Source of the DNA: Verrucomicrobium sp.
GTDB taxonomy: Bacteria > Verrucomicrobiota > Verrucomicrobiia > Methylacidiphilales > UBA1321
NCBI GenBank assembly: GCA_017849585.1
Contig: JAFIGT010000023.1
Coordinates: forward strand, 1 to 64,000
DNA length: 64,000 nt
Reading direction: 5' to 3'
The notes beneath the pieces are model-generated. The model worked only from the letters and a program-made list of their open reading frames with translations, was not told the DNA's origin and searched no databases. The translations under genes were made by a program, and so were the position numbers. This document shows, in pieces, positions 1 to 64,000 of this stretch (within the stretch, counting starts at the first letter, position 1; each line of letters opens with the position of its first letter).

Positions 1-77
1 TCCGCGATTCCCTTGCCGCTATCGGCATCCCTCAATATCCGTATTTTGTCTTCCGTGCTGTATCTCTTGCCTTTCAT
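1..77 (-). CDS. IS3-family transposase OrfA, N-terminal fragment cut by window edge
   Basis: The first 25 codons of an ORF running off the left edge begin MKGKRYSTEDKIRIL, the typical start of the helix-turn-helix OrfA protein of IS3-family elements, which binds the terminal repeats for transposition. The ATG at position 77 is preceded by AGGAG at good spacing. The element's end should lie shortly to the right of this start, but I cannot define its inverted repeat without the other end. The family call rests on this short N-terminus only. A related but decayed OrfB C-terminus occurs at 53066-53194. Confidence 0.6.
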   Translation of the reverse strand, partial: MKGKRYSTEDKIRILRDADSGKGIA

Positions 78-262
78 AGTCTGGTTCTCCTTATACCCAG
101 ACTAACTCTCCTCACGACTCAGTTTTCCTAGACCACCACAGCTTGACGAACGCCTTTTCAAAGAAGGTGGAAAACCTTGAGTATGCCGTTGCTCTCCACT
201 TTACCAGAAACACTTTCCCTTTGCGTTCTTGGCGAGCTCTGCGAGATACTATTCCCCTGCTT

Positions 263-889
263 ATGCTCACACTCCTGCACCTTGACTCCAGCTCGCGCGG
301 GGCGCGCTCCATTTCCCGCGACCTCACGCGTGCGTTTGTTGACGCGTGGAAAACCGCGCATCCCGGCGGGGAAGTGATCACGCGCGATTTGCTCGCGACG
401 CCGGTTCCGTTCGTGGATGAGACGTGGGTGGCGGGGGTGTTTTCGTTGCTGCCCGCCACGGCGGAACAGCGTCAGGCTCTCGCCGTGTCCGACGAACTCA
501 TCGCGGAACTCAAGGTCGCCGATCACTACGTCTTCGGCGTACCGATGTATAACTTCGGCATCCCGGCCGTGCTCAAGGCCTACATCGACCAGATCACGCG
601 ACTCGGCAAAACCGTTCTCCTCGCTCCCGGCAACATCTCCGTGGGCCTGCTTCGCGGCAAAAAAATGACCGTCATCCTCGCCTGCGGCGGAACGTACGGC
701 CCGGAATCGGTGCTCGCGCCGTGCAATTTCGTGGAGCCTTACTTGCGCACTATCTTCGGTTTTCTCGGCGTGAAGGATATGACCTTCTTCACCGCTGATC
801 ACGCCAGCGATGTGGCGTTTGGCAAGATCGATGCGGAAAGCTATCTGCAACCGCTGCGGGAGCAGGTGTGTGCTCTGGCGCAAGGATGA
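263..889 (+). CDS. azoR: FMN-dependent NADH-azoreductase / NAD(P)H quinone reductase
   Basis: The 208-residue product has the flavodoxin-like fold pattern of AzoR: an N-terminal strand (MLTLLHLDSSSRGARSISR) binding FMN phosphate, then PMYNFGIPAVLKAYID around residues 94-109, the conserved flavin/dimer segment. Family members reduce quinones and azo compounds with NAD(P)H in the cytoplasm as dimers. The frame is open from position 143, but the ATG at 263 starts right at the first beta strand and fits the family length of about 200, so I chose it. It stands alone between an IS edge and a convergent glycosidase operon. Confidence 0.85.
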   Translation: MLTLLHLDSSSRGARSISRDLTRAFVDAWKTAHPGGEVITRDLLATPVPFVDETWVAGVFSLLPATAEQRQALAVSDELIAELKVADHYVFGVPMYNFGIPAVLKAYIDQITRLGKTVLLAPGNISVGLLRGKKMTVILACGGTYGPESVLAPCNFVEPYLRTIFGFLGVKDMTFFTADHASDVAFGKIDAESYLQPLREQVCALAQG

Positions 890-943
890 ACCCGGACAAT
901 TTCGCCGCCGAAACATGCCCTCGCATTATCCGGCGATGAAACG

Positions 944-990
944 AGTCATCACCTCTCTCTGAACTAGCAGAGAGATGATGACTTTCTATT
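944..990. terminator. Bidirectional hairpin terminator between convergent genes
   Basis: An inverted repeat with arms at 944-961 and 968-983 (16 paired bases, a two-base bulge, loop aactag) is followed by a T-rich stretch. It lies in the 151-bp gap between the ends of azoR and the convergent glycosidase gene, where a terminator serving both is expected. The stem is visible directly; activity is inferred. Confidence 0.65.
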
Positions 991-1040
991 TGCCGCGTGG
1001 CACGGTTTCCAAATGACAATTCAAGCTGATTCGAGGAAAC

Positions 1041-3932
1041 TTATTTCCCTTCGAGGAAAGCCGTTCCATAGAACGCCGTCTCCTTCTTGCTGACGATGCC
1101 GCCAAAGAATTCCAGCGCGCGACGATCGCTCGGCACTGTCGCGCCATCGCTATCATTAATGGCAGCAGCCACCTTAAGCTGACTGGGTGAACGCTGTCCT
1201 TTCGGATCAAGAAGCTTCCACGGCATCGTAATCAGATAGTGTGTATGTCCATTGGATCGCCCACCTGAGAGACTGACTCCGGGAAATCGAACGAGACCAT
1301 CCTGAGGAACAACCGTTCCGCCCGGCGCCGTGTTAAGGTAGATTTCGCCTCCACGCGGTGTCCACGCAAACGTCCATTCGCTATTGGTTCTCGCGTTTGT
1401 TTCCGCCAACAGATTGCTGTTGGATTCGCGTTCCGGGGCCACATCAAATCCCAATTGCAGGCTGTCTTGCGACCAGGTGCTGCCCTCCGGCGCTTCTTGG
1501 CGATGAACATCGTCAAGCACATCCACTTTCACGTAGACATTGTTCTCGTCATAGGCGTAGCTGATCGAAGCGGAGAGATCGGAATTGCCGCGAAACTCCG
1601 TTCCGTGGCTGATTCTCCAGATGGATTCGGATGTCGTCACCAATTTCGTTTCCGGCATGGACTTCCAGAAATCACTTTCAGACGGACGCTTCCGTATCAC
1701 ATAGAACGTCAGCAATCCCTTTTGCTGCAGAGCCGTTGCATTACTCGCTTTGAAGTCGACCGTTGCCTGATAATTGCGAGGAGCGCTTTGCACATCGACA
1801 GGGAACGTGATTTTCTTTTCCACTCCCGGCGCGAGAGAAAGAACCTGCTCAGGCGCGGCATTGTTCTCGATCTTGAGCAAAGCTTTTCCCACCCAGTCGA
1901 AGGGAGAAACATTCTTCGCGGTGACGGTGGCCACCCACTGCGTGGATTGAAAGGCCGTGCGTATCGCACCGATTTCAAGCTCAGGCATCACCTCAAGCGG
2001 TTGAATGCCGCTATAGAGACGTTTTCCGTTCGAACTAATGCGAATGTAGCCGGGAGCCCGGCCCAGCGGTGCATTGGCCGCCACATCAAAACGCACTTCC
2101 GTCTTTTTCGGCGTTGCCTTGGAGAAGCTCGCCTGAACGCGTCCGGAGTAAATATCCGAGATCGTGTCAAAGGTCAGCTTCAGATCACTTTCCTCGGCCA
2201 ACCGATTCAGCCCCACAGTCTGAACAGAGGGATGTCCGCGGTACAATTTCCAGACAGCTTCAGTATTAAGCATCGAGGTAATGCGTCCCGCTCCATACAG
2301 CGACTCCGACAGCCCTCGCACATAGGTGGCACCACGCCCCAGCTTCAAAGTCAAGCGGCCATCCTCAGTGGTTCTCTGTTCGTGATTGCCGAACTGATCC
2401 ACCACATCCACCTTGGGCTGGCCGGCATCGAATACAATGGACCGGTTTTGATCCGTGGCATCCCAGATCGCGGCAAGGATCGTGCGGCTGCTTTTATCCT
2501 GGTATACGTAACCCCAGATTCCGGAACCGAGATAATCGAGCTTGCCGATAGACTCGGCCCGCGCCACTTGATCCGCGGCCGCCCTCACGAGCGCAACCGC
2601 CGGCTTGGGCGAAATCTTGGACGGCCCGAATGGAAGCTTGGGCACAAGGTTATAGTTCATCCCGTATCCGGGTTCACCAGCATAGTCGGCCAGATAAAAC
2701 AGCGTTTGCTTAGTCGCTTTCTCTCCTTTGAAAATCAGGATCGACGCCGCCAATCCATACCCTTGGTTGAGCGCCGAACCAGTCACCCCTTGGGGATATC
2801 CATACTCGGTTCCCATAAAGGGCACATCGCGGCCCATATACTGAATGTTCACCGCGCGGATGGCTTGCAGCGATTCCGCAATGTTGCTGCTCTCGGGCGG
2901 ATACCCTTTGTACGGATGGAAGGAAACGATATCCAGATAGCGGCCCAGTCCAGCCTTGAGCAGCTTTTCATAGTACTCACGATCATTGAGTCCGGACAAC
3001 GTGGGTCCCGCAATTTTCCCTTTCGGGTCATGCTTACGCACCACTTTGTGGGCGATCTCAAAGGTTTTGACGATCTCCTCGGGAGTACCATACCACCCCC
3101 ACGGAATCATCGGTTCCCACATGACCTCATATACGCGCTCGGGGAGGAAGTCGTAGCTTTTCACCAAATAGGGAATCAATTTTTCGAGAAACGCCTCCCA
3201 CGCGGCCCAATCCTTTGGCGGTACCCGTTGTGTGCTACGCCCCGAACGCTCCTTCTCGGGAAGCCGCGAAATGTCAACCGCCCACATCGGCGTTCCATTA
3301 AGATGGAAGTAGGGGACAACCTTCAGCTCTCGGATCCACTGGGGATTGGGATCTTTGGCAATATTCTTCTCAAAGGTTCCCGGCCCGTCTGCTTCGAGAT
3401 GCCCCCAGTGATAACCCACCCCCCAGCTTTGCACTCCGAGGTAGGGATACGCGTCCCAACCGAAATTGGCTTTCGGTCCGGACTTTTGCAGAATGGTGGT
3501 TCCCTGTGCGCTCAGGAACGATGAGGTAAAGTCGTTGCTGGGGTTGGGATTGATTTTTTCAACCACGGACCAGGTCAACCGTCCCGCCGGACGTGAACCC
3601 AGTTCGGGAATGACCTGCGCGGAATTGGCGCCAGTCGCTCGGACCTCATAGTAGCCAAGCCGGTTGGTCGGCAGCGCTATCTTCCAAGCATCTCCGTTTT
3701 TCACAGCAGTGAGTTTTTGCAGCGACTTGCCTTCGTGATCAAACAGCGCGAACTCCGGCACTGTCGGCTGCGGATCGTTTCCGCTCCAGCTCAACTCGGC
3801 CCACGCCTCATCTCCACGCTCATAGAGCGAGAGATCGGGATGATTGAGGTCGATCTTCCATTCCGCCAGCACAGCCACCGGAATAACCATCAGCAATCCA
3901 AGGGCGAGGAGCCCGGCAATAATACGCTTCAT
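1041..3932 (-). CDS. Secreted clan GH-A-like glycoside hydrolase with C-terminal CBM9-like domain
   Basis: The 963-residue protein starts with a signal peptide (residues 1-23, cut after VLA). An N-terminal beta domain is followed by a (beta/alpha)8-type region with a strand-4-like motif EVMWEPM (Glu near 273, candidate acid/base, Trp replacing the usual Asn) and GTEYGYP (Glu near 374, candidate nucleophile). After a beta-rich middle, residues about 745-900 resemble the CBM9/DOMON carbohydrate-binding fold. I infer an extracellular polysaccharide hydrolase of unassigned family and substrate. Its start overlaps the upstream gene's stop by 4 bp (ATGA, 3929-3932), so the two are probably translationally coupled. 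It is the last gene of the operon that begins at 6160. Confidence 0.7.
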   Translation of the reverse strand: MKRIIAGLLALGLLMVIPVAVLAEWKIDLNHPDLSLYERGDEAWAELSWSGNDPQPTVPEFALFDHEGKSLQKLTAVKNGDAWKIALPTNRLGYYEVRATGANSAQVIPELGSRPAGRLTWSVVEKINPNPSNDFTSSFLSAQGTTILQKSGPKANFGWDAYPYLGVQSWGVGYHWGHLEADGPGTFEKNIAKDPNPQWIRELKVVPYFHLNGTPMWAVDISRLPEKERSGRSTQRVPPKDWAAWEAFLEKLIPYLVKSYDFLPERVYEVMWEPMIPWGWYGTPEEIVKTFEIAHKVVRKHDPKGKIAGPTLSGLNDREYYEKLLKAGLGRYLDIVSFHPYKGYPPESSNIAESLQAIRAVNIQYMGRDVPFMGTEYGYPQGVTGSALNQGYGLAASILIFKGEKATKQTLFYLADYAGEPGYGMNYNLVPKLPFGPSKISPKPAVALVRAAADQVARAESIGKLDYLGSGIWGYVYQDKSSRTILAAIWDATDQNRSIVFDAGQPKVDVVDQFGNHEQRTTEDGRLTLKLGRGATYVRGLSESLYGAGRITSMLNTEAVWKLYRGHPSVQTVGLNRLAEESDLKLTFDTISDIYSGRVQASFSKATPKKTEVRFDVAANAPLGRAPGYIRISSNGKRLYSGIQPLEVMPELEIGAIRTAFQSTQWVATVTAKNVSPFDWVGKALLKIENNAAPEQVLSLAPGVEKKITFPVDVQSAPRNYQATVDFKASNATALQQKGLLTFYVIRKRPSESDFWKSMPETKLVTTSESIWRISHGTEFRGNSDLSASISYAYDENNVYVKVDVLDDVHRQEAPEGSTWSQDSLQLGFDVAPERESNSNLLAETNARTNSEWTFAWTPRGGEIYLNTAPGGTVVPQDGLVRFPGVSLSGGRSNGHTHYLITMPWKLLDPKGQRSPSQLKVAAAINDSDGATVPSDRRALEFFGGIVSKKETAFYGTAFLEGK

Positions 3933-4495
3933 TGGGACACCTTGCGGATTTCAATTTCGTCGACCCACACGGTGGTACTGGTCTGATGCGGCACCCGCAC
4001 CCAGAATCCTATGATGTTGCAGTCTTTCGGGATATTCTGGATTTTCACTTCGAATGTAGTCCAATCCATGTCTTGCTTGAAAACGAGCTCCTTGCTCTCC
4101 GGCAGGGTTTGACTCGGCGAACCCTTCTTGCCCGCCTGCAAGTCGATCCGCGGCGGCGCGGACGGATTGACGTTTTGCGTTTTGATGGCGCAGCGGAAGA
4201 CATAGACATCCTTCTCACTGCGGGAAGTCATCTCGTAACCCGCTACCACCATGGGATCTTCTACCTTGGCATCACTCTCTTCCAATGCCGTAATGCGCAT
4301 GGAGTGTTGCCCCCGATAGACTTCGTCGGTGTCGATCTTGACCGCTTCGGGCCGCGTGATGTGGTAAAAGCCTTTTCCATCTTCGAACCCGCCGTTCTTA
4401 TTGATGAGGGTGCCCTCCTCCTGTCCATATCCCGAAGTCATTCCCATGGCCGCAAGCCCAAGCAGAATGATGACCGTAAACGATTGTGTTTTCAT
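3929..4495 (-). CDS. Small secreted galactose-binding-fold (CBM4/9-like) protein
   Basis: The 188-residue product has a signal peptide (MKTQSFTVIILLGLAAMGM, cut near residue 25). The rest reads as one jelly-roll domain: GGFEDGKGFYHI at the N-terminus, a YRGQHSMRI strand and the terminal strand TTVWVDEIEI, the pattern of CBM4/9-like sugar-binding modules. No catalytic motif is evident. A positionally equivalent gene sits next to the large enzyme in locus B (13861-14463), suggesting a recurrent partner of the secreted enzyme. Its stop overlaps the start of the downstream hydrolase by 4 bp. The fold call is from pattern only. Confidence 0.6.
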   Translation of the reverse strand: MKTQSFTVIILLGLAAMGMTSGYGQEEGTLINKNGGFEDGKGFYHITRPEAVKIDTDEVYRGQHSMRITALEESDAKVEDPMVVAGYEMTSRSEKDVYVFRCAIKTQNVNPSAPPRIDLQAGKKGSPSQTLPESKELVFKQDMDWTTFEVKIQNIPKDCNIIGFWVRVPHQTSTTVWVDEIEIRKVSQ

Positions 4496-4507
4496 AGAGT
4501 GTATTGC

Positions 4508-5236
4508 TTAAAAATTCGCTGTCTGAACATCAGTGAAATTCGGATTCTTGATGACTTCCACATGACCATCCATAAAGAGGTAGTGCATGCCAGATGGGTG
4601 AACCTTTTGATAAGGAGCCACCTGATTGTTCCAACTGGAGGCATCGTAGAAGACGTTGCGCCCTTCGACCAAGTAGACGATCTTCGACAAGGAAACCTGC
4701 GACGATGTCAGCCGGACCGGACGTCCACCAGGCCATCCAGACCCCACCAGATTCTGCGCATAATCCACAGACTGATTGAACCCCCCCCACGGAGCAGGCC
4801 ATTTCTGGGAGGCCGACACGTGCGGCTGCGCCGGGCACACGTAAACCTTGCTATCCGGCCTTTCCAAGGTGCTCCCTACATATGGAGCGATGATTTGCGC
4901 CCAAGTCTTGTTGTTACTCTCCGCATCGTCGCTATACCACGAGACAACAGGCATGAAGTTGTGTTCCGACGACCATGCCGTGAAGGCCATATTAATCTGC
5001 CGTAGATTGGAAAGACAGGCTTGCGACTGCGCTTCCTGTCGCGCCAACCGTAACGTGGGCGTGACCAAGACCATGAGGATGCCGATGGTTGCCACCGTCA
5101 CGAGCAATTCCGTCAAACTAAATCCCCTCGCTTTCACGATCACCGATTGCTTGCACGCTCCTGAAATGCCACGGATCGGGCTTAACCCTCTCCACAGGGC
5201 CGATGCCGGGACAAGGCGTTTCAGAATTGAGCTCAT
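4508..5236 (-). CDS. Pseudopilin-like protein, prepilin cleavage motif plus H-X9-DG domain
   Basis: The 242-residue product carries a type IV prepilin signal RG/FSLTELLVTVATIGIL (residues about 37-52) with the +5 Glu required by prepilin peptidase, then the hydrophobic helix, then ACLSNLRQINMAF. Near the C-terminus HPSGMHYLFMDGHVEV gives the H-X9-DG signature. Such proteins are abundant in Verrucomicrobiota, Planctomycetota and Lentisphaerota; their role is unproven. The leader ahead of the cleavage site is unusually long (about 37 residues), so a start further in is possible. It sits 12 bp upstream of the small binding protein in the same operon. Confidence 0.8.
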   Translation of the reverse strand: MSSILKRLVPASALWRGLSPIRGISGACKQSVIVKARGFSLTELLVTVATIGILMVLVTPTLRLARQEAQSQACLSNLRQINMAFTAWSSEHNFMPVVSWYSDDAESNNKTWAQIIAPYVGSTLERPDSKVYVCPAQPHVSASQKWPAPWGGFNQSVDYAQNLVGSGWPGGRPVRLTSSQVSLSKIVYLVEGRNVFYDASSWNNQVAPYQKVHPSGMHYLFMDGHVEVIKNPNFTDVQTANF

Positions 5237-5284
5237 TGGAAGGCTGGAAGAAAATAATTCCCCGATACGTCCATCGGCTTCAGA

Positions 5285-6160
5285 TCATGCTTTTCGCGTA
5301 CGAAAGCGGCCACAAAACCGCATCATCACTAACCCCAGCAACGCCATCGACCAAGTCGTGGGCTCCGGAACTCCATACGTCGTAGCCAGCGACGCGTACT
5401 CCGCCTGTATCTCCGTCCCCGATAAAGCACCGCTATATATCTTGAGTTCAGCAAGTTGCAACGTAGAGACGCTAGAAAATCCGTAGGTACTGCCGATGTA
5501 ACTGGCCGTCGGCGTGGTGAAAGTCAACGCGCTTGTTCCACTGCCAACCAATAGCCCATTGATATAAAAGGAATAACTGCCACCACTATAAGTCGCCGCC
5601 ACCACCGCCCAGGTATCCGAGGCCAGCGTCGATGTGGAATCCCCCACCACAGCAACCGCCGCCTTCGACAACGACATCGTCCCATCCGATTTCACACTCC
5701 ACGTCAGATCTCCGGAATCCGCTCCCCCGTAGAGAATCGTGGTCCCGCCCAGCGTCAACTTTACCACAGCTTCCATGGTGAACGACGGCGCCGTGGTAAA
5801 GCTGCTTCCAGTCAACGCCGACGACAACGTCAGCGGTTCCGGCACAGAGGCGGCTTGCTTGAAGTAGCCGTTGTAATTGAAATTCACCGCCGACGAACCA
5901 TTGGGAGTAGCACTCGTCGTTAACCCCGGACTGAGATAGTAAGTCTTGGCGTAGGCCGTATTATTGGAGCCACTCGCATCGACCCAAGTTCCACCCACGA
6001 CACCCGAGCTCGTCACCGTGTAGTTACTCGCCTTCATATCGAGAACCAGAGTCTGTGCCCGGGAGATCGAAGCACCGAAACCGGTGAATACAGCAATTAA
6101 CGCAAGGCCTCGCAGAGCGAAAGCGAGGAAGTTCATGACGGTAGTGGAGGATAGTTTCAT
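5285..6160 (-). CDS. Secreted LamG-like PEP-CTERM protein
   Basis: The 291-residue product has a signal peptide (cut near SRAQ, residue 36), a LamG/concanavalin-A-like body (TMEAVVKLTL, YSFYINGLLVGSG, LQLAELKIYSGALS) and a C-terminal VPEPTTWSMALLGLVMM helix with an Arg-rich tail. This PEP-CTERM signal is recognised by exosortase in the inner membrane (no exosortase gene is in this window). A surface role in binding glycans is inferred. It is the first gene of the operon running down to 1041. Its promoter carries a perfect LacI-type palindrome at 6188-6203, and the LacI gene is divergent. Confidence 0.78.
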   Translation of the reverse strand: MKLSSTTVMNFLAFALRGLALIAVFTGFGASISRAQTLVLDMKASNYTVTSSGVVGGTWVDASGSNNTAYAKTYYLSPGLTTSATPNGSSAVNFNYNGYFKQAASVPEPLTLSSALTGSSFTTAPSFTMEAVVKLTLGGTTILYGGADSGDLTWSVKSDGTMSLSKAAVAVVGDSTSTLASDTWAVVAATYSGGSYSFYINGLLVGSGTSALTFTTPTASYIGSTYGFSSVSTLQLAELKIYSGALSGTEIQAEYASLATTYGVPEPTTWSMALLGLVMMRFCGRFRTRKA

Positions 6161-6187
6161 AGGTTTTTATGAGGAGCACCAAGCTCG

Positions 6188-6228
6188 CATTACTCGAGTA
6201 ATGTATTACTATTTCCTTCCATAGTCAA
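6188..6228 (-). promoter_or_regulatory. Promoter with 16-bp perfect LacI-type operator
   Basis: On the minus strand, -35 TTGACT (6228-6223), a 17-nt spacer and -10 TACATT (6205-6200) are followed by the rest of a perfect palindrome CATTACTCGAGTAATG (6188-6203) with the central CG typical of LacI operators. The operator covers most of the -10 and the start site. Transcription would begin near 6193, about 33 nt before the start codon at 6160. Related sites lie at 6281-6298 and 7388-7405. Confidence 0.75.
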
Positions 6229-6280
6229 TGCTTTTATTCCATTCTTGGAACATACAAATGGAGTTCTCTTTCCTCCCCGC

Positions 6281-6298
6281 TATTTTACTGATGTAATG
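6281..6298 (+). promoter_or_regulatory. Degenerate operator ahead of the LacI gene
   Basis: TATTTTACTGATGTAATG matches the locus A operator segment at 13 of 18 positions and keeps both outer half-sites (TTAC, GTAATG) while losing the CG centre. It ends 12 nt before the LacI start codon. A recognisable -35 is missing 17 nt upstream (ATGGAG), so this promoter should be weak. Autoregulation is inferred. Confidence 0.5.
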
Positions 6299-6310
6299 CG
6301 CTTTTGAACT

Positions 6311-7333
6311 ATGCTCACCATGTCGCAAATCGCCGAGCAGCTCGGGCTGACTCGCCAAACCGTCTCCGCGGTCATGAACAACCGCTACAAGGCCATGCGC
6401 ATCAGCGAAGAGACCGCGCAGCGCGTTCGCGAGGAGGCCGCGCGCTTCGGCTACTTGCGCAACCACCTCGCCCTGGCCATTCGCACCCAGCAGAATAATG
6501 TGATCGGCTGCCTGATCAGCAAGCTTCCCGAAGAGCGCGTGAGTGCGACTCTCAGCGGCTTGGTCAGCGCCGCCCGCACTCACGGTTATCTGGTCAAGAT
6601 CGAAGACGTGGAGGGTGACCAGCAGGGAAGCGACGGCCTGATCCGCTTGATCGAGCAACGCGTGGCGGCCTTGTTCTGTTGCAACTTCCATCCGTCCGAT
6701 GAACTCGTCCGTCTCTTTGCTCAAACCGTACAACGTTACAACGTTCCGGCCGTCGCTTGCGCCTCCAACCCGTCGCTGCTCGCTCACCACATCGTCTCGG
6801 ACGATGCCTCCGGTTGCGACATTGCCGTGCAACATCTCTGGAATCAAGGGCATCGGAGAATTGCCTTTCTCGGTGCTTGGATTAATAAAACCCGCATGGA
6901 TGGCTTCATCGCCGCCATGAATCGTCACGGAGTAAAGCCACCACCGGAGTTCGTTGTCGACACCGACTGGAGCCTCATCAAAGGCACAGAAGTCACGACC
7001 AAACTGCTCGGCATGGGCAAGCTGCGACCGACCGCCATCTTTTGCGCCAATGACCGCCTGGCCGCGGCCGTGATCCGCGAAGCCCGCAGACTACGCTTAC
7101 AGGTGCCCAAGGATCTCTCCGTGATCGGCTTCTCCGGCAGCTCTCTCTGCGAATCTCTCGACCCGCCGCTCACCTCAGTAGCCCAACCCTTTGAGCTCAT
7201 GGGTAGCAAATGCGCCCAGTGGATCGATAAGGCACTCGCCAAAACAAAATCCGTCCCGCTCAAACCCACGCGCGAACAAGTGGGCGTCAAGTTGCTCGAA
7301 GGCAAATCGACCGCAATAGCTCCAAAATTGTAG
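6311..7333 (+). CDS. LacI-family transcriptional regulator of locus A
   Basis: The 340-residue protein has the LacI helix-turn-helix at residues 4-24 (MSQIAEQLGLTRQTVSAVMN), the hinge region, and a periplasmic-binding-like sensor domain with GHRRIAFLG and RPTAIFCANDRLAAAVI. Family members repress or activate catabolic genes in response to a sugar. It starts at the ATG at 6311; M4 at 6320 is an alternative. It diverges from the PEP-CTERM operon and is followed after 69 bp by the GH29-like gene. Three related palindromes flank it (6188, 6281, 7388), marking both neighbours and itself as likely targets. The inducer is unknown; a fucose-containing sugar is a guess from the GH29-like enzyme. Confidence 0.9.
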   Translation: MLTMSQIAEQLGLTRQTVSAVMNNRYKAMRISEETAQRVREEAARFGYLRNHLALAIRTQQNNVIGCLISKLPEERVSATLSGLVSAARTHGYLVKIEDVEGDQQGSDGLIRLIEQRVAALFCCNFHPSDELVRLFAQTVQRYNVPAVACASNPSLLAHHIVSDDASGCDIAVQHLWNQGHRRIAFLGAWINKTRMDGFIAAMNRHGVKPPPEFVVDTDWSLIKGTEVTTKLLGMGKLRPTAIFCANDRLAAAVIREARRLRLQVPKDLSVIGFSGSSLCESLDPPLTSVAQPFELMGSKCAQWIDKALAKTKSVPLKPTREQVGVKLLEGKSTAIAPKL

Positions 7334-7364
7334 AAGCCCCCGAAGGAAGGAACCGCTCGAAAGG

Positions 7365-7405
7365 TTGACGCAGGCGTTTTTTTAGTATACCTTACACGAG
7401 TAATG
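7365..7405 (+). promoter_or_regulatory. Promoter whose LacI-type operator ends in the start codon
   Basis: -35 TTGACG (7365-7370) and a 17-nt spacer precede TACCTTACACGAGTAATG (7388-7405), in which TACCTT is the -10 by alignment and the final ATG is the start codon of the GH29-like gene. It matches the 6188 operator segment at 16 of 18 positions in the same phase to the -35. A TATACC hexamer at 7386 would give only a 15-nt spacer. The mRNA would be nearly leaderless. Confidence 0.7.
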
Positions 7406-8410
7406 CAAAATACTCGCCTCGCCTCCTTCTTCAAATCCCCCTTTGCCCAGCCCATCGCTCGCTGGGGTCTGATGTTTCATTATCTCGACAGCCCGGCCAG
7501 TAGCGCCGGTGCTTCGCACACCTCGGCGGGCGATTGGAACCGGCGCGTGGATGCGTTCGATGTCGACGACTTCGCCTCGCAGGTAAAGGAATCGGGTGCC
7601 GGATACATTATCTTCACGATCGGACAAAACAGCGGCCACTTCTGCGCCCCCAATCCGGTTTACGACGAACTGACCGGTCTGGGAGAATCCCGCCTGTCGC
7701 GCCGCGATCTCATCGACGAGATTGCGACCGCCTTGACACCGGAAGTCAAGGTGATCGCGTACATGCCCTCACACGCCCCGGCCATGCATGTTGAAGCCGT
7801 TCGCGCCCTGAAATGCCTGCCACCGTGGGAATGTGGCTCATGGGGAGTCAATCGCTTTTGGGCGGAAGAGGAAAACGCCGATGCGCGATTGACCGAGTTC
7901 CAGAACCACTGGCAAGACATCCTGCGGTATTGGGGGCTGAAGTGGCGGGACAAGGTCGCGGGATGGTGGCTGGACGGCTGCTATTACTATGAGCAGCTTT
8001 ACGCAGGAGTCGCGGAACCGAACTTCAAGACCTTCGCGCAAGCACTTCGCGCGGGCAATTCATCCCGCATTCTCGCTTTCAATAATGGCACGGACACTCC
8101 CTTTGCCCGCCTCTGTCCCGAACAGGATTACACGGCGGGAGAGGTTTCCACCTCGTTGCCGGTTCACAACAAATGGAAATCCCTTCAAGAGCAGGCCGAG
8201 GGACAGCAACTACACCTGCTCACTTACCTCGGCCATTGGTGGGGAGAAGGCAGTCCGCGTTTTGATGAGCGGTTTGTTTCCAGCTATACCCACCTGATCC
8301 TCCAGTCCGGCGGGATGATCACCTGGGACGTTCCCATCGGCCTGCGGGGACAAATCAGCCCCGACTTTCTCAAGCTGTTCGCCAAAAGACCCGCCTTTTC
8401 CTTGGCCTGA
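7403..8410 (+). CDS. GH29-like glycoside hydrolase (alpha-L-fucosidase-related), cytoplasmic
   Basis: The 335-residue protein lacks a signal peptide. It begins with RWGLMFHYL, matching the first strand of GH29 barrels, continues with YIIFTIGQNSGHFCAPN and WWLDGCYYYE (Asp near 191 in the position of the GH29 nucleophile), and stops without the C-terminal beta-sandwich of most family members, which are 450-600 residues. It may be a divergent barrel-only fucosidase or a sister family. The start at 7403 keeps the first strand; M24 (7472) would cut just ahead of it. That start codon is part of the operator. The MFS transporter follows after 14 bp, suggesting import followed by intracellular cleavage. 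Confidence 0.65.
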   Translation: MQNTRLASFFKSPFAQPIARWGLMFHYLDSPASSAGASHTSAGDWNRRVDAFDVDDFASQVKESGAGYIIFTIGQNSGHFCAPNPVYDELTGLGESRLSRRDLIDEIATALTPEVKVIAYMPSHAPAMHVEAVRALKCLPPWECGSWGVNRFWAEEENADARLTEFQNHWQDILRYWGLKWRDKVAGWWLDGCYYYEQLYAGVAEPNFKTFAQALRAGNSSRILAFNNGTDTPFARLCPEQDYTAGEVSTSLPVHNKWKSLQEQAEGQQLHLLTYLGHWWGEGSPRFDERFVSSYTHLILQSGGMITWDVPIGLRGQISPDFLKLFAKRPAFSLA

Positions 8411-8424
8411 GACGCCTTACTACC

Positions 8425-9699
8425 ATGAGTGCTGCCCCTGCCGCCCCGCAAATGCGTGAGGCTTCCCCCGAGAATACGTCTGAGCTGGACTCCTATTACA
8501 GCAACAGGCCATTGATGTGGCGAAACCTCTCGCTCATCCTGCTGCTCAATCTCGGCTGGGCAGTCAGCTTCACCGTCATCAGCCCTCTCATTCAACTCAA
8601 GATCAACAGTTCAGGAGTAAGCGAGAGCGGCCTCGGCTTTATCACGGCTCTCAACGGCTGGATTTATAGCTATGCGGTCATGTACTTCGCATGGAAAAGC
8701 GACCACACCGTCTCGCGCTTTGGGCGGCGCATCCCCTACCTGTTTATCTCGGCACCAATCATTATCATCACGGTTCTCCTCTTCCCCTTCATTCACAATA
8801 CCTGGGTGCTGGTGGGGCTCGCGCTATTGCAGATGCTTTTTACCGACATCAAGGCGGCGACTATCCCCCTGCTGAATATCGATTGCATGCCACGCAAGCT
8901 CCTGGCGCGTTGCAGCGCTCCGGCGGGGATCATCATGTGGACCATGACCTTTTTTGCCATGCGCTACGGCATGCAGTTGTCCGACTCCTCCGAAGCAATG
9001 CCGTACCTCGTCGCCGCAGCCATCCTGACCTGCACGACCCTCATCGGCGGATTCACCATTCAAGAACCGCCGATCCAGTCCCCCACCACAGAATCGTTCA
9101 AGCCGTGGTCGGCCATGAAAGTCGCCTGGCATGACAAGCGCATCATCCTCTTGATGCTTTCCGTCGCCATGATCGGCTCCTTCAACACCGTCTACAATAC
9201 CTGGATCTGGCTCTATGCCAAAAACACGCTTCACCTGAGCCGCACCGAGACAGCGCACACCATTTCGTGGGCCATACCGCTTATCGTTGTACTCAATTTC
9301 CCGGTCGCCTGGCTCGTCGACCGAATCAGCCCCTACAAACTCCTGCCCTGGCTGTGCGTGTCAGCCGGAGCCAGTCTCTGGTTTCTGCTTCACGCAACGA
9401 CGCCCGCCATGCTCATTGTCGCCGCCGGTTTTGGCGCCATCACGATGCTGCTGGGCAGCGCCGCTGACATCATGGTGTACCGCAACTCTCCCGCCGCCGA
9501 CATCGGCTCGATCACCTCCACCAATTCCTGCATCCGCGGATTCTATAGCGGCTGCCTCTGCTTGCTAACAGGATTCATAATCGAAACCACCGGCAGTCAC
9601 TACGAGTACGCTTTTATCTTAGCCTTTGTGTTTACCGTACTCGCACTCGTTCCGCTCTACACCTATCGCCATCTGATGGGTGGTGCCGGACAAGTTTGA
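8425..9699 (+). CDS. MFS / GPH-type sugar transporter
   Basis: The 424-residue integral membrane protein has about twelve hydrophobic segments and the cytoplasmic loop motif DHTVSRFGRRIPY (residues 93-105), typical of the glycoside-pentoside-hexuronide:cation symporter branch of the major facilitator superfamily. It should import an oligosaccharide or glycoside across the inner membrane. It follows the GH29-like gene by 14 bp and is very probably co-transcribed with it from the 7365 promoter, so the imported compound is likely that enzyme's substrate. The gene ends convergent with locus B; the 215-bp gap after it holds no convincing gene. Confidence 0.82.
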   Translation: MSAAPAAPQMREASPENTSELDSYYSNRPLMWRNLSLILLLNLGWAVSFTVISPLIQLKINSSGVSESGLGFITALNGWIYSYAVMYFAWKSDHTVSRFGRRIPYLFISAPIIIITVLLFPFIHNTWVLVGLALLQMLFTDIKAATIPLLNIDCMPRKLLARCSAPAGIIMWTMTFFAMRYGMQLSDSSEAMPYLVAAAILTCTTLIGGFTIQEPPIQSPTTESFKPWSAMKVAWHDKRIILLMLSVAMIGSFNTVYNTWIWLYAKNTLHLSRTETAHTISWAIPLIVVLNFPVAWLVDRISPYKLLPWLCVSAGASLWFLLHATTPAMLIVAAGFGAITMLLGSAADIMVYRNSPAADIGSITSTNSCIRGFYSGCLCLLTGFIIETTGSHYEYAFILAFVFTVLALVPLYTYRHLMGGAGQV

Positions 9700-9914
9700 T
9701 CGACTCTGTCTTTCTGAGTTTGGTGCAGGACAGTCTGCCCATGTATCCCTCCAGTCGGTTCTTTCCTATCACGGTATGATTGATCAAATTCCCCCTACAG
9801 TATACGGGACAACCTGCGGACACGGCGGTGTCGTTGACACCAACTTCATGATTCCGCCCCGTGGGAGCATTAATGTTCGTGACGGACGTCCCGCGCCTTC
9901 TTGTACGGCCAGAA

Positions 9915-10955
9915 TTACCGATCAATACCGCTCAACTCGCGCACTGCGTCACTGACGTTCGGCCTTGCCACGTCTCGATCCGCAAAATCAATCCGCGTTT
10001 TTCGCGTGCGAATGGCTTCCATCAAGATCACCTGCTGGCGACAGTCCTGCAGTTGGGGAGACACCGTGCCGATGCCCTGCACGGCATTGAGGAACGCCTC
10101 CGTTTCATAATAAACACCATTACGCTCCACCAACTCTGGATTCATTACCATCACCCGGCTCTTGAGGGCACCGCCGCACCAGTGACTTGTCTCGCCATCG
10201 AACGTCGCCTGAGCGCCCAACAGATTCACATGGATGCTTTGATCAATGGCATGAATGGCTGCCGTCTCCTCCAATAATCCCGACATGGGCTGAAACGTCA
10301 ACGAGACCTCCGTTCCATTCAGGCACACCCCTTCCATCGAAAAAGCGGCCACACCGGCACCGCTTTGCGGTAGTTCCCGGTAAGTCAGACGAATTTCGCG
10401 GTAAGGACTGCGGGCCAGATACTGCACCGCATCGATGCCGTGAACCGCCGTAATGGAAAAGTCAGATTCGTTGCGTGAGTAACGGACGAGGTCATAACGG
10501 ATGTGCAACACCTCTTCCGCCGGAATATCCCGATCAAGCCATTGTCGCGCGCGAACGAGAGCCGGCGCGTAGCGACGGTTGAACGCCACTTGGTTGAGAC
10601 CACATCCCTTTTGCGCGGCGGCCAGCAAACGCCGGTATTCATTCAAAGTCAGACCCGGCGGCTTCTCAAGGTGCAGAGCCATTCCCCGCTCCAGCAGCGG
10701 GATAGCCACGCCGCTCGTGGCGGAGGCCGGAACCACCAACGCCACGGCATCCGGATTCTCCTTCGCGAGCATTTCCTCCAGATTCGTATAGCAGCGCTGG
10801 AAGCCAAACGTAGCGCGGTAGGTCTCAGCCAATTGGGGATTCAGATCGCAGCAAGCCGCTAGCTCCACCTTGGGATGGCGTTGCGCGTAGAGTTTCTGCG
10901 AAGGTCCATGCGAATGGCTCGCATGGCCACCGCACCCAATGGTACAAAATTTCAT
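9915..10955 (-). CDS. Gfo/Idh/MocA-family NAD(P)-dependent oxidoreductase
   Basis: The 346-residue protein has an N-terminal Rossmann fold (CTIGCGGHASHS, residues 4-15), the family catalytic motif EKPPG at residues 97-101 with the conserved Lys, and the C-terminal beta-sheet domain. Members oxidise or epimerise sugars, inositols and sugar acids in the cytoplasm. It is the last gene of the locus B operon, and its start overlaps the previous stop by 4 bp (10952-10955). I infer that it modifies a monosaccharide released by the upstream secreted protein. The substrate cannot be told from sequence. Confidence 0.85.
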   Translation of the reverse strand: MKFCTIGCGGHASHSHGPSQKLYAQRHPKVELAACCDLNPQLAETYRATFGFQRCYTNLEEMLAKENPDAVALVVPASATSGVAIPLLERGMALHLEKPPGLTLNEYRRLLAAAQKGCGLNQVAFNRRYAPALVRARQWLDRDIPAEEVLHIRYDLVRYSRNESDFSITAVHGIDAVQYLARSPYREIRLTYRELPQSGAGVAAFSMEGVCLNGTEVSLTFQPMSGLLEETAAIHAIDQSIHVNLLGAQATFDGETSHWCGGALKSRVMVMNPELVERNGVYYETEAFLNAVQGIGTVSPQLQDCRQQVILMEAIRTRKTRIDFADRDVARPNVSDAVRELSGIDR

Positions 10956-13864
10956 AATGAGGTGTTAGGATTGGTTGAGGGTGAAAAACGGGCAGAAGAC
11001 GCCGACTTCTCGACGACGCGAATCTGGATCAATAATGGAGTCGCCTTGGGCGGAATCGGAATCACCAGGCGCTTGATATCGGTCAGGCAGGAATCCTCCA
11101 GTTTACCGGAAAAGGCCTCGGGCCATTCCAAAATCACAGAGCCGGTTGCGGATGAAATCACCAGTCGATGGGGCGTTTCCAACTTGGCCGTGGTTTGACC
11201 TGTCGCGATCCGGATCGGCAGGTTGAGAAAGGATTCCCGAACTCCACCCAAGGAACGCATCGACACGGCCAAATCCAACCCTTGATCCTTCGCCCGATAA
11301 TTCCACGACAATGCCAACAAGACAGGTGATCCCATCTTGGAAGCGATCTCCCATTGGCGCGTCGGTTCAAGGACCTTCAACTCTGCTCTCTCGTGTCCCG
11401 AGGCAAAAAAGACTCCCTTCTCATCCGTTCCGTAGATACAGGAATAAGTCAATTGGTCCGGACCGCGAATCGTCTTGGTTTCGGCTTTAAGATGACCGCT
11501 CTTACCGGAGGCATCGGGCTGCATGGAGGCGAGAAAAGTCCCGGTGATTTCACTCCACAACGCCGTCGGACCACCACCCGTCACCCCCACCAGTGGCCGT
11601 CGCGCCCCCGCGACATCGTAGAAGAGCACTCCATACAATGGGCCTTGTTTCCACGCCAGGAATCCCGGTAGATCCCAGAATCCCCTCTTCTGCTGAAAGG
11701 GCAACGACGCGGGAGCGACCGTCGCTTTCTCCGTGTACACCTTGACCAGACTTTCCACCCAATCCCCATTACTGACGTTGGGATAATAAGCCGGCCCCCA
11801 GGCGAGCCCCTGCTGTAGTGTCCGCTGAATCCACGCCGGAGTATTGGCGATAAAGGAATTGGTACCAGCTAATCCAATGCCCTGCTCAGGTTCGCGATCC
11901 AAAGCGCTTCGCGCGGCGGCGAGCGGAAATTCATTACGCGCCAGATATTCGCCCGGATAACCCGCAAAGCAAAACATTGCACTCGTCCGACAATTCAACG
12001 CCGTGGGGGAATGCAAGGATCCATCGGGTTGCGCTATCCAAAAGAAACTTTTGAAACGCAAATTCTTTTCGATACCTTCCTTCAGAGCCGCCACCAATGC
12101 CGGTTTGGCCACAGGCAATTTTTTATAGTCATTGTAGCAAGACACGACCGCATACAGATTCAAGCGATCGTAGTTGCCATCGGGACCATACTCTTCGAGA
12201 AAATAACCCGCCGGATGCTGCCCGAATTTCGCGTCAGCTCCATATGCGCCGCCGAGATAGGCTTGCATCTGCGTTTCAAAATAACGCAGGAATCGTTTTT
12301 CGCCCGTCGCCAGATACGTGTTCAAATGGGCTTTCATCATGTGCGCCCATTGATTCGATTCGTAGGCTTGGTGGTCGGCCACTTTGTCGCCGATGGCGAG
12401 AATCGCTTGCCGCCATATTTCACGGGGCTCCGGTGGCAGCGAATCCTTCAGCGCGCGAAAGGAAGCAGACAAGCCGTCATAGATGAAGAACGTATGCGTT
12501 AGCGGATACGAACCGCGAAAGAGACTATTATCGCGGATCAAATCATCGCCCTGCAAAGTAGCGATGTGAAAAAAACCGGCGAGGATGGCCCGTTGCAGGA
12601 TGTTCTCGTGATGGTAAGCCGGATTCAACCGCGCCTTGTAGCTGTAAAGCACGGCGAAATTGGTCGAATCATAGAGTGAGACAAATCCGCCGGAGTACGG
12701 CAGAAAATTCACCCACGAATCTTGATTCTCATCTCCCGCTTTCAATCCCGTTGGCCACGGAATTCCAAAATACGGATTGGCTGGGTCCAGCGTCGCATTC
12801 TGCTCCTTGATCGCATTATTCAGACCATTCAGTCCTCCATATTTTCCAAAGAGCAGAACCTCCAATTGTGGTGAGACCAAATCTGCCGGCACTTCCTGTG
12901 GCCAGGCAATCGCCGGTTCCCGCTCAACGCCACGATGAGCCAGCATCCAGCGACGCGCTCGTGCTTGCAAGGGTCCCGCCACAGGGACGCCCTCACAAAG
13001 GATGGTCCCACCCTGCAAACGAGCCGCCGCTTTTTCACTGGGGCACAACAATCCGGGAGCCCCTTCGAAATCGATCACGCCATCATATCCTGCGGGGAAT
13101 TCCAGACGACATACGGCACCCTTGGGTACCGGATCGATCAGAAGCCATTTCGGTGAGGCGGCCGCTCCTTCCGCGAAGGCTTGATCACCCGTAGCCGATT
13201 TCACCGCCAGTCCTGCCGCAGATCCCGACTCGACGCCAATGCGAAGTTTCCGCGAGGTCGGTGGGATCCAAAAATACGCGGGCCGTGGTGTCGTCTGCGA
13301 AAGCGACAACGCCATCTCGCCGCGCACGCCCCATACGGTCGTTTCCGCAATGCGAATCTCAACCCAATCCCCGCTGCGCCCACCCGAAAAGGACACTCTC
13401 CAAATCCCCGGCTTTCCGCTGGGGATCTTGAGCATGCGAACGTCCGTCTCTTGGGTCTGGTCCGTGAAGTCTTCAATCGCCGCGAGATTTCCCTCCGGGT
13501 CAAATACTCGCGCCAATGCCACCGGCGTGTAGGGCTCTTTCCCGCCCACCACGGTCCGGCGTGCGACCAGAAAGCGCTTTTCGCCTGCGACCTGGTATTC
13601 CGCCAACAACCCAAAACCACGCACGCCACCACCCAGGACGTAAATGCGATTCCGTTGCGCAATGGGAAATTCGATCGCCAGAGCAGGCGAAACCATTGAG
13701 GCACCTTCACCCGAAATGGCACTCGCGTACACACCCGGACCGCCGTCGGATTTCTCATTCAGGCCGAGGACCGGAGGTTTGGACGTCCCCGCATTCTCTG
13801 CGGCCATCGTCGCAGAGGAAATCGCGACCCCCACCCAACACAACGTGAAAAACAATCGATTCAT
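10952..13864 (-). CDS. Large secreted protein, putative (alpha/alpha)-toroid polysaccharide-degrading enzyme
   Basis: The 970-residue product starts MNRLFFTLCWVGVAISSATMA, a signal peptide, at 13864; the frame is open further upstream, but this ATG gives the signal and a 4-bp overlap with the previous stop. Residues about 30-320 look like beta-sandwich modules. Residues about 400-750 are helix-rich with SNQWAHMMKAH, QHPAGYFLEEYGPDGNYDRLNLY and NCRTSAMF, resembling alpha/alpha-toroid lyases and hydrolases. A further beta domain follows (GPLYGVLFYDVAGARRPLVGV). I do not recognise the family; a lyase is a guess from the toroid-plus-beta layout. The oxidoreductase follows with a 4-bp overlap. Confidence 0.55.
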   Translation of the reverse strand: MNRLFFTLCWVGVAISSATMAAENAGTSKPPVLGLNEKSDGGPGVYASAISGEGASMVSPALAIEFPIAQRNRIYVLGGGVRGFGLLAEYQVAGEKRFLVARRTVVGGKEPYTPVALARVFDPEGNLAAIEDFTDQTQETDVRMLKIPSGKPGIWRVSFSGGRSGDWVEIRIAETTVWGVRGEMALSLSQTTPRPAYFWIPPTSRKLRIGVESGSAAGLAVKSATGDQAFAEGAAASPKWLLIDPVPKGAVCRLEFPAGYDGVIDFEGAPGLLCPSEKAAARLQGGTILCEGVPVAGPLQARARRWMLAHRGVEREPAIAWPQEVPADLVSPQLEVLLFGKYGGLNGLNNAIKEQNATLDPANPYFGIPWPTGLKAGDENQDSWVNFLPYSGGFVSLYDSTNFAVLYSYKARLNPAYHHENILQRAILAGFFHIATLQGDDLIRDNSLFRGSYPLTHTFFIYDGLSASFRALKDSLPPEPREIWRQAILAIGDKVADHQAYESNQWAHMMKAHLNTYLATGEKRFLRYFETQMQAYLGGAYGADAKFGQHPAGYFLEEYGPDGNYDRLNLYAVVSCYNDYKKLPVAKPALVAALKEGIEKNLRFKSFFWIAQPDGSLHSPTALNCRTSAMFCFAGYPGEYLARNEFPLAAARSALDREPEQGIGLAGTNSFIANTPAWIQRTLQQGLAWGPAYYPNVSNGDWVESLVKVYTEKATVAPASLPFQQKRGFWDLPGFLAWKQGPLYGVLFYDVAGARRPLVGVTGGGPTALWSEITGTFLASMQPDASGKSGHLKAETKTIRGPDQLTYSCIYGTDEKGVFFASGHERAELKVLEPTRQWEIASKMGSPVLLALSWNYRAKDQGLDLAVSMRSLGGVRESFLNLPIRIATGQTTAKLETPHRLVISSATGSVILEWPEAFSGKLEDSCLTDIKRLVIPIPPKATPLLIQIRVVEKSASSARFSPSTNPNTSL

Positions 13865-14463
13865 AATCCAACCAATTCCATCTCGTCCCACCAAAGCACA
13901 TTGCCCGGCAACGGTTCCGCACCGCCGCCCTTGGCTGAAATCATCATTGAGCTGATCTGATTCCAACCGCGCGGACTGCGCACGGGCTTGCATTGATTCA
14001 AATCGATCACCACTTGCCGCCAACCGGTCCAGTCGACCTTCAGTTGGTAGAAATAGTAGGAACGCAACTTGCCCTCCACGACTCCCGGTTCGCCATCGGC
14101 ATTGATCCAAAAATTGATTTTTTGACCGTTCGCCGCCTCCGCGTAGATCCAGACGCGCAACGCCTGATACGCACTCCAATCTTCCGGACATTTTTTCAAG
14201 AAGAGCCACGGACGACGACTCGGTTCCCACCGGGCCGACGTTGCCCCGGCCTTGACTTTCTCGGCATTGGATTCCACGTCAAAGGGCGAACCGCCATTCG
14301 CCCCATCACGAGACCACTCTGCATCCAACGGCTTCTCAAAACCACTCAGGAGCAATCGATGCGCCGCCGTGTCCTGAGCCCGCGCGTCAATATTCAGGGA
14401 AACGATGACCAGCACGGCAAAAAATAACGTGCGCGCCAAAAGAGGGGAGAAGAATGTATTCAT
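13861..14463 (-). CDS. Secreted carbohydrate-binding-like protein, locus B
   Basis: The 200-residue product has a signal peptide (MNTFFSPLLARTLFFAVLVIVSLNIDARA) and a single predicted jelly-roll domain: LLLSGFEKPLDAEW at the start, YQALRVWIYAEA, GWRQVVIDLNQC and a final strand NVLWWDEMELVGL. The terminal W-D-E-M/I-E strand is shared with the small protein of locus A (3929-4495) although overall similarity is low. I infer glycan binding or a scaffold role for the neighbouring large enzyme. The start at 14463 overlaps the pseudopilin stop by 4 bp and its own stop overlaps the next start by 4 bp. The longer open frame to 14682 antisense-reads the pseudopilin and is not used. Confidence 0.6.
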   Translation of the reverse strand: MNTFFSPLLARTLFFAVLVIVSLNIDARAQDTAAHRLLLSGFEKPLDAEWSRDGANGGSPFDVESNAEKVKAGATSARWEPSRRPWLFLKKCPEDWSAYQALRVWIYAEAANGQKINFWINADGEPGVVEGKLRSYYFYQLKVDWTGWRQVVIDLNQCKPVRSPRGWNQISSMMISAKGGGAEPLPGNVLWWDEMELVGL

Positions 14464-15194
14464 GGCTTGAGAGCAGTAGTACCCAATTTTTTCCCGGTTC
14501 CTTCCTTGGAAGCATCGATCTGGCCGGTTTGATAAATGGCGTCGATGTAGCCTTTGTAGAGACGCCCATCCTCGCCGCTCAACCACTCGACGTGACAATC
14601 CATGAACGCCATGTTGGCTCCATCCAGGTGCCTCAAGGGAATCTCCGGAGTCGTGCCCCAGTTCGGTTTCCAGCCATCCCAAAACAGAGGCACGTACGCC
14701 GCCGCGGCACCAAAATAGGTATCCATGTTCAGCGACGAGGTCTTGGTGTAGTTCTGGTAATTATCGAGAGCGACATGATTGTAGTCCGGTCCGCCCTGCA
14801 CCGGATCGATGGTCTGCCCGGTCAGCGCGGCACCGGGACATTTCTCAGTCGGCTCCACAATGAATTGCCCCCGGCTCGTGTATATACTGTTCGAGCTGGT
14901 ACGATAATAATGCCTCAGCGTTTGGATGCCCCAGGCATTATGTCCCTCGGAATCCGGGTCGCTGGACGTCACGGAGCGCGGTGGAGGCAGATTTCCCCGA
15001 TCCATCCGATAGGCCTGATGCGCCATCGCCAACGTGCGCAGATTACGACTGCATTGCAGGCTGGCCAATCGATGCTGGATCTTTTGATAAGCGGGCAGGC
15101 TCAGCGCCAGCAGTCCAATCATGATCCCCACCACGACGAGCATTTCCGTCAAGGTAAAAGCCCTGCAGGATCTGGCTGGGAACATTCGCTTCAT
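14460..15194 (-). CDS. Pseudopilin-like protein with modified H-X9-DC motif
   Basis: The 244-residue product has a short basic leader and prepilin cleavage motif CRA/FTLTEMLVVVGIMIG (residues about 10-25), the hydrophobic helix, and CSRNLRTLAMAHQAY. At the C-terminus HLDGANMAFMDCHVEW corresponds to the H-X9-DG block, but Gly is replaced by Cys. It is the first member of a chain of four genes joined by three ATGA overlaps (14460, 13861, 10952). The chain thus couples its translation to a binding protein, a large secreted enzyme and an oxidoreductase. The PEP-CTERM gene lies 33 bp upstream on the same strand. Confidence 0.8.
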   Translation of the reverse strand: MKRMFPARSCRAFTLTEMLVVVGIMIGLLALSLPAYQKIQHRLASLQCSRNLRTLAMAHQAYRMDRGNLPPPRSVTSSDPDSEGHNAWGIQTLRHYYRTSSNSIYTSRGQFIVEPTEKCPGAALTGQTIDPVQGGPDYNHVALDNYQNYTKTSSLNMDTYFGAAAAYVPLFWDGWKPNWGTTPEIPLRHLDGANMAFMDCHVEWLSGEDGRLYKGYIDAIYQTGQIDASKEGTGKKLGTTALKP

Positions 15195-15227
15195 GACTTT
15201 TGACCGTTCACGTACCCGACAATAACC

Positions 15228-17186
15228 TTATGCCAACCTCCGGCGGGCTGCCATTAAGATCATGAGCCCACCCGAAAGCAGCAAGGCGGCAGAAGGCTCC
15301 GGTACCACCACCAGATAAATACCATCAGCCGCGTAGGAGAAATAACTTCCCGCGTAGCTTTCCAAACCCGAGCCGATCTGCAGTCCGGAACTCAGGCCGC
15401 TGTCCATCACTGTAGTTCCATTATCGGAATAAAAACGGAACAATAAATAGGAACCCTCCTGCAATCCGCCCGCGTCGACAATATTGACCTGATTGCCCGC
15501 CAGCGAAAAATCCCCCAGCGTGTAATTTAAGAAATCAACCGTATCCGCTGAACCCAACGCTCCCAGTTCGAATTCAAAGGCAGCCCCGCTCTCCATCGTC
15601 AACAGGGTTCCCGTGGTCGAACCGCCATTGAACCGCAAGTGACCAATCCCCTCGCCTGGCGCCAGAATGGAACCCGACTGCATAATCACCCCGTGAGTAC
15701 CCGTGGGTGCGATGATGCCCGTTCCACCGAGTTTCGCACCGCTCCGAACCGTAACGTCTCCTGTCCCGGTGGCCGACCCGCTGGTATTGGCGACGAGCAG
15801 CGTTCCCGCTTTCACGATCGTTCCGCCGTCATAGGTATTGCCAGCGGCCCGGCTGAATTTCACGATGCCCACCGGCGTGCGTGTCTCGTACACGGGACTC
15901 GAAAGACTGAGTGAAGCCGCCGCGTTCACCTGCTGATAGCTGTCATTGATATTCACCCCGACCGTGTTGGCCAGGTCATCGATCAGCGCGGAGAATTCCG
16001 TGACCGCACCCGAGTTGAGCGAGGCCAGATTGACCACGCCCGCCGCTACATCCTGCAAGCGCACCGACCCGGTCGGGGAGAAATTGACCGTGCCCGTATT
16101 GTGAATGCCCGCGATGGTGTCCATCCCGCCACCACTCATCACGTCCAGATACGTACCGCCAAAGCTCCCCGCCGTGTCCACCAGCAAATTACCGCGTCCA
16201 CCCGTCGCTGCGCTCCCGGAGGTGGCCCCCAGTTTGATGCGGCCATTGGTGCTTCCGTTCAGTGTGGGAGTCGACGAAAAAACATAGGAATAATTTCCCG
16301 TGTTTTCGGAAAGCAACTGCAGCCCATTGGAATCCATGCCGGAAAGAGTGATGCCTCCCGAAAAAATCCAGGTCCGCGCGTCGCCACGAATCGCGAATTG
16401 CTGCCCATTCATATTCCCCGAGATGTTACCGAGCGTGGTCTGAAAATTATTATTCGTCTGGGCACCGGCACTATAGAAAGCGGTCGCGGCGGTTGGATTC
16501 GAAATCACGATCGAATTGGTAATCACCGAGGCTCCGAAATAAACCCCCGAGTTTCCCTGAATGGTCAGAGCGCCTGTTCCCAAGGCATTATTATGATATA
16601 GGTGAAGCGTGCTGCTCGAAAGGGTCGTGCCGCCATCGTAGCTATTATTGCCATACAAAATGAACACCCCGCCACCGCTCAGAGTCAGCCCGTAGGTGTC
16701 CGTCGAATCGGTGATGGAACCGTAAACACGCATCGCCTGCGCGCCGCCCGATGCCGTATTTTGCCAAACGCCGCTGGCACCCAGCCGCAGGGTCGAGTAG
16801 AGATAGACAATTCCCGTCGTGCTCTTGGTAATATTCCCGGATGAGATTGTCAGCGTGGGTGTACCCGATCCATTCACCAGCGAAACCGCCGCCGATCCGT
16901 TGAACGTCAGCGAGTTTACAGTCTGACTCGTTCCATTCAAACTCGGTGTGCCGGACGTGTACCCGCTGCCAAAAACGATATCGTCCGTTGCCAGGGGCAC
17001 CGCATCGCCACTCCAATTCAACACCGTATTCCAGTACGCATTCGCGCCACCGCCATCCCAGGTCACCGTGGCGGCAGAGGACGCCATCGGCGCCGCCAAA
17101 ATAACCGCCAAGCCCAAGAGCCGAATCTTCACAGACGACCATAAGGACCGCTGCGCCAAAGTGTGAATGGGGTGATTCCGTTGCAT
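15228..17186 (-). CDS. PEP-CTERM protein with autotransporter-type beta-strand repeats
   Basis: The 652-residue product begins MQRNHPIHTLAQRSLWSS with a signal peptide ending ASSA, then WDGGGANAYWNTVLNWSG, the start of the autotransporter-associated beta-strand repeat class. A Gly/Ser/Thr-rich right-handed beta-helix-like body includes GNTYDGGTIVKAGTLLVANTSG. The end VVPEPSAALLLSGGLMIL plus RRRLA is a PEP-CTERM sorting signal for exosortase. The start at 17186 is chosen over 17273 because AGGAAA lies 8 nt upstream and it gives the signal peptide directly. A surface or matrix protein of locus B is inferred, facing a divergent LacI regulator. Confidence 0.8.
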   Translation of the reverse strand: MQRNHPIHTLAQRSLWSSVKIRLLGLAVILAAPMASSAATVTWDGGGANAYWNTVLNWSGDAVPLATDDIVFGSGYTSGTPSLNGTSQTVNSLTFNGSAAVSLVNGSGTPTLTISSGNITKSTTGIVYLYSTLRLGASGVWQNTASGGAQAMRVYGSITDSTDTYGLTLSGGGVFILYGNNSYDGGTTLSSSTLHLYHNNALGTGALTIQGNSGVYFGASVITNSIVISNPTAATAFYSAGAQTNNNFQTTLGNISGNMNGQQFAIRGDARTWIFSGGITLSGMDSNGLQLLSENTGNYSYVFSSTPTLNGSTNGRIKLGATSGSAATGGRGNLLVDTAGSFGGTYLDVMSGGGMDTIAGIHNTGTVNFSPTGSVRLQDVAAGVVNLASLNSGAVTEFSALIDDLANTVGVNINDSYQQVNAAASLSLSSPVYETRTPVGIVKFSRAAGNTYDGGTIVKAGTLLVANTSGSATGTGDVTVRSGAKLGGTGIIAPTGTHGVIMQSGSILAPGEGIGHLRFNGGSTTGTLLTMESGAAFEFELGALGSADTVDFLNYTLGDFSLAGNQVNIVDAGGLQEGSYLLFRFYSDNGTTVMDSGLSSGLQIGSGLESYAGSYFSYAADGIYLVVVPEPSAALLLSGGLMILMAARRRLA

Positions 17187-17236
17187 AATGATTTCCTGAT
17201 ATCTGTAGCTTCGAAGGAAATGATCTCGCTTGCAAT

Positions 17237-17260
17237 TTGCGCGCAACTCATCACGATGAG
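17237..17260. promoter_or_regulatory. Candidate LacI operators in divergent promoter region
   Basis: Within the 79-bp gap between the PEP-CTERM gene and the LacI gene are TTGCGCGCAA (17237-17246, perfect, CG centre) and immediately after it CTCATCACGATGAG (17247-17260, six-base arms around AC). Both are LacI-like in form. Neither resembles the operators of loci A or C, as expected for a different regulator. Function is inferred. Confidence 0.45.
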
Positions 17261-17265
17261 TAGAG

Positions 17266-18312
17266 ATGCCCAATCAACGCGACGTCGCCACCGCTCTCGG
17301 CCTGAATCAAGCCACCGTTTCCCTCGCTTTGCGCGGCGATCCCTCCATTCCGGTCAAGACACGCACCCTCGTCTTGGAGACGGCTCGCCGCCTGGGGTAT
17401 CAACCCAATTCCTATATCTCCACTCTCATGGCCCATGTCCGCGCGGGACGCCCCTTGCAGGACAAGGGCTGTATCGGATTACTCGTGGATTCCACCTCCT
17501 CGAGCAACTGGCTGGAACCGGATCCCTATCAAAAATATTACCGGGGAATCACCCGCCGAGCAGGGCAGCTGGGCTTCCACACCGAATGTTTTTTCCTGCA
17601 AGCCACCGGAATGAATGCGCCACGAATCGACCGCATTCTCCACGCGCGGGGAATCACTGGCGTCATCATCACCGCTCCATGGAGATCCACGCCACAGCCG
17701 CTCGTCATGCATTGGGAACGCTACGCCTCCATTACGACCGGGTATTCCTGGAAAGCCCCCGATGTCGACCGCGTCGCCAATGATCAGTACAAGAACGTCT
17801 TGATCGCCTACGGACAGCTCTTTCAGCGCGGCTACCGGCGGATTGGCCTGTGCCTGCCGTCGCGACATGCGGAGGCTACGCTTTCCCGCTGGCTCGGTGG
17901 CTACGCGCAATGCGAACAACAATTTCAGGGCGGCCCGCAGATCCCCACATTCTTTGGCACACCCGCCGACACCGCCATCACCCTCTTTCGTGACTGGCTC
18001 CGCAAATGGAAACCGCAGGCGATCATCACGCTGATCGGTCATGAAATGGAATGGCTGCAGGAACTCAAACTACGCGTACCGGAGGAACTCGCCATCGTCA
18101 GTGTGGTGCGACCCGCCGGATCGGATTTCGCCGGGGTCGAGGAAAGTAATGAAACCATTGGCGAGATCACCGTGGACCTCGTCTCGTCCCAAATTTTCCG
18201 CAACGAATTCGGTCTCCCCGAAAAGCCCAAGCTCGTGCTCGTCGAAGGCCATTGGGTCAACGGCCCGACGATCGCCGACCACGCGCCCCTTCCCCGTCGT
18301 AAAAAGCGCTGA
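17266..18312 (+). CDS. LacI-family transcriptional regulator of locus B
   Basis: The 348-residue protein opens directly with the helix-turn-helix (RDVATALGLNQATVSLALRGD, residues 5-25) and GYQPNSYISTLMAHVR, which replaces the classical hinge. This layout is common in Verrucomicrobiota LacI proteins. The sensor domain includes RGYRRIGLCLPSR and RVPEELAIVSVVRP; the final part predicts binding of an unusual ligand. It diverges from the PEP-CTERM gene at 17186 and probably controls that operon (17186 to 9915). The effector is unknown. It is convergent with the MFS gene at 18353, 40 bp away. Confidence 0.88.
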   Translation: MPNQRDVATALGLNQATVSLALRGDPSIPVKTRTLVLETARRLGYQPNSYISTLMAHVRAGRPLQDKGCIGLLVDSTSSSNWLEPDPYQKYYRGITRRAGQLGFHTECFFLQATGMNAPRIDRILHARGITGVIITAPWRSTPQPLVMHWERYASITTGYSWKAPDVDRVANDQYKNVLIAYGQLFQRGYRRIGLCLPSRHAEATLSRWLGGYAQCEQQFQGGPQIPTFFGTPADTAITLFRDWLRKWKPQAIITLIGHEMEWLQELKLRVPEELAIVSVVRPAGSDFAGVEESNETIGEITVDLVSSQIFRNEFGLPEKPKLVLVEGHWVNGPTIADHAPLPRRKKR

Positions 18313-18352
18313 AGCCTATTCAAGCAGGCAGCAAAGCAGGTAAGTCCCAACC

Positions 18353-19747
18353 CTACTCCGGCGGCCGGTAGCTGGAGGGACCTCCCAGCGCCATGAACTT
18401 CCGGTACAGGACACCTCCACACGCGAGAGCCACCACCGAAATGCCCGCTCCTGCGTAAAAAGTATAGCGGTACACATGACCGCTTTGGTCCAGCAACAAA
18501 CCGATCGACGGTGGCACCACAATCGAAGTGACACTGATCAAAATACCGCAAGCGGAGTTCAACTCGGCAAAGCGTTGACGCGGCAGCAGTTTTTGCGCGA
18601 GCGAGGCGGACGCGGTAAAATACGTTCCCATCAACACACCATGTACTACGAAAATAATGCCGAAGTTCCGCGCGTTATCCGCATAGAGCCCACCCCACAA
18701 TGAAGTCAGCACGTAGAGTCCCATGGCGACCAAACTCACCCGCAACGGGTGAAAACGATCCGCCAGCGCCCCGAGCGGATAAGCCAGTACGAGCGAGATG
18801 AGGTAGGTGAGCGCGAGGCACGTTCCATAATCACCCATGCTCATATTCACACTCCGCGCATAAAACACGCTGAAGAGATTCACCGGACTGCCCGCGATGG
18901 CACACAGGGACATCACGCCAAAGAACCAGAGATAATAGGAGTGTCCGAAGCAGTCCCGGAAATAAACCTTCGCGGCGGAGAAAAAACCTCCAGCCGATCC
19001 CGGCAACGGCTCATCCGGCGGTGGGGGATAGGTTCCCTCCTTGACCTTGAGACACATGACCGTGAAGCCCACGCCATAGAGCAAACCAATGCCAATGAAG
19101 ATCTCCACAAAATGGGTCTCCGCCTTGCCGAGCATCCAGAAGTTGAAAATGATTCCGGCAATCAAACTCAGCGCGCGGAACAAACCGAAAAAACGCCCCA
19201 GCACTGGCTGCGGAACCACGTCATTCACCAAACCGCCAAAGACCGAATTCGCGATGATGCTCGCGAATTCAAACAGCGTCCAAAAAAGTCCCAGCGACAG
19301 GAGAATAGAGACATTGAGCCCCCAGCCCTTGAGCGCCGGTAGTTCATGCAGCCATTCTCCCAACTGCGGACTGAAGGCCAGCCCAACCATGGCCAGCACA
19401 GCAATCGGCGTCGGAATCAACAGGAAGGGAATGCGCCGCCCCCAACGACTACGATGGCGATCCGATTTATAGCTGATGATTGGACCAATCAACATCGCGA
19501 GCGCTGCGGGCAATGACCCGATCAACAAACCGGTCACCATATCGGAAGCGTCGTATTTCTTGAACAACAACTGAATCACCGAAGGCACGGAACGTTCGCG
19601 CATCGACCATGCAAAATCACCCCACAACAGCCAGCAAAACAGCACCGCGAGACCGCCCGTGGTGTAGGTCAGCGTGCCGACTGTCCAGCGTTTCGAGCCG
19701 GGCGGATTCTCCTCACACTTCGACTCGTCAACCACCGTGGATTTCAT
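18353..19747 (-). CDS. MFS sugar transporter, locus C
   Basis: The 464-residue membrane protein has about twelve hydrophobic segments and the loop motif SDRHRSRWGRRIPF (residues 95-108) of sugar MFS/GPH symporters. A soluble N-terminal stretch of about 20 residues precedes the first helix. The upstream GH95-like gene ends one base before its ATG (19748), so the two are almost certainly co-transcribed. I infer import of the mono- or oligosaccharide released by that secreted enzyme. Confidence 0.82.
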   Translation of the reverse strand: MKSTVVDESKCEENPPGSKRWTVGTLTYTTGGLAVLFCWLLWGDFAWSMRERSVPSVIQLLFKKYDASDMVTGLLIGSLPAALAMLIGPIISYKSDRHRSRWGRRIPFLLIPTPIAVLAMVGLAFSPQLGEWLHELPALKGWGLNVSILLSLGLFWTLFEFASIIANSVFGGLVNDVVPQPVLGRFFGLFRALSLIAGIIFNFWMLGKAETHFVEIFIGIGLLYGVGFTVMCLKVKEGTYPPPPDEPLPGSAGGFFSAAKVYFRDCFGHSYYLWFFGVMSLCAIAGSPVNLFSVFYARSVNMSMGDYGTCLALTYLISLVLAYPLGALADRFHPLRVSLVAMGLYVLTSLWGGLYADNARNFGIIFVVHGVLMGTYFTASASLAQKLLPRQRFAELNSACGILISVTSIVVPPSIGLLLDQSGHVYRYTFYAGAGISVVALACGGVLYRKFMALGGPSSYRPPE

Positions 19748-21991
19748 TTATTTCCTCCCCTCCTGAAAGTGCATGGGGTACGGATTCGCTAATCGAGAAG
19801 TACTCGCAACCGGTCTGAGTGGGATCAGCGGAGCTTGCGCGGTTTCGGTTAATACCACGGTCTCGCCCTTGGAAAGCGAGACCTCAATGAGTCCCGCTGC
19901 CGTCCTCTTCACTTGGGGTGTCACGCCGCTTGAGGCCCGCACCGCCACGGTTTTCCAATCGCCCACCTGCACGCGACAGGGAGCACCCGCGAGACTTTGA
20001 ATCTGCACCCACGCGGTACGCCCTTCGTGTCGAACCGCGCTCACAAGAAAGGCCCCTTCGCCACGAAGCGAGTGAAAACTGACTTCCGGCCAGCCCGACG
20101 GTATCGCGGGAAAAATCCGCAGGCGTCCGCCTCCGCTCTGCAGCAACATTTCCTGCAAACTGGTCGCCGCTGAAAGGGGCGTCTCAATCACCGGACCTGC
20201 TTCCATATAGAACGTATTGGGCAGCACAAACCGATTCAAAAGCTGCTGCAATTGTTTTTCGGCCCCGTCGCCATGACCAAGCATCGCTTCCATCGAGGCC
20301 GCTCCGGTATGGGAATATCCCTTGAATTTTTCCGGCCGACTTGTCCAGTTCGCCAGCGATGTTTCAATCAACGCCCGATCAGTCGGCTCATCAGGGTTCA
20401 ATAACTGTAGCGGATAAATGGCCAACAGATGTGAGTAATGCCGGTGCGACTCCTTGAGCGGCTGTCCGCGTCCGATCAGAAGCCCCGTGGCATCGGTCGG
20501 AAAGGGAGTCAATCCCGCCAGCACTTCCTTCCAACGCGGTAACAGCGGTTCCTCCGGCTGCACCCGTTCGGAAGCAGTGATCAGCGCCTGCAATCCCCAC
20601 CGCAGCAGCGCGAGATCATAATTGCAGTCCGGCGCGGCCAGCAATTCCGGAGAGTACGTGAGCGGCAAATGCCAGCGGCCATCTTCCCCCTTTTCGATCA
20701 CCGCCAGATAATGTCCGATCGTCAGCTTCAGAAGCGGCAACACCCGATCCCGCAAGATCGCCTCGTCCTGCTGATACGCGTAGTATTGCCAGTAGAGAAA
20801 CAGCACCCACGGCAAATTCCCCATCTCGGTTCCCTTGCCCGACTGAATCCCACGAGCCACATCCACCGGGGCGACCAGATCATAGCCGGATGCGGTGCCA
20901 ATCGCCGCCGCTTGTCCCCGCCATGGCTTCGGCACATTATCACCGAGTTGCTGCCGATGCTGATCCAACGCCCGGAAAAGGGATTCCGCCGGAGCCAGCC
21001 GGTTCGCCGTGAAAAGCGGTGAGTAGGTCAATTGCACATTGAGATTCCACCAGACCTTTGACCACGGTGTCGGCGCGAACCAAGGCCCCATCAAATCAAG
21101 GATCGGCCCGTTCTCGCGCATCGCCGCGCCGAGCTTGTAAATTTGAATCCAATAAAAAGCCTCGAGCCGCGCCTCCGGGATCGAAAGAAAACTTTGGGGG
21201 TAATAGGCATGCCACCACTCGCGGTGAGCAGTCGTGATTTTCTCCAGCCCCAACGCCACAGCCTGATCGGTGGTTCGACGCGCTTCGGCCAGCGCCTCGT
21301 CACCTGTCGCACCGGGACTGATACTGATGAAATATAATTTCCCGCCGTCCGCGGTAGCCGTCTGAACCACACATTCCGCATGCGCCCCGCCGCCGAGAAA
21401 AGATTGCACGCTCGTAATCATTCCACCAGCGCGTGAAACCACCGCAGCGGGGTGCAATTCCTGTTCCGTGAAGACCTCCTTGCGGTAAACCTTGCGCGGC
21501 GGTCGCGCCTCCGCCGGTTCCCAATTTAACTCCACGCCACTTTCACCCTCCGCGCCTTTGAGCTCAATCACCAGAACCGATGGCGTCGTCGCCGTGAACG
21601 TGCGCCAGTGAATACTCCCCCGCTCCGTCCGAAGCGTCCCCTCCGCTTCCGCATCCCACAGTTTCAGTCGCGCCTCGCCCCCGCACAACGCCCCGGCCGT
21701 CCGCACCACCAGCCGCCCGATAGGATAACGCGACGACTCATGCGTCACATCCGCACGATTGATCTGCCAGCCGAACGTCCCCGCCTCCAAGCAAACCGTC
21801 GCGCCGAGATTGCCATTACCGATAAAAACACTGTCACGCCACTGCGTCGGAATGCGGGACCAAACCAGATCCTGTCGCGCCAAAAATGCCGACCAATCGA
21901 TGACCACCTCCGGCAACGTTCCGGCCCCGGAGCGCGCCGTCGCGAGGAGAACACCGGCGGAAATTCCCAGGAACAGTCGCCGCATGTTCAT
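19748..21991 (-). CDS. Secreted GH95-like glycoside hydrolase
   Basis: The 747-residue product has a signal peptide (MNMRRLFLGISAGVLLATARSGA) and follows the GH95 layout: N-terminal beta-sandwich (FIGNGNLGATVCLEAG), alpha/alpha barrel with WWNLNVQLTYSP near residue 317 in place of the usual NINTxMNYWP, ESHRHYSHLLAIYPL near 514, and ETPLSAATSLQEMLLQSG in the position of the QIDGNFG block. The usual Asn/Asp catalytic residues are partly replaced, so specificity may differ from alpha-1,2-L-fucosidase. It lies 33 bp downstream of the PEP-CTERM gene and abuts the MFS transporter. It is a divergent paralogue of the cytoplasmic enzyme at 25375. Confidence 0.68.
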   Translation of the reverse strand: MNMRRLFLGISAGVLLATARSGAGTLPEVVIDWSAFLARQDLVWSRIPTQWRDSVFIGNGNLGATVCLEAGTFGWQINRADVTHESSRYPIGRLVVRTAGALCGGEARLKLWDAEAEGTLRTERGSIHWRTFTATTPSVLVIELKGAEGESGVELNWEPAEARPPRKVYRKEVFTEQELHPAAVVSRAGGMITSVQSFLGGGAHAECVVQTATADGGKLYFISISPGATGDEALAEARRTTDQAVALGLEKITTAHREWWHAYYPQSFLSIPEARLEAFYWIQIYKLGAAMRENGPILDLMGPWFAPTPWSKVWWNLNVQLTYSPLFTANRLAPAESLFRALDQHRQQLGDNVPKPWRGQAAAIGTASGYDLVAPVDVARGIQSGKGTEMGNLPWVLFLYWQYYAYQQDEAILRDRVLPLLKLTIGHYLAVIEKGEDGRWHLPLTYSPELLAAPDCNYDLALLRWGLQALITASERVQPEEPLLPRWKEVLAGLTPFPTDATGLLIGRGQPLKESHRHYSHLLAIYPLQLLNPDEPTDRALIETSLANWTSRPEKFKGYSHTGAASMEAMLGHGDGAEKQLQQLLNRFVLPNTFYMEAGPVIETPLSAATSLQEMLLQSGGGRLRIFPAIPSGWPEVSFHSLRGEGAFLVSAVRHEGRTAWVQIQSLAGAPCRVQVGDWKTVAVRASSGVTPQVKRTAAGLIEVSLSKGETVVLTETAQAPLIPLRPVASTSRLANPYPMHFQEGRK

Positions 21992-22024
21992 CTTTATAGA
22001 TTCTGTCAGGGCCGCGGTTTGGGG

Positions 22025-24037
22025 TCAATTCTTCGAGCGTGATTGACGTCTCGCCCGGGACTCCGCACCAAGCCAAAGCATCAGACCGAGCGCCACGAAT
22101 CCAAACGTTCCCGGCTCGGGAACAGTCGAGAAGGAGAGAACACCCGTGGAGCTCAAGCTAGCCTGATAGTTCACGCTGTCATAACCGGAGATCGCCACCA
22201 CATCGGCTCCCGCGATCGTGGAAAAACCACTCATCACCGTGTAGCTCGCGGCATAGTTGATCGTACCCGAAAGCAGGAAGGCACCGCCCGTCAGATCTGC
22301 GAGCCCGGAGCCAGCGCTCAGGATCTGATCGGAATTGCCTAAGCCATCAAGCGTCAGCAACATCGTGCCGTTGTTCACCGTCAAACTCTTTCCGGAGGCC
22401 AAGGTTAACGTCGCAATCGACGTGCCGTTCAGGTCAAGCGAACCTCCGCCCGTGACGGAAACATCGCCCTGCGTCTGGAAGGCCGACTGGCTCAAATTCA
22501 AAGCGCCATTGACCACTTCCAATCCGCCGATCGCCACCGCGCTGGAAACCGTCGCCGCATTGGCCCGTGTCGCGCTGCCCGAATACCGGAATTTCGACGC
22601 GGCATGATACGCATAGGTCGCCCCACCCGACGTACTCAGGACGTTGCCCGTGCCGGAACCACCCGTTGCTTCCAGAATGACATTACTACCCACCGTCATG
22701 GTATCGGCCGACGTGGCACCGCTCAGTCCGAGATTATAGGACTGCGCCTTGAACGTTCCCGTTCCGGAAGAGGAAACCACTTTCCAATTCGTGGTCGTCC
22801 CGCTGACCTTGTTGGGTACCCACCCCGCCGAGGCCGCCGTTCCATCGAAAGTGAATCCATTAAGATCCACCCCAAACGTCGCATAAGCCGGAGAACCCGT
22901 GGCCTGTGCCGTCACGAACGTCCCGGCGGCGGAATACGTCGATTTCAAATCGCTGCCCAATTGAACAATATCCTCCGCACCGGAGGTGGTCAGAAAGATC
23001 TGTCCAATGCCGCGCCCAGCCGCGGTCGAGGTGATGCGATGGGTGTAGGAACTATTCGTCCGCGTGTCGAACTCCCGAATCGTCATCAGTCCCAGCGTGA
23101 CAGCCGTATCCAATGTCTGCGACAGCGTGAGCGCCGTCGAGGGACTCGCCGTGGTAATGCACATCGTAAAAGTGGGAGCCGCCGCGCTCACCACCCCGGT
23201 CGGGCTGACCGTTTGAAAAACCACGCCAGAGCTGATCGTATTGGTCAAGCCATGGAGAAAAAGCCCCGGCTGGCCCGAAGTGGTCACATCCGAAACCAAC
23301 TGAATCGTGCCCCCGGTCCAGTTAAAATTCCCGTTGAATCCCAAACGCGAGCCGTTCGAGCCGTTGCCATGCACCTTGATCGTGCCGCTGTTGATGGTGA
23401 ACACATCATTGCCCGCCAATGCGGAATTGTTACCTGCGGCCACACCCCCGAGCCACGCTGTCTGGGTACTGCTCGGCGATAACGCCTCGATGATACCGCC
23501 GCTCAAGGTGATGCTTCCCGCCATCGCCACAAAGCCACGCGGCGTAGACGCGTAGGCCAGTTGCAACAAACCGCCCGCATTGATCGTCGTCCCTCCCGTC
23601 ACCGACAGGGCCGGCGTGTTGACATACGAAGAGTTCGACGTGCCGGTGATCAAAATACTGGTCGTCGTGTTGGCCAAGCCCGTACCCAGAGTCACCGCAT
23701 TGCCCACCGTCAACGTTCCCGCGCCACCGCTCAGCGCGAGTTGATTATTGATAGGCGTTCCTGCCACGCCCGCCGTCGTCTGCTGCAGCAGCAGCGAGGA
23801 GAGAGACACGCTCGCCCCGGCGTTAGTTAAATCCAACGTCACCGTCCGCGAAGCCGCCACATCACCGAGCGTCACCTCATCGCCCGTGGCAGGAATAACC
23901 CCGCCGCTCCAGTTCGCCCCCGCGCTCCAGGAACCAGAGCTACCCGACGACCATGTGACCGTGGCCGCTTGAGTTCCTCCAAGGGAGAGAATCCACAAAG
24001 CAATGACCAACCCGACAGTGTAGTGATGAATTTTCAT
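22025..24037 (-). CDS. PEP-CTERM beta-repeat surface protein, locus C
   Basis: The 670-residue protein has a signal peptide (cut after TQA near residue 25) and the opening VTWSSGSSGSWSAGANWSGG typical of autotransporter-associated repeat proteins. A long Ser/Thr/Gly-rich body with repeated beta-strand units follows, then STVPEPGTFGFVALGLMLWLG and a basic tail (PEP-CTERM). Export and exosortase processing are expected. It heads the operon with the GH95-like enzyme and MFS transporter. The promoter at 24088-24116 and operator-like palindromes further upstream suggest control by the divergent LacI at 24241. Confidence 0.8.
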   Translation of the reverse strand: MKIHHYTVGLVIALWILSLGGTQAATVTWSSGSSGSWSAGANWSGGVIPATGDEVTLGDVAASRTVTLDLTNAGASVSLSSLLLQQTTAGVAGTPINNQLALSGGAGTLTVGNAVTLGTGLANTTTSILITGTSNSSYVNTPALSVTGGTTINAGGLLQLAYASTPRGFVAMAGSITLSGGIIEALSPSSTQTAWLGGVAAGNNSALAGNDVFTINSGTIKVHGNGSNGSRLGFNGNFNWTGGTIQLVSDVTTSGQPGLFLHGLTNTISSGVVFQTVSPTGVVSAAAPTFTMCITTASPSTALTLSQTLDTAVTLGLMTIREFDTRTNSSYTHRITSTAAGRGIGQIFLTTSGAEDIVQLGSDLKSTYSAAGTFVTAQATGSPAYATFGVDLNGFTFDGTAASAGWVPNKVSGTTTNWKVVSSSGTGTFKAQSYNLGLSGATSADTMTVGSNVILEATGGSGTGNVLSTSGGATYAYHAASKFRYSGSATRANAATVSSAVAIGGLEVVNGALNLSQSAFQTQGDVSVTGGGSLDLNGTSIATLTLASGKSLTVNNGTMLLTLDGLGNSDQILSAGSGLADLTGGAFLLSGTINYAASYTVMSGFSTIAGADVVAISGYDSVNYQASLSSTGVLSFSTVPEPGTFGFVALGLMLWLGAESRARRQSRSKN

Positions 24038-24075
24038 AGGAGAGGAGTTGAGGTTAGGCTTGGGCTGCGACCAGC

Positions 24076-24116
24076 AGCGTTGACGCTAAAATATTTCATT
24101 AAACAACTGATGTCAA
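24076..24116 (-). promoter_or_regulatory. Promoter of locus C PEP-CTERM operon with downstream palindrome
   Basis: On the minus strand TTGACA (24116-24111), a 17-nt spacer and TATTTT (24093-24088) form a good promoter, giving a leader of about 45 nt before 24037. Directly after the -10 is AGCGTTGACGCT (24076-24087, five-base arms), over the expected start site. It is not related to the TTTTCATGAAA-type sites nearby. Confidence 0.6.
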
Positions 24117-24130
24117 AAACAATTTATCAT

Positions 24131-24148
24131 GAATTTTCATGTAAATTC
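24131..24148. promoter_or_regulatory. Operator-like palindrome upstream of the -35
   Basis: GAATTTTCATGTAAATTC pairs at eight of nine positions and shares the TTTTCATG core of the site at 24226. It is preceded by a second partial copy (ATCATGAATTTT, from 24126). It sits between the two divergent promoters of locus C, about 95 bp from the LacI start, so repression by looping is possible. Function is inferred. Confidence 0.45.
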
Positions 24149-24202
24149 GATTATTTAAGTGCTTTTAAGTCAAAATCATCCTTTCTTCGCCCCTGCTTTT
24201 CG

Positions 24203-24244
24203 TTGACAAGCCACCCCCTCTCTATTATTTTCATGAAATAATGA
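24203..24244 (+). promoter_or_regulatory. LacI promoter with operator overlapping -10 and start codon
   Basis: Consensus TTGACA (24203-24208), exactly 17 nt, then TATTTTCATGAAATAATGA (24226-24244), whose first six bases are the -10 and whose ATG (24241-24243) is the start codon. ATTATTT and AAATAAT form seven-base inverted arms within the site. The same 19 bases, with the same 17-nt spacing to TTGACA, recur at 31515-31556. Confidence 0.75.
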
Positions 24245-25323
24245 GCGCTATTTTAACCAAACCCAACCGCAAACCGCGCATGTTCGATATCTCCCAGCGG
24301 GCGGGGGTTTCCATTGGAACAGTCAGCCGCGTTCTGAGCGGCAAGACGGACGTAGATCCCGCCTTGGCAGATCGCGTCAAGCTCGCGGCGCGGGAATTGG
24401 GCTATTCCCGTCGCTCGCCCCAACGTGCGGCCGCCGCCAAGGAAGGAGAACTCGGGCCGATCGCCTACCTTCTCGACAACGCCACCTCGCGCAATCTCTC
24501 GGATATTTTCCAGCAACATTTTCTCACCGGCATCGAGCAGCGCTCCAGCGAACTCGAAGGCCATATCCTTTTCACGTCCTGCGGCGACGATCTGGAACAG
24601 GATCGACTCCCCTCCATTGTAGCCGACAAACTCGTGCGCGGCGCGATCATCAAGGGCGATTTCCCGGACTCGTGGGTCAACAAAGTGAACGACGCCATTC
24701 CCACCATCCGGCTCATGAGCGATTCTCTATCACGTGCGACCGCCTCGGTTTCTTGCGACAACTTCGCCGCCACGTATCAAATCATGCACTACCTGCACGG
24801 GCTCGGACATCGCCGCGTCGGCTTCATCTACGAGAAGGAAACGAAACGCCACACCTCCTTCCACCATCTGGAACGCGAGCAAGCTTATCTACGCTGCGTG
24901 GCTGAGATGGGCTTCGAATTTCACCCCGGTTATCTTCAAACCCCGATCCGCGAAAACGCCGGGGAAGATGTGCCGGACGTGATGGCGAAAGGTTTGAAAA
25001 AACTCATCGCGCTCAAGGAGCTGCGCCCTACCGCGCTCGTCTGCGCCGCCGATGCATACGCCTTCTCGATCATGCAAGTCGCCGGACCGCTCGGCATTTC
25101 CATTCCGAAAGACCTCAGCATCGTCGGCTACATGAACATCGATTCCTGCGAGTATTCGAACCCGCCCCTCACCAGCGTGTGCCTCTCGGGCGAGGAAATG
25201 GGTCGGGTCGCGGTCGACCTTCTGGTCAGTCGCATCCAGAACCCGGACTCTCTCGTCCAACACATCACGATTGCCCCGCGCTTGATCGAGCGGTTATCGT
25301 GCGTGAAACCCACCCTCGCTTAG
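24241..25323 (+). CDS. LacI-family transcriptional regulator of loci C and D
   Basis: The 360-residue protein has about 12 leading residues, then a classical helix-turn-helix (FDISQRAGVSIGTVSRVLSGK, residues 15-35), and a sensor domain with HGLGHRRVGFIYEKE, TALVCAADAYAFSIM and the LacI-type end NPPLTSVCLSGEEMGRVAVDLL. The start codon lies inside its probable operator, so autoregulation is likely. The cytoplasmic GH95 gene follows after 51 bp with no promoter seen, suggesting one operon. The identical site at 31538 implies control of locus D, and the divergent PEP-CTERM operon is a third probable target. Confidence 0.9.
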   Translation: MSAILTKPNRKPRMFDISQRAGVSIGTVSRVLSGKTDVDPALADRVKLAARELGYSRRSPQRAAAAKEGELGPIAYLLDNATSRNLSDIFQQHFLTGIEQRSSELEGHILFTSCGDDLEQDRLPSIVADKLVRGAIIKGDFPDSWVNKVNDAIPTIRLMSDSLSRATASVSCDNFAATYQIMHYLHGLGHRRVGFIYEKETKRHTSFHHLEREQAYLRCVAEMGFEFHPGYLQTPIRENAGEDVPDVMAKGLKKLIALKELRPTALVCAADAYAFSIMQVAGPLGISIPKDLSIVGYMNIDSCEYSNPPLTSVCLSGEEMGRVAVDLLVSRIQNPDSLVQHITIAPRLIERLSCVKPTLA

Positions 25324-25374
25324 TCATCCGTATATCGACCTCATCGGAACGATCTCACCCGGATCGGACTTACC

Positions 25375-27753
25375 ATGAACTCCCCCCTCTCGCTTTCGTA
25401 TACTGAACCGGCAAACCACTGGACGTCCGCGCTTCCCTTGGGCAATGGCCGCCTGGGCGCCATGCATTTCGGCGGCCTGCAGCACGACCAGCTTCAGCTC
25501 AACGAAGACACGCTCTGGTCTGGCAAACACCGCGACTGGAATAATCCCACCATGCGCGCCGTGCTGCCACAAGTCCGCGCCGCGCTCCATGCGGGCGATT
25601 ACCCGCTGGCCGATCAACTGGCTCGGGGTCTGTTTGGACCGTGGACGGAATCCTATCTACCGCTCGGCGATCTCCATCTCGATTTTTCGGGATTGGACGA
25701 AAGCGAAATCAGCCACTATCGGCGCGAGCTCGATCTCGATGGGGCTCTGTCCAGCGTGACGTTCCAGCATCACGGCATCACCTATCGACGCGAAGCGTTC
25801 GCCAGCTTTCCCGATCAAATCATCGCGCTGCGCCTGACCGCTGATCGCCCCGGAGCCCTCACCTTCACCGCGCGACTCACCAGCGAATTGCCCCACGACG
25901 TCCTGACTCAGGACAACACCACCTTGCGCCTCACGGGACAAGCTCCCGAGCATGTAGAACCAAACTACGTCGAAAACGTTCTCATCCCCATTCGTTACGG
26001 CCATCGTGACGACACGATCCGCTTCATCGCTCAACTCCACGCGCGCGTGGAGGGCGGCGCGGTCACAGCCGGAGCGCGGGAACTGCAGATCAAGGCCGCC
26101 ACCAGCGTCACCCTGCTCCTCTCAATGGCGACCAGCTTTCAGGGATTCAACCAACCCCTCGATCCGGAAAAAGCCGTTTCTACTGCGGGCCAGAAACTGA
26201 CTCGTGTCAGCACCCAATCCTTCGACCAACTTCTCGCCACGCATCAAGCAGATCATCGCGAATTGTTCCGTCGTGTGGAACTCGATCTCGGCACCTCCCC
26301 CTCGGCCGAATGGCCCACGGAGGAACGGATTCGCCGCTGGACCGCGACTTCGGACCCGCAGTTGGTCGCGCTGTTGTATCAGTACGGACGCTATCTCATG
26401 ATCGCCTCCTCGCGGCCTGGCACCCAGGCGACGAATCTGCAGGGGATTTGGAACGATCAGATGCGTGCGCCATGGAGTTCGAATTACACGCTCAACATCA
26501 ACACGCCGATGAATTACTGGCCGGCGGAAAGTGCGAATCTCTCGGAATGCCATCAACCGCTCTTCTCCTTCATCCGTGACCTCGCCGTCACCGGGGCAGA
26601 AACGGCCCGCATTAATTACGGCTCGCGCGGTTGGCTCGCCCATCATAATACCGATCTCTGGCGGCACACGGCTCCCGTAAGCGGACAAACCAAATGGGCC
26701 ACCTGGTATGTCGGCGGCGCGTGGCTTTGCCAACATCTCTGGGAACATTACGCGTTCGGACATGACACCGAGTATCTCCGCAACGACGCCTGGCCCTTGA
26801 TGAAAGGCGCGGCGGAATTCTGCCTCGACTGGCTCACTGAAGACCGTGACGGCCATCTCGTCACATCGCTTTCCACCTCGCCCGAAACCAACTTCGTTCT
26901 TCCCGATGGAACTCTGGCGGGCCTGAGCATGGGCTCCACCATGGACATGGCTATCATTCGGGAACTCTTCACAGCGTGCCTCGCGGCAGCGTCCGCGCTG
27001 GAGATTGACGACGCATTCACGCAGGAAATTTCCAAAGCCCTGCCGCGTCTGCTCCCCGCTCAAGTTGGCGCGAATGGTTGCATCCAGGAATGGGCGCACG
27101 ATTGGCCCTCGGAAGAAATTCATCATCGTCACGTCTCGTTTTTATTCGGACTCCACCCCGGCAGCCAGATCACCGACCAGCAAACACCGGATCTTTTTCA
27201 CGCCGCCGCCACCTCGTTGCGCACGCGGGGCGATGCGGGTACTGGCTGGTCCCTCGCGTGGAAAATCAATCTCTGGGCCCGACTGCGCGACGGCGATCAT
27301 GCGCTCGGATTGATCGGACGGCTGCTCACCCTCTGTCCCGCAGGCAACACCGTCTCGGAAGCAGGCGGAATCTACTCCAACCTGTTCGACGCACATCCTC
27401 CCTTCCAGATTGATGGCAATTTCGGCGTCACCTCCGGCATTACGGAAATGCTTTTGCAAAGTCACGCCAATGGCATTGATCCCCTGCCCGCTCTCCCGAC
27501 CACGTGGACCGCTGGCCGGGTCAAAGGCTTGCGCGCTCGCGGCGGCTTCGTCGTGGATCTCGAATGGCGCGACAGTCGCTGGCAAACCATTCGGATTCTC
27601 TCCCACCGCTCCACGCCATGCCGGGTCCGTACCGGCACGACTCCTTTCACCCTCACCATCAACGGCGCGGCTCATGCCGTTGCACCCGATGCCAGTGGCT
27701 GGATTACCTTCCCGCTGGAAATGGGAGCACTGGCCGAACTTCATCCTTTATGA
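25375..27753 (+). CDS. GH95 alpha-L-fucosidase, cytoplasmic
   Basis: The 792-residue protein is a full-length GH95 enzyme: ALPLGNGRLGAMHFGG at the N-terminal beta domain, NINTPMNYWPAESANL near residue 376 (the catalytic Asn pair), HHRHVSFLFGLHPG near 583, and QIDGNFG near 679 (catalytic Asp). Family members hydrolyse terminal fucose, mostly alpha-1,2-linked, by inversion; some act on L-galactose. No signal peptide is present, so it works on imported oligosaccharides. It follows the LacI gene by 51 bp and overlaps the esterase-like gene by 4 bp (ATGA, 27750-27753). Confidence 0.9.
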   Translation: MNSPLSLSYTEPANHWTSALPLGNGRLGAMHFGGLQHDQLQLNEDTLWSGKHRDWNNPTMRAVLPQVRAALHAGDYPLADQLARGLFGPWTESYLPLGDLHLDFSGLDESEISHYRRELDLDGALSSVTFQHHGITYRREAFASFPDQIIALRLTADRPGALTFTARLTSELPHDVLTQDNTTLRLTGQAPEHVEPNYVENVLIPIRYGHRDDTIRFIAQLHARVEGGAVTAGARELQIKAATSVTLLLSMATSFQGFNQPLDPEKAVSTAGQKLTRVSTQSFDQLLATHQADHRELFRRVELDLGTSPSAEWPTEERIRRWTATSDPQLVALLYQYGRYLMIASSRPGTQATNLQGIWNDQMRAPWSSNYTLNINTPMNYWPAESANLSECHQPLFSFIRDLAVTGAETARINYGSRGWLAHHNTDLWRHTAPVSGQTKWATWYVGGAWLCQHLWEHYAFGHDTEYLRNDAWPLMKGAAEFCLDWLTEDRDGHLVTSLSTSPETNFVLPDGTLAGLSMGSTMDMAIIRELFTACLAAASALEIDDAFTQEISKALPRLLPAQVGANGCIQEWAHDWPSEEIHHRHVSFLFGLHPGSQITDQQTPDLFHAAATSLRTRGDAGTGWSLAWKINLWARLRDGDHALGLIGRLLTLCPAGNTVSEAGGIYSNLFDAHPPFQIDGNFGVTSGITEMLLQSHANGIDPLPALPTTWTAGRVKGLRARGGFVVDLEWRDSRWQTIRILSHRSTPCRVRTGTTPFTLTINGAAHAVAPDASGWITFPLEMGALAELHPL

Positions 27754-28544
27754 CCACCTCTGACATTTCACCCTTGGCCGCTCTGCGCACCCTGCTGCCG
27801 GACGCCACATTTTCACTCGATCGCTGGAATGGTTTCGAGCGCGTGAGTTTTGACTTTCAGAATCGCGCTGCGCATCTCGTTCTTCCGCCCGAACCGCTAC
27901 CCGGAAATCCCTGGCTCTGGCGTCCCACCTTTTTCGATGCCTGGCCCAGTGCGGACATCGCGCTCATTCAAAAAGGATTTCATCTCGCCTACACCGAAGT
28001 GCTCGCCGATTACGCCTCGCCCACCGGCATTCGCCATGGCAAGGCGTTTCATGATCTCCTCGTTCGCGCCGGACTCGCGGCGAAGTTCACTTTCGTCGCC
28101 TTGAGCCGGGGCGGGCTCTACGCGTTCCGCTACGCCGAATCCCACCCCAAAGAAGTCGCCGCGATTTACGCCGATGCTCCCGTCTGCGATTTCAGCAGTT
28201 GGCCCGGCGGTCAGGGAAAATCCGCTTGCGCCACGGCAGAATTCAATCAAGTCCTGCACTCCCATGGTCTCACGGAAGCAGAAATCCTGTCTCCCAAATT
28301 TCAACCCCTCAATCGCCTCGAGCCCTTGGCGCAACATCACATTCCCCTCATTCACGTCTGCGGCGATGCCGACGATGTGGTGCCGCTGGAGGAGAACACC
28401 CGCGTCCTCGAAAAAAACTACCGACAACTCGGCGGGACGATCGAAGTCATCATCAAGCCCGGCATCGGCCATCACCCCCACGGATTGGAAGATCCCACGC
28501 CCGTCGTCAATTTCATCACCAAGCACGTGCTGGGAATTTCCTGA
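27750..28544 (+). CDS. Alpha/beta hydrolase, putative carbohydrate esterase
   Basis: The 264-residue protein has the alpha/beta hydrolase nucleophile elbow ALSRGGLYA (Ser near 119), a late Asp (CGDADDVVP, near 206) and His (GIGHHPHG, near 239), a complete triad. There is no signal peptide. An open frame reaches back to 27504, but the ATG at 27750 overlaps the GH95 stop and starts at the domain, so I use it. Coupling to a cytoplasmic fucosidase suggests deacylation of the same imported oligosaccharide. The substrate is not determinable. Confidence 0.72.
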   Translation: MTTSDISPLAALRTLLPDATFSLDRWNGFERVSFDFQNRAAHLVLPPEPLPGNPWLWRPTFFDAWPSADIALIQKGFHLAYTEVLADYASPTGIRHGKAFHDLLVRAGLAAKFTFVALSRGGLYAFRYAESHPKEVAAIYADAPVCDFSSWPGGQGKSACATAEFNQVLHSHGLTEAEILSPKFQPLNRLEPLAQHHIPLIHVCGDADDVVPLEENTRVLEKNYRQLGGTIEVIIKPGIGHHPHGLEDPTPVVNFITKHVLGIS

Positions 28545-28568
28545 TCGCTCACGCTCTTTTGGCGTCCC

Positions 28569-29282
28569 TTAATTCCCCGACTCCCACGCCTTGCAGGCCT
28601 GATCGTAATTCTGCGAATACCAGAATTCACCGGTCGCGTCGTAGTACACGTGGGAATCGTTGAAGAGCACATTGATGCCGCGCGGGTACGAATCGCGAAA
28701 TTTCGTCTGCGAGACGATCGGATGACCGCTATTGTAATTGTGGTCGAGCATCAGGACCCGCAACCGTCCCTCCTGCCGCGTCAGCACTCCGGCCGCGGGC
28801 GTATTCTGGAACGCATTAATGGGCCGCTGCAAATAGCCGATGCGGAACATTTGCGTGAAGCTCAATCCCCGCACATTCGGCAACCACTGACTCGCATAGT
28901 CAAACGTCCCCGGCCCCATTGCCGGACAATAAAAGACCCGGCCATCGGACACATACCCCTCTTCATAGAGCACGCCGAAATAAGTCCAGGTCGCCTTCCC
29001 CGCCGGCATGCCACTGATGAAATAGAGCATCGGCCCCGCCGTCGGCATGGCGGGATAGTAGCCATTGTGATCGGAAGCGTACGCATTGGCCGCCACGCCA
29101 ATCTGACGCAAGTTCGACGCGCACTGCGTGATTTTCGCCTTCTCCCGCACCGCCGTCACCACCGGCATGGCCAACGCCATCAGCACCGCCATGATCCCGA
29201 TCACCACCAGCAACTCCATCAATGTAAATGCCGCTGTTTTTTTCCAGATGGGCATCAAGGATGGAGTCGGGTGTTTCATCAA
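28569..29282 (-). CDS. Pseudopilin-like protein with degenerate C-terminal motif
   Basis: The 237-residue product has the prepilin motif TAA/FTLMELLVVIGIMAVLM (residues about 16-33), the hydrophobic helix, and CASNLRQIGVAANAYASDHNGYYP. The C-terminal block reads YPRGINVLFNDSHVYY: the H of H-X9-DG is Tyr and Gly is Ser. This differs from the copies in the other loci. It is 19 bp downstream of the heparinase-like gene and should be co-transcribed. Whether these proteins assemble into a pseudopilus with the type II secretion system or act alone is not known. Confidence 0.8.
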   Translation of the reverse strand: MMKHPTPSLMPIWKKTAAFTLMELLVVIGIMAVLMALAMPVVTAVREKAKITQCASNLRQIGVAANAYASDHNGYYPAMPTAGPMLYFISGMPAGKATWTYFGVLYEEGYVSDGRVFYCPAMGPGTFDYASQWLPNVRGLSFTQMFRIGYLQRPINAFQNTPAAGVLTRQEGRLRVLMLDHNYNSGHPIVSQTKFRDSYPRGINVLFNDSHVYYDATGEFWYSQNYDQACKAWESGN

Positions 29283-29301
29283 ATCTCCAAAGTTACTTTT
29301 C

Positions 29302-31380
29302 TCATGGAAGCATCGCGGTTGCCGCCGGGGTTAATTCCACCACCGTCTTCAGCGTGATCGACTCCACCGCTTCCGCCGAGCGCACGACGAACGTCGTGTG
29401 TTGATGATTCGGCTGGCGGAACCGGAAGGCGTGATCGAGATTCTTTTCCTCCGCGCCCACAATCGCACGATCCGCCTGCACGGACAACGTCACCGCCGGA
29501 GTTTCCATGATGTCCTCTGCGGCCGGTTGCCAATCACTGTTCTTCGATGTCAGCCCGTCGCTCGCCTTGATCATCGGCGCGGGGAAAACAATTCGTCCCG
29601 CCGGAAGTTGCGCGGACAACGACGTCGCCGTGGGATTGGCAATCTTCAGCGACAACTCCGAACCCAGATGCCACCGGAACAAAACCTTCCCCGGCTTCTT
29701 CAACGTCACCACATCAGTGATCTCCATTCGCTTGGCCGTCCAGACCACCTGCCTCTGCCAGCGCTCCACAGTCGGATAACCCGCGCCTGCTTCCACCGTG
29801 ACATCGCCGCCCTTGGCATCCATCCGCTTGACCTTGATCGGCGCGGGCGATTTGCGGGGATAAAGATCCTCATCCACTTGCAGCACATTATGGCCCATGA
29901 CCGACTCGTAGCGTTCGCGTTTGAGCGGATGATCATAGCCTGGCGTCGCCGATTCCAGCAGCACCGCCTTGCCCTCGACAATAAAATTCACGTGCCCGCG
30001 ATCCTGGTGATCATGCCCGTCGAGTTGGTGACCACCCCGCACCCACACGCCCGAAGCCTGCTCCTCCCACCCACTGCGCCAGATCGCGCAATGCCCCCGA
30101 TCCACCACCGCCCACAACGGCGGCTCCTGCAATTCCTCCTCGGGAATCGTCAACGTCAGCAGACTGTAAACATCATACGGCAACACCTTGATCACGTGCC
30201 GCAACACCCACGTCAGCGGCAAATTCCGGGACAATGCCGAGAGACGCGCCACATCCTGCGCCTGCGCGTACAACAGCCCCCGCGCACCGCCAAAATTATC
30301 GAAATCATTAATCACCCACTGGCCCGGCTGATATTGCATCGCGAGCCACAGCGGAAACTTTTGGAAGAACGGCTGCGACGCGAGACGTTGATCCCCCGCA
30401 CCCGCCAAAGCCTGCGCCGCCATATAGAGAAAGGGTCCCGTCCAATGTTGGCCATACGCCACGCCCTCGGAAACGGAACCATCCTTGCCCAACGCTTCCA
30501 CACTATGCGTCAGATTCGTCACCGCCAGATCGTACGCCTCCGGATTCGCCTCGCGCCCCAACGTGGCGCACGCCACCGCCAGACCAGCCGACGGCACGAT
30601 CCACTGATTCGTCGTCACCACCTTCTGCTTCATGAACCAGCCCTTCTCATTGCGCCAGTCCTTGGTGATGCGCTCCGCTTCGCGCCGAAATTGCTCCAGC
30701 ACCGCTTTCTGCAGATCGGCGGGCAACGCTCCCTTCGGCAAAATCTCCAACGTCTGCCAGACCGCCGTCAACCCCTGCCCCGTCGCCAGCCAAACCCCGT
30801 CATCTCCATCCGGCGGCAAGGAATGCGTCGGCGTATAGAGCTCCCAACCCGGACGCTGCAGAGGAATCCACTGCGTCACTTCCCGCAACTGCGCTGCCAC
30901 GCGATCCAGATAGGAACGATCCCCCGTGATCACATACGCCGCCGCCAACAACGGCATCTCCCGCGCAATGATTCCCGTGATATCCACATCCGACATCGAC
31001 ACCGCGAAGAGATTCGCCTTCTTCGCGTCCACCTTCTCCACATTAATCGTGCGCCCATCAATGAACCCCACCCGCTTGCCATTCGGATTGCGCAACTCCT
31101 CCAACGAAGCCGCCCGTTGCACCAGCGGCAAATCCCGTACCCGCGTCGCCTCCGCCAGAATCGCCGCGAGCTGTTGCTGCGCCTTCGGATTCTTCGCCAA
31201 CTTCGCAGGCAACCCCTTCAACGATTCACTCGTGGCCGAAACCGGCTTCGCCGCAACCACCGCCGGTTCCGCACCCGACAAAATCCCGGAGCCCGCCCCG
31301 CACAACAACAGAACCACCGGCAGCAAAGTCGAACGCCGGGAAAACCCCGTGAACCGCAAGAAAGAAGGAAGAAAAGCCAT
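29302..31380 (-). CDS. Secreted heparinase II/III-like polysaccharide lyase
   Basis: The 692-residue protein has a signal region (RRSTLLPVVLLLCGAGSGILSG, residues about 15-36), an alpha/alpha-toroid N-terminal half (NQWIVPSAGLAVACA, SEGVAYGQHWTGPF) and a C-terminal beta-sandwich beginning at GGHQLDGHDHQDRGHVNFIVEGKAVL (residues about 450-475). This is the characteristic heparinase II/III block with its metal/catalytic His residues. Families sharing this fold cleave uronate-containing glycans such as heparin, alginate or ulvan by elimination; the substrate here is open. It is first in an operon with the pseudopilin, and its upstream region has two TTTCAT/ATGAAA palindromes. Confidence 0.8.
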   Translation of the reverse strand: MAFLPSFLRFTGFSRRSTLLPVVLLLCGAGSGILSGAEPAVVAAKPVSATSESLKGLPAKLAKNPKAQQQLAAILAEATRVRDLPLVQRAASLEELRNPNGKRVGFIDGRTINVEKVDAKKANLFAVSMSDVDITGIIAREMPLLAAAYVITGDRSYLDRVAAQLREVTQWIPLQRPGWELYTPTHSLPPDGDDGVWLATGQGLTAVWQTLEILPKGALPADLQKAVLEQFRREAERITKDWRNEKGWFMKQKVVTTNQWIVPSAGLAVACATLGREANPEAYDLAVTNLTHSVEALGKDGSVSEGVAYGQHWTGPFLYMAAQALAGAGDQRLASQPFFQKFPLWLAMQYQPGQWVINDFDNFGGARGLLYAQAQDVARLSALSRNLPLTWVLRHVIKVLPYDVYSLLTLTIPEEELQEPPLWAVVDRGHCAIWRSGWEEQASGVWVRGGHQLDGHDHQDRGHVNFIVEGKAVLLESATPGYDHPLKRERYESVMGHNVLQVDEDLYPRKSPAPIKVKRMDAKGGDVTVEAGAGYPTVERWQRQVVWTAKRMEITDVVTLKKPGKVLFRWHLGSELSLKIANPTATSLSAQLPAGRIVFPAPMIKASDGLTSKNSDWQPAAEDIMETPAVTLSVQADRAIVGAEEKNLDHAFRFRQPNHQHTTFVVRSAEAVESITLKTVVELTPAATAMLP

Positions 31381-31390
31381 GCCGTTATAG

Positions 31391-31433
31391 TTTCATAAAA
31401 TATGAAAAAATCAATTATATTTTTATGAAAAAT
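31391..31433 (-). promoter_or_regulatory. Two operator-like palindromes upstream of the heparinase-like gene
   Basis: TTTCATAAAATATGAAA (31391-31407, six-base perfect arms) and ATTTTTATGAAAAAT (31419-31433) carry the TTTCAT/ATGAAA half-sites of the 24226/31538 operator with altered spacing. The first lies between a TTGATT -35-like and a TATAAC -10-like box (31384-31389) on the minus strand, though that spacing (19 nt) is long and the -10 is very close to the start codon. Confidence 0.5.
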
Positions 31434-31514
31434 TCACCAAATATCTCGCAATAAATAAACTAATAGCCATCGTTTTATTTTATATATACTTCTTAGTTAA
31501 CAAATTACACTCTA

Positions 31515-31556
31515 TTGACAAGAAATTATTTTTGCTGTATTTTCATGAAATAATGA
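31515..31556 (+). promoter_or_regulatory. Promoter-operator identical in design to the 24203 promoter
   Basis: TTGACA (31515-31520), a 17-nt spacer of different sequence, then the identical 19 bases TATTTTCATGAAATAATGA (31538-31556), with ATG at 31553 as start codon. Only -35, operator and spacing are conserved, not the spacer, which argues for selection rather than recent duplication. Confidence 0.75.
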
Positions 31557-32278
31557 AAACGACATTCCACTTTGCTAGCTGCGCGCTTTTTTTTTATTTC
31601 GGCTTAGCCACGCTCTTATACAGCACTGAAACCGAAAGCTTCGACGCCCTCCCCGTCAATACCACCGGCACCGCCTCTGGCTGGATCTATTGGGCTGGCA
31701 AAGGCACACTCGATAAACTCAAGATCGTCCCCGCCACCACAGCGGCCTTGAGAGTGAAACAAGCCCTCTCCTACGACGGCGACGACATCCAAGTCTCCAA
31801 ACCTTTCGCCTCCGAGCCCGACTTCGGCAAATCGCCCCGCCTCTACTACGTCGCTCGCTTCGCTCCCCGCTTGGCCGGAGGCCGCGTCCAACGGGTCCTC
31901 TTCGGCGCACTCAATCGCGAAAACAAATCCGTCCTCCTCTTCGGCATCGCCGCTGGCGAAGGCAACATCTTCCACCTGGAACTCAACAAGAAAATCTCCG
32001 AGAGCACTTTCAAGGCAGACAACGCCTACGAACTCTGCCTCATCCTCGACCTCAGTCATGGCCCCAACAACGCCCTCGGCTCCCTTGCCGTGCGCAACCT
32101 CTCCCGCGGCGAGAACGAGTTCACCCTCGCGGACGGACTGCAACAAGTCCCCATCAAATTCGAACCCCGCACCCAACCCATCCACTGGAACACCTGGCTC
32201 CTACGCTTTCAATACCGCCAAGAGATTGGTCAACTCTCCCTCTCCGACACGCCGCCCGAATTTCTCCCCGCACCCTAA
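31553..32278 (+). CDS. Secreted protein of unknown function, lectin-like
   Basis: The 241-residue product starts MKTTFHFASCALFFYFGLATLLYS, a signal peptide. The body is beta-rich (SFDALPVNTTGTASGWIYWAG, LYYVARFAPRLAGGRVQRVLFGAL, PIHWNTWLLRFQYRQEIGQLSLSD), resembling concanavalin-like or DUF-type sugar-binding folds; I recognise no catalytic motif. A TTG at 31532 lengthens the frame, but the ATG at 31553 gives the signal peptide. It diverges from the heparinase-like gene and shares its promoter/operator design with the LacI gene at 24241, so a role in the same glycan response is inferred. Confidence 0.7.
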   Translation: MKTTFHFASCALFFYFGLATLLYSTETESFDALPVNTTGTASGWIYWAGKGTLDKLKIVPATTAALRVKQALSYDGDDIQVSKPFASEPDFGKSPRLYYVARFAPRLAGGRVQRVLFGALNRENKSVLLFGIAAGEGNIFHLELNKKISESTFKADNAYELCLILDLSHGPNNALGSLAVRNLSRGENEFTLADGLQQVPIKFEPRTQPIHWNTWLLRFQYRQEIGQLSLSDTPPEFLPAP

Positions 32279-32593
32279 CGCCCTCAGCCTCGCTGCAAGA
32301 ATAGCCCCGTCCATTGCCGCGTAGTGCAATGGGTGGCACACCTGATTCCGGATGCCCGCGAGCCCTTGCACGGCCGAACCTTCTGTCAACCTAACCGGTT
32401 TGAGCCGTCGACCGTCGGCGTCGCGCAACACATCCACTGCGATGTGAAAGCCCTCCGGCATCTTCCCGCTGCGTCCGGACATCACCGACGTCTTCCCAAA
32501 CGTTATTTTTCGTCCGGTCGGATTGGTACGTTCCAATTTACTGTAACAGTCGTCCAGAAACCTCTTTGCTTCCTTGGCATCTGTTGTTTTCAA
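32201..32593 (-). CDS. Uncertain hypothetical ORF, convergent overlap
   Basis: A 130-codon frame starting at a TTG (32593) with a TATATA box about 30 nt upstream. The product has ordinary amino acid composition (RFLDDCYSKLERTN near the start) but no family I recognise. Its last 26 codons run antisense to the end of the secreted protein at 31553. The opposite strand is also open here, which weakens the case. It otherwise fills the 444-bp gap before tRNA-Val; nothing else is apparent in that gap. Confidence 0.3.
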   Translation of the reverse strand: MKTTDAKEAKRFLDDCYSKLERTNPTGRKITFGKTSVMSGRSGKMPEGFHIAVDVLRDADGRRLKPVRLTEGSAVQGLAGIRNQVCHPLHYAAMDGAILAARLRALGCGEKFGRRVGEGELTNLLAVLKA

Positions 32594-32722
32594 ACTTTGC
32601 CGATGTTGCTTGCCACCCTATATAACCAAGGCATAATGGCCGCCAGAAGGTGAGCACATGGGTTACAAAGCATTTTTACCTACCTCAAAATGATTTTTAA
32701 CCACTTGTATTGCAAATAGATC

Positions 32723-32797
32723 GGGCAGTTAGCTTAGTGGTAGAGCACCTCGTTTACACCGAGGGGGTCGGGGGTTCGAAACCCTCACTGCCCACCA
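32723..32797 (+). tRNA. tRNA-Val (TAC)
   Basis: Acceptor GGGCAGT pairs with ACTGCCC, followed by A and an encoded CCA. The D arm is GCTTAGTGGTAGAGC, the anticodon stem CCTCG/CGAGG closes loop TTTACAC (anticodon TAC), and the T arm contains GGTTCGAAACC. All four arms fold. Confidence 0.95.
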
Positions 32798-32807
32798 GTC
32801 TTTCTTT

Positions 32808-34157
32808 TTAGGGCGTGGATTTCTTCAGCAATGTGTAGGCCCAGTAGCCAAGCCCCATTCCCAGGACGGTTACGAGAACGATCAATCCCCCGCGTTGGCG
32901 TTGTTCGGTCAAAAGCGGTGGCACGGGTGGTTTGTAACCGGGGTTTTCGCGAACAACGTCAATGAGCGCGGGAACGACGTGGGCAAAGTCGGTTTCGCTG
33001 GCAGAGATGATCCGCCCCATGTCGTAGTCGGGACGGCGCAAGCCCGCGGCTCCAAAGTAGAGACTGTACGAGCGTCCAGCCATCGGGAAAAAGAAGAGGC
33101 GGAGCCTGGGCCAGCTGCATTCGATCTGCTGAATCGCAATGGGAGGGTTGTCGCGATTAATGATTTTGATTTGGAGCGAGGTGCGAATGGAGCCGGAGAG
33201 GCTGAGGGAAGTCTCAGGCTTTGACATGCCGGGCAGGTTGTAAATCCATCCCTCGCCGACCAGGGAATCGGATCGAGTGTTTGTTCCATCGCTCGTGCGC
33301 ACTTCCACTTGCCGATAAAAATAGTTTTTTCCCTCCACGCCCAGCGTGAGCGAGCGGATCGGGAGATGCCCTGCATCGAGCGTGATCACGCTGTTGCCAT
33401 CGGAGTCGGTCGCTACGGAAACGGGTGTCAGCGTCACCTGCTCGAGCACGGCTTCGCGCTTTTCGTTTTCGCCCGACCACGCTTCGATTTCCTGAATGTG
33501 GAAGGGTTCCTGGGACGCACCGTTTTTCAGGCTCAAGTCCATCCCTTGATAACGCAGTCGCAGTTCGGAATCCGAAGCGGAGGACGTCCCAGCATGATTC
33601 CGCAGGGTCACTCGCAGATAACGGTCCGTGAGCCGGGGCAGTTTGATTTCGTTTTTGCGCAGGTTGATGCGGGAGGTGAAATCGAAGAGCGCGTCGGTCT
33701 GCCGGGATGTCCAATGGAGGCGGTCGTTGCTGCTTTCGACGCTCACCTGTTTTTGGAAGTCCCGGTTAAAAGTTCGCACCTGAAGCCCCTCCAGAGAGGC
33801 GCGTTTTTCCGGTCGTTCCACCACAATCTCACACCCGCCTGGAAGATCCCGGTAAGCGAGTACTTTGAGAGCAAAATAGTCACGTCGAAGACTCTCTTCG
33901 GTGGCGGGATAGATGACATAGGGCGTCTCGCGCTGTTGATCATCAAAGACTCGAATGTCGGAGTAATCCGGAGCGGCCTGCCGCAGGATGCCTTGATGCA
34001 GCGAGATCATGGCCGCACGCCCCTCCATCTCGGAATTATGTGAAATCGCCACCGAGTATTGGAAGTCGCTCGGGACGCTGGCCGCCAGAGCAGGCTGCGC
34101 AACGCCGAGCAGCAGCGCGGCAATGAGTCGACCGCGAGACAGGCGCAGGCGCGGCAT
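32808..34157 (-). CDS. DUF3999-family membrane-anchored protein
   Basis: The 449-residue product has a signal peptide (residues 1-25), a beta-rich periplasmic region (YSDIRVFDDQQRETPYVIYP; LYFGAAGLRRPDYDMGRI) and one C-terminal membrane helix (GGLIVLVTVLGMGLGYWAYTLL). This is the layout of DUF3999 proteins, which usually sit directly downstream of a DUF2339 multispanning protein, as here (2-bp spacing). The biochemical role is not established; a joint envelope function is inferred from conserved pairing. It ends 11 bp after the convergent tRNA-Val. Confidence 0.75.
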   Translation of the reverse strand: MPRLRLSRGRLIAALLLGVAQPALAASVPSDFQYSVAISHNSEMEGRAAMISLHQGILRQAAPDYSDIRVFDDQQRETPYVIYPATEESLRRDYFALKVLAYRDLPGGCEIVVERPEKRASLEGLQVRTFNRDFQKQVSVESSNDRLHWTSRQTDALFDFTSRINLRKNEIKLPRLTDRYLRVTLRNHAGTSSASDSELRLRYQGMDLSLKNGASQEPFHIQEIEAWSGENEKREAVLEQVTLTPVSVATDSDGNSVITLDAGHLPIRSLTLGVEGKNYFYRQVEVRTSDGTNTRSDSLVGEGWIYNLPGMSKPETSLSLSGSIRTSLQIKIINRDNPPIAIQQIECSWPRLRLFFFPMAGRSYSLYFGAAGLRRPDYDMGRIISASETDFAHVVPALIDVVRENPGYKPPVPPLLTEQRQRGGLIVLVTVLGMGLGYWAYTLLKKSTP

Positions 34158-34158
34158 G

Positions 34159-36132
34159 TTATTTCCCCTCCCCGTCGAAGAGGCGGTCGCGGAATTTGTA
34201 GTAGAGGAACGACGCGCCGATGAGCATCAGTCCAAGGACGATGAAGGAGATAATGCGGAAGGGGGTGGCGACGTTGGCCATGTCGACGAGGAAGACCTTG
34301 CCGATGGTGAGGGCAAAGAGCGCCATGGCCGTGTAGCGAACCGCTTCGAGTTTCTTGACAAAACCGAGCCCCATCAATGCGACGGAGTACAGCGCCCACA
34401 GCACGGAGAGCGCGGCAAACTTGGCGGTGGGGACATAGTCGTGGAAGAAGCCGCCGACTTCGATGTTAAGCAAGCCGAAGAGAAGTCCGCCCAAGACGGT
34501 GTAGTAGAGGACGCCGACAGACGATTGCCCTTCAAAGAACGGTTCTTTTTCCCGCTGCAACAGCCAACCGGAAAGCCAGAGACTGCCGAGGGTGATCAGT
34601 GCCGTAAACCAGCGGTCGCCGAGGTGAAATCCGTAGCCGTCGGAGAAACTCAGCGGCGAGAGAATGAAGTGGCTGCGCTGGTAGTCGACGACGAGAAGCC
34701 GCCCCAGTGTGAGGCCCATGAGGATGACGGCGCCGACGAACATCCAGCCGCTGCGCACGCGCTGCGCGACCCAGAGGACGAGGCACGCTTCGAGCGCCCA
34801 GAAGATGGTGATCCATTGGTTCGAAGCAAGAATCGGCACGGTGACGGCAAGGAAGAACAACCCTTGTCCAAGCGAGACCAACATGGCGTTGCGGCTGGCC
34901 GGTTGGCGTTGCATGAGCAACTGGGCGAGGCCGAGTTGAATCCCCGCATAAGCAATGGCGGCAAGGCTGACCCAAGTGGTGCTGCCCGCATAGTCGCTGA
35001 TCATGCCGTAGGAGAAGCCAAAGGCGATGACGCTGTTCGGCACGGTGACGCCGAAGCCCTGCAATTTCTCCGTCGCGCGACCGCGCAGCAAGGCCGCGAA
35101 CGGCGCGATGGCGTAGGTGAGATAGAAGACATTCAGGAAGAAGGTGCCGCTCCAGAAATGAGCATTCACTCCCGCGCGACTAAACGAGGATTGCAGAATC
35201 CACGCGCTGAACACGCCCCACGTGAAGAAGAAGCCGAGGTAGTTGAGCAAGCGCCATTGTTTATGAAACGCGATCCACAGCAGACCGGCATTGAGCACGG
35301 TGATGTAGGTGAAAAGCGCGACGTGATCTTTCGATCCGGTATCGATCAGAAACGGGGTGGCGAAACCGCCGACGAGACCGAGCACCGCGAGCCATTTGGT
35401 GTCGTATTTTGAAGCCAGCGTACCGGCAAGCGTGGTCACCACGATCATCAAACCGAACGCGAGGAGCGCGGGCAGCAGATGATAAATTTCATAGGCCGCG
35501 AAGGTGGAAAAATAGAGCGCGGCAACGCCGCCACCCGCGAGGCAGAGGCCGAAGTTCTCGTGACGACGGCGGAACCATTCACCCAGCGCAAGCAACGTAC
35601 CGCCGACGCCGTAGGCCATGAGCACACGCATCGCCGGGGAAATCCAGTTGCGGTCGAACGAGTATTTCAGGAAGTAGGCGACGCCAAAAAGCATGATCAC
35701 GATGCCGACGATGAGCATCCACTTCTGGCCGAATTGTGCCTCGGTCAATTGACCAAACACCGGAACGTCTTTCCAATCGTTCTTCGCGGGCTGGGCCGCT
35801 TTCACCTCCGGGCGCTTGGTCGGGACGGCGGGTGGCGTCCAGTTGGAGGCAACGGCGGAAGTCGCCGCAGGCAGAACCACCGTGGAGATTTCCGCTGGAA
35901 TTTCCGGCGCGGGAGCCGGTTGCATTTCGCGTCCCAGCACGGCAACGCATTCCTGCCGAAGCCCGGTCACCTTGCGGCTGACCCGGTCGAGACTCTCACG
36001 CAGAAGCGTGCGGGTTTGCTGGATTTCGCTTTCGAGGCTTTCCACCTGCTGCAGGAGGGATAAATCCAAGCCGCACAGGGGACAGCGAGTGGCAGTGGTA
36101 AGCGACGACCGACAACGCGGACAGAAGTTCAT
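34159..36132 (-). CDS. DUF2339-family multispanning membrane protein with zinc ribbon
   Basis: The 657-residue product starts MNFCPRCRSSL...CPLCGL, a two-knuckle zinc ribbon, then a coiled coil (residues about 25-60) and a Pro/Ala-rich linker. About 20 hydrophobic helices follow from GQKWMLIVGIVIMLFGVAYFLKYSFDRNWISP, the hallmark of DUF2339. The frame continues to 36456 but the ribbon starts exactly at the ATG at 36132. It forms an operon with the DUF3999 gene and diverges from a MarR regulator. Confidence 0.8.
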   Translation of the reverse strand: MNFCPRCRSSLTTATRCPLCGLDLSLLQQVESLESEIQQTRTLLRESLDRVSRKVTGLRQECVAVLGREMQPAPAPEIPAEISTVVLPAATSAVASNWTPPAVPTKRPEVKAAQPAKNDWKDVPVFGQLTEAQFGQKWMLIVGIVIMLFGVAYFLKYSFDRNWISPAMRVLMAYGVGGTLLALGEWFRRRHENFGLCLAGGGVAALYFSTFAAYEIYHLLPALLAFGLMIVVTTLAGTLASKYDTKWLAVLGLVGGFATPFLIDTGSKDHVALFTYITVLNAGLLWIAFHKQWRLLNYLGFFFTWGVFSAWILQSSFSRAGVNAHFWSGTFFLNVFYLTYAIAPFAALLRGRATEKLQGFGVTVPNSVIAFGFSYGMISDYAGSTTWVSLAAIAYAGIQLGLAQLLMQRQPASRNAMLVSLGQGLFFLAVTVPILASNQWITIFWALEACLVLWVAQRVRSGWMFVGAVILMGLTLGRLLVVDYQRSHFILSPLSFSDGYGFHLGDRWFTALITLGSLWLSGWLLQREKEPFFEGQSSVGVLYYTVLGGLLFGLLNIEVGGFFHDYVPTAKFAALSVLWALYSVALMGLGFVKKLEAVRYTAMALFALTIGKVFLVDMANVATPFRIISFIVLGLMLIGASFLYYKFRDRLFDGEGK

Positions 36133-36175
36133 GCGGAGGGAATACACCCGGGATACCGAGGGTGTCAAACAAAAA

Positions 36176-36189
36176 GTTGACATATCAAC
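36176..36189. promoter_or_regulatory. Candidate MarR box overlapping a -35
   Basis: GTTGACATATCAAC has five-base perfect arms (GTTGA/TCAAC) and contains a consensus TTGACA (36177-36182). It lies 23 bp upstream of the MarR start and between divergent genes, a usual site for MarR autorepression. No good -10 is seen at 17 nt. Confidence 0.45.
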
Positions 36190-36211
36190 CGTTATAGAGC
36201 AAACTATTCCC

Positions 36212-36649
36212 ATGAAGATCGATTCCGAAACCCTGCTGGTGGAACTGCTTGCCGCGACCAACGCCATCTGGTCACAGAGCCGCCCTTTTTTTGAGCCGTT
36301 CGATATCTCGGACGCGCAGTTCAACGTCTTGAACCTCCTCGCACACGCGAAGGAGCCTACGAGCCAGCGCGAACTCGCCGAGCAATTGCTGACGGATAAA
36401 TCGGCTGTGACCGGTCTCGTGGACCGCATGGAGAGGAAGGACTTGATCCGGCGCAAGGCGTCGCCGAAGGATCGCCGGGTGTATCATCTAGAGCTGACGG
36501 CGAAGGGGCTCGCGCTCTGGAAGAAGGTGCGCCCGGTCTACTTGAAGGAAGTGGATCGCATTTTCGCCCACATTTCCGGTAGCCAGCGCGAGGTCTTCTT
36601 CAATCTGCTCGTGGACTTGAAGGAAAAGGCGAATTCGACCAAAGTTTAA
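36212..36649 (+). CDS. MarR-family transcriptional regulator
   Basis: The 145-residue protein has the MarR winged helix: PTSQRELAEQLLTDKSAVTGLVDRMERKDLIRR with recognition helix and wing SPKDRRVYHLELTAKG (residues about 50-105), and flanking dimerisation helices. The longer frame from 35816 is antisense to DUF2339, so I start at the ATG at 36212. It diverges from the DUF2339/DUF3999 operon, a likely target together with itself. The ligand is unknown. Confidence 0.88.
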   Translation: MKIDSETLLVELLAATNAIWSQSRPFFEPFDISDAQFNVLNLLAHAKEPTSQRELAEQLLTDKSAVTGLVDRMERKDLIRRKASPKDRRVYHLELTAKGLALWKKVRPVYLKEVDRIFAHISGSQREVFFNLLVDLKEKANSTKV

Positions 36650-36934
36650 CAACTCTTCCCAAGCAGCTCATCAAGCCCCCTCGTATCTGCTTCAGATTCC
36701 GTCGAATAGTTCACAATATAAAACATCGTGCAAAGGAGCGATTTTTACTCGTCTTTTTAAAAACAGGAGCTAATCAGTCTTCTTTAAGGAGCTTCCCAAG
36801 GAGCCAATCTCCCCTCGAGCTGTTTGTAACAATTTTTAGATTGGTACCGAAAAGAATACGAAACGGGGTAAAAATATCTTTTTTGGTTGCAATGGGCCCG
36901 TGGAAGCTCATCATTTACTTTACCGAGCACGCCT

Positions 36935-37774
36935 ATGTTTGCTGACGAAAATGACTCAGGCATAAAGATTTACCTTCGGGAAATCGGCCAGACCCCGCTT
37001 CTCACACGCGAGGAGGAGGTCAAGCTTGCCCGACGCATCAAAAAAGGCGACCAAGCGGCACGACAGCACATGATCAAGGCCAACCTGCGCCTGGTCGTGA
37101 AAATTGCCCATGACTACTCCAATCTCGGGCTGCCCCTGCTGGATCTGATTTCCGAAGGCAACATCGGTTTGATGAAGGCCGTGGAGCGCTTCGACCCAAA
37201 GAAGGGCGGTAAGCTCAGCACCTACGCCGCCTGGTGGATCAAGCAGTCCATCAAACGCGCCTTGGCCAACCAGAGTAAAACGATCCGTCTACCCGTTCAT
37301 CTTGTCGACAAAATTGCCCGTATGCGCCGCATCTCGACGCAGTTGGCCGAGGAATTCGGCCGAGAGCCCACGGACGAGGAATTGGCGGAAGAGTTGAATA
37401 TTTCCGCGGCGAAAGTATCGCAACTTCGTACAGCCGCCATCCGGCCCGCCTCCCTTGACGCCTCCGTGGGTGGAGAGGACGACAGCGTGTCTCTGGGCGA
37501 CCTAATCGGCGATGAATCGGCCACCGATCCGCACCAGATGCTGAGCGACAAGAACCTGAAAGGTTCCATCGGCGACGTCATGCATGTGCTCGACGAACGG
37601 GAGCTCAAAATCATCACGGCGCGCTTCGGTTTGGACGGAAAACGTGAAATGACTCTTGAAGAAGTGGGTAAGAAGTTTAAAGTCACCCGCGAGCGCATCC
37701 GGCAATTGCAGAATATTGCCTTACGCAAATTGAAACGCGCGCTCGACAAAAAGGACCAAATCAAACCCACATGA
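36935..37774 (+). CDS. RNA polymerase sigma-70 factor (short RpoD/group 2 type)
   Basis: The 279-residue protein has sigma region 1.2 (DSGIKIYLREIGQTPLLTREEEV), region 2 with the core- and -10-binding block (LRLVVKIAHDYSNLG; STYAAWWIKQSIKRAL), region 3, and region 4 with the -35 helix-turn-helix (MTLEEVGKKFKVTRERIRQL). Region 1.1 and the non-conserved insert of full RpoD are absent. The ATG at 36935 is chosen over an upstream TTG because region 1.2 follows directly. The stop overlaps the apt start (ATGA, 37771-37774). The 285 bp upstream hold no gene; AAGGAGC occurs twice there. Confidence 0.92.
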   Translation: MFADENDSGIKIYLREIGQTPLLTREEEVKLARRIKKGDQAARQHMIKANLRLVVKIAHDYSNLGLPLLDLISEGNIGLMKAVERFDPKKGGKLSTYAAWWIKQSIKRALANQSKTIRLPVHLVDKIARMRRISTQLAEEFGREPTDEELAEELNISAAKVSQLRTAAIRPASLDASVGGEDDSVSLGDLIGDESATDPHQMLSDKNLKGSIGDVMHVLDERELKIITARFGLDGKREMTLEEVGKKFKVTRERIRQLQNIALRKLKRALDKKDQIKPT

Positions 37775-38316
37775 ACGCGCAGTTCCAGTTTAAAAGCGCC
37801 ATCGAGCGTATCAAGGCCAACATCCGTGACGTTCCCGACTTCCCCAAGCCGGGCATTCTATTTCGCGACATCACACCCATCCTGGCCAATGGCCAGCTCT
37901 TCCGTCTTGCCGTCACGATTTTTGCAGAACGTTATCAACGCAAGAGCATCGACAAGGTTGTCGCCATTGATGCGCGCGGCTTTATCTTTGGCGCCGCACT
38001 CGCCCACTTCCTTGGCGTCGGTCTCGTCCTCGTCCGGAAAAAAGGCAAGCTGCCATCAAATTCCTACAGCGCCGATTACGATCTCGAATACGGCAGCGCC
38101 ACGGTGGAGATGCACAAGGATGCCATTCGCCCCGGGGAACGCGTGGTCATCATTGATGATTTATTGGCCACCGGCGGCACCGCCATGGCGGCAAGCAATC
38201 TGGTTCAGAAGTGTGGCGGGGAAATCGTCGAGATCGCGTTCCTGGTGGAACTCGCCGCTCTGAAAGGCCGGGAAAAACTTCAAAGTTTCCCGATCTTCTC
38301 CGCGATCATCTATTAA
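37771..38316 (+). CDS. apt: Adenine phosphoribosyltransferase
   Basis: The 181-residue protein converts adenine and PRPP to AMP in purine salvage. The Apt signature is complete: FPKPGILFRDITPIL near the N-terminus, AIDARGFIFGAALA, and the PRPP loop VVIIDDLLATGGTA at residues 126-139. Its start overlaps the sigma factor stop by 4 bp, so both are read from one mRNA. A small secreted protein follows after 24 bp. Confidence 0.95.
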   Translation: MNAQFQFKSAIERIKANIRDVPDFPKPGILFRDITPILANGQLFRLAVTIFAERYQRKSIDKVVAIDARGFIFGAALAHFLGVGLVLVRKKGKLPSNSYSADYDLEYGSATVEMHKDAIRPGERVVIIDDLLATGGTAMAASNLVQKCGGEIVEIAFLVELAALKGREKLQSFPIFSAIIY

Positions 38317-38340
38317 CCCCAATCCGCACTTACCCGAGTC

Positions 38341-38736
38341 ATGAATCGCCCCGGCCTGCTTGCCTTGATCGCTGGTCTTTGCCTGTCCCTTTTCTTCCTG
38401 CCCACCCAACCCGCTCAGGCCGAGGAGAGCGTCACGACACCGGAAGCGGTGTTAAAGGTCATGTTCAGTGGCGTGGAGCAAGGCGACATCGGCAAGTTCA
38501 CCTACAAGGCGGAGCCAGAGCTCAAGGCGCGCGTGACGAAGGAAGTCATGATACGGCTGAGTGGCTCGCTCGGGGTTAAACTCAAGCAAGGCTACACGAT
38601 GACGAACATCGGCCAACTCCGGCAGGATACCGTCATCACCCATCTCTATAAGGTCGAGTTCAAAAATGGTGCCGACGACATGCTCGTCCGGCTAGCCATT
38701 CGCGGTGGGAATGTCGCGGGCATTTTCTTCGAGTAA
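38341..38736 (+). CDS. Small secreted protein of unknown function
   Basis: The 131-residue product has a signal peptide (LLALIAGLCLSLFFLPTQPAQA). The mature part, starting at TTPEAVLKVMFSGVEQGD and ending in beta strands (HLYKVEFKNGADDMLVRLAIRGGNVAGIFF), resembles the small cystatin/NTF2-like periplasmic domains sometimes annotated DUF4878. That assignment is tentative. It follows apt by 24 bp and may share its transcript. Confidence 0.65.
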   Translation: MNRPGLLALIAGLCLSLFFLPTQPAQAEESVTTPEAVLKVMFSGVEQGDIGKFTYKAEPELKARVTKEVMIRLSGSLGVKLKQGYTMTNIGQLRQDTVITHLYKVEFKNGADDMLVRLAIRGGNVAGIFFE

Positions 38737-38744
38737 TCGCGGGC

Positions 38745-38758
38745 AGGATTTCCATCCT
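38745..38758. terminator. Weak hairpin between convergent genes
   Basis: AGGAT TTCC ATCCT forms a perfect five-base stem in the 56-bp gap between convergent genes. No T tract follows on either strand, so this is only a possible terminator. Confidence 0.3.
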
Positions 38759-38792
38759 ATCCCCTGCTCACACCGCCCCATCGGCCCGTGAC

Positions 38793-39026
38793 TTATTTTT
38801 CAGACGGGAACCAATCCTTGACCGTGGCAATGGCGGAATCCCGGTAATAAAATACCGTGCCGATCAAACCGCCCGAAAGAATCAAAAATATCACGACGAG
38901 AAAACGGGCCACCGGATCATTCGGCACCGGGTAAATTCCGAAAACGTAAAAATAGAATAGGAAAGGGCTCGGGAAACAGAGCGACCCGATACAGATGCAT
39001 TTAATGAGCAGAATCTTATTCACCAC
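38793..39026 (-). CDS. Small two-helix membrane protein
   Basis: The 77-residue product contains two hydrophobic segments (ICIGSLCFPSPFLFYFYVFGI and FLVVIFLILSGGLIGTVFYY) and a charged end KDWFPSEK. I recognise no family. It is monocistronic, convergent with the small secreted protein and divergent from leuD. The 166 bp between it and leuD show no further gene. Confidence 0.55.
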   Translation of the reverse strand: MVNKILLIKCICIGSLCFPSPFLFYFYVFGIYPVPNDPVARFLVVIFLILSGGLIGTVFYYRDSAIATVKDWFPSEK

Positions 39027-39192
39027 ATTGATCCCATAAACAGCCCGATGTCAGCGAACTGGAAACGTCATGAAAGTACGCCTCACCGTCTCACAAAGCC
39101 TGTTAATGCAACACAAGCTACGAATATTTCCCACCGAAGCAACCGAATTCTCACTAGAATTCATCCCGTAAGGTGTGCTAGGGTGTCCGTCT

Positions 39193-39744
39193 ATGTCAAA
39201 GGTCATTTCCGGCCCCGCTTACGTGGTGCAAAACAATATCGACACCGATCAGATCATCCCGGCCCAATATCTCACCCTCGTTCCGACCATTCCCGAGGAA
39301 TATGAGAAACTCGGTTCCTATGCCTTGATTGGCCTGCCGGAATCGCTCTATCCCATTCGCTATGTGGAAGAAGGCCAGACCAAAACCAAATATCCGATTG
39401 TCATTGCAGCGCGTAATTTCGGTTGCGGTTCTTCCCGCGAACACGCTCCCATCGCCATGGGCGCAGCGGGTTGCCAGGTGGTCGTGGCGGAGAGCTACGC
39501 GCGCATTTACTTCCGCAATTGCATCGCCACCGGCGAACTTTATCCATACGAAGCCACGGTTGCCTTGAGCGACAAGGTCAAGACGGGAGATCATGTCGAA
39601 GTCGATTTCGACAAGGACGAAATCCGCACCCCGGCCGGCACCTTCAAGCTGAAGCCGCTGGGAGAGGTGAAACCGGTGATCGATGCCGGTGGCATCTTTG
39701 ACTTCGCGCGCCAGAGCGGACTCATCCCCGCGCAGGAGAAGTAA
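39193..39744 (+). CDS. leuD: 3-isopropylmalate dehydratase small subunit
   Basis: The 183-residue protein is the swivel-domain subunit of isopropylmalate isomerase in leucine biosynthesis. It has VVQNNIDTDQIIPAQYL near the start, FGCGSSREHAPIAMGAAG near residue 77 (substrate-specificity loop) and YARIYFRNCIATGELYP. It needs a LeuC large subunit, which is not in this window. The ATG at 39193 fits the family start. leuB follows after 85 bp. Confidence 0.94.
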   Translation: MSKVISGPAYVVQNNIDTDQIIPAQYLTLVPTIPEEYEKLGSYALIGLPESLYPIRYVEEGQTKTKYPIVIAARNFGCGSSREHAPIAMGAAGCQVVVAESYARIYFRNCIATGELYPYEATVALSDKVKTGDHVEVDFDKDEIRTPAGTFKLKPLGEVKPVIDAGGIFDFARQSGLIPAQEK

Positions 39745-39829
39745 TTCAACCCGCTGACTCGATGCTCACTCCCACACCAGAGTAAGCATCGGGATACTTA
39801 GAACTTAAAACTTCGCACATAGAATTTTC

Positions 39830-40912
39830 ATGTCCAACCCCACTTATAAAATCGCCATTCTCTCCGGCGACGGCATCGGCCCGGAAGTCATGGCCGCCAC
39901 CCTCCCCATCCTGAACAAGGCGGGAGAAAAATTCGGATTCAAAACCAGCATCACGGAAGCACTCGTCGGCGGTTGCGCCATCGACGCGACCGGCAGCGCC
40001 CTGCCCGATGCGACGGTCAACACCTGCAAGCAGGCCGACGCCATTCTCTTCGGTTCCGTCGGCGGTCCGAAATGGGAATCGCTCCCCCCTACGCAACAAC
40101 CGGAACGCGCCGCGCTGCTTCCACTCCGCAAGATCTTCGGCCTCTATGCGAACCTGCGTCCGGCGATCTGTCACAAGGATTTGATCCATGCCTCGCCGAT
40201 CAAAAACTCGCTCATCCCGGATGGCTTCGACGTCCTCTGCATGCGCGAACTCACCGGCGGCATCTATTTCGGCGAGAAGAAGACCGTTGCGGTCGCCCAT
40301 GGCGAACGCTCCATCGATACGATGGTCTATGAGACTTCCGAAATCGAACGCATCACCCACCTCGCCTTCAAGGCCGCCGCGACTCGCCGCAAGAAAGTGA
40401 CGCTCGTCGACAAGGCGAACGTACTCGAGACCAGCGTGCTCTGGCGCAAGACGGTCAAGGCCATCGCGCCGCAGTACCCCGACATCAAACTCGACTTCAT
40501 CTACGTCGACAACGCCGCGATGCAGGTGCTGAAGAACCCGAACCAGTTCGACGTTCTGCTCTGCGAAAACATGTTTGGCGACATCCTCAGCGACGAACTC
40601 GCCGCCCTGACCGGTTCCCTCGGCCTGCTGCCGAGCGCCTCGCTGGCGGAAGGCACCTTCGGTTTGTACGAGCCGAGCGGCGGCACCGCTCCCGACATCG
40701 CGGGCAAGGGCATCGCGAACCCGATCGCGCAGATTCTCTCCGCCGCGCTGATGTTGCGCTACTCTTTCGCCCAGGAAAAGGCCGCCCTCGCCATCGAAAA
40801 CGCCGTGCGCCGCGCGCTCGCGGAAGGCTATCGCACGGGCGATATCTACACCGAAGGCACCAAGAAGGTCGGCACGACGGAAATGGGCAACGCGATCTTG
40901 AGCTTCCTCTAA
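39830..40912 (+). CDS. leuB: 3-isopropylmalate dehydrogenase
   Basis: The 360-residue protein catalyses NAD-dependent oxidative decarboxylation of 3-isopropylmalate. Key blocks are present: ILSGDGIGPEVM, GGPKWESLPPTQQPERAALLPLRK, RELTGGIYFGEKK, DFIYVDNAAMQVLKNPNQFDVLLCENMFGDILSDE (metal-binding Asp residues) and EPSGGTAPDIAGKGIANP. Length matches the family. It lies between leuD and the tandem Lrp/AsnC-like gene (27 bp downstream), so all three may be one operon. Confidence 0.95.
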   Translation: MSNPTYKIAILSGDGIGPEVMAATLPILNKAGEKFGFKTSITEALVGGCAIDATGSALPDATVNTCKQADAILFGSVGGPKWESLPPTQQPERAALLPLRKIFGLYANLRPAICHKDLIHASPIKNSLIPDGFDVLCMRELTGGIYFGEKKTVAVAHGERSIDTMVYETSEIERITHLAFKAAATRRKKVTLVDKANVLETSVLWRKTVKAIAPQYPDIKLDFIYVDNAAMQVLKNPNQFDVLLCENMFGDILSDELAALTGSLGLLPSASLAEGTFGLYEPSGGTAPDIAGKGIANPIAQILSAALMLRYSFAQEKAALAIENAVRRALAEGYRTGDIYTEGTKKVGTTEMGNAILSFL

Positions 40913-40939
40913 CTCCAAAAAAATAAGTCTGCCCTACTC

Positions 40940-42067
40940 ATGACCACGACCCTCGCCTCCGCCCAGCACACCGACGAAATCAATACGCGCATTCTCGAAG
41001 TTTCCGAGGATCGCATCTCGGGCTTCGTCCGCAATCCGCTCGCGGAAATTGCCAAGCGCAGTGGAGTCGATCTCGACACGGTCATTGAGCGAATCCGTCT
41101 CATGCTGCGCAGCGGGACGATTCGCCGCGTGCGTCAGACGTTGATGGCGACCGATCTCGCCCCCGGCGCGCTCGTGGCGTGGCAGGTGCCGGGCGATAAG
41201 CTCGACAGCGCATTCGAGTATCTCTTCAAGGAAGATCCGTTCTCCGGCCACATCGTCGTCCGCTCCACGGATACCGAAACCGCCGGGTCGCAGTACAAGC
41301 TTTGGACGACGCTGAAGGTGCCGAAGCCCTACTCAATGGACAAGCATTGCCAGTTTCTCCTCGGGCAAATCGGCGCGACCAAATACATCACGATGCCAGC
41401 CAAGGGCATCTTCGCCCTCGGAGTTGGCCACGTGCGCCGCAAGAACATGCAACCCGGCGACCGTGCGGAGGCTCCGGGCGAGATGCACAAAGTCGAAGTC
41501 GTCGATCTGAGCGAACTCGACTGGCAGGTGCTCGTCTCGCTCAAGCGCGAGTTCGAACCGGAAGAGCTCATTGAGAATCTCTGGGAAGCTCGTGCCAAGG
41601 AAGCCGGGGTCGACCTCGACACCTTCTACCGCGTCGCGGAGAGCCTCGACCAACGTCGCGTCATCGGCCGTTTCTCCACGTTCCTCGAACACGTCAAGCC
41701 GACCGTGGCAGGCGAACGCGTCACCAAATTCAATGGTCTTTTCCATTGGGCCGTTGCACCCGAGCAGATCGTCGATGCAGGCCGCGAAGTCGCACGCCAC
41801 CACATTATGACCCACGCCTATTGGCGCGAGGGTGGTCCCGATTTCAAGAACGTCAACATCATGGGTGTCGCCCATGGCTCCGAGAAAGAGCGCGTGCTCG
41901 CCCACAAGGCCGCCATTGACGCCCACTTGCGCGAAGCAGGAATCGACTTCCACTACACCAACGTCTTCTGGGGTGGTCGCAGTGAGATCAAGCCTTCGGA
42001 AATTTCACCCATCGCCTATCGCGAGTGGTGCGGCAAGATGGGATTGAACCCGCTGGACATGAAATAA
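40940..42067 (+). CDS. Tandem Lrp/AsnC-like protein related to siroheme decarboxylase subunits
   Basis: The 375-residue protein is two fused copies of the AhbA/AhbB (NirD/L/G/H) type unit: helix-turn-helix (NPLAEIAKRSGVDLDTVIERIRLML) plus RAM-like domain, then a second copy (DLSELDWQVLVSL onward) ending with ARHHIMTHAYWR and NVNIMGVAHG. The latter echoes the H-x-Y-x-R ... HG motif of siroheme decarboxylases. No heme or nir gene is nearby; it follows leuB by 27 bp. It could therefore be an amino-acid-responsive regulator or a real decarboxylase-like enzyme. I cannot decide from sequence. Confidence 0.7.
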   Translation: MTTTLASAQHTDEINTRILEVSEDRISGFVRNPLAEIAKRSGVDLDTVIERIRLMLRSGTIRRVRQTLMATDLAPGALVAWQVPGDKLDSAFEYLFKEDPFSGHIVVRSTDTETAGSQYKLWTTLKVPKPYSMDKHCQFLLGQIGATKYITMPAKGIFALGVGHVRRKNMQPGDRAEAPGEMHKVEVVDLSELDWQVLVSLKREFEPEELIENLWEARAKEAGVDLDTFYRVAESLDQRRVIGRFSTFLEHVKPTVAGERVTKFNGLFHWAVAPEQIVDAGREVARHHIMTHAYWREGGPDFKNVNIMGVAHGSEKERVLAHKAAIDAHLREAGIDFHYTNVFWGGRSEIKPSEISPIAYREWCGKMGLNPLDMK

Positions 42068-42159
42068 AACAGATTTTATCAGGAAATCGGGAAATGGAGT
42101 AAAAACGGTCCGTCCTTTACACTTATTCCTAATTTCATGAGCTCCTGATAAAATCCGTT
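42068..42159. repeat. 92-nt near-palindromic hairpin element
   Basis: 17-base arms at 42068-42084 and 42143-42159 match at 16 positions (core GATTTTATCAGGA/TCCTGATAAAATC). The loop holds a second nested stem (GTAAA-ACGG/CCGT-TTTAC). It fills the gap between two same-strand genes and may be a terminator or structured RNA. Confidence 0.65.
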
Positions 42160-42173
42160 CGCATCCTCTCAAA

Positions 42174-43652
42174 ATGAACCTCTACGCCGCCCTGCATCGC
42201 CGCCATGGCCCGGCGGTTGACACCATCACGCGCCGAGAGTTTCTTCGCACCACCCTCGCCGCCGGCAGCGCGCTCTTGCTGGGCTCGGAACTGCTTTCCG
42301 CATCCGATCTGGCCGCGCCCAAACCCCATTCCAAAAAGAAGATCCTAATCATTGGCGCAGGTCTGGCCGGACTCGCTTGTGCGTACGAACTTCACGCGGC
42401 AGGACATGACGTCACCGTATTGGAAGCTCGCCCCCGGCTTGGCGGTCGCGTTCACACCGTCACCGATTTCATTCCGTTCAAGACGGTCGAGGCCGGCGGG
42501 GAACTTATTGGCGCCAATCACCCGGCATGGATCGGCTACGCCAAAAAATTCAAACTCAAGCTGGTCCCCGCCCACGATGATCCCCAGTCGAACCGTGAGC
42601 CCATCATTCTCGACGGTCAGCCGCTGACGCTCGAGCAGGAACAGGCCTTGTGGGAGGAAATGAGCTTCGCCCTCAACCTCATGAATCGCGATGCGACGCG
42701 CGTCGTCGTCGATGCTCCCTGGAAAACACCGAAGGCCATCAAGCTCGACCAACGGACCACGCTCGACTGGCTACAGAGCCTCAATATCAGTGGCCCTTGC
42801 CACCGGGCTGTGCGCGCCCAATTGGAAAACGACAATGGTGTGCCAATCGGTCGCCAGAGTTACCTCGCCAATCTCACCGTCGTCAAAGGCGGTGGTCTCG
42901 AAAAATACTGGACCCAGAGCGAAGTATTCCGCTGCCTCGGCGGCAATCATCAACTCGCACTCAAGTTCGCCGAAGCCATCGGCATGTCCCGTATCCACCT
43001 TAAAACCGTGGTCAAAACCATCGATCTGACTCGCACCCCGGTGCGCGTGGTTGTGGCAGGTGGTGCCGTGCATGAAGCCGACCAAGTCGTACTCACAGTC
43101 CCCCCCAGCGTCTGGAATACACTCGGCATCAATCCTGCGATTCCCTTCTCGTTACGACCACAAATGGGCGCGGCCATCAAATACCTTTCCGCCGTCAAAT
43201 CGCCGTTCTGGCGTCAAACCGGACTGAGCGCGCAATCCCTTGGCGATGACATCGTCGGCTGGACTTGGGATGGCACGGCGCATCAGAATGAAAAGAAGGG
43301 GGCATGTCTGACGGCCTTCTCCGGCGGCCCCATTGCCGATCGGGCCCGCGCCATTCCCTCCGAGCAACGTCGTGCGATGTATACGAACGCTCTCAGCAAA
43401 CCGTATCCCGATTACCGCGCCAATTACATCGACAGCCGATTCCAAAACTGGCCGGCCGAGCCGTTCACCCGCGCGGGCTATGCTTTCCCCGATATGCGGG
43501 AGATCACCACGATCGGTCCGATGTGGCATAAGCCATTCGTCGGCAAACTCCATTTCGCCGGGGAATTCACCTGCTACAAGTTCATCGGCTTCATGGAAGG
43601 CGCGCTTCAATCCGGCATCAATGTCGCCCGCCGGATCGCGAAACAGGCGTAG
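42174..43652 (+). CDS. Tat-exported flavin amine oxidase
   Basis: The 492-residue protein carries a twin-arginine signal (TRREFLRTTLAAGSALLLG, residues 19-37), the FAD dinucleotide fold GAGLAG (61-66) with VTVLEARPRLGGRVHT, and the C-terminal FAD segment HFAGEFTCYKFIGFMEGALQSG typical of monoamine oxidase-like enzymes. It would oxidise an amine in the periplasm after folding with FAD in the cytoplasm. The substrate is unknown. The first 18 residues may be extra; no better start was evident. It is separated from upstream genes by the hairpin at 42068-42159. Confidence 0.85.
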   Translation: MNLYAALHRRHGPAVDTITRREFLRTTLAAGSALLLGSELLSASDLAAPKPHSKKKILIIGAGLAGLACAYELHAAGHDVTVLEARPRLGGRVHTVTDFIPFKTVEAGGELIGANHPAWIGYAKKFKLKLVPAHDDPQSNREPIILDGQPLTLEQEQALWEEMSFALNLMNRDATRVVVDAPWKTPKAIKLDQRTTLDWLQSLNISGPCHRAVRAQLENDNGVPIGRQSYLANLTVVKGGGLEKYWTQSEVFRCLGGNHQLALKFAEAIGMSRIHLKTVVKTIDLTRTPVRVVVAGGAVHEADQVVLTVPPSVWNTLGINPAIPFSLRPQMGAAIKYLSAVKSPFWRQTGLSAQSLGDDIVGWTWDGTAHQNEKKGACLTAFSGGPIADRARAIPSEQRRAMYTNALSKPYPDYRANYIDSRFQNWPAEPFTRAGYAFPDMREITTIGPMWHKPFVGKLHFAGEFTCYKFIGFMEGALQSGINVARRIAKQA

Positions 43653-43664
43653 AGAAGTTCGCAT

Positions 43665-44192
43665 TCATTGCGACACAGCTACGTGACCATCGGCAAAGAG
43701 GACGTTCATCCCGCCGTTGTGCACTTCGGAATAGTCATAGCAGAGAAACAACTGCGCCAAAGTGACCTCGCTTCCCGGTCCGGCCCAATTGGCTTTCGTG
43801 CCCTGAATCTTTTGATTATTCGCCATGGGACACCAGCAATAGCTGCTGCCCTCCTTCTTGTAGTAATTCGGACCGCGTAAATCCAAAGCGCACTTGAGCC
43901 GCACCTTTTCAATGCCATAGGGACCGAGAGCCTCCACAATCGACAAGGCACCGTCCGCTGAAGTGTAAACCGGCTCCGATGGCCATGGCTCGATTTTGGG
44001 TAAAGTCTGGTCGTGCTCTCCGGCGTACAATAACGTCGCCACGCCGATCTGCCGCAGATTCTGCGCACAGATCAGCGATTGCGCCCGTTCCTGCACTTTC
44101 TGAAACACCGGCATCATCAGGGTTCCGATCGAGACGAGAATACAAATCGCCACCAATGTCTCCACCAAAGTAAATCCACGACGCAACTTCAT
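43665..44192 (-). CDS. Pseudopilin-like protein with H-X9-DG motif
   Basis: The 175-residue product has leader MKLRRG, prepilin motif G/FTLVETLVAICILVSIG, the hydrophobic helix, CAQNLRQIGVATLLYAGEHD and a C-terminal HNGGMNVLFADGHVAV (exact H-X9-DG). It is the shortest of the five pseudopilins here, and the only one not beside an obvious carbohydrate enzyme. Its start overlaps the stop of an upstream membrane protein by 4 bp (44189-44192), so they form a pair. Confidence 0.82.
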   Translation of the reverse strand: MKLRRGFTLVETLVAICILVSIGTLMMPVFQKVQERAQSLICAQNLRQIGVATLLYAGEHDQTLPKIEPWPSEPVYTSADGALSIVEALGPYGIEKVRLKCALDLRGPNYYKKEGSSYCWCPMANNQKIQGTKANWAGPGSEVTLAQLFLCYDYSEVHNGGMNVLFADGHVAVSQ

Positions 44193-44713
44193 GATCCCCC
44201 CGCCTGCTGCCCATTCGCAATCTGCTGATCCATGCCACGCCGCACATCGGCGGGAGGGACTCGCACCTTGCCATCGCCACCGGGACCACCTTGACCGGAA
44301 CCGTCACCGCCACCCGCCAAAGCGCTGCCCGGTACGAAGCCGTCTGGTGGCGGACCGCCGGGAAAACGCGGGGGCGGATTTTTTGCCATATGCTCGCGCA
44401 TTTTCGCGCGTCGCTCGGTCTCGGGTAGAGCTTTGATCGACTCAAAAAAAGCCTGATCCGCCTTGCGCCGCTCTTCGAAAGCCTGCCGTTCCTCCGAAGT
44501 CATCTTGGCCAAGCGCTCCTCCATGCGTGCCTTCATCTCCGCGGTGGGCTCAGGCGGTCGCCCCTCTCTCGTCACGCCGGGAGGTCCGGAAGGACGCGAT
44601 GTCGGGAACGGTGTTTTTTTCCATGGGGTATAGACGACCAGATTGATGCCGATCAACAGCGCCAAAACCATCCACCATTTGTATCGTTGCAAGAAAGCTC
44701 TCACAACCAGCAT
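44189..44713 (-). CDS. Single-pass membrane protein with charged coiled-coil region
   Basis: The 174-residue product from the ATG at 44713 starts MLVVRAFLQRYKWWMVLALLIGINLVVY, one membrane helix. It continues into a Pro-rich linker, a charged helical segment (EMKARMEERLAKMTSEERQAFEERRKADQ) and a Gly/Pro-rich tail. A GTG at 44764 would add 17 residues. I recognise no family. It is translationally coupled to the pseudopilin, in the place a pilus-assembly (PilO/GspM-like) partner might hold, but sequence gives no support for that. Confidence 0.55.
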   Translation of the reverse strand: MLVVRAFLQRYKWWMVLALLIGINLVVYTPWKKTPFPTSRPSGPPGVTREGRPPEPTAEMKARMEERLAKMTSEERQAFEERRKADQAFFESIKALPETERRAKMREHMAKNPPPRFPGGPPPDGFVPGSALAGGGDGSGQGGPGGDGKVRVPPADVRRGMDQQIANGQQAGGS

Positions 44714-44789
44714 AGACGCACCACAGGCGACAAAGTTGCGGCCCTCACAAGCACTTGCCTTCACTCATTAATTCGCTAAAAAAACGGGC

Positions 44790-45521
44790 ATGCGGGGAAT
44801 GTGGTTCGGGGTCATTATTTGTATCAGCTGGGCAGTCAGTCCCCTGCGCGCCCTAGAGGATGCCTATCCGCTGATCAAGACCACGACAGGCGTCACCTAC
44901 AAGAACTGTACAGTCACCAAGGTAGAACCCGACGCAATCACGCTCGTCCATTCAGACGGCGCAGCCAAAATTCCCTTCGACCAACTCTCACCAGAATTAC
45001 AGAAGAAGTACCACTACGATCCGAAGTTGGCGGAGAAATATATTTCCGAAAAAATCGCCAGACGCGAAGAGCAGCTCAACCGGATGCTCAAGTCCAACCC
45101 CGATGCCACGATCTCCTCTGTGACAGCTCCGGCGAAACCAGCTACCGTCGTGGTTCCACCCCAGCCCGCTCGCTCGGTCAATCGCCTGACCCGGGCGGAA
45201 GTCCATAAAATCGCCCAGATGCTCGGCATTGATCCGTCCACCGACACCGTGCCCACCCGCACCTATGCCAATGGCGACTACGTACGCGATGCGGAAGCCC
45301 GGCACTCGGAGTCAGTTCGTCGCAGCATGGGCTATTGGGGCGATTGGGGCGGTGCCGCCCAGTACGCGGAGGAACTCAAAAAACGTGACGTTTCCCTCGC
45401 GGAAAATCGTTTTCTGGACAACGTGATCAAAGCGGCCGCCCTGGCTGGAAGCAACGCGCCGGATGAATTCCGCCGGCTCATTAGCGAGATCAAGGATTAC
45501 ATCCGGCTGGTCGATCTTTAG
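44790..45521 (+). CDS. Secreted protein of unknown function
   Basis: The 243-residue product has a signal peptide (MRGMWFGVIICISWAVSPLRA). It then has an SHD1-like beta segment (KTTTGVTYKNCTVTKVEPDAITLVHSDGAAKIPFDQLSPELQKKY), seen in many Verrucomicrobiota secreted proteins, a Pro/Ala linker and a helical end. No enzymatic motif. Its stop overlaps the stop of the convergent DUF1287 gene by 4 bp (45518-45521). Confidence 0.6.
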   Translation: MRGMWFGVIICISWAVSPLRALEDAYPLIKTTTGVTYKNCTVTKVEPDAITLVHSDGAAKIPFDQLSPELQKKYHYDPKLAEKYISEKIARREEQLNRMLKSNPDATISSVTAPAKPATVVVPPQPARSVNRLTRAEVHKIAQMLGIDPSTDTVPTRTYANGDYVRDAEARHSESVRRSMGYWGDWGGAAQYAEELKKRDVSLAENRFLDNVIKAAALAGSNAPDEFRRLISEIKDYIRLVDL

Positions 45522-46108
45522 CTCTTGATCCGGTAGTGACCCGTGATCGTGTAGGTAAACAACCCTTCTTCTTCTCGCGCACCACCACCGATATTGTGAA
45601 TGACTAAGGGCACTCCCGCCGCCGTCTTCCGATCGGAAACAATTCCAATATGCGGCAAGCTGCCTTGTGTCCGCAAATTCCACGTCACAATATCTCCGGG
45701 TTGATAATCGATCGCCTTGGAAGAAATCGGTGTCTGCCATCCCTGTCGTTTGAAAAAAACCATCAGGTTTGGTACGCGGCGATGATCAATGTTGGAGTCC
45801 GGTTGTGACAGCCCCCATTGCTTCGGATAAAGCGCAAAATTCCGCGTCATGTCTTCATGGACCAGCTTTTGCAAATCCACTCCCTGCCCGCGCATCGCGC
45901 GAATCACCACATCGCTGCATACTCCGCTCGCCATCGGCACATCGCCGCCGGGATAAGCCAGCTTCCGATACGACGGATCATATCCCAACGTCACGCCAAC
46001 CTGCGACCGCGCCGCAATCACCAGCTTGGCGGGATCGAGCACTATTATCTGGGCGGACGATTCACTCCATACCCCCACAAGCAGAAATAAAAGAAGCGCG
46101 TATTTCAT
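45518..46108 (-). CDS. DUF1287-family secreted protein (NlpC/P60-like fold)
   Basis: The 196-residue product has a signal peptide (residues 1-19) and the DUF1287 pattern: AARSQVGVTLGYDPSYRKLAYPGGDVP, GVCSDVVIRAMR with a Cys, YQPGDIVTWNL and LPHIGIVSD with a His. Cys and His are placed as in NlpC/P60 cysteine peptidases, so a cell-wall peptidase or amidase role is inferred from fold. It lies 4 bp downstream of the SNF2 gene on the same strand. Confidence 0.78.
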   Translation of the reverse strand: MKYALLLFLLVGVWSESSAQIIVLDPAKLVIAARSQVGVTLGYDPSYRKLAYPGGDVPMASGVCSDVVIRAMRGQGVDLQKLVHEDMTRNFALYPKQWGLSQPDSNIDHRRVPNLMVFFKRQGWQTPISSKAIDYQPGDIVTWNLRTQGSLPHIGIVSDRKTAAGVPLVIHNIGGGAREEEGLFTYTITGHYRIKS

Positions 46109-46112
46109 ACCT

Positions 46113-49100
46113 CTACTTAAACAACCCCTCCAGTTCCTCCCACGACAGGCTCTCGACGAAGACCGCTTCGTTGCTCATGTTGGCAGCGATGAGTTCCTTT
46201 TTCTTCTCTTGTAGAGCAAGAATTTTCTCTTCGACCGTACCGCGCGCGATGACCTTGTAGGAACTGACGACACGGGTCTGGCCGATACGATGGGCGCGGG
46301 CGGTGGCCTGATCTTCAACTGCGGGATTCCACCACGGGTCGAGATGCAGAACAGTGTCGGCCCCGGTAAGGTTCAAGCCGACGCCGCCCGCCTTGAGGCT
46401 GATCAAGAACACGGGAATCGTGGATGTCGTCTGGAAACGCTTCACTTCCTCCGCGCGATTCGTGGTACTGCCATCGAGATAGCAGAATTCGATCTGGCGC
46501 GATTCCAGCTCCGTGCGGAACAGGTGGAGCAGTTGCACGAATTGACTGAACACGAGCACACGATGTCCGCCATCGATGGCTTCGTCGAGCAACTCCAGCG
46601 ACAGGTCGAACTTGCCGGAGGGTTCCTTCCATTCCGTCTTCGCCCCCTTATCTCCGTCCGGCAGCAAGGCCAGGTGACACGCTGCCTGCCGCAATCGCAG
46701 CAACGCCGTGAGTACAGCGAGGCGGTTCCTCCCCTGCCCCGTTTTGCCTGAACCTTCGAAGACCTCGCGGCGCCCCTGCTCGAGAATGGCTTGATAGACT
46801 TGCTGCTGTTCGCCGGTGAGATCGCAGAGCGTGACCTGTTCCAATTTAGCGGGCAGCTCCTTGACCACTTCCTCCTTCGTGCGGCGTAGGAAAAAGGGAC
46901 GCATGCGCAGACGCAAGCGATGCTGGGCGTCCTGGTCCTTCTCGCGGACAATAGGAGTCTCGTAGCGTTCCTTGAATTCCTTCGCCGTGCCGAGATAACC
47001 CGGCATGAGGAAATCGAAAATCGACCAGAGATCGAAGAGCGAATTCTCCAGCGGCGTGCCGGTGAGAACAAAGCGATGCGTCGCCTGCAGCGCCTTCGCG
47101 CTCTGGGCATTCAGGCTGCCGCGATTCTTGATGTGTTGCGCTTCGTCGAGGATGATAGCGGTGAATTCGTGTTGAAGATAACGCTCCAGATCGCGCCGCA
47201 GGAGCGCGTACGAGGTGATCACGACATCGTGTTTCGCGATCTCGCCAAAGGATTCGTGCCGGTCGGCGCCGTGCAGGACGAGCACCTTGAGCTGCGGTGT
47301 GAATCGTTCCGCTTCGCTGCGCCAATTTTCCACCAAGCTCGTCGGGCAGATAATGAGACTGATACCGTGGTCGGACTTTTTCTCCGCAGCCACGTCGCGC
47401 GAATGCAAGCGCTCGAGCAACGCCAGCATCTGCACCGTCTTGCCCAAACCCATTTCGTCGGCGAGCAATCCGCAGAGATTGCGCTGCGCGAGACCACAGA
47501 GCCAGTCCACGCCTTGCCGTTGATAGGGCCGCAGCATCGCAGCAAGTTCCTCGCGCAAGGGCGGCAGCGATTTTTCCGCTTCGCGCTTCGGGGGCCACGT
47601 CGACCGCTGCGACAGTTCCCAACCTTGCGCCTCGACCGCACCGGTCAGGTACGGCGCAAATTTGCGATCCAGCCGCATCTGCCCCGGCTCCTGTTCGATG
47701 GAGCAATCCACCAGCACTTGTTGCAGTTCGCTCCAGCCCTTGGTCGGGATCAGGCGAATGCGATCCCCCTCGGTGCGCTGGTGACTCAACCCGGTCTGTA
47801 ACCAGCGCTGCACTTCGGCCGGAGGCAGCGCTTCCTTCGAATTCGGGGAATGCAATTGCAGATCGAGCGACAGCCAGTCGTTGCCCGACTCGCGCAGCGT
47901 GATCTCCGGCTCGACATAATCCAATCGCGGCAAAAGATTCACCATGCGCGGGCCGAACTCCACGGTCCATTCTTGTCGCCAACGCGGCAGCACATTGGCC
48001 AGAAAGTTACCCACCGGACGTTCCCCCGATAAAAAGAAATTCTCCGGACTGCGATGTCCCGCCGCGAAACCCGCCCGCTCCACTTCCCGCATTGCCGCCC
48101 GCTCGGCCTCATGATTCCGCGTCCAGTACCGGCGCGGTTGTTTCGGATCAGATACCCACTCGCTCGCCGTCTCCGCGGTCAACTCCGCTTCCCGTGGTCG
48201 CAACAAAACACGCGCCGAACCGTAGTCCGCCTCCACCCGCGCGCTCATGCCGGGAAGCCCCCCCTCCAGTGCGACGAAGATGTGCGGCTTCGGTCGGTCA
48301 AACGTGATCGCTTCAAACGAGCCGTCACTCTCCACCCGCATCAAGCGTGACAGGGCTGGGAGCTCCCGCTCGACAAAACTCGCCACCTGCGCCGGAGCAA
48401 TCGTCACTGCGCCCTGCCGCAAGGCCGCATACGGCGCTGGCAGGGAGAACTCCTCCTCCATGGCGTTTTCCGCACCAAGCCAGCGCCAGCCCGTGGTGCC
48501 CAGTTGATAAAACTCACCATCGCGCCGCATGGACTCCTGCAAGGTAAGGTTTAACTCGCCGTTCTCGCGACCTTGCAATAACAGCACCGGCTTGCGGGTC
48601 AAGGCTCGCACCTGCACCGGCGATTTCTTTCCAATCCAAACCCGCGGATGATTAATCAGAGCCTTCAGGAAACGTGGCAAATCCGTCGCACCCACCTCGA
48701 AAATACCCGGCGTATTGCCCCCCTGCTGCGACTCAATACAACGCAACAACACCTCATCCTCTTCGCTCACCGCGCACAGCGCCGTTTCATTGCGCGTAAT
48801 CGAATCCCACGGACGCGAATCACTCTCCCCCTCCATGCGACCCTCGAGAATCACCCGCAATCGCCCTTGAGAGAGCGGATGCGGCCAGTTTAACGGCAGC
48901 AAGACCCGCACCTCCAACAAACGTGCCGTCACTCCCGGAGTGCCCGCCAGACACCGCCATGGCGCTTTCGGCTTCTCCGTAGATGCAACAGTCGGCGACG
49001 CGGGACGATTCGATTGTCCCGGTGCCGCCGACGGAGTGGCCATCGCTGCCGTCTGCTGATCCCGATACCGCAACCACTTCAAGCCCGCCGCAATCACGTG

Positions 49101-49367
49101 CGCGCAAATACTGCCATCCGTCTTCGCCTGCCGGCACGTGCACAGATTCTCCACCTCGCTCAAACGGCGACCGATTTTCAACCGCGTCACCAACTCCCGA
49201 TCATCCACCACAATCCGCGCCGACAGGATCGGCGCCTGATACGCCACGCCCAAAACCCGGTTCGCATCCACCAGTCCCTGAGCCTGCTTCAACATCGGCC
49301 ACCCCCCAATCTCCACCAGGAAATCACGGGTAATCGGAAGCAGGTCGGCCGGGGGTAAATGAGACAT
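46113..49367 (-). CDS. SNF2-family DNA-dependent ATPase with SWIM zinc finger
   Basis: The 1084-residue protein has an N-terminal SWIM finger (CTCRQ...ICAHVI, residues about 70-90), a long family-specific region, and a SNF2 ATPase: DEMGLGKTVQML near 641 (Walker A), DEAQH near 740 (motif II), LTGTPLENS, and the second RecA lobe with LISLKAGGVGLNLTGADTVLHLDPWWNPAVEDQATARAHRIGQ. Bacterial members are thought to remodel protein-DNA or polymerase complexes. The ATG at 49367 is preferred over 49409 because the longer start adds no conserved residues. tRNA-Asn lies 103 bp upstream in the opposite direction. Confidence 0.9.
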   Translation of the reverse strand: MSHLPPADLLPITRDFLVEIGGWPMLKQAQGLVDANRVLGVAYQAPILSARIVVDDRELVTRLKIGRRLSEVENLCTCRQAKTDGSICAHVIAAGLKWLRYRDQQTAAMATPSAAPGQSNRPASPTVASTEKPKAPWRCLAGTPGVTARLLEVRVLLPLNWPHPLSQGRLRVILEGRMEGESDSRPWDSITRNETALCAVSEEDEVLLRCIESQQGGNTPGIFEVGATDLPRFLKALINHPRVWIGKKSPVQVRALTRKPVLLLQGRENGELNLTLQESMRRDGEFYQLGTTGWRWLGAENAMEEEFSLPAPYAALRQGAVTIAPAQVASFVERELPALSRLMRVESDGSFEAITFDRPKPHIFVALEGGLPGMSARVEADYGSARVLLRPREAELTAETASEWVSDPKQPRRYWTRNHEAERAAMREVERAGFAAGHRSPENFFLSGERPVGNFLANVLPRWRQEWTVEFGPRMVNLLPRLDYVEPEITLRESGNDWLSLDLQLHSPNSKEALPPAEVQRWLQTGLSHQRTEGDRIRLIPTKGWSELQQVLVDCSIEQEPGQMRLDRKFAPYLTGAVEAQGWELSQRSTWPPKREAEKSLPPLREELAAMLRPYQRQGVDWLCGLAQRNLCGLLADEMGLGKTVQMLALLERLHSRDVAAEKKSDHGISLIICPTSLVENWRSEAERFTPQLKVLVLHGADRHESFGEIAKHDVVITSYALLRRDLERYLQHEFTAIILDEAQHIKNRGSLNAQSAKALQATHRFVLTGTPLENSLFDLWSIFDFLMPGYLGTAKEFKERYETPIVREKDQDAQHRLRLRMRPFFLRRTKEEVVKELPAKLEQVTLCDLTGEQQQVYQAILEQGRREVFEGSGKTGQGRNRLAVLTALLRLRQAACHLALLPDGDKGAKTEWKEPSGKFDLSLELLDEAIDGGHRVLVFSQFVQLLHLFRTELESRQIEFCYLDGSTTNRAEEVKRFQTTSTIPVFLISLKAGGVGLNLTGADTVLHLDPWWNPAVEDQATARAHRIGQTRVVSSYKVIARGTVEEKILALQEKKKELIAANMSNEAVFVESLSWEELEGLFK

Positions 49368-49470
49368 GTGATAAAATCTTACGAAAAACCATTGAAATTC
49401 CAACGACAAGCTGCTTTATTCATCGTCCCCCGAGCGAATGCTTGGGACAACGGTTCCCGTTGTCCAACAA

Positions 49471-49545
49471 TCCGGAGTAGCTCAGTGGTAGAGCGATCGG
49501 CTGTTAACCGATTGGTCGTAGGTTCGAGCCCTACCTCCGGAGCCA
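49471..49545 (+). tRNA. tRNA-Asn (GTT)
   Basis: Acceptor TCCGGAG pairs with CTCCGGA, then discriminator G and encoded CCA. D arm GCTCAGTGGTAGAGC, anticodon loop CTGTTAAC with GTT, T arm GGTTCGAGCC. An integrase gene follows 188 bp downstream, so the 3' end may serve as an attachment site. Confidence 0.95.
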
Positions 49546-49596
49546 CTCTGCAAGTCTTTCTGCCACAGGTGGAACCTCTCCGATAGGGCTCGTTTT

Positions 49597-49625
49597 TGGT
49601 CGCATTGCGACCAGATTTGCGACCA
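49597..49625. repeat. Palindrome plus direct repeat between tRNA-Asn and integrase
   Basis: TGGTCGCATTGCGACCA (49597-49613) is a perfect palindrome with eight-base arms; TTGCGACCA repeats directly at 49617-49625, 12 bp on. Such clustered short repeats ahead of an integrase resemble recombinase arm or excisionase sites. The role is inferred from position only. Confidence 0.5.
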
Positions 49626-49733
49626 CTTTAGGAGCACCGGCAAAATTGAGTCTAACTCGTTTTAACTCTCCGGCTGCTCCCTAACGGTGCTGGTCGCTTC
49701 CCCTTCATACTTTCGAGCATTGGAGAGATCACC

Positions 49734-50825
49734 ATGCTGGAACGCTACCGGATCTTCCGCCGTGCGGGCGGAAACTACTACACACGAGACCGTGTCACAG
49801 GGAAATCAGAGAGCCTCGAAACCGCTGATCGCGCCAAGGCCAAGCAGATTCTTGCCGCCAAGAATCAGGCAGTTGAACAGCCTCAACTCAATCGCACGAT
49901 GGCCAAGGCGTACCTGTCGGCCAAGTCCCCCGAGCTTCTCACCCGGACATGGGCCGATGTGATGGAGCATTACATCCAGACCGGGGTGGAATCGACCCGT
50001 GACCGCAAAGACCGCGCCTTCCGCAGCCGTCCGTTTGCTTCATTTCGCACCTTGACGCTGTTCGATACCGAGGCGATTCATTTGCTGACGGTACTGGAGC
50101 ACAAGCAGGCGGGCAATTCGACCAACCATTACCTGCGCCGCATCCATAACTATGCGTTGCACCTGGGCTGGCTCTTATCCCCGGTTATGGCCGATGCCGC
50201 CTGGCCCGAAATCCGCAAAAAGCGGTTTACCGCGATTACCGAGGAAGAGCATCGCTTGATTGTCGCCAAAGAACTCAATATGGAACGCCGCCTTTATTAC
50301 GAAATGCTCTGGGAAACGGGCGGCTCCCAATCCGACATCGCCAATCTGAGTTGGCAGGAAATTGATCTCAAGGAGCAGTCGATTCATTTCGGGCGTCGGA
50401 AACTCGCGAGCAAGGAAGGCGGAGACAGCCTGCTGCGGATCGGGCCGCGCATTAAGGCACTGCTGGATCAGTTACCAAAAGAAGGGTATCTCTTCCCCAA
50501 GATCCAAGCCGAGCAATCAAATCATCGTTCGACGGAGTTTCATCGCCGCTGCAAGACCCTCAAAATCCAAGGTCGCAATCTCCATTCGTACCGCTATGCG
50601 TGGGCGCAACGCGCTCGCGTCGCGGGAATGCCCTTGCGGGAAGCCATGAATCATCTCGGTCACAAGTCCCGCGCCGTTCACATCGCTTATTCGGGCGGAG
50701 CGCAGGTGGCGGTGTTGCCATTGGAATTCTACGAGGCCGAAAAAGAGAAAAAGATCGTGCAGTTTGCCACTGCACAAATCATTGATTCGGCTGCTCAGAA
50801 AACACGGACTTCGCGAAATGGATAA
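49734..50825 (+). CDS. Tyrosine recombinase/integrase with atypical box I
   Basis: The 363-residue protein has an N-terminal arm/core-binding region (residues 1-150) and a catalytic domain with a beta2/3 Lys (RRKLASKEG, near 222), box II HSYRYAWAQRA (His/Arg near 284), LGHKSR (His near 308) and the Tyr nucleophile HIAYSGG near 318. At box I, where Arg is expected in TG-x-R-x-x-E, it has ETGGSQSDIANL near 195, so the first catalytic Arg is absent by simple alignment. It sits beside tRNA-Asn, the classic integration target. No matching attachment repeat is visible to the right. Confidence 0.82.
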   Translation: MLERYRIFRRAGGNYYTRDRVTGKSESLETADRAKAKQILAAKNQAVEQPQLNRTMAKAYLSAKSPELLTRTWADVMEHYIQTGVESTRDRKDRAFRSRPFASFRTLTLFDTEAIHLLTVLEHKQAGNSTNHYLRRIHNYALHLGWLLSPVMADAAWPEIRKKRFTAITEEEHRLIVAKELNMERRLYYEMLWETGGSQSDIANLSWQEIDLKEQSIHFGRRKLASKEGGDSLLRIGPRIKALLDQLPKEGYLFPKIQAEQSNHRSTEFHRRCKTLKIQGRNLHSYRYAWAQRARVAGMPLREAMNHLGHKSRAVHIAYSGGAQVAVLPLEFYEAEKEKKIVQFATAQIIDSAAQKTRTSRNG

Positions 50826-50860
50826 ACGCAGTTCGCTCAATTCAACGGAAGTCAGGGCGA

Positions 50861-51808
50861 CTATACGTCATAGAATTGAGAAATCGCTGCTGCATTCCGG
50901 GTCGTTCTGGCTCTCTTTCTTTCTCGCATTGTTTTTTCAAGTCCCACTGGAAATGATTGGCTATTTTGGCGAAACTCCAGCGGCGTCTGTCCCGTTATTT
51001 TCCGGAATACGCTGCTAAAGTATTGGCTTGAAGAAAATCCGGTGTCCATGGCTATTGCCGTAACCGACGCCGTTGATTCGATCAATAACTCCTGAGCTCG
51101 TTCAATTCGGATCCGGACGTAGTAGTCATTGGGCGTCATCCCTGTTTCCATCTTAAAGATTGAGAACAAATAACTACGACTAAAACCCATATGTTTTATG
51201 AGGTCAGGCATCTGAATAGGGTTTTGGACGTGCTGCCGAAGATAATTCTTGGCAGCAGTAATTACTGCTGTTGGCTCCCCTGGCGGTGTTGCCACCAAGC
51301 AGCAAATCGCTTCCATGATAACCGAACAGGCAAGAGTGCGGAGGTTAGCCTTAGCTAAAGGGTTCTTTTCGTCCCGTTCAAATCCTAATTTTGCTACGAC
51401 CATGCGATTCAGATGCGCCATCAGTTCTCGGCCAAATGGAGCCACTGCTGAGGCGGATTTAGAAAGTACGCTATTGATGAAATATATGTCTTGTTTCGTG
51501 AAGGTGGTATTCTTGCCGCACTGGCGACATTCAGGATTAATAAAAACTCCACATATACTGGATGGTTTCCGGATCGAACGCACAGCACGATGAACAACGC
51601 CCGGAGGAACAACGATAAAATGTCCTCCGGTGACTTCCTTTGTAGCGTCGTCTTGGAATTCCCAAGCGGTTGCACCTTCAATGACAAACACCAGTTCAAA
51701 GGCGCGATGAGAATGCCAGTCTTCCGTATTCTGTGCTATGCGAGTGCTCGTCGTGCCAATTTGGGGTACCAACGGCATCCCGAGTTTCTCACCGGGTAAA
51801 ATTTCCAT
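50861..51808 (-). CDS. AraC-family transcriptional regulator
   Basis: The 315-residue product (from the ATG at 51808; an ATG at 51877 adds 23 odd residues) has an N-terminal cupin (DWHSHRAFELVFVIEG; HFIVVPPGVVHRA) and the C-terminal double helix-turn-helix: IQMPDLIKHMGFSRSYLFSIFKMETGMTPNDYYVRIRIERAQELL, then VTAIAMDTGFSSSQYFSSVFRKITGQTPLEFR. It diverges from the FAH-family enzyme at 52075 and probably regulates it in response to a sugar or sugar acid. Base composition here looks more A+T-rich than the flanks, fitting an island. Confidence 0.85.
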   Translation of the reverse strand: MEILPGEKLGMPLVPQIGTTSTRIAQNTEDWHSHRAFELVFVIEGATAWEFQDDATKEVTGGHFIVVPPGVVHRAVRSIRKPSSICGVFINPECRQCGKNTTFTKQDIYFINSVLSKSASAVAPFGRELMAHLNRMVVAKLGFERDEKNPLAKANLRTLACSVIMEAICCLVATPPGEPTAVITAAKNYLRQHVQNPIQMPDLIKHMGFSRSYLFSIFKMETGMTPNDYYVRIRIERAQELLIESTASVTAIAMDTGFSSSQYFSSVFRKITGQTPLEFRQNSQSFPVGLEKTMRERKRARTTRNAAAISQFYDV

Positions 51809-52074
51809 CTTGTACGAATAATGGTACCGTTGTTCAGAATAGTCCAGTGAACTATTCCGCAATACGTAACAGCACATTGAGCATATATTTGGGACGATGC
51901 TATGGGAAAAACTAATTTGGTTCTCTCATTTGCCAGCCAATGAGGCTTCCCTCTACTATATCGCCGGCTCAAACAAGCAACGGATCACTCAAAACTCCTT
52001 TCCAAACCTTTCCCAATTTGAATTTCCATGGACCGTATAGATCCGGGTCCACCATTTGGCATGACAATTAAACT

Positions 52075-53010
52075 GTGAAACTCTACAAAACAATAATGGG
52101 GGCTCTTCTGGAGAGCGATGGGGAGTATTTCCAAGTTAACTCGTTTGAGTGGGATTCTCTGATAAATCGTGATGACCTTTTCGAATTTCTTAATGTCATC
52201 AAGCGAAACGCGAGACGGGTTAAAATGCCAAACGGCGTGATTCGTGGATCTCTTCTGCTTCCGCCAATCGGGACCCAAGAGGTCTGGGCCGGCAGCGCAA
52301 ACTACACATCAAGCCGTATTGCGCAAATCAAAGAGAATGAAGCCACAGGCGCGGCGTTCTTCTATCGGCGCGCGTACTACTCTGAACGGCCACAACTCTT
52401 TTTCAAAGCCCCCCATTATCGTGTCGTTGGTTCAGAAGCTCTCATTCGGTTTAGGCGCGATTCAGCTTGGAACTTCCCTGAACCCGAACTCACTATTTTT
52501 GCAAGCAGCAGTGGCAAAATCGTTGCTTATACCATAGGCAATGATATGAGTTCCGGTAGTCTCTGTGACGAAAATTTATTATATCTTCCCCAAGCCAAAA
52601 TTCACGACTCTTGCGCGGGACTTGGCCCATGTCTATTGGTCACGCAGGAACCTCTCGACTTGGACACACGCATCACGATGGCTATTTTGAGAAATGAGAA
52701 GACCGTTTTTTCCGGGGAGACGCAGCTCAAATTTATCAAGCGTCCCCTTGAGGATATGGTCGAATACCTTTTTCGGGAAACATCCTTTTCCAAAGGAGTT
52801 TTTCTCATGACTGGCGCGGGCGTTATTCCTACGCCCGAATTCACACTCCAGTCTGGAGACCGAATTTCCATTACCATCGACGGAATCGGAACTTTAATTA
52901 ACGTCGCTACATCGCTGCAATCCACGTCACGTCCCTTTAGCGTACGTCGGAGCCGCTCATCTACTGCTCCGGCATGCGATAAACTCGCGCTTCAAGATCA
53001 CGTGATCTAA
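52075..53010 (+). CDS. FAH-family 2-keto-3-deoxy sugar acid dehydratase/hydrolase
   Basis: The 311-residue protein belongs to the fumarylacetoacetase family and most resembles 2-keto-3-deoxy-D-arabinonate dehydratases: MKLYKTIMGALLESDGEYF at the start, PQLFFKAPHYRVVG, WNFPEPELTIF (metal-binding Glu residues), YTIGNDMSSGSLCDENLLYLPQAKIHDSCAGLGPCLL. Such enzymes work in oxidative pentose or deoxyhexose pathways in the cytoplasm. The start is a GTG at 52075; this matches the family N-terminus better than any ATG. The last 25 residues (after SLQSTSRPFSV) look divergent and may reflect disruption by the IS remnant that follows. Confidence 0.78.
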   Translation: MKLYKTIMGALLESDGEYFQVNSFEWDSLINRDDLFEFLNVIKRNARRVKMPNGVIRGSLLLPPIGTQEVWAGSANYTSSRIAQIKENEATGAAFFYRRAYYSERPQLFFKAPHYRVVGSEALIRFRRDSAWNFPEPELTIFASSSGKIVAYTIGNDMSSGSLCDENLLYLPQAKIHDSCAGLGPCLLVTQEPLDLDTRITMAILRNEKTVFSGETQLKFIKRPLEDMVEYLFRETSFSKGVFLMTGAGVIPTPEFTLQSGDRISITIDGIGTLINVATSLQSTSRPFSVRRSRSSTAPACDKLALQDHVI

Positions 53011-53065
53011 GCCCCCTCAAATCTTCATAATATTCCTCTTGCCCAAACTCTGCCCGAAGCACTGA

Positions 53066-53194
53066 CAGAACGGCTACTGCAAGAACTTCAACGGATCACT
53101 GTGCGACGAGTGCCTCGACCACGAACTCATGTTGTCTATGGCCAAAGCCCGCGTCATCGTTACCGACTACAAGGACTACTATAACGTGTCTTAA
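53066..53194 (+). pseudogene. IS3-family OrfB C-terminal remnant
   Basis: Reading from 53066, the frame encodes FNGSLCDECLDHEL and KARVIV...DYYNV before TAA at 53192-53194. This corresponds to the FNGSLRDECLNHEL...YN block of IS3 OrfB transposases. A stop lies immediately upstream (53063) and the canonical Arg of SLRDEC is Cys, so it is a dead remnant of about 42 codons. Its TAA overlaps the end of the sialate esterase gene. It marks an old insertion at the right side of the integrase island. Confidence 0.65.
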
Positions 53195-55245
53195 AATTTT
53201 TTATTGAATGTTATCGCAGGAAAATCATCCGTGCGGAAAGGCACTGCGGGTAATCCCGCCTTGTTATACAAGTTGCATGTCGGGTTATTCGCCCACGCAT
53301 AACGCACTGCGACAGGCTTGGCCACTTCCGGCGATGAGACCACAACGGTTTCGTTTTCGATCTTTGCATTTGCCCATTTCCAGTGTCTGTCTCCGCCGCA
53401 AATGGCAAAGCCTTCGAGCTCGCTGTTGGGCGAGTTGCGCACGAGCGGCTTGGTCTCGTTGTTAAGCGACTTGACGAGGTACGTATCGCCCAGCGGCTTC
53501 ACGACGAGTCCGTTGTCGGCATGGGTGAAGGCGACGCGGATCTTGTCACCCTCGACGTTCATCGATTTGTAGACTGGGCCGGAGCATTCGATCTTCTGGC
53601 CGTAGTCCTTCGCCAGCGCGATCAAGGCCAAGCGGTCGCCGACGTCCTTTTTGTTGCGCGGATGGATGTCTCCCTCTTCGCCGATATCGATCAGGTTCGC
53701 CTGGCCAGAATTTGGAAGGGAGAGCGCCATCGACTGCGCTTCACGCAGTTCAGCCCACGCACTTTCGCCGGGGACGTTCTTCTTCGGCGTGAAGTTGGCG
53801 AGTTGGCACCAGTAGAACGGGAAGTCACCCTGACCCCAGCGTGAACGCCAGTCTTTGATCATGAGCGGAAACGCGGTGCGGTACTGGTAGGCGCGCCCGA
53901 CATTGGCTTCACCCTGATACCAGACAGCGCCCTGCATGGCGTAAGGGATCAGCGGGTTGAGCATCGCGTTGAAGAGATGCGCCGGGTAGTACTGCAATCC
54001 GCCGAGCTTGGCCGGTTGCACTGGATAAGCGGCCTGCGCCTCCGTAGAGAGCGGTTTGGGGAAGGTGTACTCGACCTTGGCCAGCCATTCGCCTGCGAGC
54101 GTCACGGGACCGGCGCGGAAGTTGTCTGCAGAGGCGAGCGACGGCTTGCTGTTGGGATTAAAGATGCGAATGGCGAGGGTGTTGTCGCCCTCCTTTACCA
54201 AGCTGGGGGGAACGCTGTACTGGCGGGAGCTGACGCTACCCGCCTCCGGCGTGGTGGGAAGCGTGGCCCCGATCTTTTGTCCATTCCAGTAGACGGTGTC
54301 GTAATCGGAGAGAACGGGAAGATCGATGCGGAGAGTTTTCCCGGCGAGCTCGGGTCCGAGCGTCATGGTGCGGCGAATCCAGAGGGCGCCTGCCGCATCG
54401 GCCAACTTATCGCCATCGGCCGGGAGGTTCACCTTTTTCCAATCTACCGTCGGAGTGTCGGGCGCTGCATTCGCCGTCACGGACGGCTTGTCGGCGCGGG
54501 CATTCGCCTCTTCCCATTCGGAATACTTGGCAAGGAAATCTCGCAGGCGTTGCGGGAATGTAGCCTCGTCACTGAGCTTCTGGTCGATCGACTGTTGGAG
54601 CGCGTCGAAGGTGCGGAGCGCTTCGATGCTGGTCCATGCTTCGGACGGCGTGCCGCCCCAGGAGGTGTGAACGAGGCCGACGGGAACCTTGAGTGTGTTC
54701 TGCAATTTTTTGCCGAAGAAGTAGCCGACTGCGGTGAACTTGCCGGTTGTCTCTGGTCCGGCGAGGGTCCAGGTGCCTTCGCACGCGTCGAGCGGAGTGA
54801 CGGAAGTGGCCTTCTTCACTAGGAACTGGCGCAACAGTGGATTGGCGGAATTGGCGATCTCGGTTTCGCCCCCGAGAGTGTTGACGACGATCCACTCCAT
54901 GTTGGACTGGCCGGAACAGAGCCACACTTCGCCGACGAGCACATCGGCCACGGTGATCTTGTTCTTGCCTTCAACGACGAGTTCGAATGGCCCCTGGGCC
55001 TTCGTGGCGAGGTTCAGGTTCACCCGCCATTTGCCGTCTTGACCGGTCGTTGCTTCGGCCTTTTCACCGTCGAGTGTGACGGTGACTTTTTCATCCGGAT
55101 CGGCCTTGCCCCACACCGGCACTTTCGGCGATTTTTGCAGCACCGCGTGATCGGAAAAGATGGAGGGAAGGATGACATCAGCCTGGAGCGGAAGAACGGT
55201 TCCGGCTACTAGACCAACCACGAGGAATGAATATGCGAATTTCAT
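53191..55245 (-). CDS. Secreted sialate O-acetylesterase-like enzyme
   Basis: The 684-residue protein has a signal peptide (MKFAYSFLVVGLVAGTVLPLQA). It has an N-terminal beta domain (SDHAVLQKSPKVPVWG), the SGNH-hydrolase block LCSGQSNMEW near residues 111-120 (Ser nucleophile), VGLVHTSWGGTPSEAWTS, an inserted jelly-roll domain, and the late AWAELREAQSM and GDIHPRNKKDVGDRL with the catalytic Asp/His. This is the full architecture of sialate O-acetylesterases, many of which act on acetylated plant or bacterial polysaccharides. It is monocistronic here; a decayed DapA-like fragment precedes it. Confidence 0.88.
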   Translation of the reverse strand: MKFAYSFLVVGLVAGTVLPLQADVILPSIFSDHAVLQKSPKVPVWGKADPDEKVTVTLDGEKAEATTGQDGKWRVNLNLATKAQGPFELVVEGKNKITVADVLVGEVWLCSGQSNMEWIVVNTLGGETEIANSANPLLRQFLVKKATSVTPLDACEGTWTLAGPETTGKFTAVGYFFGKKLQNTLKVPVGLVHTSWGGTPSEAWTSIEALRTFDALQQSIDQKLSDEATFPQRLRDFLAKYSEWEEANARADKPSVTANAAPDTPTVDWKKVNLPADGDKLADAAGALWIRRTMTLGPELAGKTLRIDLPVLSDYDTVYWNGQKIGATLPTTPEAGSVSSRQYSVPPSLVKEGDNTLAIRIFNPNSKPSLASADNFRAGPVTLAGEWLAKVEYTFPKPLSTEAQAAYPVQPAKLGGLQYYPAHLFNAMLNPLIPYAMQGAVWYQGEANVGRAYQYRTAFPLMIKDWRSRWGQGDFPFYWCQLANFTPKKNVPGESAWAELREAQSMALSLPNSGQANLIDIGEEGDIHPRNKKDVGDRLALIALAKDYGQKIECSGPVYKSMNVEGDKIRVAFTHADNGLVVKPLGDTYLVKSLNNETKPLVRNSPNSELEGFAICGGDRHWKWANAKIENETVVVSSPEVAKPVAVRYAWANNPTCNLYNKAGLPAVPFRTDDFPAITFNKKF

Positions 55246-55260
55246 AGTATATAAGAGTTA

Positions 55261-55459
55261 AAAGCGGCATGGAAATTTTTTCTGCCGCGCGAAGAAAAAA
55301 CTCCAGAATTTCGTCGGCACTACCCAGAGCAAGCACGTCATGGACTCCTTTTCTTTTCAACCAAGAAATATGCCTGGACAGTGCGGCCACCTTCGGGTCT
55401 CCCCGCTCATCCGTTGGAATCCAAAGAGCAACGTGAATGCTATAACGGGGAGCAGGCAT
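55261..55459 (-). pseudogene. Truncated DapA/aldolase-family fragment
   Basis: Starting at the ATG at 55459 the frame encodes about 50 residues of the N-terminus of a dihydrodipicolinate synthase-family protein (VALWIPTDERGD, HISWLKRKGVHDVLALGSADE). It then loses similarity and runs on into the start of the esterase gene in another frame. The family's GSTGE motif is GSADE. The missing 250 residues, including the catalytic Lys, make it non-functional. An intact family member lies at 57296-58255 but is not a close copy. Confidence 0.6.
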
Positions 55460-55477
55460 AGGGAAAGAAGCGGTAAT

Positions 55478-55594
55478 TAGTATTACTTTGTTAGATTTTT
55501 AAAACTCCCTCTCAAAACCAACATTAGCCTGTTTTCAGGCCGAGAGGCTTAACGTCATTTTCAGAGTCAAAATCAAGCTAACAAAGTAATACTA
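55478..55594. repeat. 117-bp element bounded by perfect 17-bp inverted repeats
   Basis: TAGTATTACTTTGTTAG (55478-55494) and its exact complement (55578-55594) bound 83 bp that contain a hairpin GCCTG-TTTT-CAGGC. The outermost base pairs are TA on both sides, so a 113-bp unit with 15-bp ends duplicated at TA, as in IS630/mariner-type MITEs, is possible. Alternatively it is a pair of operator sites or a structured leader. Confidence 0.6.
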
Positions 55595-55700
55595 GAGAGC
55601 CGCACATTATGGATAAAATACGGCGGAAAATAGAAGCTTGCAATAACATTTTAGCAAACATCCTAAAAACACCCCACCGACTATCTTTTTCGATAGAAAA

Positions 55701-56756
55701 TTAAGACGGTCCGTGCCCCGACGAGGCTCGGAGATTTTCCAAAATGGGAACTGAGATCACCGGCGAGAACGCTTTTCCCGTCAGTTGCCTGAATAGGAGA
55801 GCGCTTGCCGCTGCTGCTAGTTCGCTCTGAGAAGCGCCCACGCAGGATAGCGACGGTTCAAGAAACGGGGCAATTTCATAGTCCCCTACACCAATGACGG
55901 CAACATCCTTGGGGACGCGCTGTCCAACTTCCTTGAGTGCTCGAAAAGCCCCGACAGCCAGCGCATCGGAAACGGCATAAAGCCCGTCGCATCGAGCCTT
56001 GGTCTTCAAGTATTGCAGCATCGCATTGTATCCGGCTTCCTCGGAAAGGTGGTTGGCGATAATCTCACGTGCCGGACGACCTGAGAGTTCTGCGCTACGG
56101 TGCAAAAAGCTTTCCACGCGATTTTGGGTTGACTGAGTCAAGGGATGCCCGTGAATCACGGCGAGATGTGAACGCTTTTTTTCGACCAAAATCTCTGCTG
56201 GTCGTGCCCCGGAACCACGCTCTTCAAAGACGCTTGGAAGATTGGAAATCAACCTGTTTACGATAACTGCCGGATAGGGCAGCTGAGTACGAGAAAGAAA
56301 CTGATCGTCCTCTGCCGTCGTATTGAGGAGAATGGCTGCATTGAATCGGTCACCCGTCAAAAGTCCCGGCAATTCGAGCAGTTTTCCAGCAGTGAACATT
56401 TCGATCATCAGCGAAAACGTATAGTTGAGTGTGTATCGGGGCGCAAGAATTTGAGTTTGCAGCGTACGAGTAAAGTGCCCCACAAGCTGAATGGGCGCTT
56501 CAAAGCTAGTCACCAAGGCGATAATGACATTGTTCTTGGTCTGTTCGTTGTTGCGCAAACGCCGAGCATTGATATTCGGCAGGTAACCAAGTTTCGCGGC
56601 AACTTCACGAATTTTTCGGGCAGTTTCAGGGGGAATACGTCGCTCAAGCTGTCGGTTATTGAGCACACTGGAGACCGACCCAAGCGAGACCTTGGCTTGG
56701 GCAGCGATATCCCGCAGGCTGATGCGACGCGAGGGAGTATGGTTGGAAGCCGGCAT
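55701..56756 (-). CDS. LacI-family transcriptional regulator, locus E/F
   Basis: The 351-residue protein has a helix-turn-helix (SLRDIAAQAKVSLGSVSSVLNNR, residues 13-35), LGYLPNINARRLRNNEQTKNNVIIALVTS, and a sensor domain with SHLAVIHGHPLTQ, GLYAVSDALAVGAFRAL and VPKDVAVIGVGDYEIAPFLEPSLSCV. It is on the same strand as the rhamnosidase-to-DapA gene series but separated by 539 bp, so it has its own promoter. It may control that series or the sialate esterase. The effector is unknown. Confidence 0.88.
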   Translation of the reverse strand: MPASNHTPSRRISLRDIAAQAKVSLGSVSSVLNNRQLERRIPPETARKIREVAAKLGYLPNINARRLRNNEQTKNNVIIALVTSFEAPIQLVGHFTRTLQTQILAPRYTLNYTFSLMIEMFTAGKLLELPGLLTGDRFNAAILLNTTAEDDQFLSRTQLPYPAVIVNRLISNLPSVFEERGSGARPAEILVEKKRSHLAVIHGHPLTQSTQNRVESFLHRSAELSGRPAREIIANHLSEEAGYNAMLQYLKTKARCDGLYAVSDALAVGAFRALKEVGQRVPKDVAVIGVGDYEIAPFLEPSLSCVGASQSELAAAASALLFRQLTGKAFSPVISVPILENLRASSGHGPS

Positions 56757-57044
56757 GTGCGTAACCGTTGTTTAAAAATGCGCTGGACATGGAAGAACGT
56801 CAAGCGGGCAAAAAACTGATCCAAGATAATTGGTCGAGAAAGCTTGATTTGGTTTTACCGAAGGGAAGCGGTAAATCCGGAGTTGGGCCTGAAGACTTTT
56901 TCGGGTACCCCGCTAAATAGAAATCACAGGACTGCTGGTATTCTGTCTTAAGCGTATGTCATCGGCGCCATTCTTTTAACATGGCGATAAGCGCCGTCCG
57001 AGTTCTGATTTCCGCATGCTGACTGGCTATTCAATGGTGACGAT

Positions 57045-57060
57045 AGGATAACGGTATCCT
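57045..57060. promoter_or_regulatory. LacI-operator-like palindrome in a 539-bp gap
   Basis: AGGATAACGGTATCCT pairs at seven of eight positions around a CG centre. It lies about 290 bp upstream of the LacI start and about 235 bp past the end of the DapA-family gene, inside the gene-free region 56757-57295. A minus-strand frame of about 80 codons is open from about 57290 to the stop near 57030 but matches nothing I recognise. Nothing else is seen in the gap. Confidence 0.4.
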
Positions 57061-57295
57061 CTCATTGAATGTTATATTGAATCCCGCACAATGGTTGTTG
57101 GACATCTTCGAGGGAATTTCAACCGACAGATGTCCTATGATTTTTAAGATATGGTTTGACTTCTCTGCACGCATGACCGGAACAGGGCCAAGCTCTATCA
57201 TTTGTAAGCCCCATGGGCTAATGAATCCGGGTGATGTAGAATACGCTTCACGGCTCCCGTTTCTAAGATCTTGAGACCTTCTGTTTTTTGAACGA

Positions 57296-58255
57296 CTACT
57301 GATTCAATTTGGCAAGTAGGTGATGAAGCTGATCTAGGGCCTCGCGATCACTGATGGTCAATTGGGAGGCATCCATCCAGCGGCATTCCGTTGCGTTACC
57401 AAGTACAGAACGTAGAAAGTATTTGGCGCTGGCTGGATAGCGGGCTCCCAACACAACGGAAACCGGTCCGATGATGTGTTGCAATAATTCAGCCCGCTTC
57501 GGATCTTTATTCCACAGATGACACAGGGTCGAGAGTTCCGCGCAGGCTCCACCGGCGGCAATACCGCTGTAGCCTCGTCCTCCTATCCGTAATGATGCGA
57601 GCAACGTGGGATTGTCGGCGGCATAAATTCCCAATCGGGTATGCCGGGCTGCTTTGACCTTCAGCGCAAAATCAACGGGACGGCAACTGGTTTCCTTATA
57701 GAAAACGAATCGTCCCGTCTTCGCGAGATCATGGACAAGTTCGGGAGAGAGTAACCGCTTATAGGGTACCGGGCATTCATAAAGCCCCAGATCGATATCC
57801 GAGGCTTCGGACAAGATGGTATCCACACAAGACCGGAAGGCGGATTCACTTTGCTCGGCAAGGGTCCCTTGATTGGTCAGAAGAACCCAGGCGGCGGGAC
57901 CGGCGTCGACCAGTACCTTGAGTTGTTCGATGAGTTCAAACGGTGAAGCCCCCAAAGCTCCCGAGGCGACCACGGGTATCCGATCGCCAGCCTGTCGGAC
58001 GGCCCGACGGATCAGTTCTTTACGTTCCTTGAGTGACAAGTGAAAAATTTCACTCGACAGGCAAGATGCAAATAAACCCGAAGCTCCATTTTCAATATAC
58101 CATTCGATGAGCCGTTCATAGGCAGCCCAATCAATTTTTCGATCCTTGTCGAAAGGGGTCAGGATAACGGGCCAGACACCGCCCGGCAGAGCCGGCAGGG
58201 CCTTGTCGAAGGTGGGGGATGAGGTGGAACGAGCTTTTATTTCGAGGTCTTGCAT
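57296..58255 (-). CDS. Dihydrodipicolinate synthase-family aldolase/lyase
   Basis: The 319-residue protein is a class I aldolase of the DapA/NanA family: GGVWPVILTPFDKDRKIDW, GASGLFASCLSSEI (in place of GTTGE), IPVVASGALG, LYECPVPYK near 160 (catalytic Tyr region) and FVFYKETS near 187 (Schiff-base Lys). The altered GTTGE loop points away from lysine biosynthesis and toward a keto-sugar acid or related substrate. It is 69 bp downstream of the PEP-CTERM gene, the last of a six-gene same-strand series starting with the rhamnosidase, so it may cleave a deoxy-sugar acid from that pathway. Confidence 0.82.
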   Translation of the reverse strand: MQDLEIKARSTSSPTFDKALPALPGGVWPVILTPFDKDRKIDWAAYERLIEWYIENGASGLFASCLSSEIFHLSLKERKELIRRAVRQAGDRIPVVASGALGASPFELIEQLKVLVDAGPAAWVLLTNQGTLAEQSESAFRSCVDTILSEASDIDLGLYECPVPYKRLLSPELVHDLAKTGRFVFYKETSCRPVDFALKVKAARHTRLGIYAADNPTLLASLRIGGRGYSGIAAGGACAELSTLCHLWNKDPKRAELLQHIIGPVSVVLGARYPASAKYFLRSVLGNATECRWMDASQLTISDREALDQLHHLLAKLNQ

Positions 58256-58324
58256 GGAGCCCTATAAGCCGGAACAAAATGGACGAAGGTCGACCTGTCT
58301 TGGTAATTGTTGGTAAAATGTATT

Positions 58325-60412
58325 TCATATTTTCTGTTGACTGACACGGCAGCGTGCAATCAGCGTGGCGAACGCAAAAGCAACTAGGCACAACGTGGTG
58401 ACGGAAGGCTCGGGAACCGTGGTAAACATGAGCGCATTATCGACAATCGTAAACGTACCGGACAAGCCGCCGCCGAGATTGACATAACTGAAATTGGCCT
58501 CGTCGAAATTCGTGGAGGTCCAACCGTTCAAGAGCGTATAGCTCATGTTTAATTCGCCGGTACCGAGGAAGTCGAATGTGAAATACGTTCCCGTACCTTT
58601 AGTGAGCGTGCCGGTAAGCGTCAGCCCTTCAACAAGCGTATTGAGATCGTATTGCAGTTGACCGACAGAGGAGATCAAGTTGCCGTTCCATGTGAAGGAG
58701 GTTGCCGTCAGAGAATTGTCGCCGATGATGCCACCTTCATTGAGGATAATGGCGGAAACGTCGCCGGTTCCGATCAAGGTACCCCCATTGTTGACAGTGA
58801 CAACGCTGCTGCTGACGATGCTACCGTCGACTTCGAGCGTACCCGCTGTAACAACTGTAGCTCCCGTATAGGTGTTGCCAGTGGAATTGATTTTCAGTTT
58901 TCCAAGACCGGTTTTCGTCACCCCGCCGACGCCGGCGGCTGACAGGATGTCAGAGTTCACGGCGCCGGTCTTCGCGGAATCGATATTGAAGGTATGCACT
59001 CCAGTCCCAGTCAGCGTCAAGGGGACGCCCGCGCCAATCGTCAGGTCGGATCCGGCATGATTCTGGATCGTGGTACCACTGTTCCAGTTGAATGCCACCG
59101 ATTTATTGTTGGCGGCATTGGCTCCCGTATTGATGGAACTGGCTTTGAGAGTTCCGCTGGTGAGATAAACGGTGGAGGTCAGGGCCAGCGTGGATTGCTG
59201 GGCATCGCCAATGAGGAGTTCTTCGGAAACATCGAGAGTGCCTCCATTTTTAATGATGAGGTTGGCCAGAGCCGTGACGCCATTATTGGTATTGGTGTTG
59301 CCGGTTGTCGTGCGACCTACTACCACATTGGCCGCTTCCATAAGGCCGGCTCCCAGAGTGGCTGTGCCGGTGACAGCCGCCCCGGAGACCAGGGAGGTGG
59401 TGCCTTGATCGGCCAGACCAATGATGAAGTTATTGACCTTGGCGTCCATCGTGCCGCCCTCCAGATTCAAATAGCCTTCGCCCGTACCGCCTGCTCCGGC
59501 AGCCGGAGCCAGACCGCTTCTACCGACAACAATGTTGGCGGCACCGACCCCATCCTTGGCGCGAATCTCGACGGTTGCTCCGGTGACTCCGGAGCGAAAT
59601 CGCATGGTTGCGGCACCGCCGCTCCAGGTTTGAGTGGGGGAAGTCGTATCCTGTTGGCCGATCAGAATATCATCGATATACAATTTATTAGTGGTTCCCA
59701 ACTGTAAGTACGATTGCCCGAAATAGCCTTGCATGACGAGGCGGGAGGCCTGAATCGTATTATTGACCGCCAAATTAACCTGGCTAGTAATGGAGGAACT
59801 GCTGTTTTGATCGGCTCCGAGTACAAATTCGGAAAGATTATTGGCAGTGAAGCTCGCCAGAGTCTGCATATCCAGGACAGCGGCGCGACGGTAGCGTGGC
59901 TGCAGGGTACCGGTGTTGGTGGGAAGGACCGTCAGATTGGCCGTTCCTCCTCCATTCATAATAAGAGCTCCCGAACCGCCAAGAGTCAGGTAGTTTATGT
60001 AGTTAAAGTTAGAGGTATAGGCTGTCTCCGTTGTTGAGCCAACGCTGAGGCCACCATTGACCGTTAATACTTTTCCCGAATTGATTTGCAGGTTCTGATA
60101 GGTGGTCGTGTTGGCGCCGACGGGAGCTTCGTAGTCCATAATCAATGAACCAATGGTGTAATCCTCATCGACGATACTGGTCACCGTGGCGGCTGTGGCG
60201 GCGCTGCCCTGATTCTTAAACAGGACGTTCTGGCTGCCGGGCAAACCTGCGCTCCAGTTTTCGGCCGTGCTCCAATTCTTATTGGCTCCGGCTCCAGTCC
60301 AGATTGTATCGGCCTGGCTCAATGACAGCGAGCAAAGCATCGAGATTAGTGCGATTATCCATAGCGACATCCGGCTTGCTTGGACTGATTGGGTGGTGTT
60401 TGGCGTTTTCAT
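58325..60412 (-). CDS. PEP-CTERM protein with autotransporter-type beta-strand repeats, locus F
   Basis: The 695-residue product has a signal peptide (SLWIIALISMLCSLSLSQA) and the opening IWTGAGANKNWSTAENWSAG. A Ser/Thr/Asn-rich beta-helix-like body includes KTGLGKLKINSTGNTYTGAT, a canonical passenger-associated repeat, and the end is TTVPEPSVTTLCLVAFAFATLI plus a basic tail. It lies 11 bp downstream of the esterase and 69 bp upstream of the DapA-like gene. A surface-exposed structural or binding role is inferred; export needs an exosortase outside the window. Confidence 0.8.
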   Translation of the reverse strand: MKTPNTTQSVQASRMSLWIIALISMLCSLSLSQADTIWTGAGANKNWSTAENWSAGLPGSQNVLFKNQGSAATAATVTSIVDEDYTIGSLIMDYEAPVGANTTTYQNLQINSGKVLTVNGGLSVGSTTETAYTSNFNYINYLTLGGSGALIMNGGGTANLTVLPTNTGTLQPRYRRAAVLDMQTLASFTANNLSEFVLGADQNSSSSITSQVNLAVNNTIQASRLVMQGYFGQSYLQLGTTNKLYIDDILIGQQDTTSPTQTWSGGAATMRFRSGVTGATVEIRAKDGVGAANIVVGRSGLAPAAGAGGTGEGYLNLEGGTMDAKVNNFIIGLADQGTTSLVSGAAVTGTATLGAGLMEAANVVVGRTTTGNTNTNNGVTALANLIIKNGGTLDVSEELLIGDAQQSTLALTSTVYLTSGTLKASSINTGANAANNKSVAFNWNSGTTIQNHAGSDLTIGAGVPLTLTGTGVHTFNIDSAKTGAVNSDILSAAGVGGVTKTGLGKLKINSTGNTYTGATVVTAGTLEVDGSIVSSSVVTVNNGGTLIGTGDVSAIILNEGGIIGDNSLTATSFTWNGNLISSVGQLQYDLNTLVEGLTLTGTLTKGTGTYFTFDFLGTGELNMSYTLLNGWTSTNFDEANFSYVNLGGGLSGTFTIVDNALMFTTVPEPSVTTLCLVAFAFATLIARCRVSQQKI

Positions 60413-60423
60413 TACGTTTCTTG

Positions 60424-61680
60424 TTACGGGGTTTGATGTTTACTGCTGACTACGCATCCGCGCTCATCCTGGATGTTAAAATAAAAAGCGGTGCAACCGG
60501 CGGGAACCTCGGCTGAGGCTTGTCCGAACTTGATCGTGGCGGGGGTCTGCAGCCACTTACGGTTGACCCAATTGCCGTCATCCTTGGTGTAAACGAAGGT
60601 GGCGGTTTGGATGGGAATCGTGCTGGCATATTTAATCCATGCCGTGCGGTCATCCAGTCCCTGACTGAAGATCGTTGCAAGAGGGTCTCCCCCTTTGACG
60701 ATGGAATCGGCAAACCGTGTAATCTCCTTGGGATCGCCTGCGGGCGGATGAGAGTGACGCATGCCGACCTTCAAACTCAATGAGACCGGACCGCGAGGAA
60801 GTAGATAGGTCTTTTGCCAGGAATCAGGTCTGAAATGTTTGTCATTGGCACCGTTGCAAAACAGCATTGGAGTGGTGACGCCGGACAGATACTGGCTGGG
60901 GTCCCACAACGCGATCCATCGATCCACCTGCGCCGGCGGCAGTTGCTGAAATTCCGTTTCGAGCCAAAAAGAATTCTCACCCAGAAAACCACAACCATAG
61001 ACCGGCGCGGCGAACTTGAAGCGCGAGTCGATGCCGACGGCAATTTCCGTGAGAATGCCACCCCAGGAAATGCCCGTAATGCCGATTCGCTCCGGATCGA
61101 CCCCAGGCAGTGAGCGCAGCAAACTATGAGCGCGAATGACAGCCGCCACGGCATGATAAACCCATTGGGATTCCACGGGCTTATCCATGTTTTTGAAATA
61201 AAGACCAGTCGCTGGAGCGTAGGCGTGGCGCACGCTCTTCACATCCATTCCAACCATTGCGAGCGGAATGCAACCGTTTGTATCCATCGCAATTGCCGCA
61301 TAACCCCGGTCCATCCAGAGCTTCACCCAATCCCGGTACGCCGTGCCTCCGCCGCCATGCACGAGAACAATCCCGGGAACGGAGCCGGCGGCATTCAACG
61401 GAACTCCGACCCAGGCAAACACACGAGTCGGTTTTCCCTCGAATGGCATTCCTTCGTAGAACACCGGACGAATGCCTTCGCTCTCCACCAAGTCCGTATT
61501 TTCGACCGGGTAGGTCTGGGGGGTTGTCAGCAGCGCATCGATCTTCCAAATGCCTGCGGCGTGATTGGCCTCGGGCACCGACGAAGGAAAACGCTGCAAC
61601 GGCTTGTCCGTCGCGGCGGATTCCGCGAAGGCCATGGCAGTCAGACTGAGCAATAAGAGTGAAAAAACGGAGAGACGCAT
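60424..61680 (-). CDS. Secreted alpha/beta hydrolase, acetyl-xylan-esterase-like
   Basis: The 418-residue protein has a signal peptide (residues 1-19) and an AXE1/BAAT-like alpha/beta fold: GIVLVHGGGGTAYRDW, the nucleophile elbow GITGISWGGILTEI (Ser near 206), CNGANDKHF (Asp near 281) and VGMRHSHPP (His near 308). It should remove acyl groups from a polysaccharide outside the cytoplasm. It is 7 bp downstream of the secreted protein and 11 bp upstream of the PEP-CTERM gene. A C-terminal beta domain (residues about 345-418) is of unknown role. Confidence 0.8.
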   Translation of the reverse strand: MRLSVFSLLLLSLTAMAFAESAATDKPLQRFPSSVPEANHAAGIWKIDALLTTPQTYPVENTDLVESEGIRPVFYEGMPFEGKPTRVFAWVGVPLNAAGSVPGIVLVHGGGGTAYRDWVKLWMDRGYAAIAMDTNGCIPLAMVGMDVKSVRHAYAPATGLYFKNMDKPVESQWVYHAVAAVIRAHSLLRSLPGVDPERIGITGISWGGILTEIAVGIDSRFKFAAPVYGCGFLGENSFWLETEFQQLPPAQVDRWIALWDPSQYLSGVTTPMLFCNGANDKHFRPDSWQKTYLLPRGPVSLSLKVGMRHSHPPAGDPKEITRFADSIVKGGDPLATIFSQGLDDRTAWIKYASTIPIQTATFVYTKDDGNWVNRKWLQTPATIKFGQASAEVPAGCTAFYFNIQDERGCVVSSKHQTP

Positions 61681-61687
61681 GGTGCCT

Positions 61688-62392
61688 TTAGTTGGTGGCC
61701 GCAGCGGTGGTGGTGAAGAAGGTCAGATCCAACCGGCGTCCGACCGGCTCTTTGCCATAACGATCTCCTTCTTTATAAAATTCGCCGGGAGTATGGCTGC
61801 CAACACCTCCGGAATAACCCGGATGTCCTCCGGCATCTTCGCCATTGATGAAAACAAACAACCAGTTTTTTGGATTGACCTCCATTGGCCGCAAATGAAA
61901 TCCGTAGGCCCTTCCTTTTTCGAGAGAAAGAGGTTTGAGAAAGCGAAGATAGAGATACGCATCAGTCACTACTGAATCGGGCGTCAGAAGGAAGGGCACA
62001 GAAGCAATCGTGGCCTTCACACTGCGATCGGAGTGGGTATCCGTGAGTTCCTGCACATCCACTATATAATTCTGGGGGGTCGAGAAACGTTTTTTTTCAT
62101 CGGGGGCGATCTTGACGCCAATTCCCGTCAATGGAGATTCCACATTCCATGTGAAGGTCTGGGAGAGACCTCGGCGCTCGGTGGGAGTAACGAAACGTGC
62201 CGAGATAATCTTAGCGTTGGCTTTGGTTTCCCCTGAAAATTCCTGGGTGATATTCACCCCCGTATTGGGTATTTCGTTGAGGGTGCTGATTTCTTGCGCA
62301 TGCCCAAGAGATACTGACGTGATGCCGAACCAGAACGTCAAGGCCAGGGGCAGGCTGTTTTGTGGGATGATAGTGACAAGCATGGAGTTCAT
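61688..62392 (-). CDS. Secreted protein of unknown function, beta-rich
   Basis: The 234-residue product starts MNSMLVTIIPQNSLPLALTFWFGITSVSLGHA, a signal peptide. The frame extends upstream to a TTG at 62467, but that part is antisense to nothing useful and overlaps the pseudopilin end. The body shows an N-terminal jelly-roll-like pattern (SQTFTWNVESPLTGIGVKIAPD; AYLYLRFLKPLSLEKGRAYGFHLRP) and GRRLDLTFFTTT at the end. I recognise no enzyme motif. It lies between the pseudopilin and esterase in the same operon, like the small binding proteins of loci A and B. Confidence 0.6.
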   Translation of the reverse strand: MNSMLVTIIPQNSLPLALTFWFGITSVSLGHAQEISTLNEIPNTGVNITQEFSGETKANAKIISARFVTPTERRGLSQTFTWNVESPLTGIGVKIAPDEKKRFSTPQNYIVDVQELTDTHSDRSVKATIASVPFLLTPDSVVTDAYLYLRFLKPLSLEKGRAYGFHLRPMEVNPKNWLFVFINGEDAGGHPGYSGGVGSHTPGEFYKEGDRYGKEPVGRRLDLTFFTTTAAATN

Positions 62393-62412
62393 AGAAAGGT
62401 TGAGCGGAGTAT

Positions 62413-63099
62413 TTAGTCTGAGTCCTCCAGGGAAAGTCTTTCGACATGGCCATCCATATAGAGGCAATGTCTGAAGTTCTCATGGGCGGGCTTGGAAATG
62501 AGATTGACGTTGCTACCACCCGCCCGGCCATAGCCTGCAAGTTGATCCGTCTCCCACCAAGCCTTCACCGTTGCAGGAGAACTGATCGCAGCAAAGGCTT
62601 TGGGAGTTTCATTTCTCGAGTAATTTCCCATCTCTGTATCGTTGGCTTGAGTAGCGACACCTTGTTCACTTCGACCTTCGGCTTTGCGTTGCGCTTTCCA
62701 GGCTGGACACAGTAAGGGATAACGTAATGAGTCGCTGCCCTTGGGCAGTTCAGGCTCGCCCAGATAGGGCTGGAGCAGCGCGAGAAGATTTCCCTGTATT
62801 CGGACAACCCCGCCCGGATTAACACTGTAAAAAGTCGCCTGGCCCGCAGTGACTGGGCCGGGAAGTCGACCATTGTTTTCTCCAATATAAAGCATCATTG
62901 CATGAGCTAACTGGTGGAAATTTGAGGAGCAAACCGCTGCTCTTCCGCTCTTTGTGGCGCGACTCACTGCAGGAACCAGTAGTGCGGCAAGTACCGCAAT
63001 GATGAGGGTAACCACCAACACCTCAGTGAGGGTAAAGCCTTGCATCGGCTTGTCATTCGATGAGCCGATCCAGATCTTTGGTGAGCGAGCAAGATTCAT
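62413..63099 (-). CDS. Pseudopilin-like protein with H-X9-DG motif, locus F
   Basis: The 228-residue product has the prepilin motif MQG/FTLTEVLVVTLIIAVLAALLVP (residues about 19-42), then CSSNFHQLAHAMMLYIGENNGRLPG and the C-terminal HENFRHCLYMDGHVER (H-X9-DG). The start at 63099 gives an 18-residue leader; an internal ATG at residue 19 would leave only a three-residue leader. It follows the rhamnosidase by 20 bp and precedes the secreted protein by 20 bp. Confidence 0.8.
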   Translation of the reverse strand: MNLARSPKIWIGSSNDKPMQGFTLTEVLVVTLIIAVLAALLVPAVSRATKSGRAAVCSSNFHQLAHAMMLYIGENNGRLPGPVTAGQATFYSVNPGGVVRIQGNLLALLQPYLGEPELPKGSDSLRYPLLCPAWKAQRKAEGRSEQGVATQANDTEMGNYSRNETPKAFAAISSPATVKAWWETDQLAGYGRAGGSNVNLISKPAHENFRHCLYMDGHVERLSLEDSD

Positions 63100-63119
63100 G
63101 TTAAAGTGGTGAAAAGTGA

Positions 63120-64000
63120 TTACAGGTTGGGGACGACAAAGTGGTAAGTACCTGAGCCGACTCGGAAGACAGTCTTAGCGCCGCATACGGCAAGACGTTG
63201 AATACCGATAGTTTTTTCGGCGGCGGATTCGCCCTCACGAATCACGCCGGGCTCTCTCTCGGGGAGATGCAGGGTGGCACTCATATTCACTGGTACAACG
63301 ATCCGCACCGTTAATTGATTCGACTCGCGGCCCCAGGCGCTCTCGACTAGTCCCTGTGGACTCTGATAGGAGGCCTGCGCCCAATTGAGATTTGTGGGCA
63401 GATACGGATTGATGACAAGCTGGCTGCGTCCGGTCTCATCCAGTTCAAATTGAATGCCGGCCAGATATTTGTAGAACCAGCTACTAACGGAACCTGTCAT
63501 AGGATGGTTATGGGAGTTCATGGAGGCGCCCACGAGATGCTCCCAACGCTCCCAGAGGGTTGTCGCCCCTTTGCCCAGCATATAGCCCCAACTCGGATAG
63601 GTGGTTTGCGTGGCGAGTCGATAAGCCACATCGACCTGCCCGTTTTCAGTCAAGACTTCGAGGAGATACTTGGTGCAGAGATTACCTGTAGTCAGATGAA
63701 AATCCTGTTTGGCAATATCCACGACGAGGTTTTGAACCACGCGGGGAACGCGCTCCGGCGAGGCCATTTTCAAATGCAGAGCGAGGGCGTTGCAGGCCTG
63801 GTTATTGGAACCGTAACCGCCAGTCGTTTCATTCCAGAACCGGCGATTGAAGGCAATTTTAACGCTGTCGGCGACCTCACGCCATCTTGCGGCATCCCTC
63901 CTTTTGTCCAGAAAGAGCGACATGCGCGACAGCAGTTCGGCATGGTAATAGAGATAGCCCGTGGAAACGAGTTCGCCCGGAGTCCCGGAGGCGATTGCAC
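63120..64000 (-). CDS. Alpha-L-rhamnosidase (GH78-like), C-terminal part cut by window edge
   Basis: An open frame of about 293 codons continues past the right edge. It holds the C-terminal half of the GH78 alpha/alpha barrel: NQACNALALHLKM, TGNLCTKYLLEVLTENGQ, TTYPSWGYMLGKGATTLWERWE and MNSHNHPMTGSVSSWFYKYLAGI (residues of the sugar-binding and general-base region), followed by the C-terminal beta-sandwich ending at TVFRVGSGTYHFVV. GH78 enzymes release terminal L-rhamnose by inversion. The upstream part, including signal peptide and acid Glu, is outside the window, so cellular location is unknown. Confidence 0.85.
   Translation of the reverse strand, partial: AIASGTPGELVSTGYLYYHAELLSRMSLFLDKRRDAARWREVADSVKIAFNRRFWNETTGGYGSNNQACNALALHLKMASPERVPRVVQNLVVDIAKQDFHLTTGNLCTKYLLEVLTENGQVDVAYRLATQTTYPSWGYMLGKGATTLWERWEHLVGASMNSHNHPMTGSVSSWFYKYLAGIQFELDETGRSQLVINPYLPTNLNWAQASYQSPQGLVESAWGRESNQLTVRIVVPVNMSATLHLPEREPGVIREGESAAEKTIGIQRLAVCGAKTVFRVGSGTYHFVVPNL

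Follow-up and report, generated by a model that had tools for sequence, protein, structure and literature searches.

A secreted verrucomicrobial protein with probable distant kinship to heparinase II/III-type lyases, a candidate new family in the (alpha/alpha)n toroid clan

Acidic sugar chains, heparin and alginate among them, are cleaved by ring-shaped bacterial lyases; these toroid enzymes, of which about a dozen families are known, serve as tools to read and cut acidic glycans. Heparinase and PL8 are an accepted pair of the same general fold, and GH127 is a hydrolase with a helical barrel. Across PL8, PL12, PL17, PL23, PL33, PL35 and PL39, the neutralising Asn or His and the acid/base Tyr are separated by 53–63 residues (PMC12088678 Table 4; PMC11848413), the pair in PL33 being N238/Y291 (PMC11848413). 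In many members of the clan the C-terminal sheet domain also carries a His, 130–166 residues after the Tyr, and in PL8 and PL23 a His lies 8–9 residues before it (PMC12088678 Table 4). Here we describe P0001, a protein encoded in a 64,000-nucleotide stretch of Verrucomicrobium sp. DNA (the window), which is best read from its sequence as a new lyase family within this clan.

The minus strand from 10952 to 13864 is a single ATG-start open frame of 970 residues, and the plus strand across the same interval is closed by many stops. Residues ~1–22 (13799–13864, minus strand) resemble a signal peptide when inspected by eye, bearing out the proposal of a sequence-only reading that a large secreted protein is encoded here. 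The host genome, that of a freshwater member of the Verrucomicrobia, holds one copy. A 93% identical relative, L002, occurs in MAG Tous-C9LFEB, a member of the Verrucomicrobia from a freshwater reservoir (PMC5673642). Of the 263 nucleotide differences between the two genes, 191 affect third codon positions, and the codon changes are mostly synonymous (176, against 64 non-synonymous); P0001 is therefore a functioning gene under purifying selection.

Searches of Pfam, NCBIfam and PDB sequences returned no credible match to P0001 and no family-level hit to a glycoside hydrolase or polysaccharide lyase, in agreement with the initial impression that it belongs to no recognised family. Neither Hepar_II_III_C (PF07940), for P0001 or its 14-sequence family alignment (A1), nor Lyase_8_N, for P0001, was matched in Pfam, and the A1 members gave only stray Pfam matches (E > 0.05), none of them exceeding the cut-off for PF07944 (GH127). 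The A1 profile found no relative among PDB sequences, the plasmid and viral collections contained no relative of P0001, and a literature search retrieved nothing on the family. Relatives are scattered: they turned up in 8 of the 384 class genomes and in 14 of the 388 from the phylum, distant ones included in both counts, and share 36–57% identity with P0001 in these scattered genomes. Coverage beyond the phylum consists of one genome-contig scan with P0001 alone as query, which reaches close relatives only. More distant proteins (21–26% identity) join A1 by profile comparison, with E-values of 1e-39 for branch g2, 2e-14 for g3, 3e-8 for g4 and 1e-7 for g5. The resulting superfamily comprises five branches and ~50 collected sequences, and the distant members that were scanned lack a named family as well. 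In five genomes (L051, L053, L055, L059 and L061) a g5 member lies close to a second member from A1 or g2, which suggests that two branches of the superfamily work together there. The C terminus of one g4 protein (L058:3424–5607, minus strand) matches the PDB chain MiXBM (7ehg, E 0.0023) and is possibly a carbohydrate-binding module.

We then compared profiles of the helical region by hhalign. The superfamily toroid profile, built from 36 sequences chosen partly by motif pattern, which may inflate the score, matched a profile of 31 heparinase II/III-type proteins, mostly from the same phylum search, with a probability of 92.5% (E 4.8e-7, score 64.3). Because the E-values come from a single-template comparison, controls matter: with reversed alignments the score never exceeded 23.4, and with shuffled ones 12.3, where the real toroid scored 64.3, and the positive control, heparinase against PL8, reached 76%. 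The match held at 83% after removal of the three closest heparinase sequences, at 91% without g4 and at 69% without both, and random part-sets of the heparinase alignment gave 67–90%, with the same toroid region matched in every reduced-set run. The match is significant only with the deep set; shallow sets (three heparinases; PL8) gave no significant result. Remote homology of the toroid to heparinase II/III is thus supported at the profile level, over a helical domain spanning residues ~395–720 (11705–12682, minus strand), where a low-confidence model likewise shows a helix pattern. It also lends weight to the alpha/alpha barrel with an active-site loop that had been suggested from the motif QHPAGYFLEEYGPDGNYDRLNLY, present at residues 549–571 and conserved, short of proof of the fold: AlphaFold2 run on two sequences (P0001 and L002) returned a mean pLDDT of 28.7 for the full length and 34.6 for the toroid alone.

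Other helical folds matched less well. GH127 was the runner-up for the combined toroid (50%, E 1.6e-4), and PL8 (2.2%) and GH88 (1.2%) fell far below. Taken singly, and without motif selection in their case, A1, g3 and g4 matched heparinase at 61%, 70% and 84%, respectively, each preferring it to GH127, whereas g2 alone favoured GH127 (49%) over heparinase (4%). These comparisons bear on the main alternative, that P0001 is an (alpha/alpha)6-barrel glycoside hydrolase resembling GH127, GH88 or GH95, in which acids such as Glu557 and Asp562 take the place of the Tyr. We consider this unlikely but worth weighing, at about one chance in four. The helical barrel and the second-best profile match are the points of likeness to GH127, a likeness drawn from the profile comparison and weaker than that to heparinase.

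Within the toroid, the sequence points to a set of active-site candidates. Asn504 of the YESNQW motif (12353–12355, minus strand), invariant in all 14 A1 sequences, coincides in the profile alignment with the heparinase catalytic Asn and is the predicted carboxylate neutraliser. Tyr565 of GPDGNYD (12170–12172), the predicted catalytic acid/base, is present in every A1 member and throughout the wider set. The register of the tyrosine loop differs between alignments, one placing Tyr565 and another the non-conserved Tyr571 on the heparinase Tyr; we prefer Tyr565 as the best candidate, since it is invariant and lies 61 residues from Asn504, within the published 53–63, while the 67 residues to Tyr571 fall outside. 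Glu557 (12194–12196), eight residues before Tyr565, is conserved in 14/14 A1 sequences and, within the wider set selected by motif, in 94%, and an Asn624-x-Arg626 motif (11987–11995), invariant in A1, is a predicted substrate contact. In full, the A1 invariants (14/14) around these sites are Y501, S503, N504, Q505, E557, G560, P561, D562, G563, N564, Y565, N624 and R626. The wider set keeps G553, E557, G560 and Y565, the conservation of G553, E557 and Y565 being partly by construction, as segments were cut with the motif pattern. There g2 has NQS as its Asn motif and g4 probably has HN, and Arg626 is kept in most of the distant relatives, within HRT or xRT, and is missing from g4.

The hydrolase alternative also draws on the acids, with Glu557, Asp562, Asp440, Asp493 and Glu522 all invariant or nearly so in A1; against it, g4 has Val in place of Asp562 yet keeps Tyr565. 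Conserved Tyr/His/Glu had been named at the outset as a sign of novelty; of these the Tyr and the Glu appear in all 14 A1 sequences and the clan His does not: beyond residue 550, no alignment column holds His in as many as 7 of the 14.

P0001 resembles the heparinase II/III clan (PL12, PL21, PL15, PL17, PL33, PL35 and PL39) in its toroid, where this clan gives the best of the remote profile matches, and in an Asn and a predicted catalytic Tyr at compatible spacing. It differs from that clan in a loop that is ~4 residues longer before the Tyr in the preferred alignment, in a C-terminal domain with no detectable homology and no conserved His, in an additional large N-terminal beta domain, and in the lack of a Pfam match. 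This beta-rich domain, tentatively placed at residues ~70–330 (12875–13657, minus strand) from A1 and the strand pattern of the low-confidence model, contains the invariant motifs WGVRGE (178–183) and PGLLCP (270–275). Comparison of the N- and C-terminal domains with heparinase, PL8, GH127 and GH88 found no homology. The likeness to PL8 and PL23 lies in spacing (59–63 residues between Asn and Tyr; PMC12088678) and in a second active residue 8–9 positions before the Tyr. P0001 has Glu at −8 in place of His, however, and we rejected an identification as PL8 from spacing because the PL8 profile does not match (2%).

Taken together, we consider it about an even call that P0001 is exported as an enzyme with a distant relationship to heparinase II/III-type lyases, most likely acting on a uronate polysaccharide by beta-elimination. 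The protein would have a central (alpha/alpha) toroid flanked by beta domains at the N and C termini, and its substrate would be a polysaccharide containing uronic acid. By analogy with PL33, PL12 and PL35 (PMC11848413, PMC12088678), we infer that Asn504 would neutralise the carboxylate of the uronate at +1, and that Tyr565 would abstract the C5 proton and protonate the departing glycosidic oxygen, so that one residue provides both the base and the acid of a syn elimination. Glu557 and the Asn624/Arg626 motif would shape the active site.

The genes around P0001 are consistent with glycan degradation. Directly upstream, and overlapping its start by 4 nt, is a gene for a 200-residue secreted CBM11-like protein (13861–14463, minus strand; Pfam CBM_11 6.4e-9), and proteins 44% identical to it are encoded immediately before the orthologue in L045–L047. 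The P0001 stop is overlapped, also by 4 nt, by a gene for a GFO/IDH/MocA oxidoreductase (9915–10955, minus strand; Pfam 1e-14), which has 44–50% identical copies directly downstream of the toroid orthologue in L045–L048. The three genes form an operon that is conserved in a second family. The same cluster contains a PEP-CTERM-type exported repeat protein (15228–17273, minus strand; C-terminal motif recognised by eye), 53–54% identical and in the same place in L045–L047, and a divergent LacI-type regulator (17266–18312, plus strand; identified by eye), ~50% identical in the same positions. The regulated sugar locus with an oxidoreductase that had been envisaged is thus present. A GPH/MFS-type sugar transporter (18353–19747, minus strand; by eye), with a 65% identical copy adjoining the orthologue in L048, and a GH95-like glycoside hydrolase (19748–21991, minus strand; Pfam Glyco_hydro_95_cat 2.9e-25) follow. 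In the proposed pathway, the CBM11-like protein would help to bind the glycan, and the transporter would bring in the products, for processing by the oxidoreductase inside the cell.

The CBM11-like protein also weakly matches the N-terminal domain of chondroitinase ABC (Lyase_N, 4.4e-4). A split chondroitinase ABC was rejected because this match does not reach the cut-off and that to CBM_11 outscores it; the protein is encoded by a separate gene, and the likeness may reflect a shared beta-sandwich fold only. Further open frames of the window were noted in passing. Positions 7403–8410 (plus strand), next to genes for a LacI protein and a transporter, encode a 335-residue protein without a Pfam match that looks by eye like a GH29-type barrel, and within the sugar locus a 670-residue frame (22025–24037, minus strand) likewise lacks one. 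A 963-residue protein with a CBM9-like stretch (1041–3932, minus strand) has a 33% identical relative beside a toroid homologue in L054 (4830–7658). Pseudopilin-like proteins (14460–15194 and 4508–5236, minus strand) adjoin the sugar-degradation genes, a pattern repeated near relatives in L048, L060 and L061. The window also encodes a heparinase II/III-type protein (29302–31380, minus strand; PF07940, 4.5e-10), with homologues near the toroid orthologues in L049 (44%) and L050 (35%).

Gene content also speaks to the hydrolase alternative. The neighbours include hydrolases: GH95 in the window and, in L046, GH29 and GH31 next to the orthologue. On the side of the lyase reading, heparinase-like genes lie near the orthologues in L049 and L050, as well as in the window; in L049 a sulfatase is also close by. 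No GH88/105 unsaturated-uronyl hydrolase to finish lyase products was found in the host genome (96% complete), which favours a hydrolase and weakens a classical lyase pathway, leaving room for an exo-lyase or another downstream enzyme. A non-catalytic role, in which P0001 is a glycan-binding surface protein using the helical ring as a scaffold, would suit its export and its position beside CBM-like and PEP-CTERM proteins, but a group of polar residues, and not aromatics only, is strongly conserved, which makes this improbable. Least likely of all is a uronyl C5-epimerase on a lyase toroid like human dermatan sulfate epimerase: Ds-epi1 does share the two-domain fold and related catalytic residues (PMC11848413), but the locus has no epimerisation-specific feature, and its export, CBM, LacI regulator and transporters look degradative.

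Returning to the lyase reading, we tentatively propose, as something short of an even chance, that P0001 founds a new polysaccharide lyase family within an undescribed Verrucomicrobia superfamily of at least five branches, with a Glu in the tyrosine loop substituting for the clan His, a uronic-acid glycan as substrate, and a translationally coupled CBM partner and oxidoreductase. The earlier suggestion of a new lyase or hydrolase family is accordingly plausible as to a new family and not as to unrelated novelty, since P0001 would sit within a known clan and mechanism. The predicted roles of N504 and Y565 are directly testable. If the proposal is true, an unnamed superfamily with a different active-site make-up in Verrucomicrobia-type genomes would extend the clan, some 50 collected proteins would gain a name for automatic annotation, and the family would be a lead to the use, in freshwater, of an acidic glycan yet to be defined.
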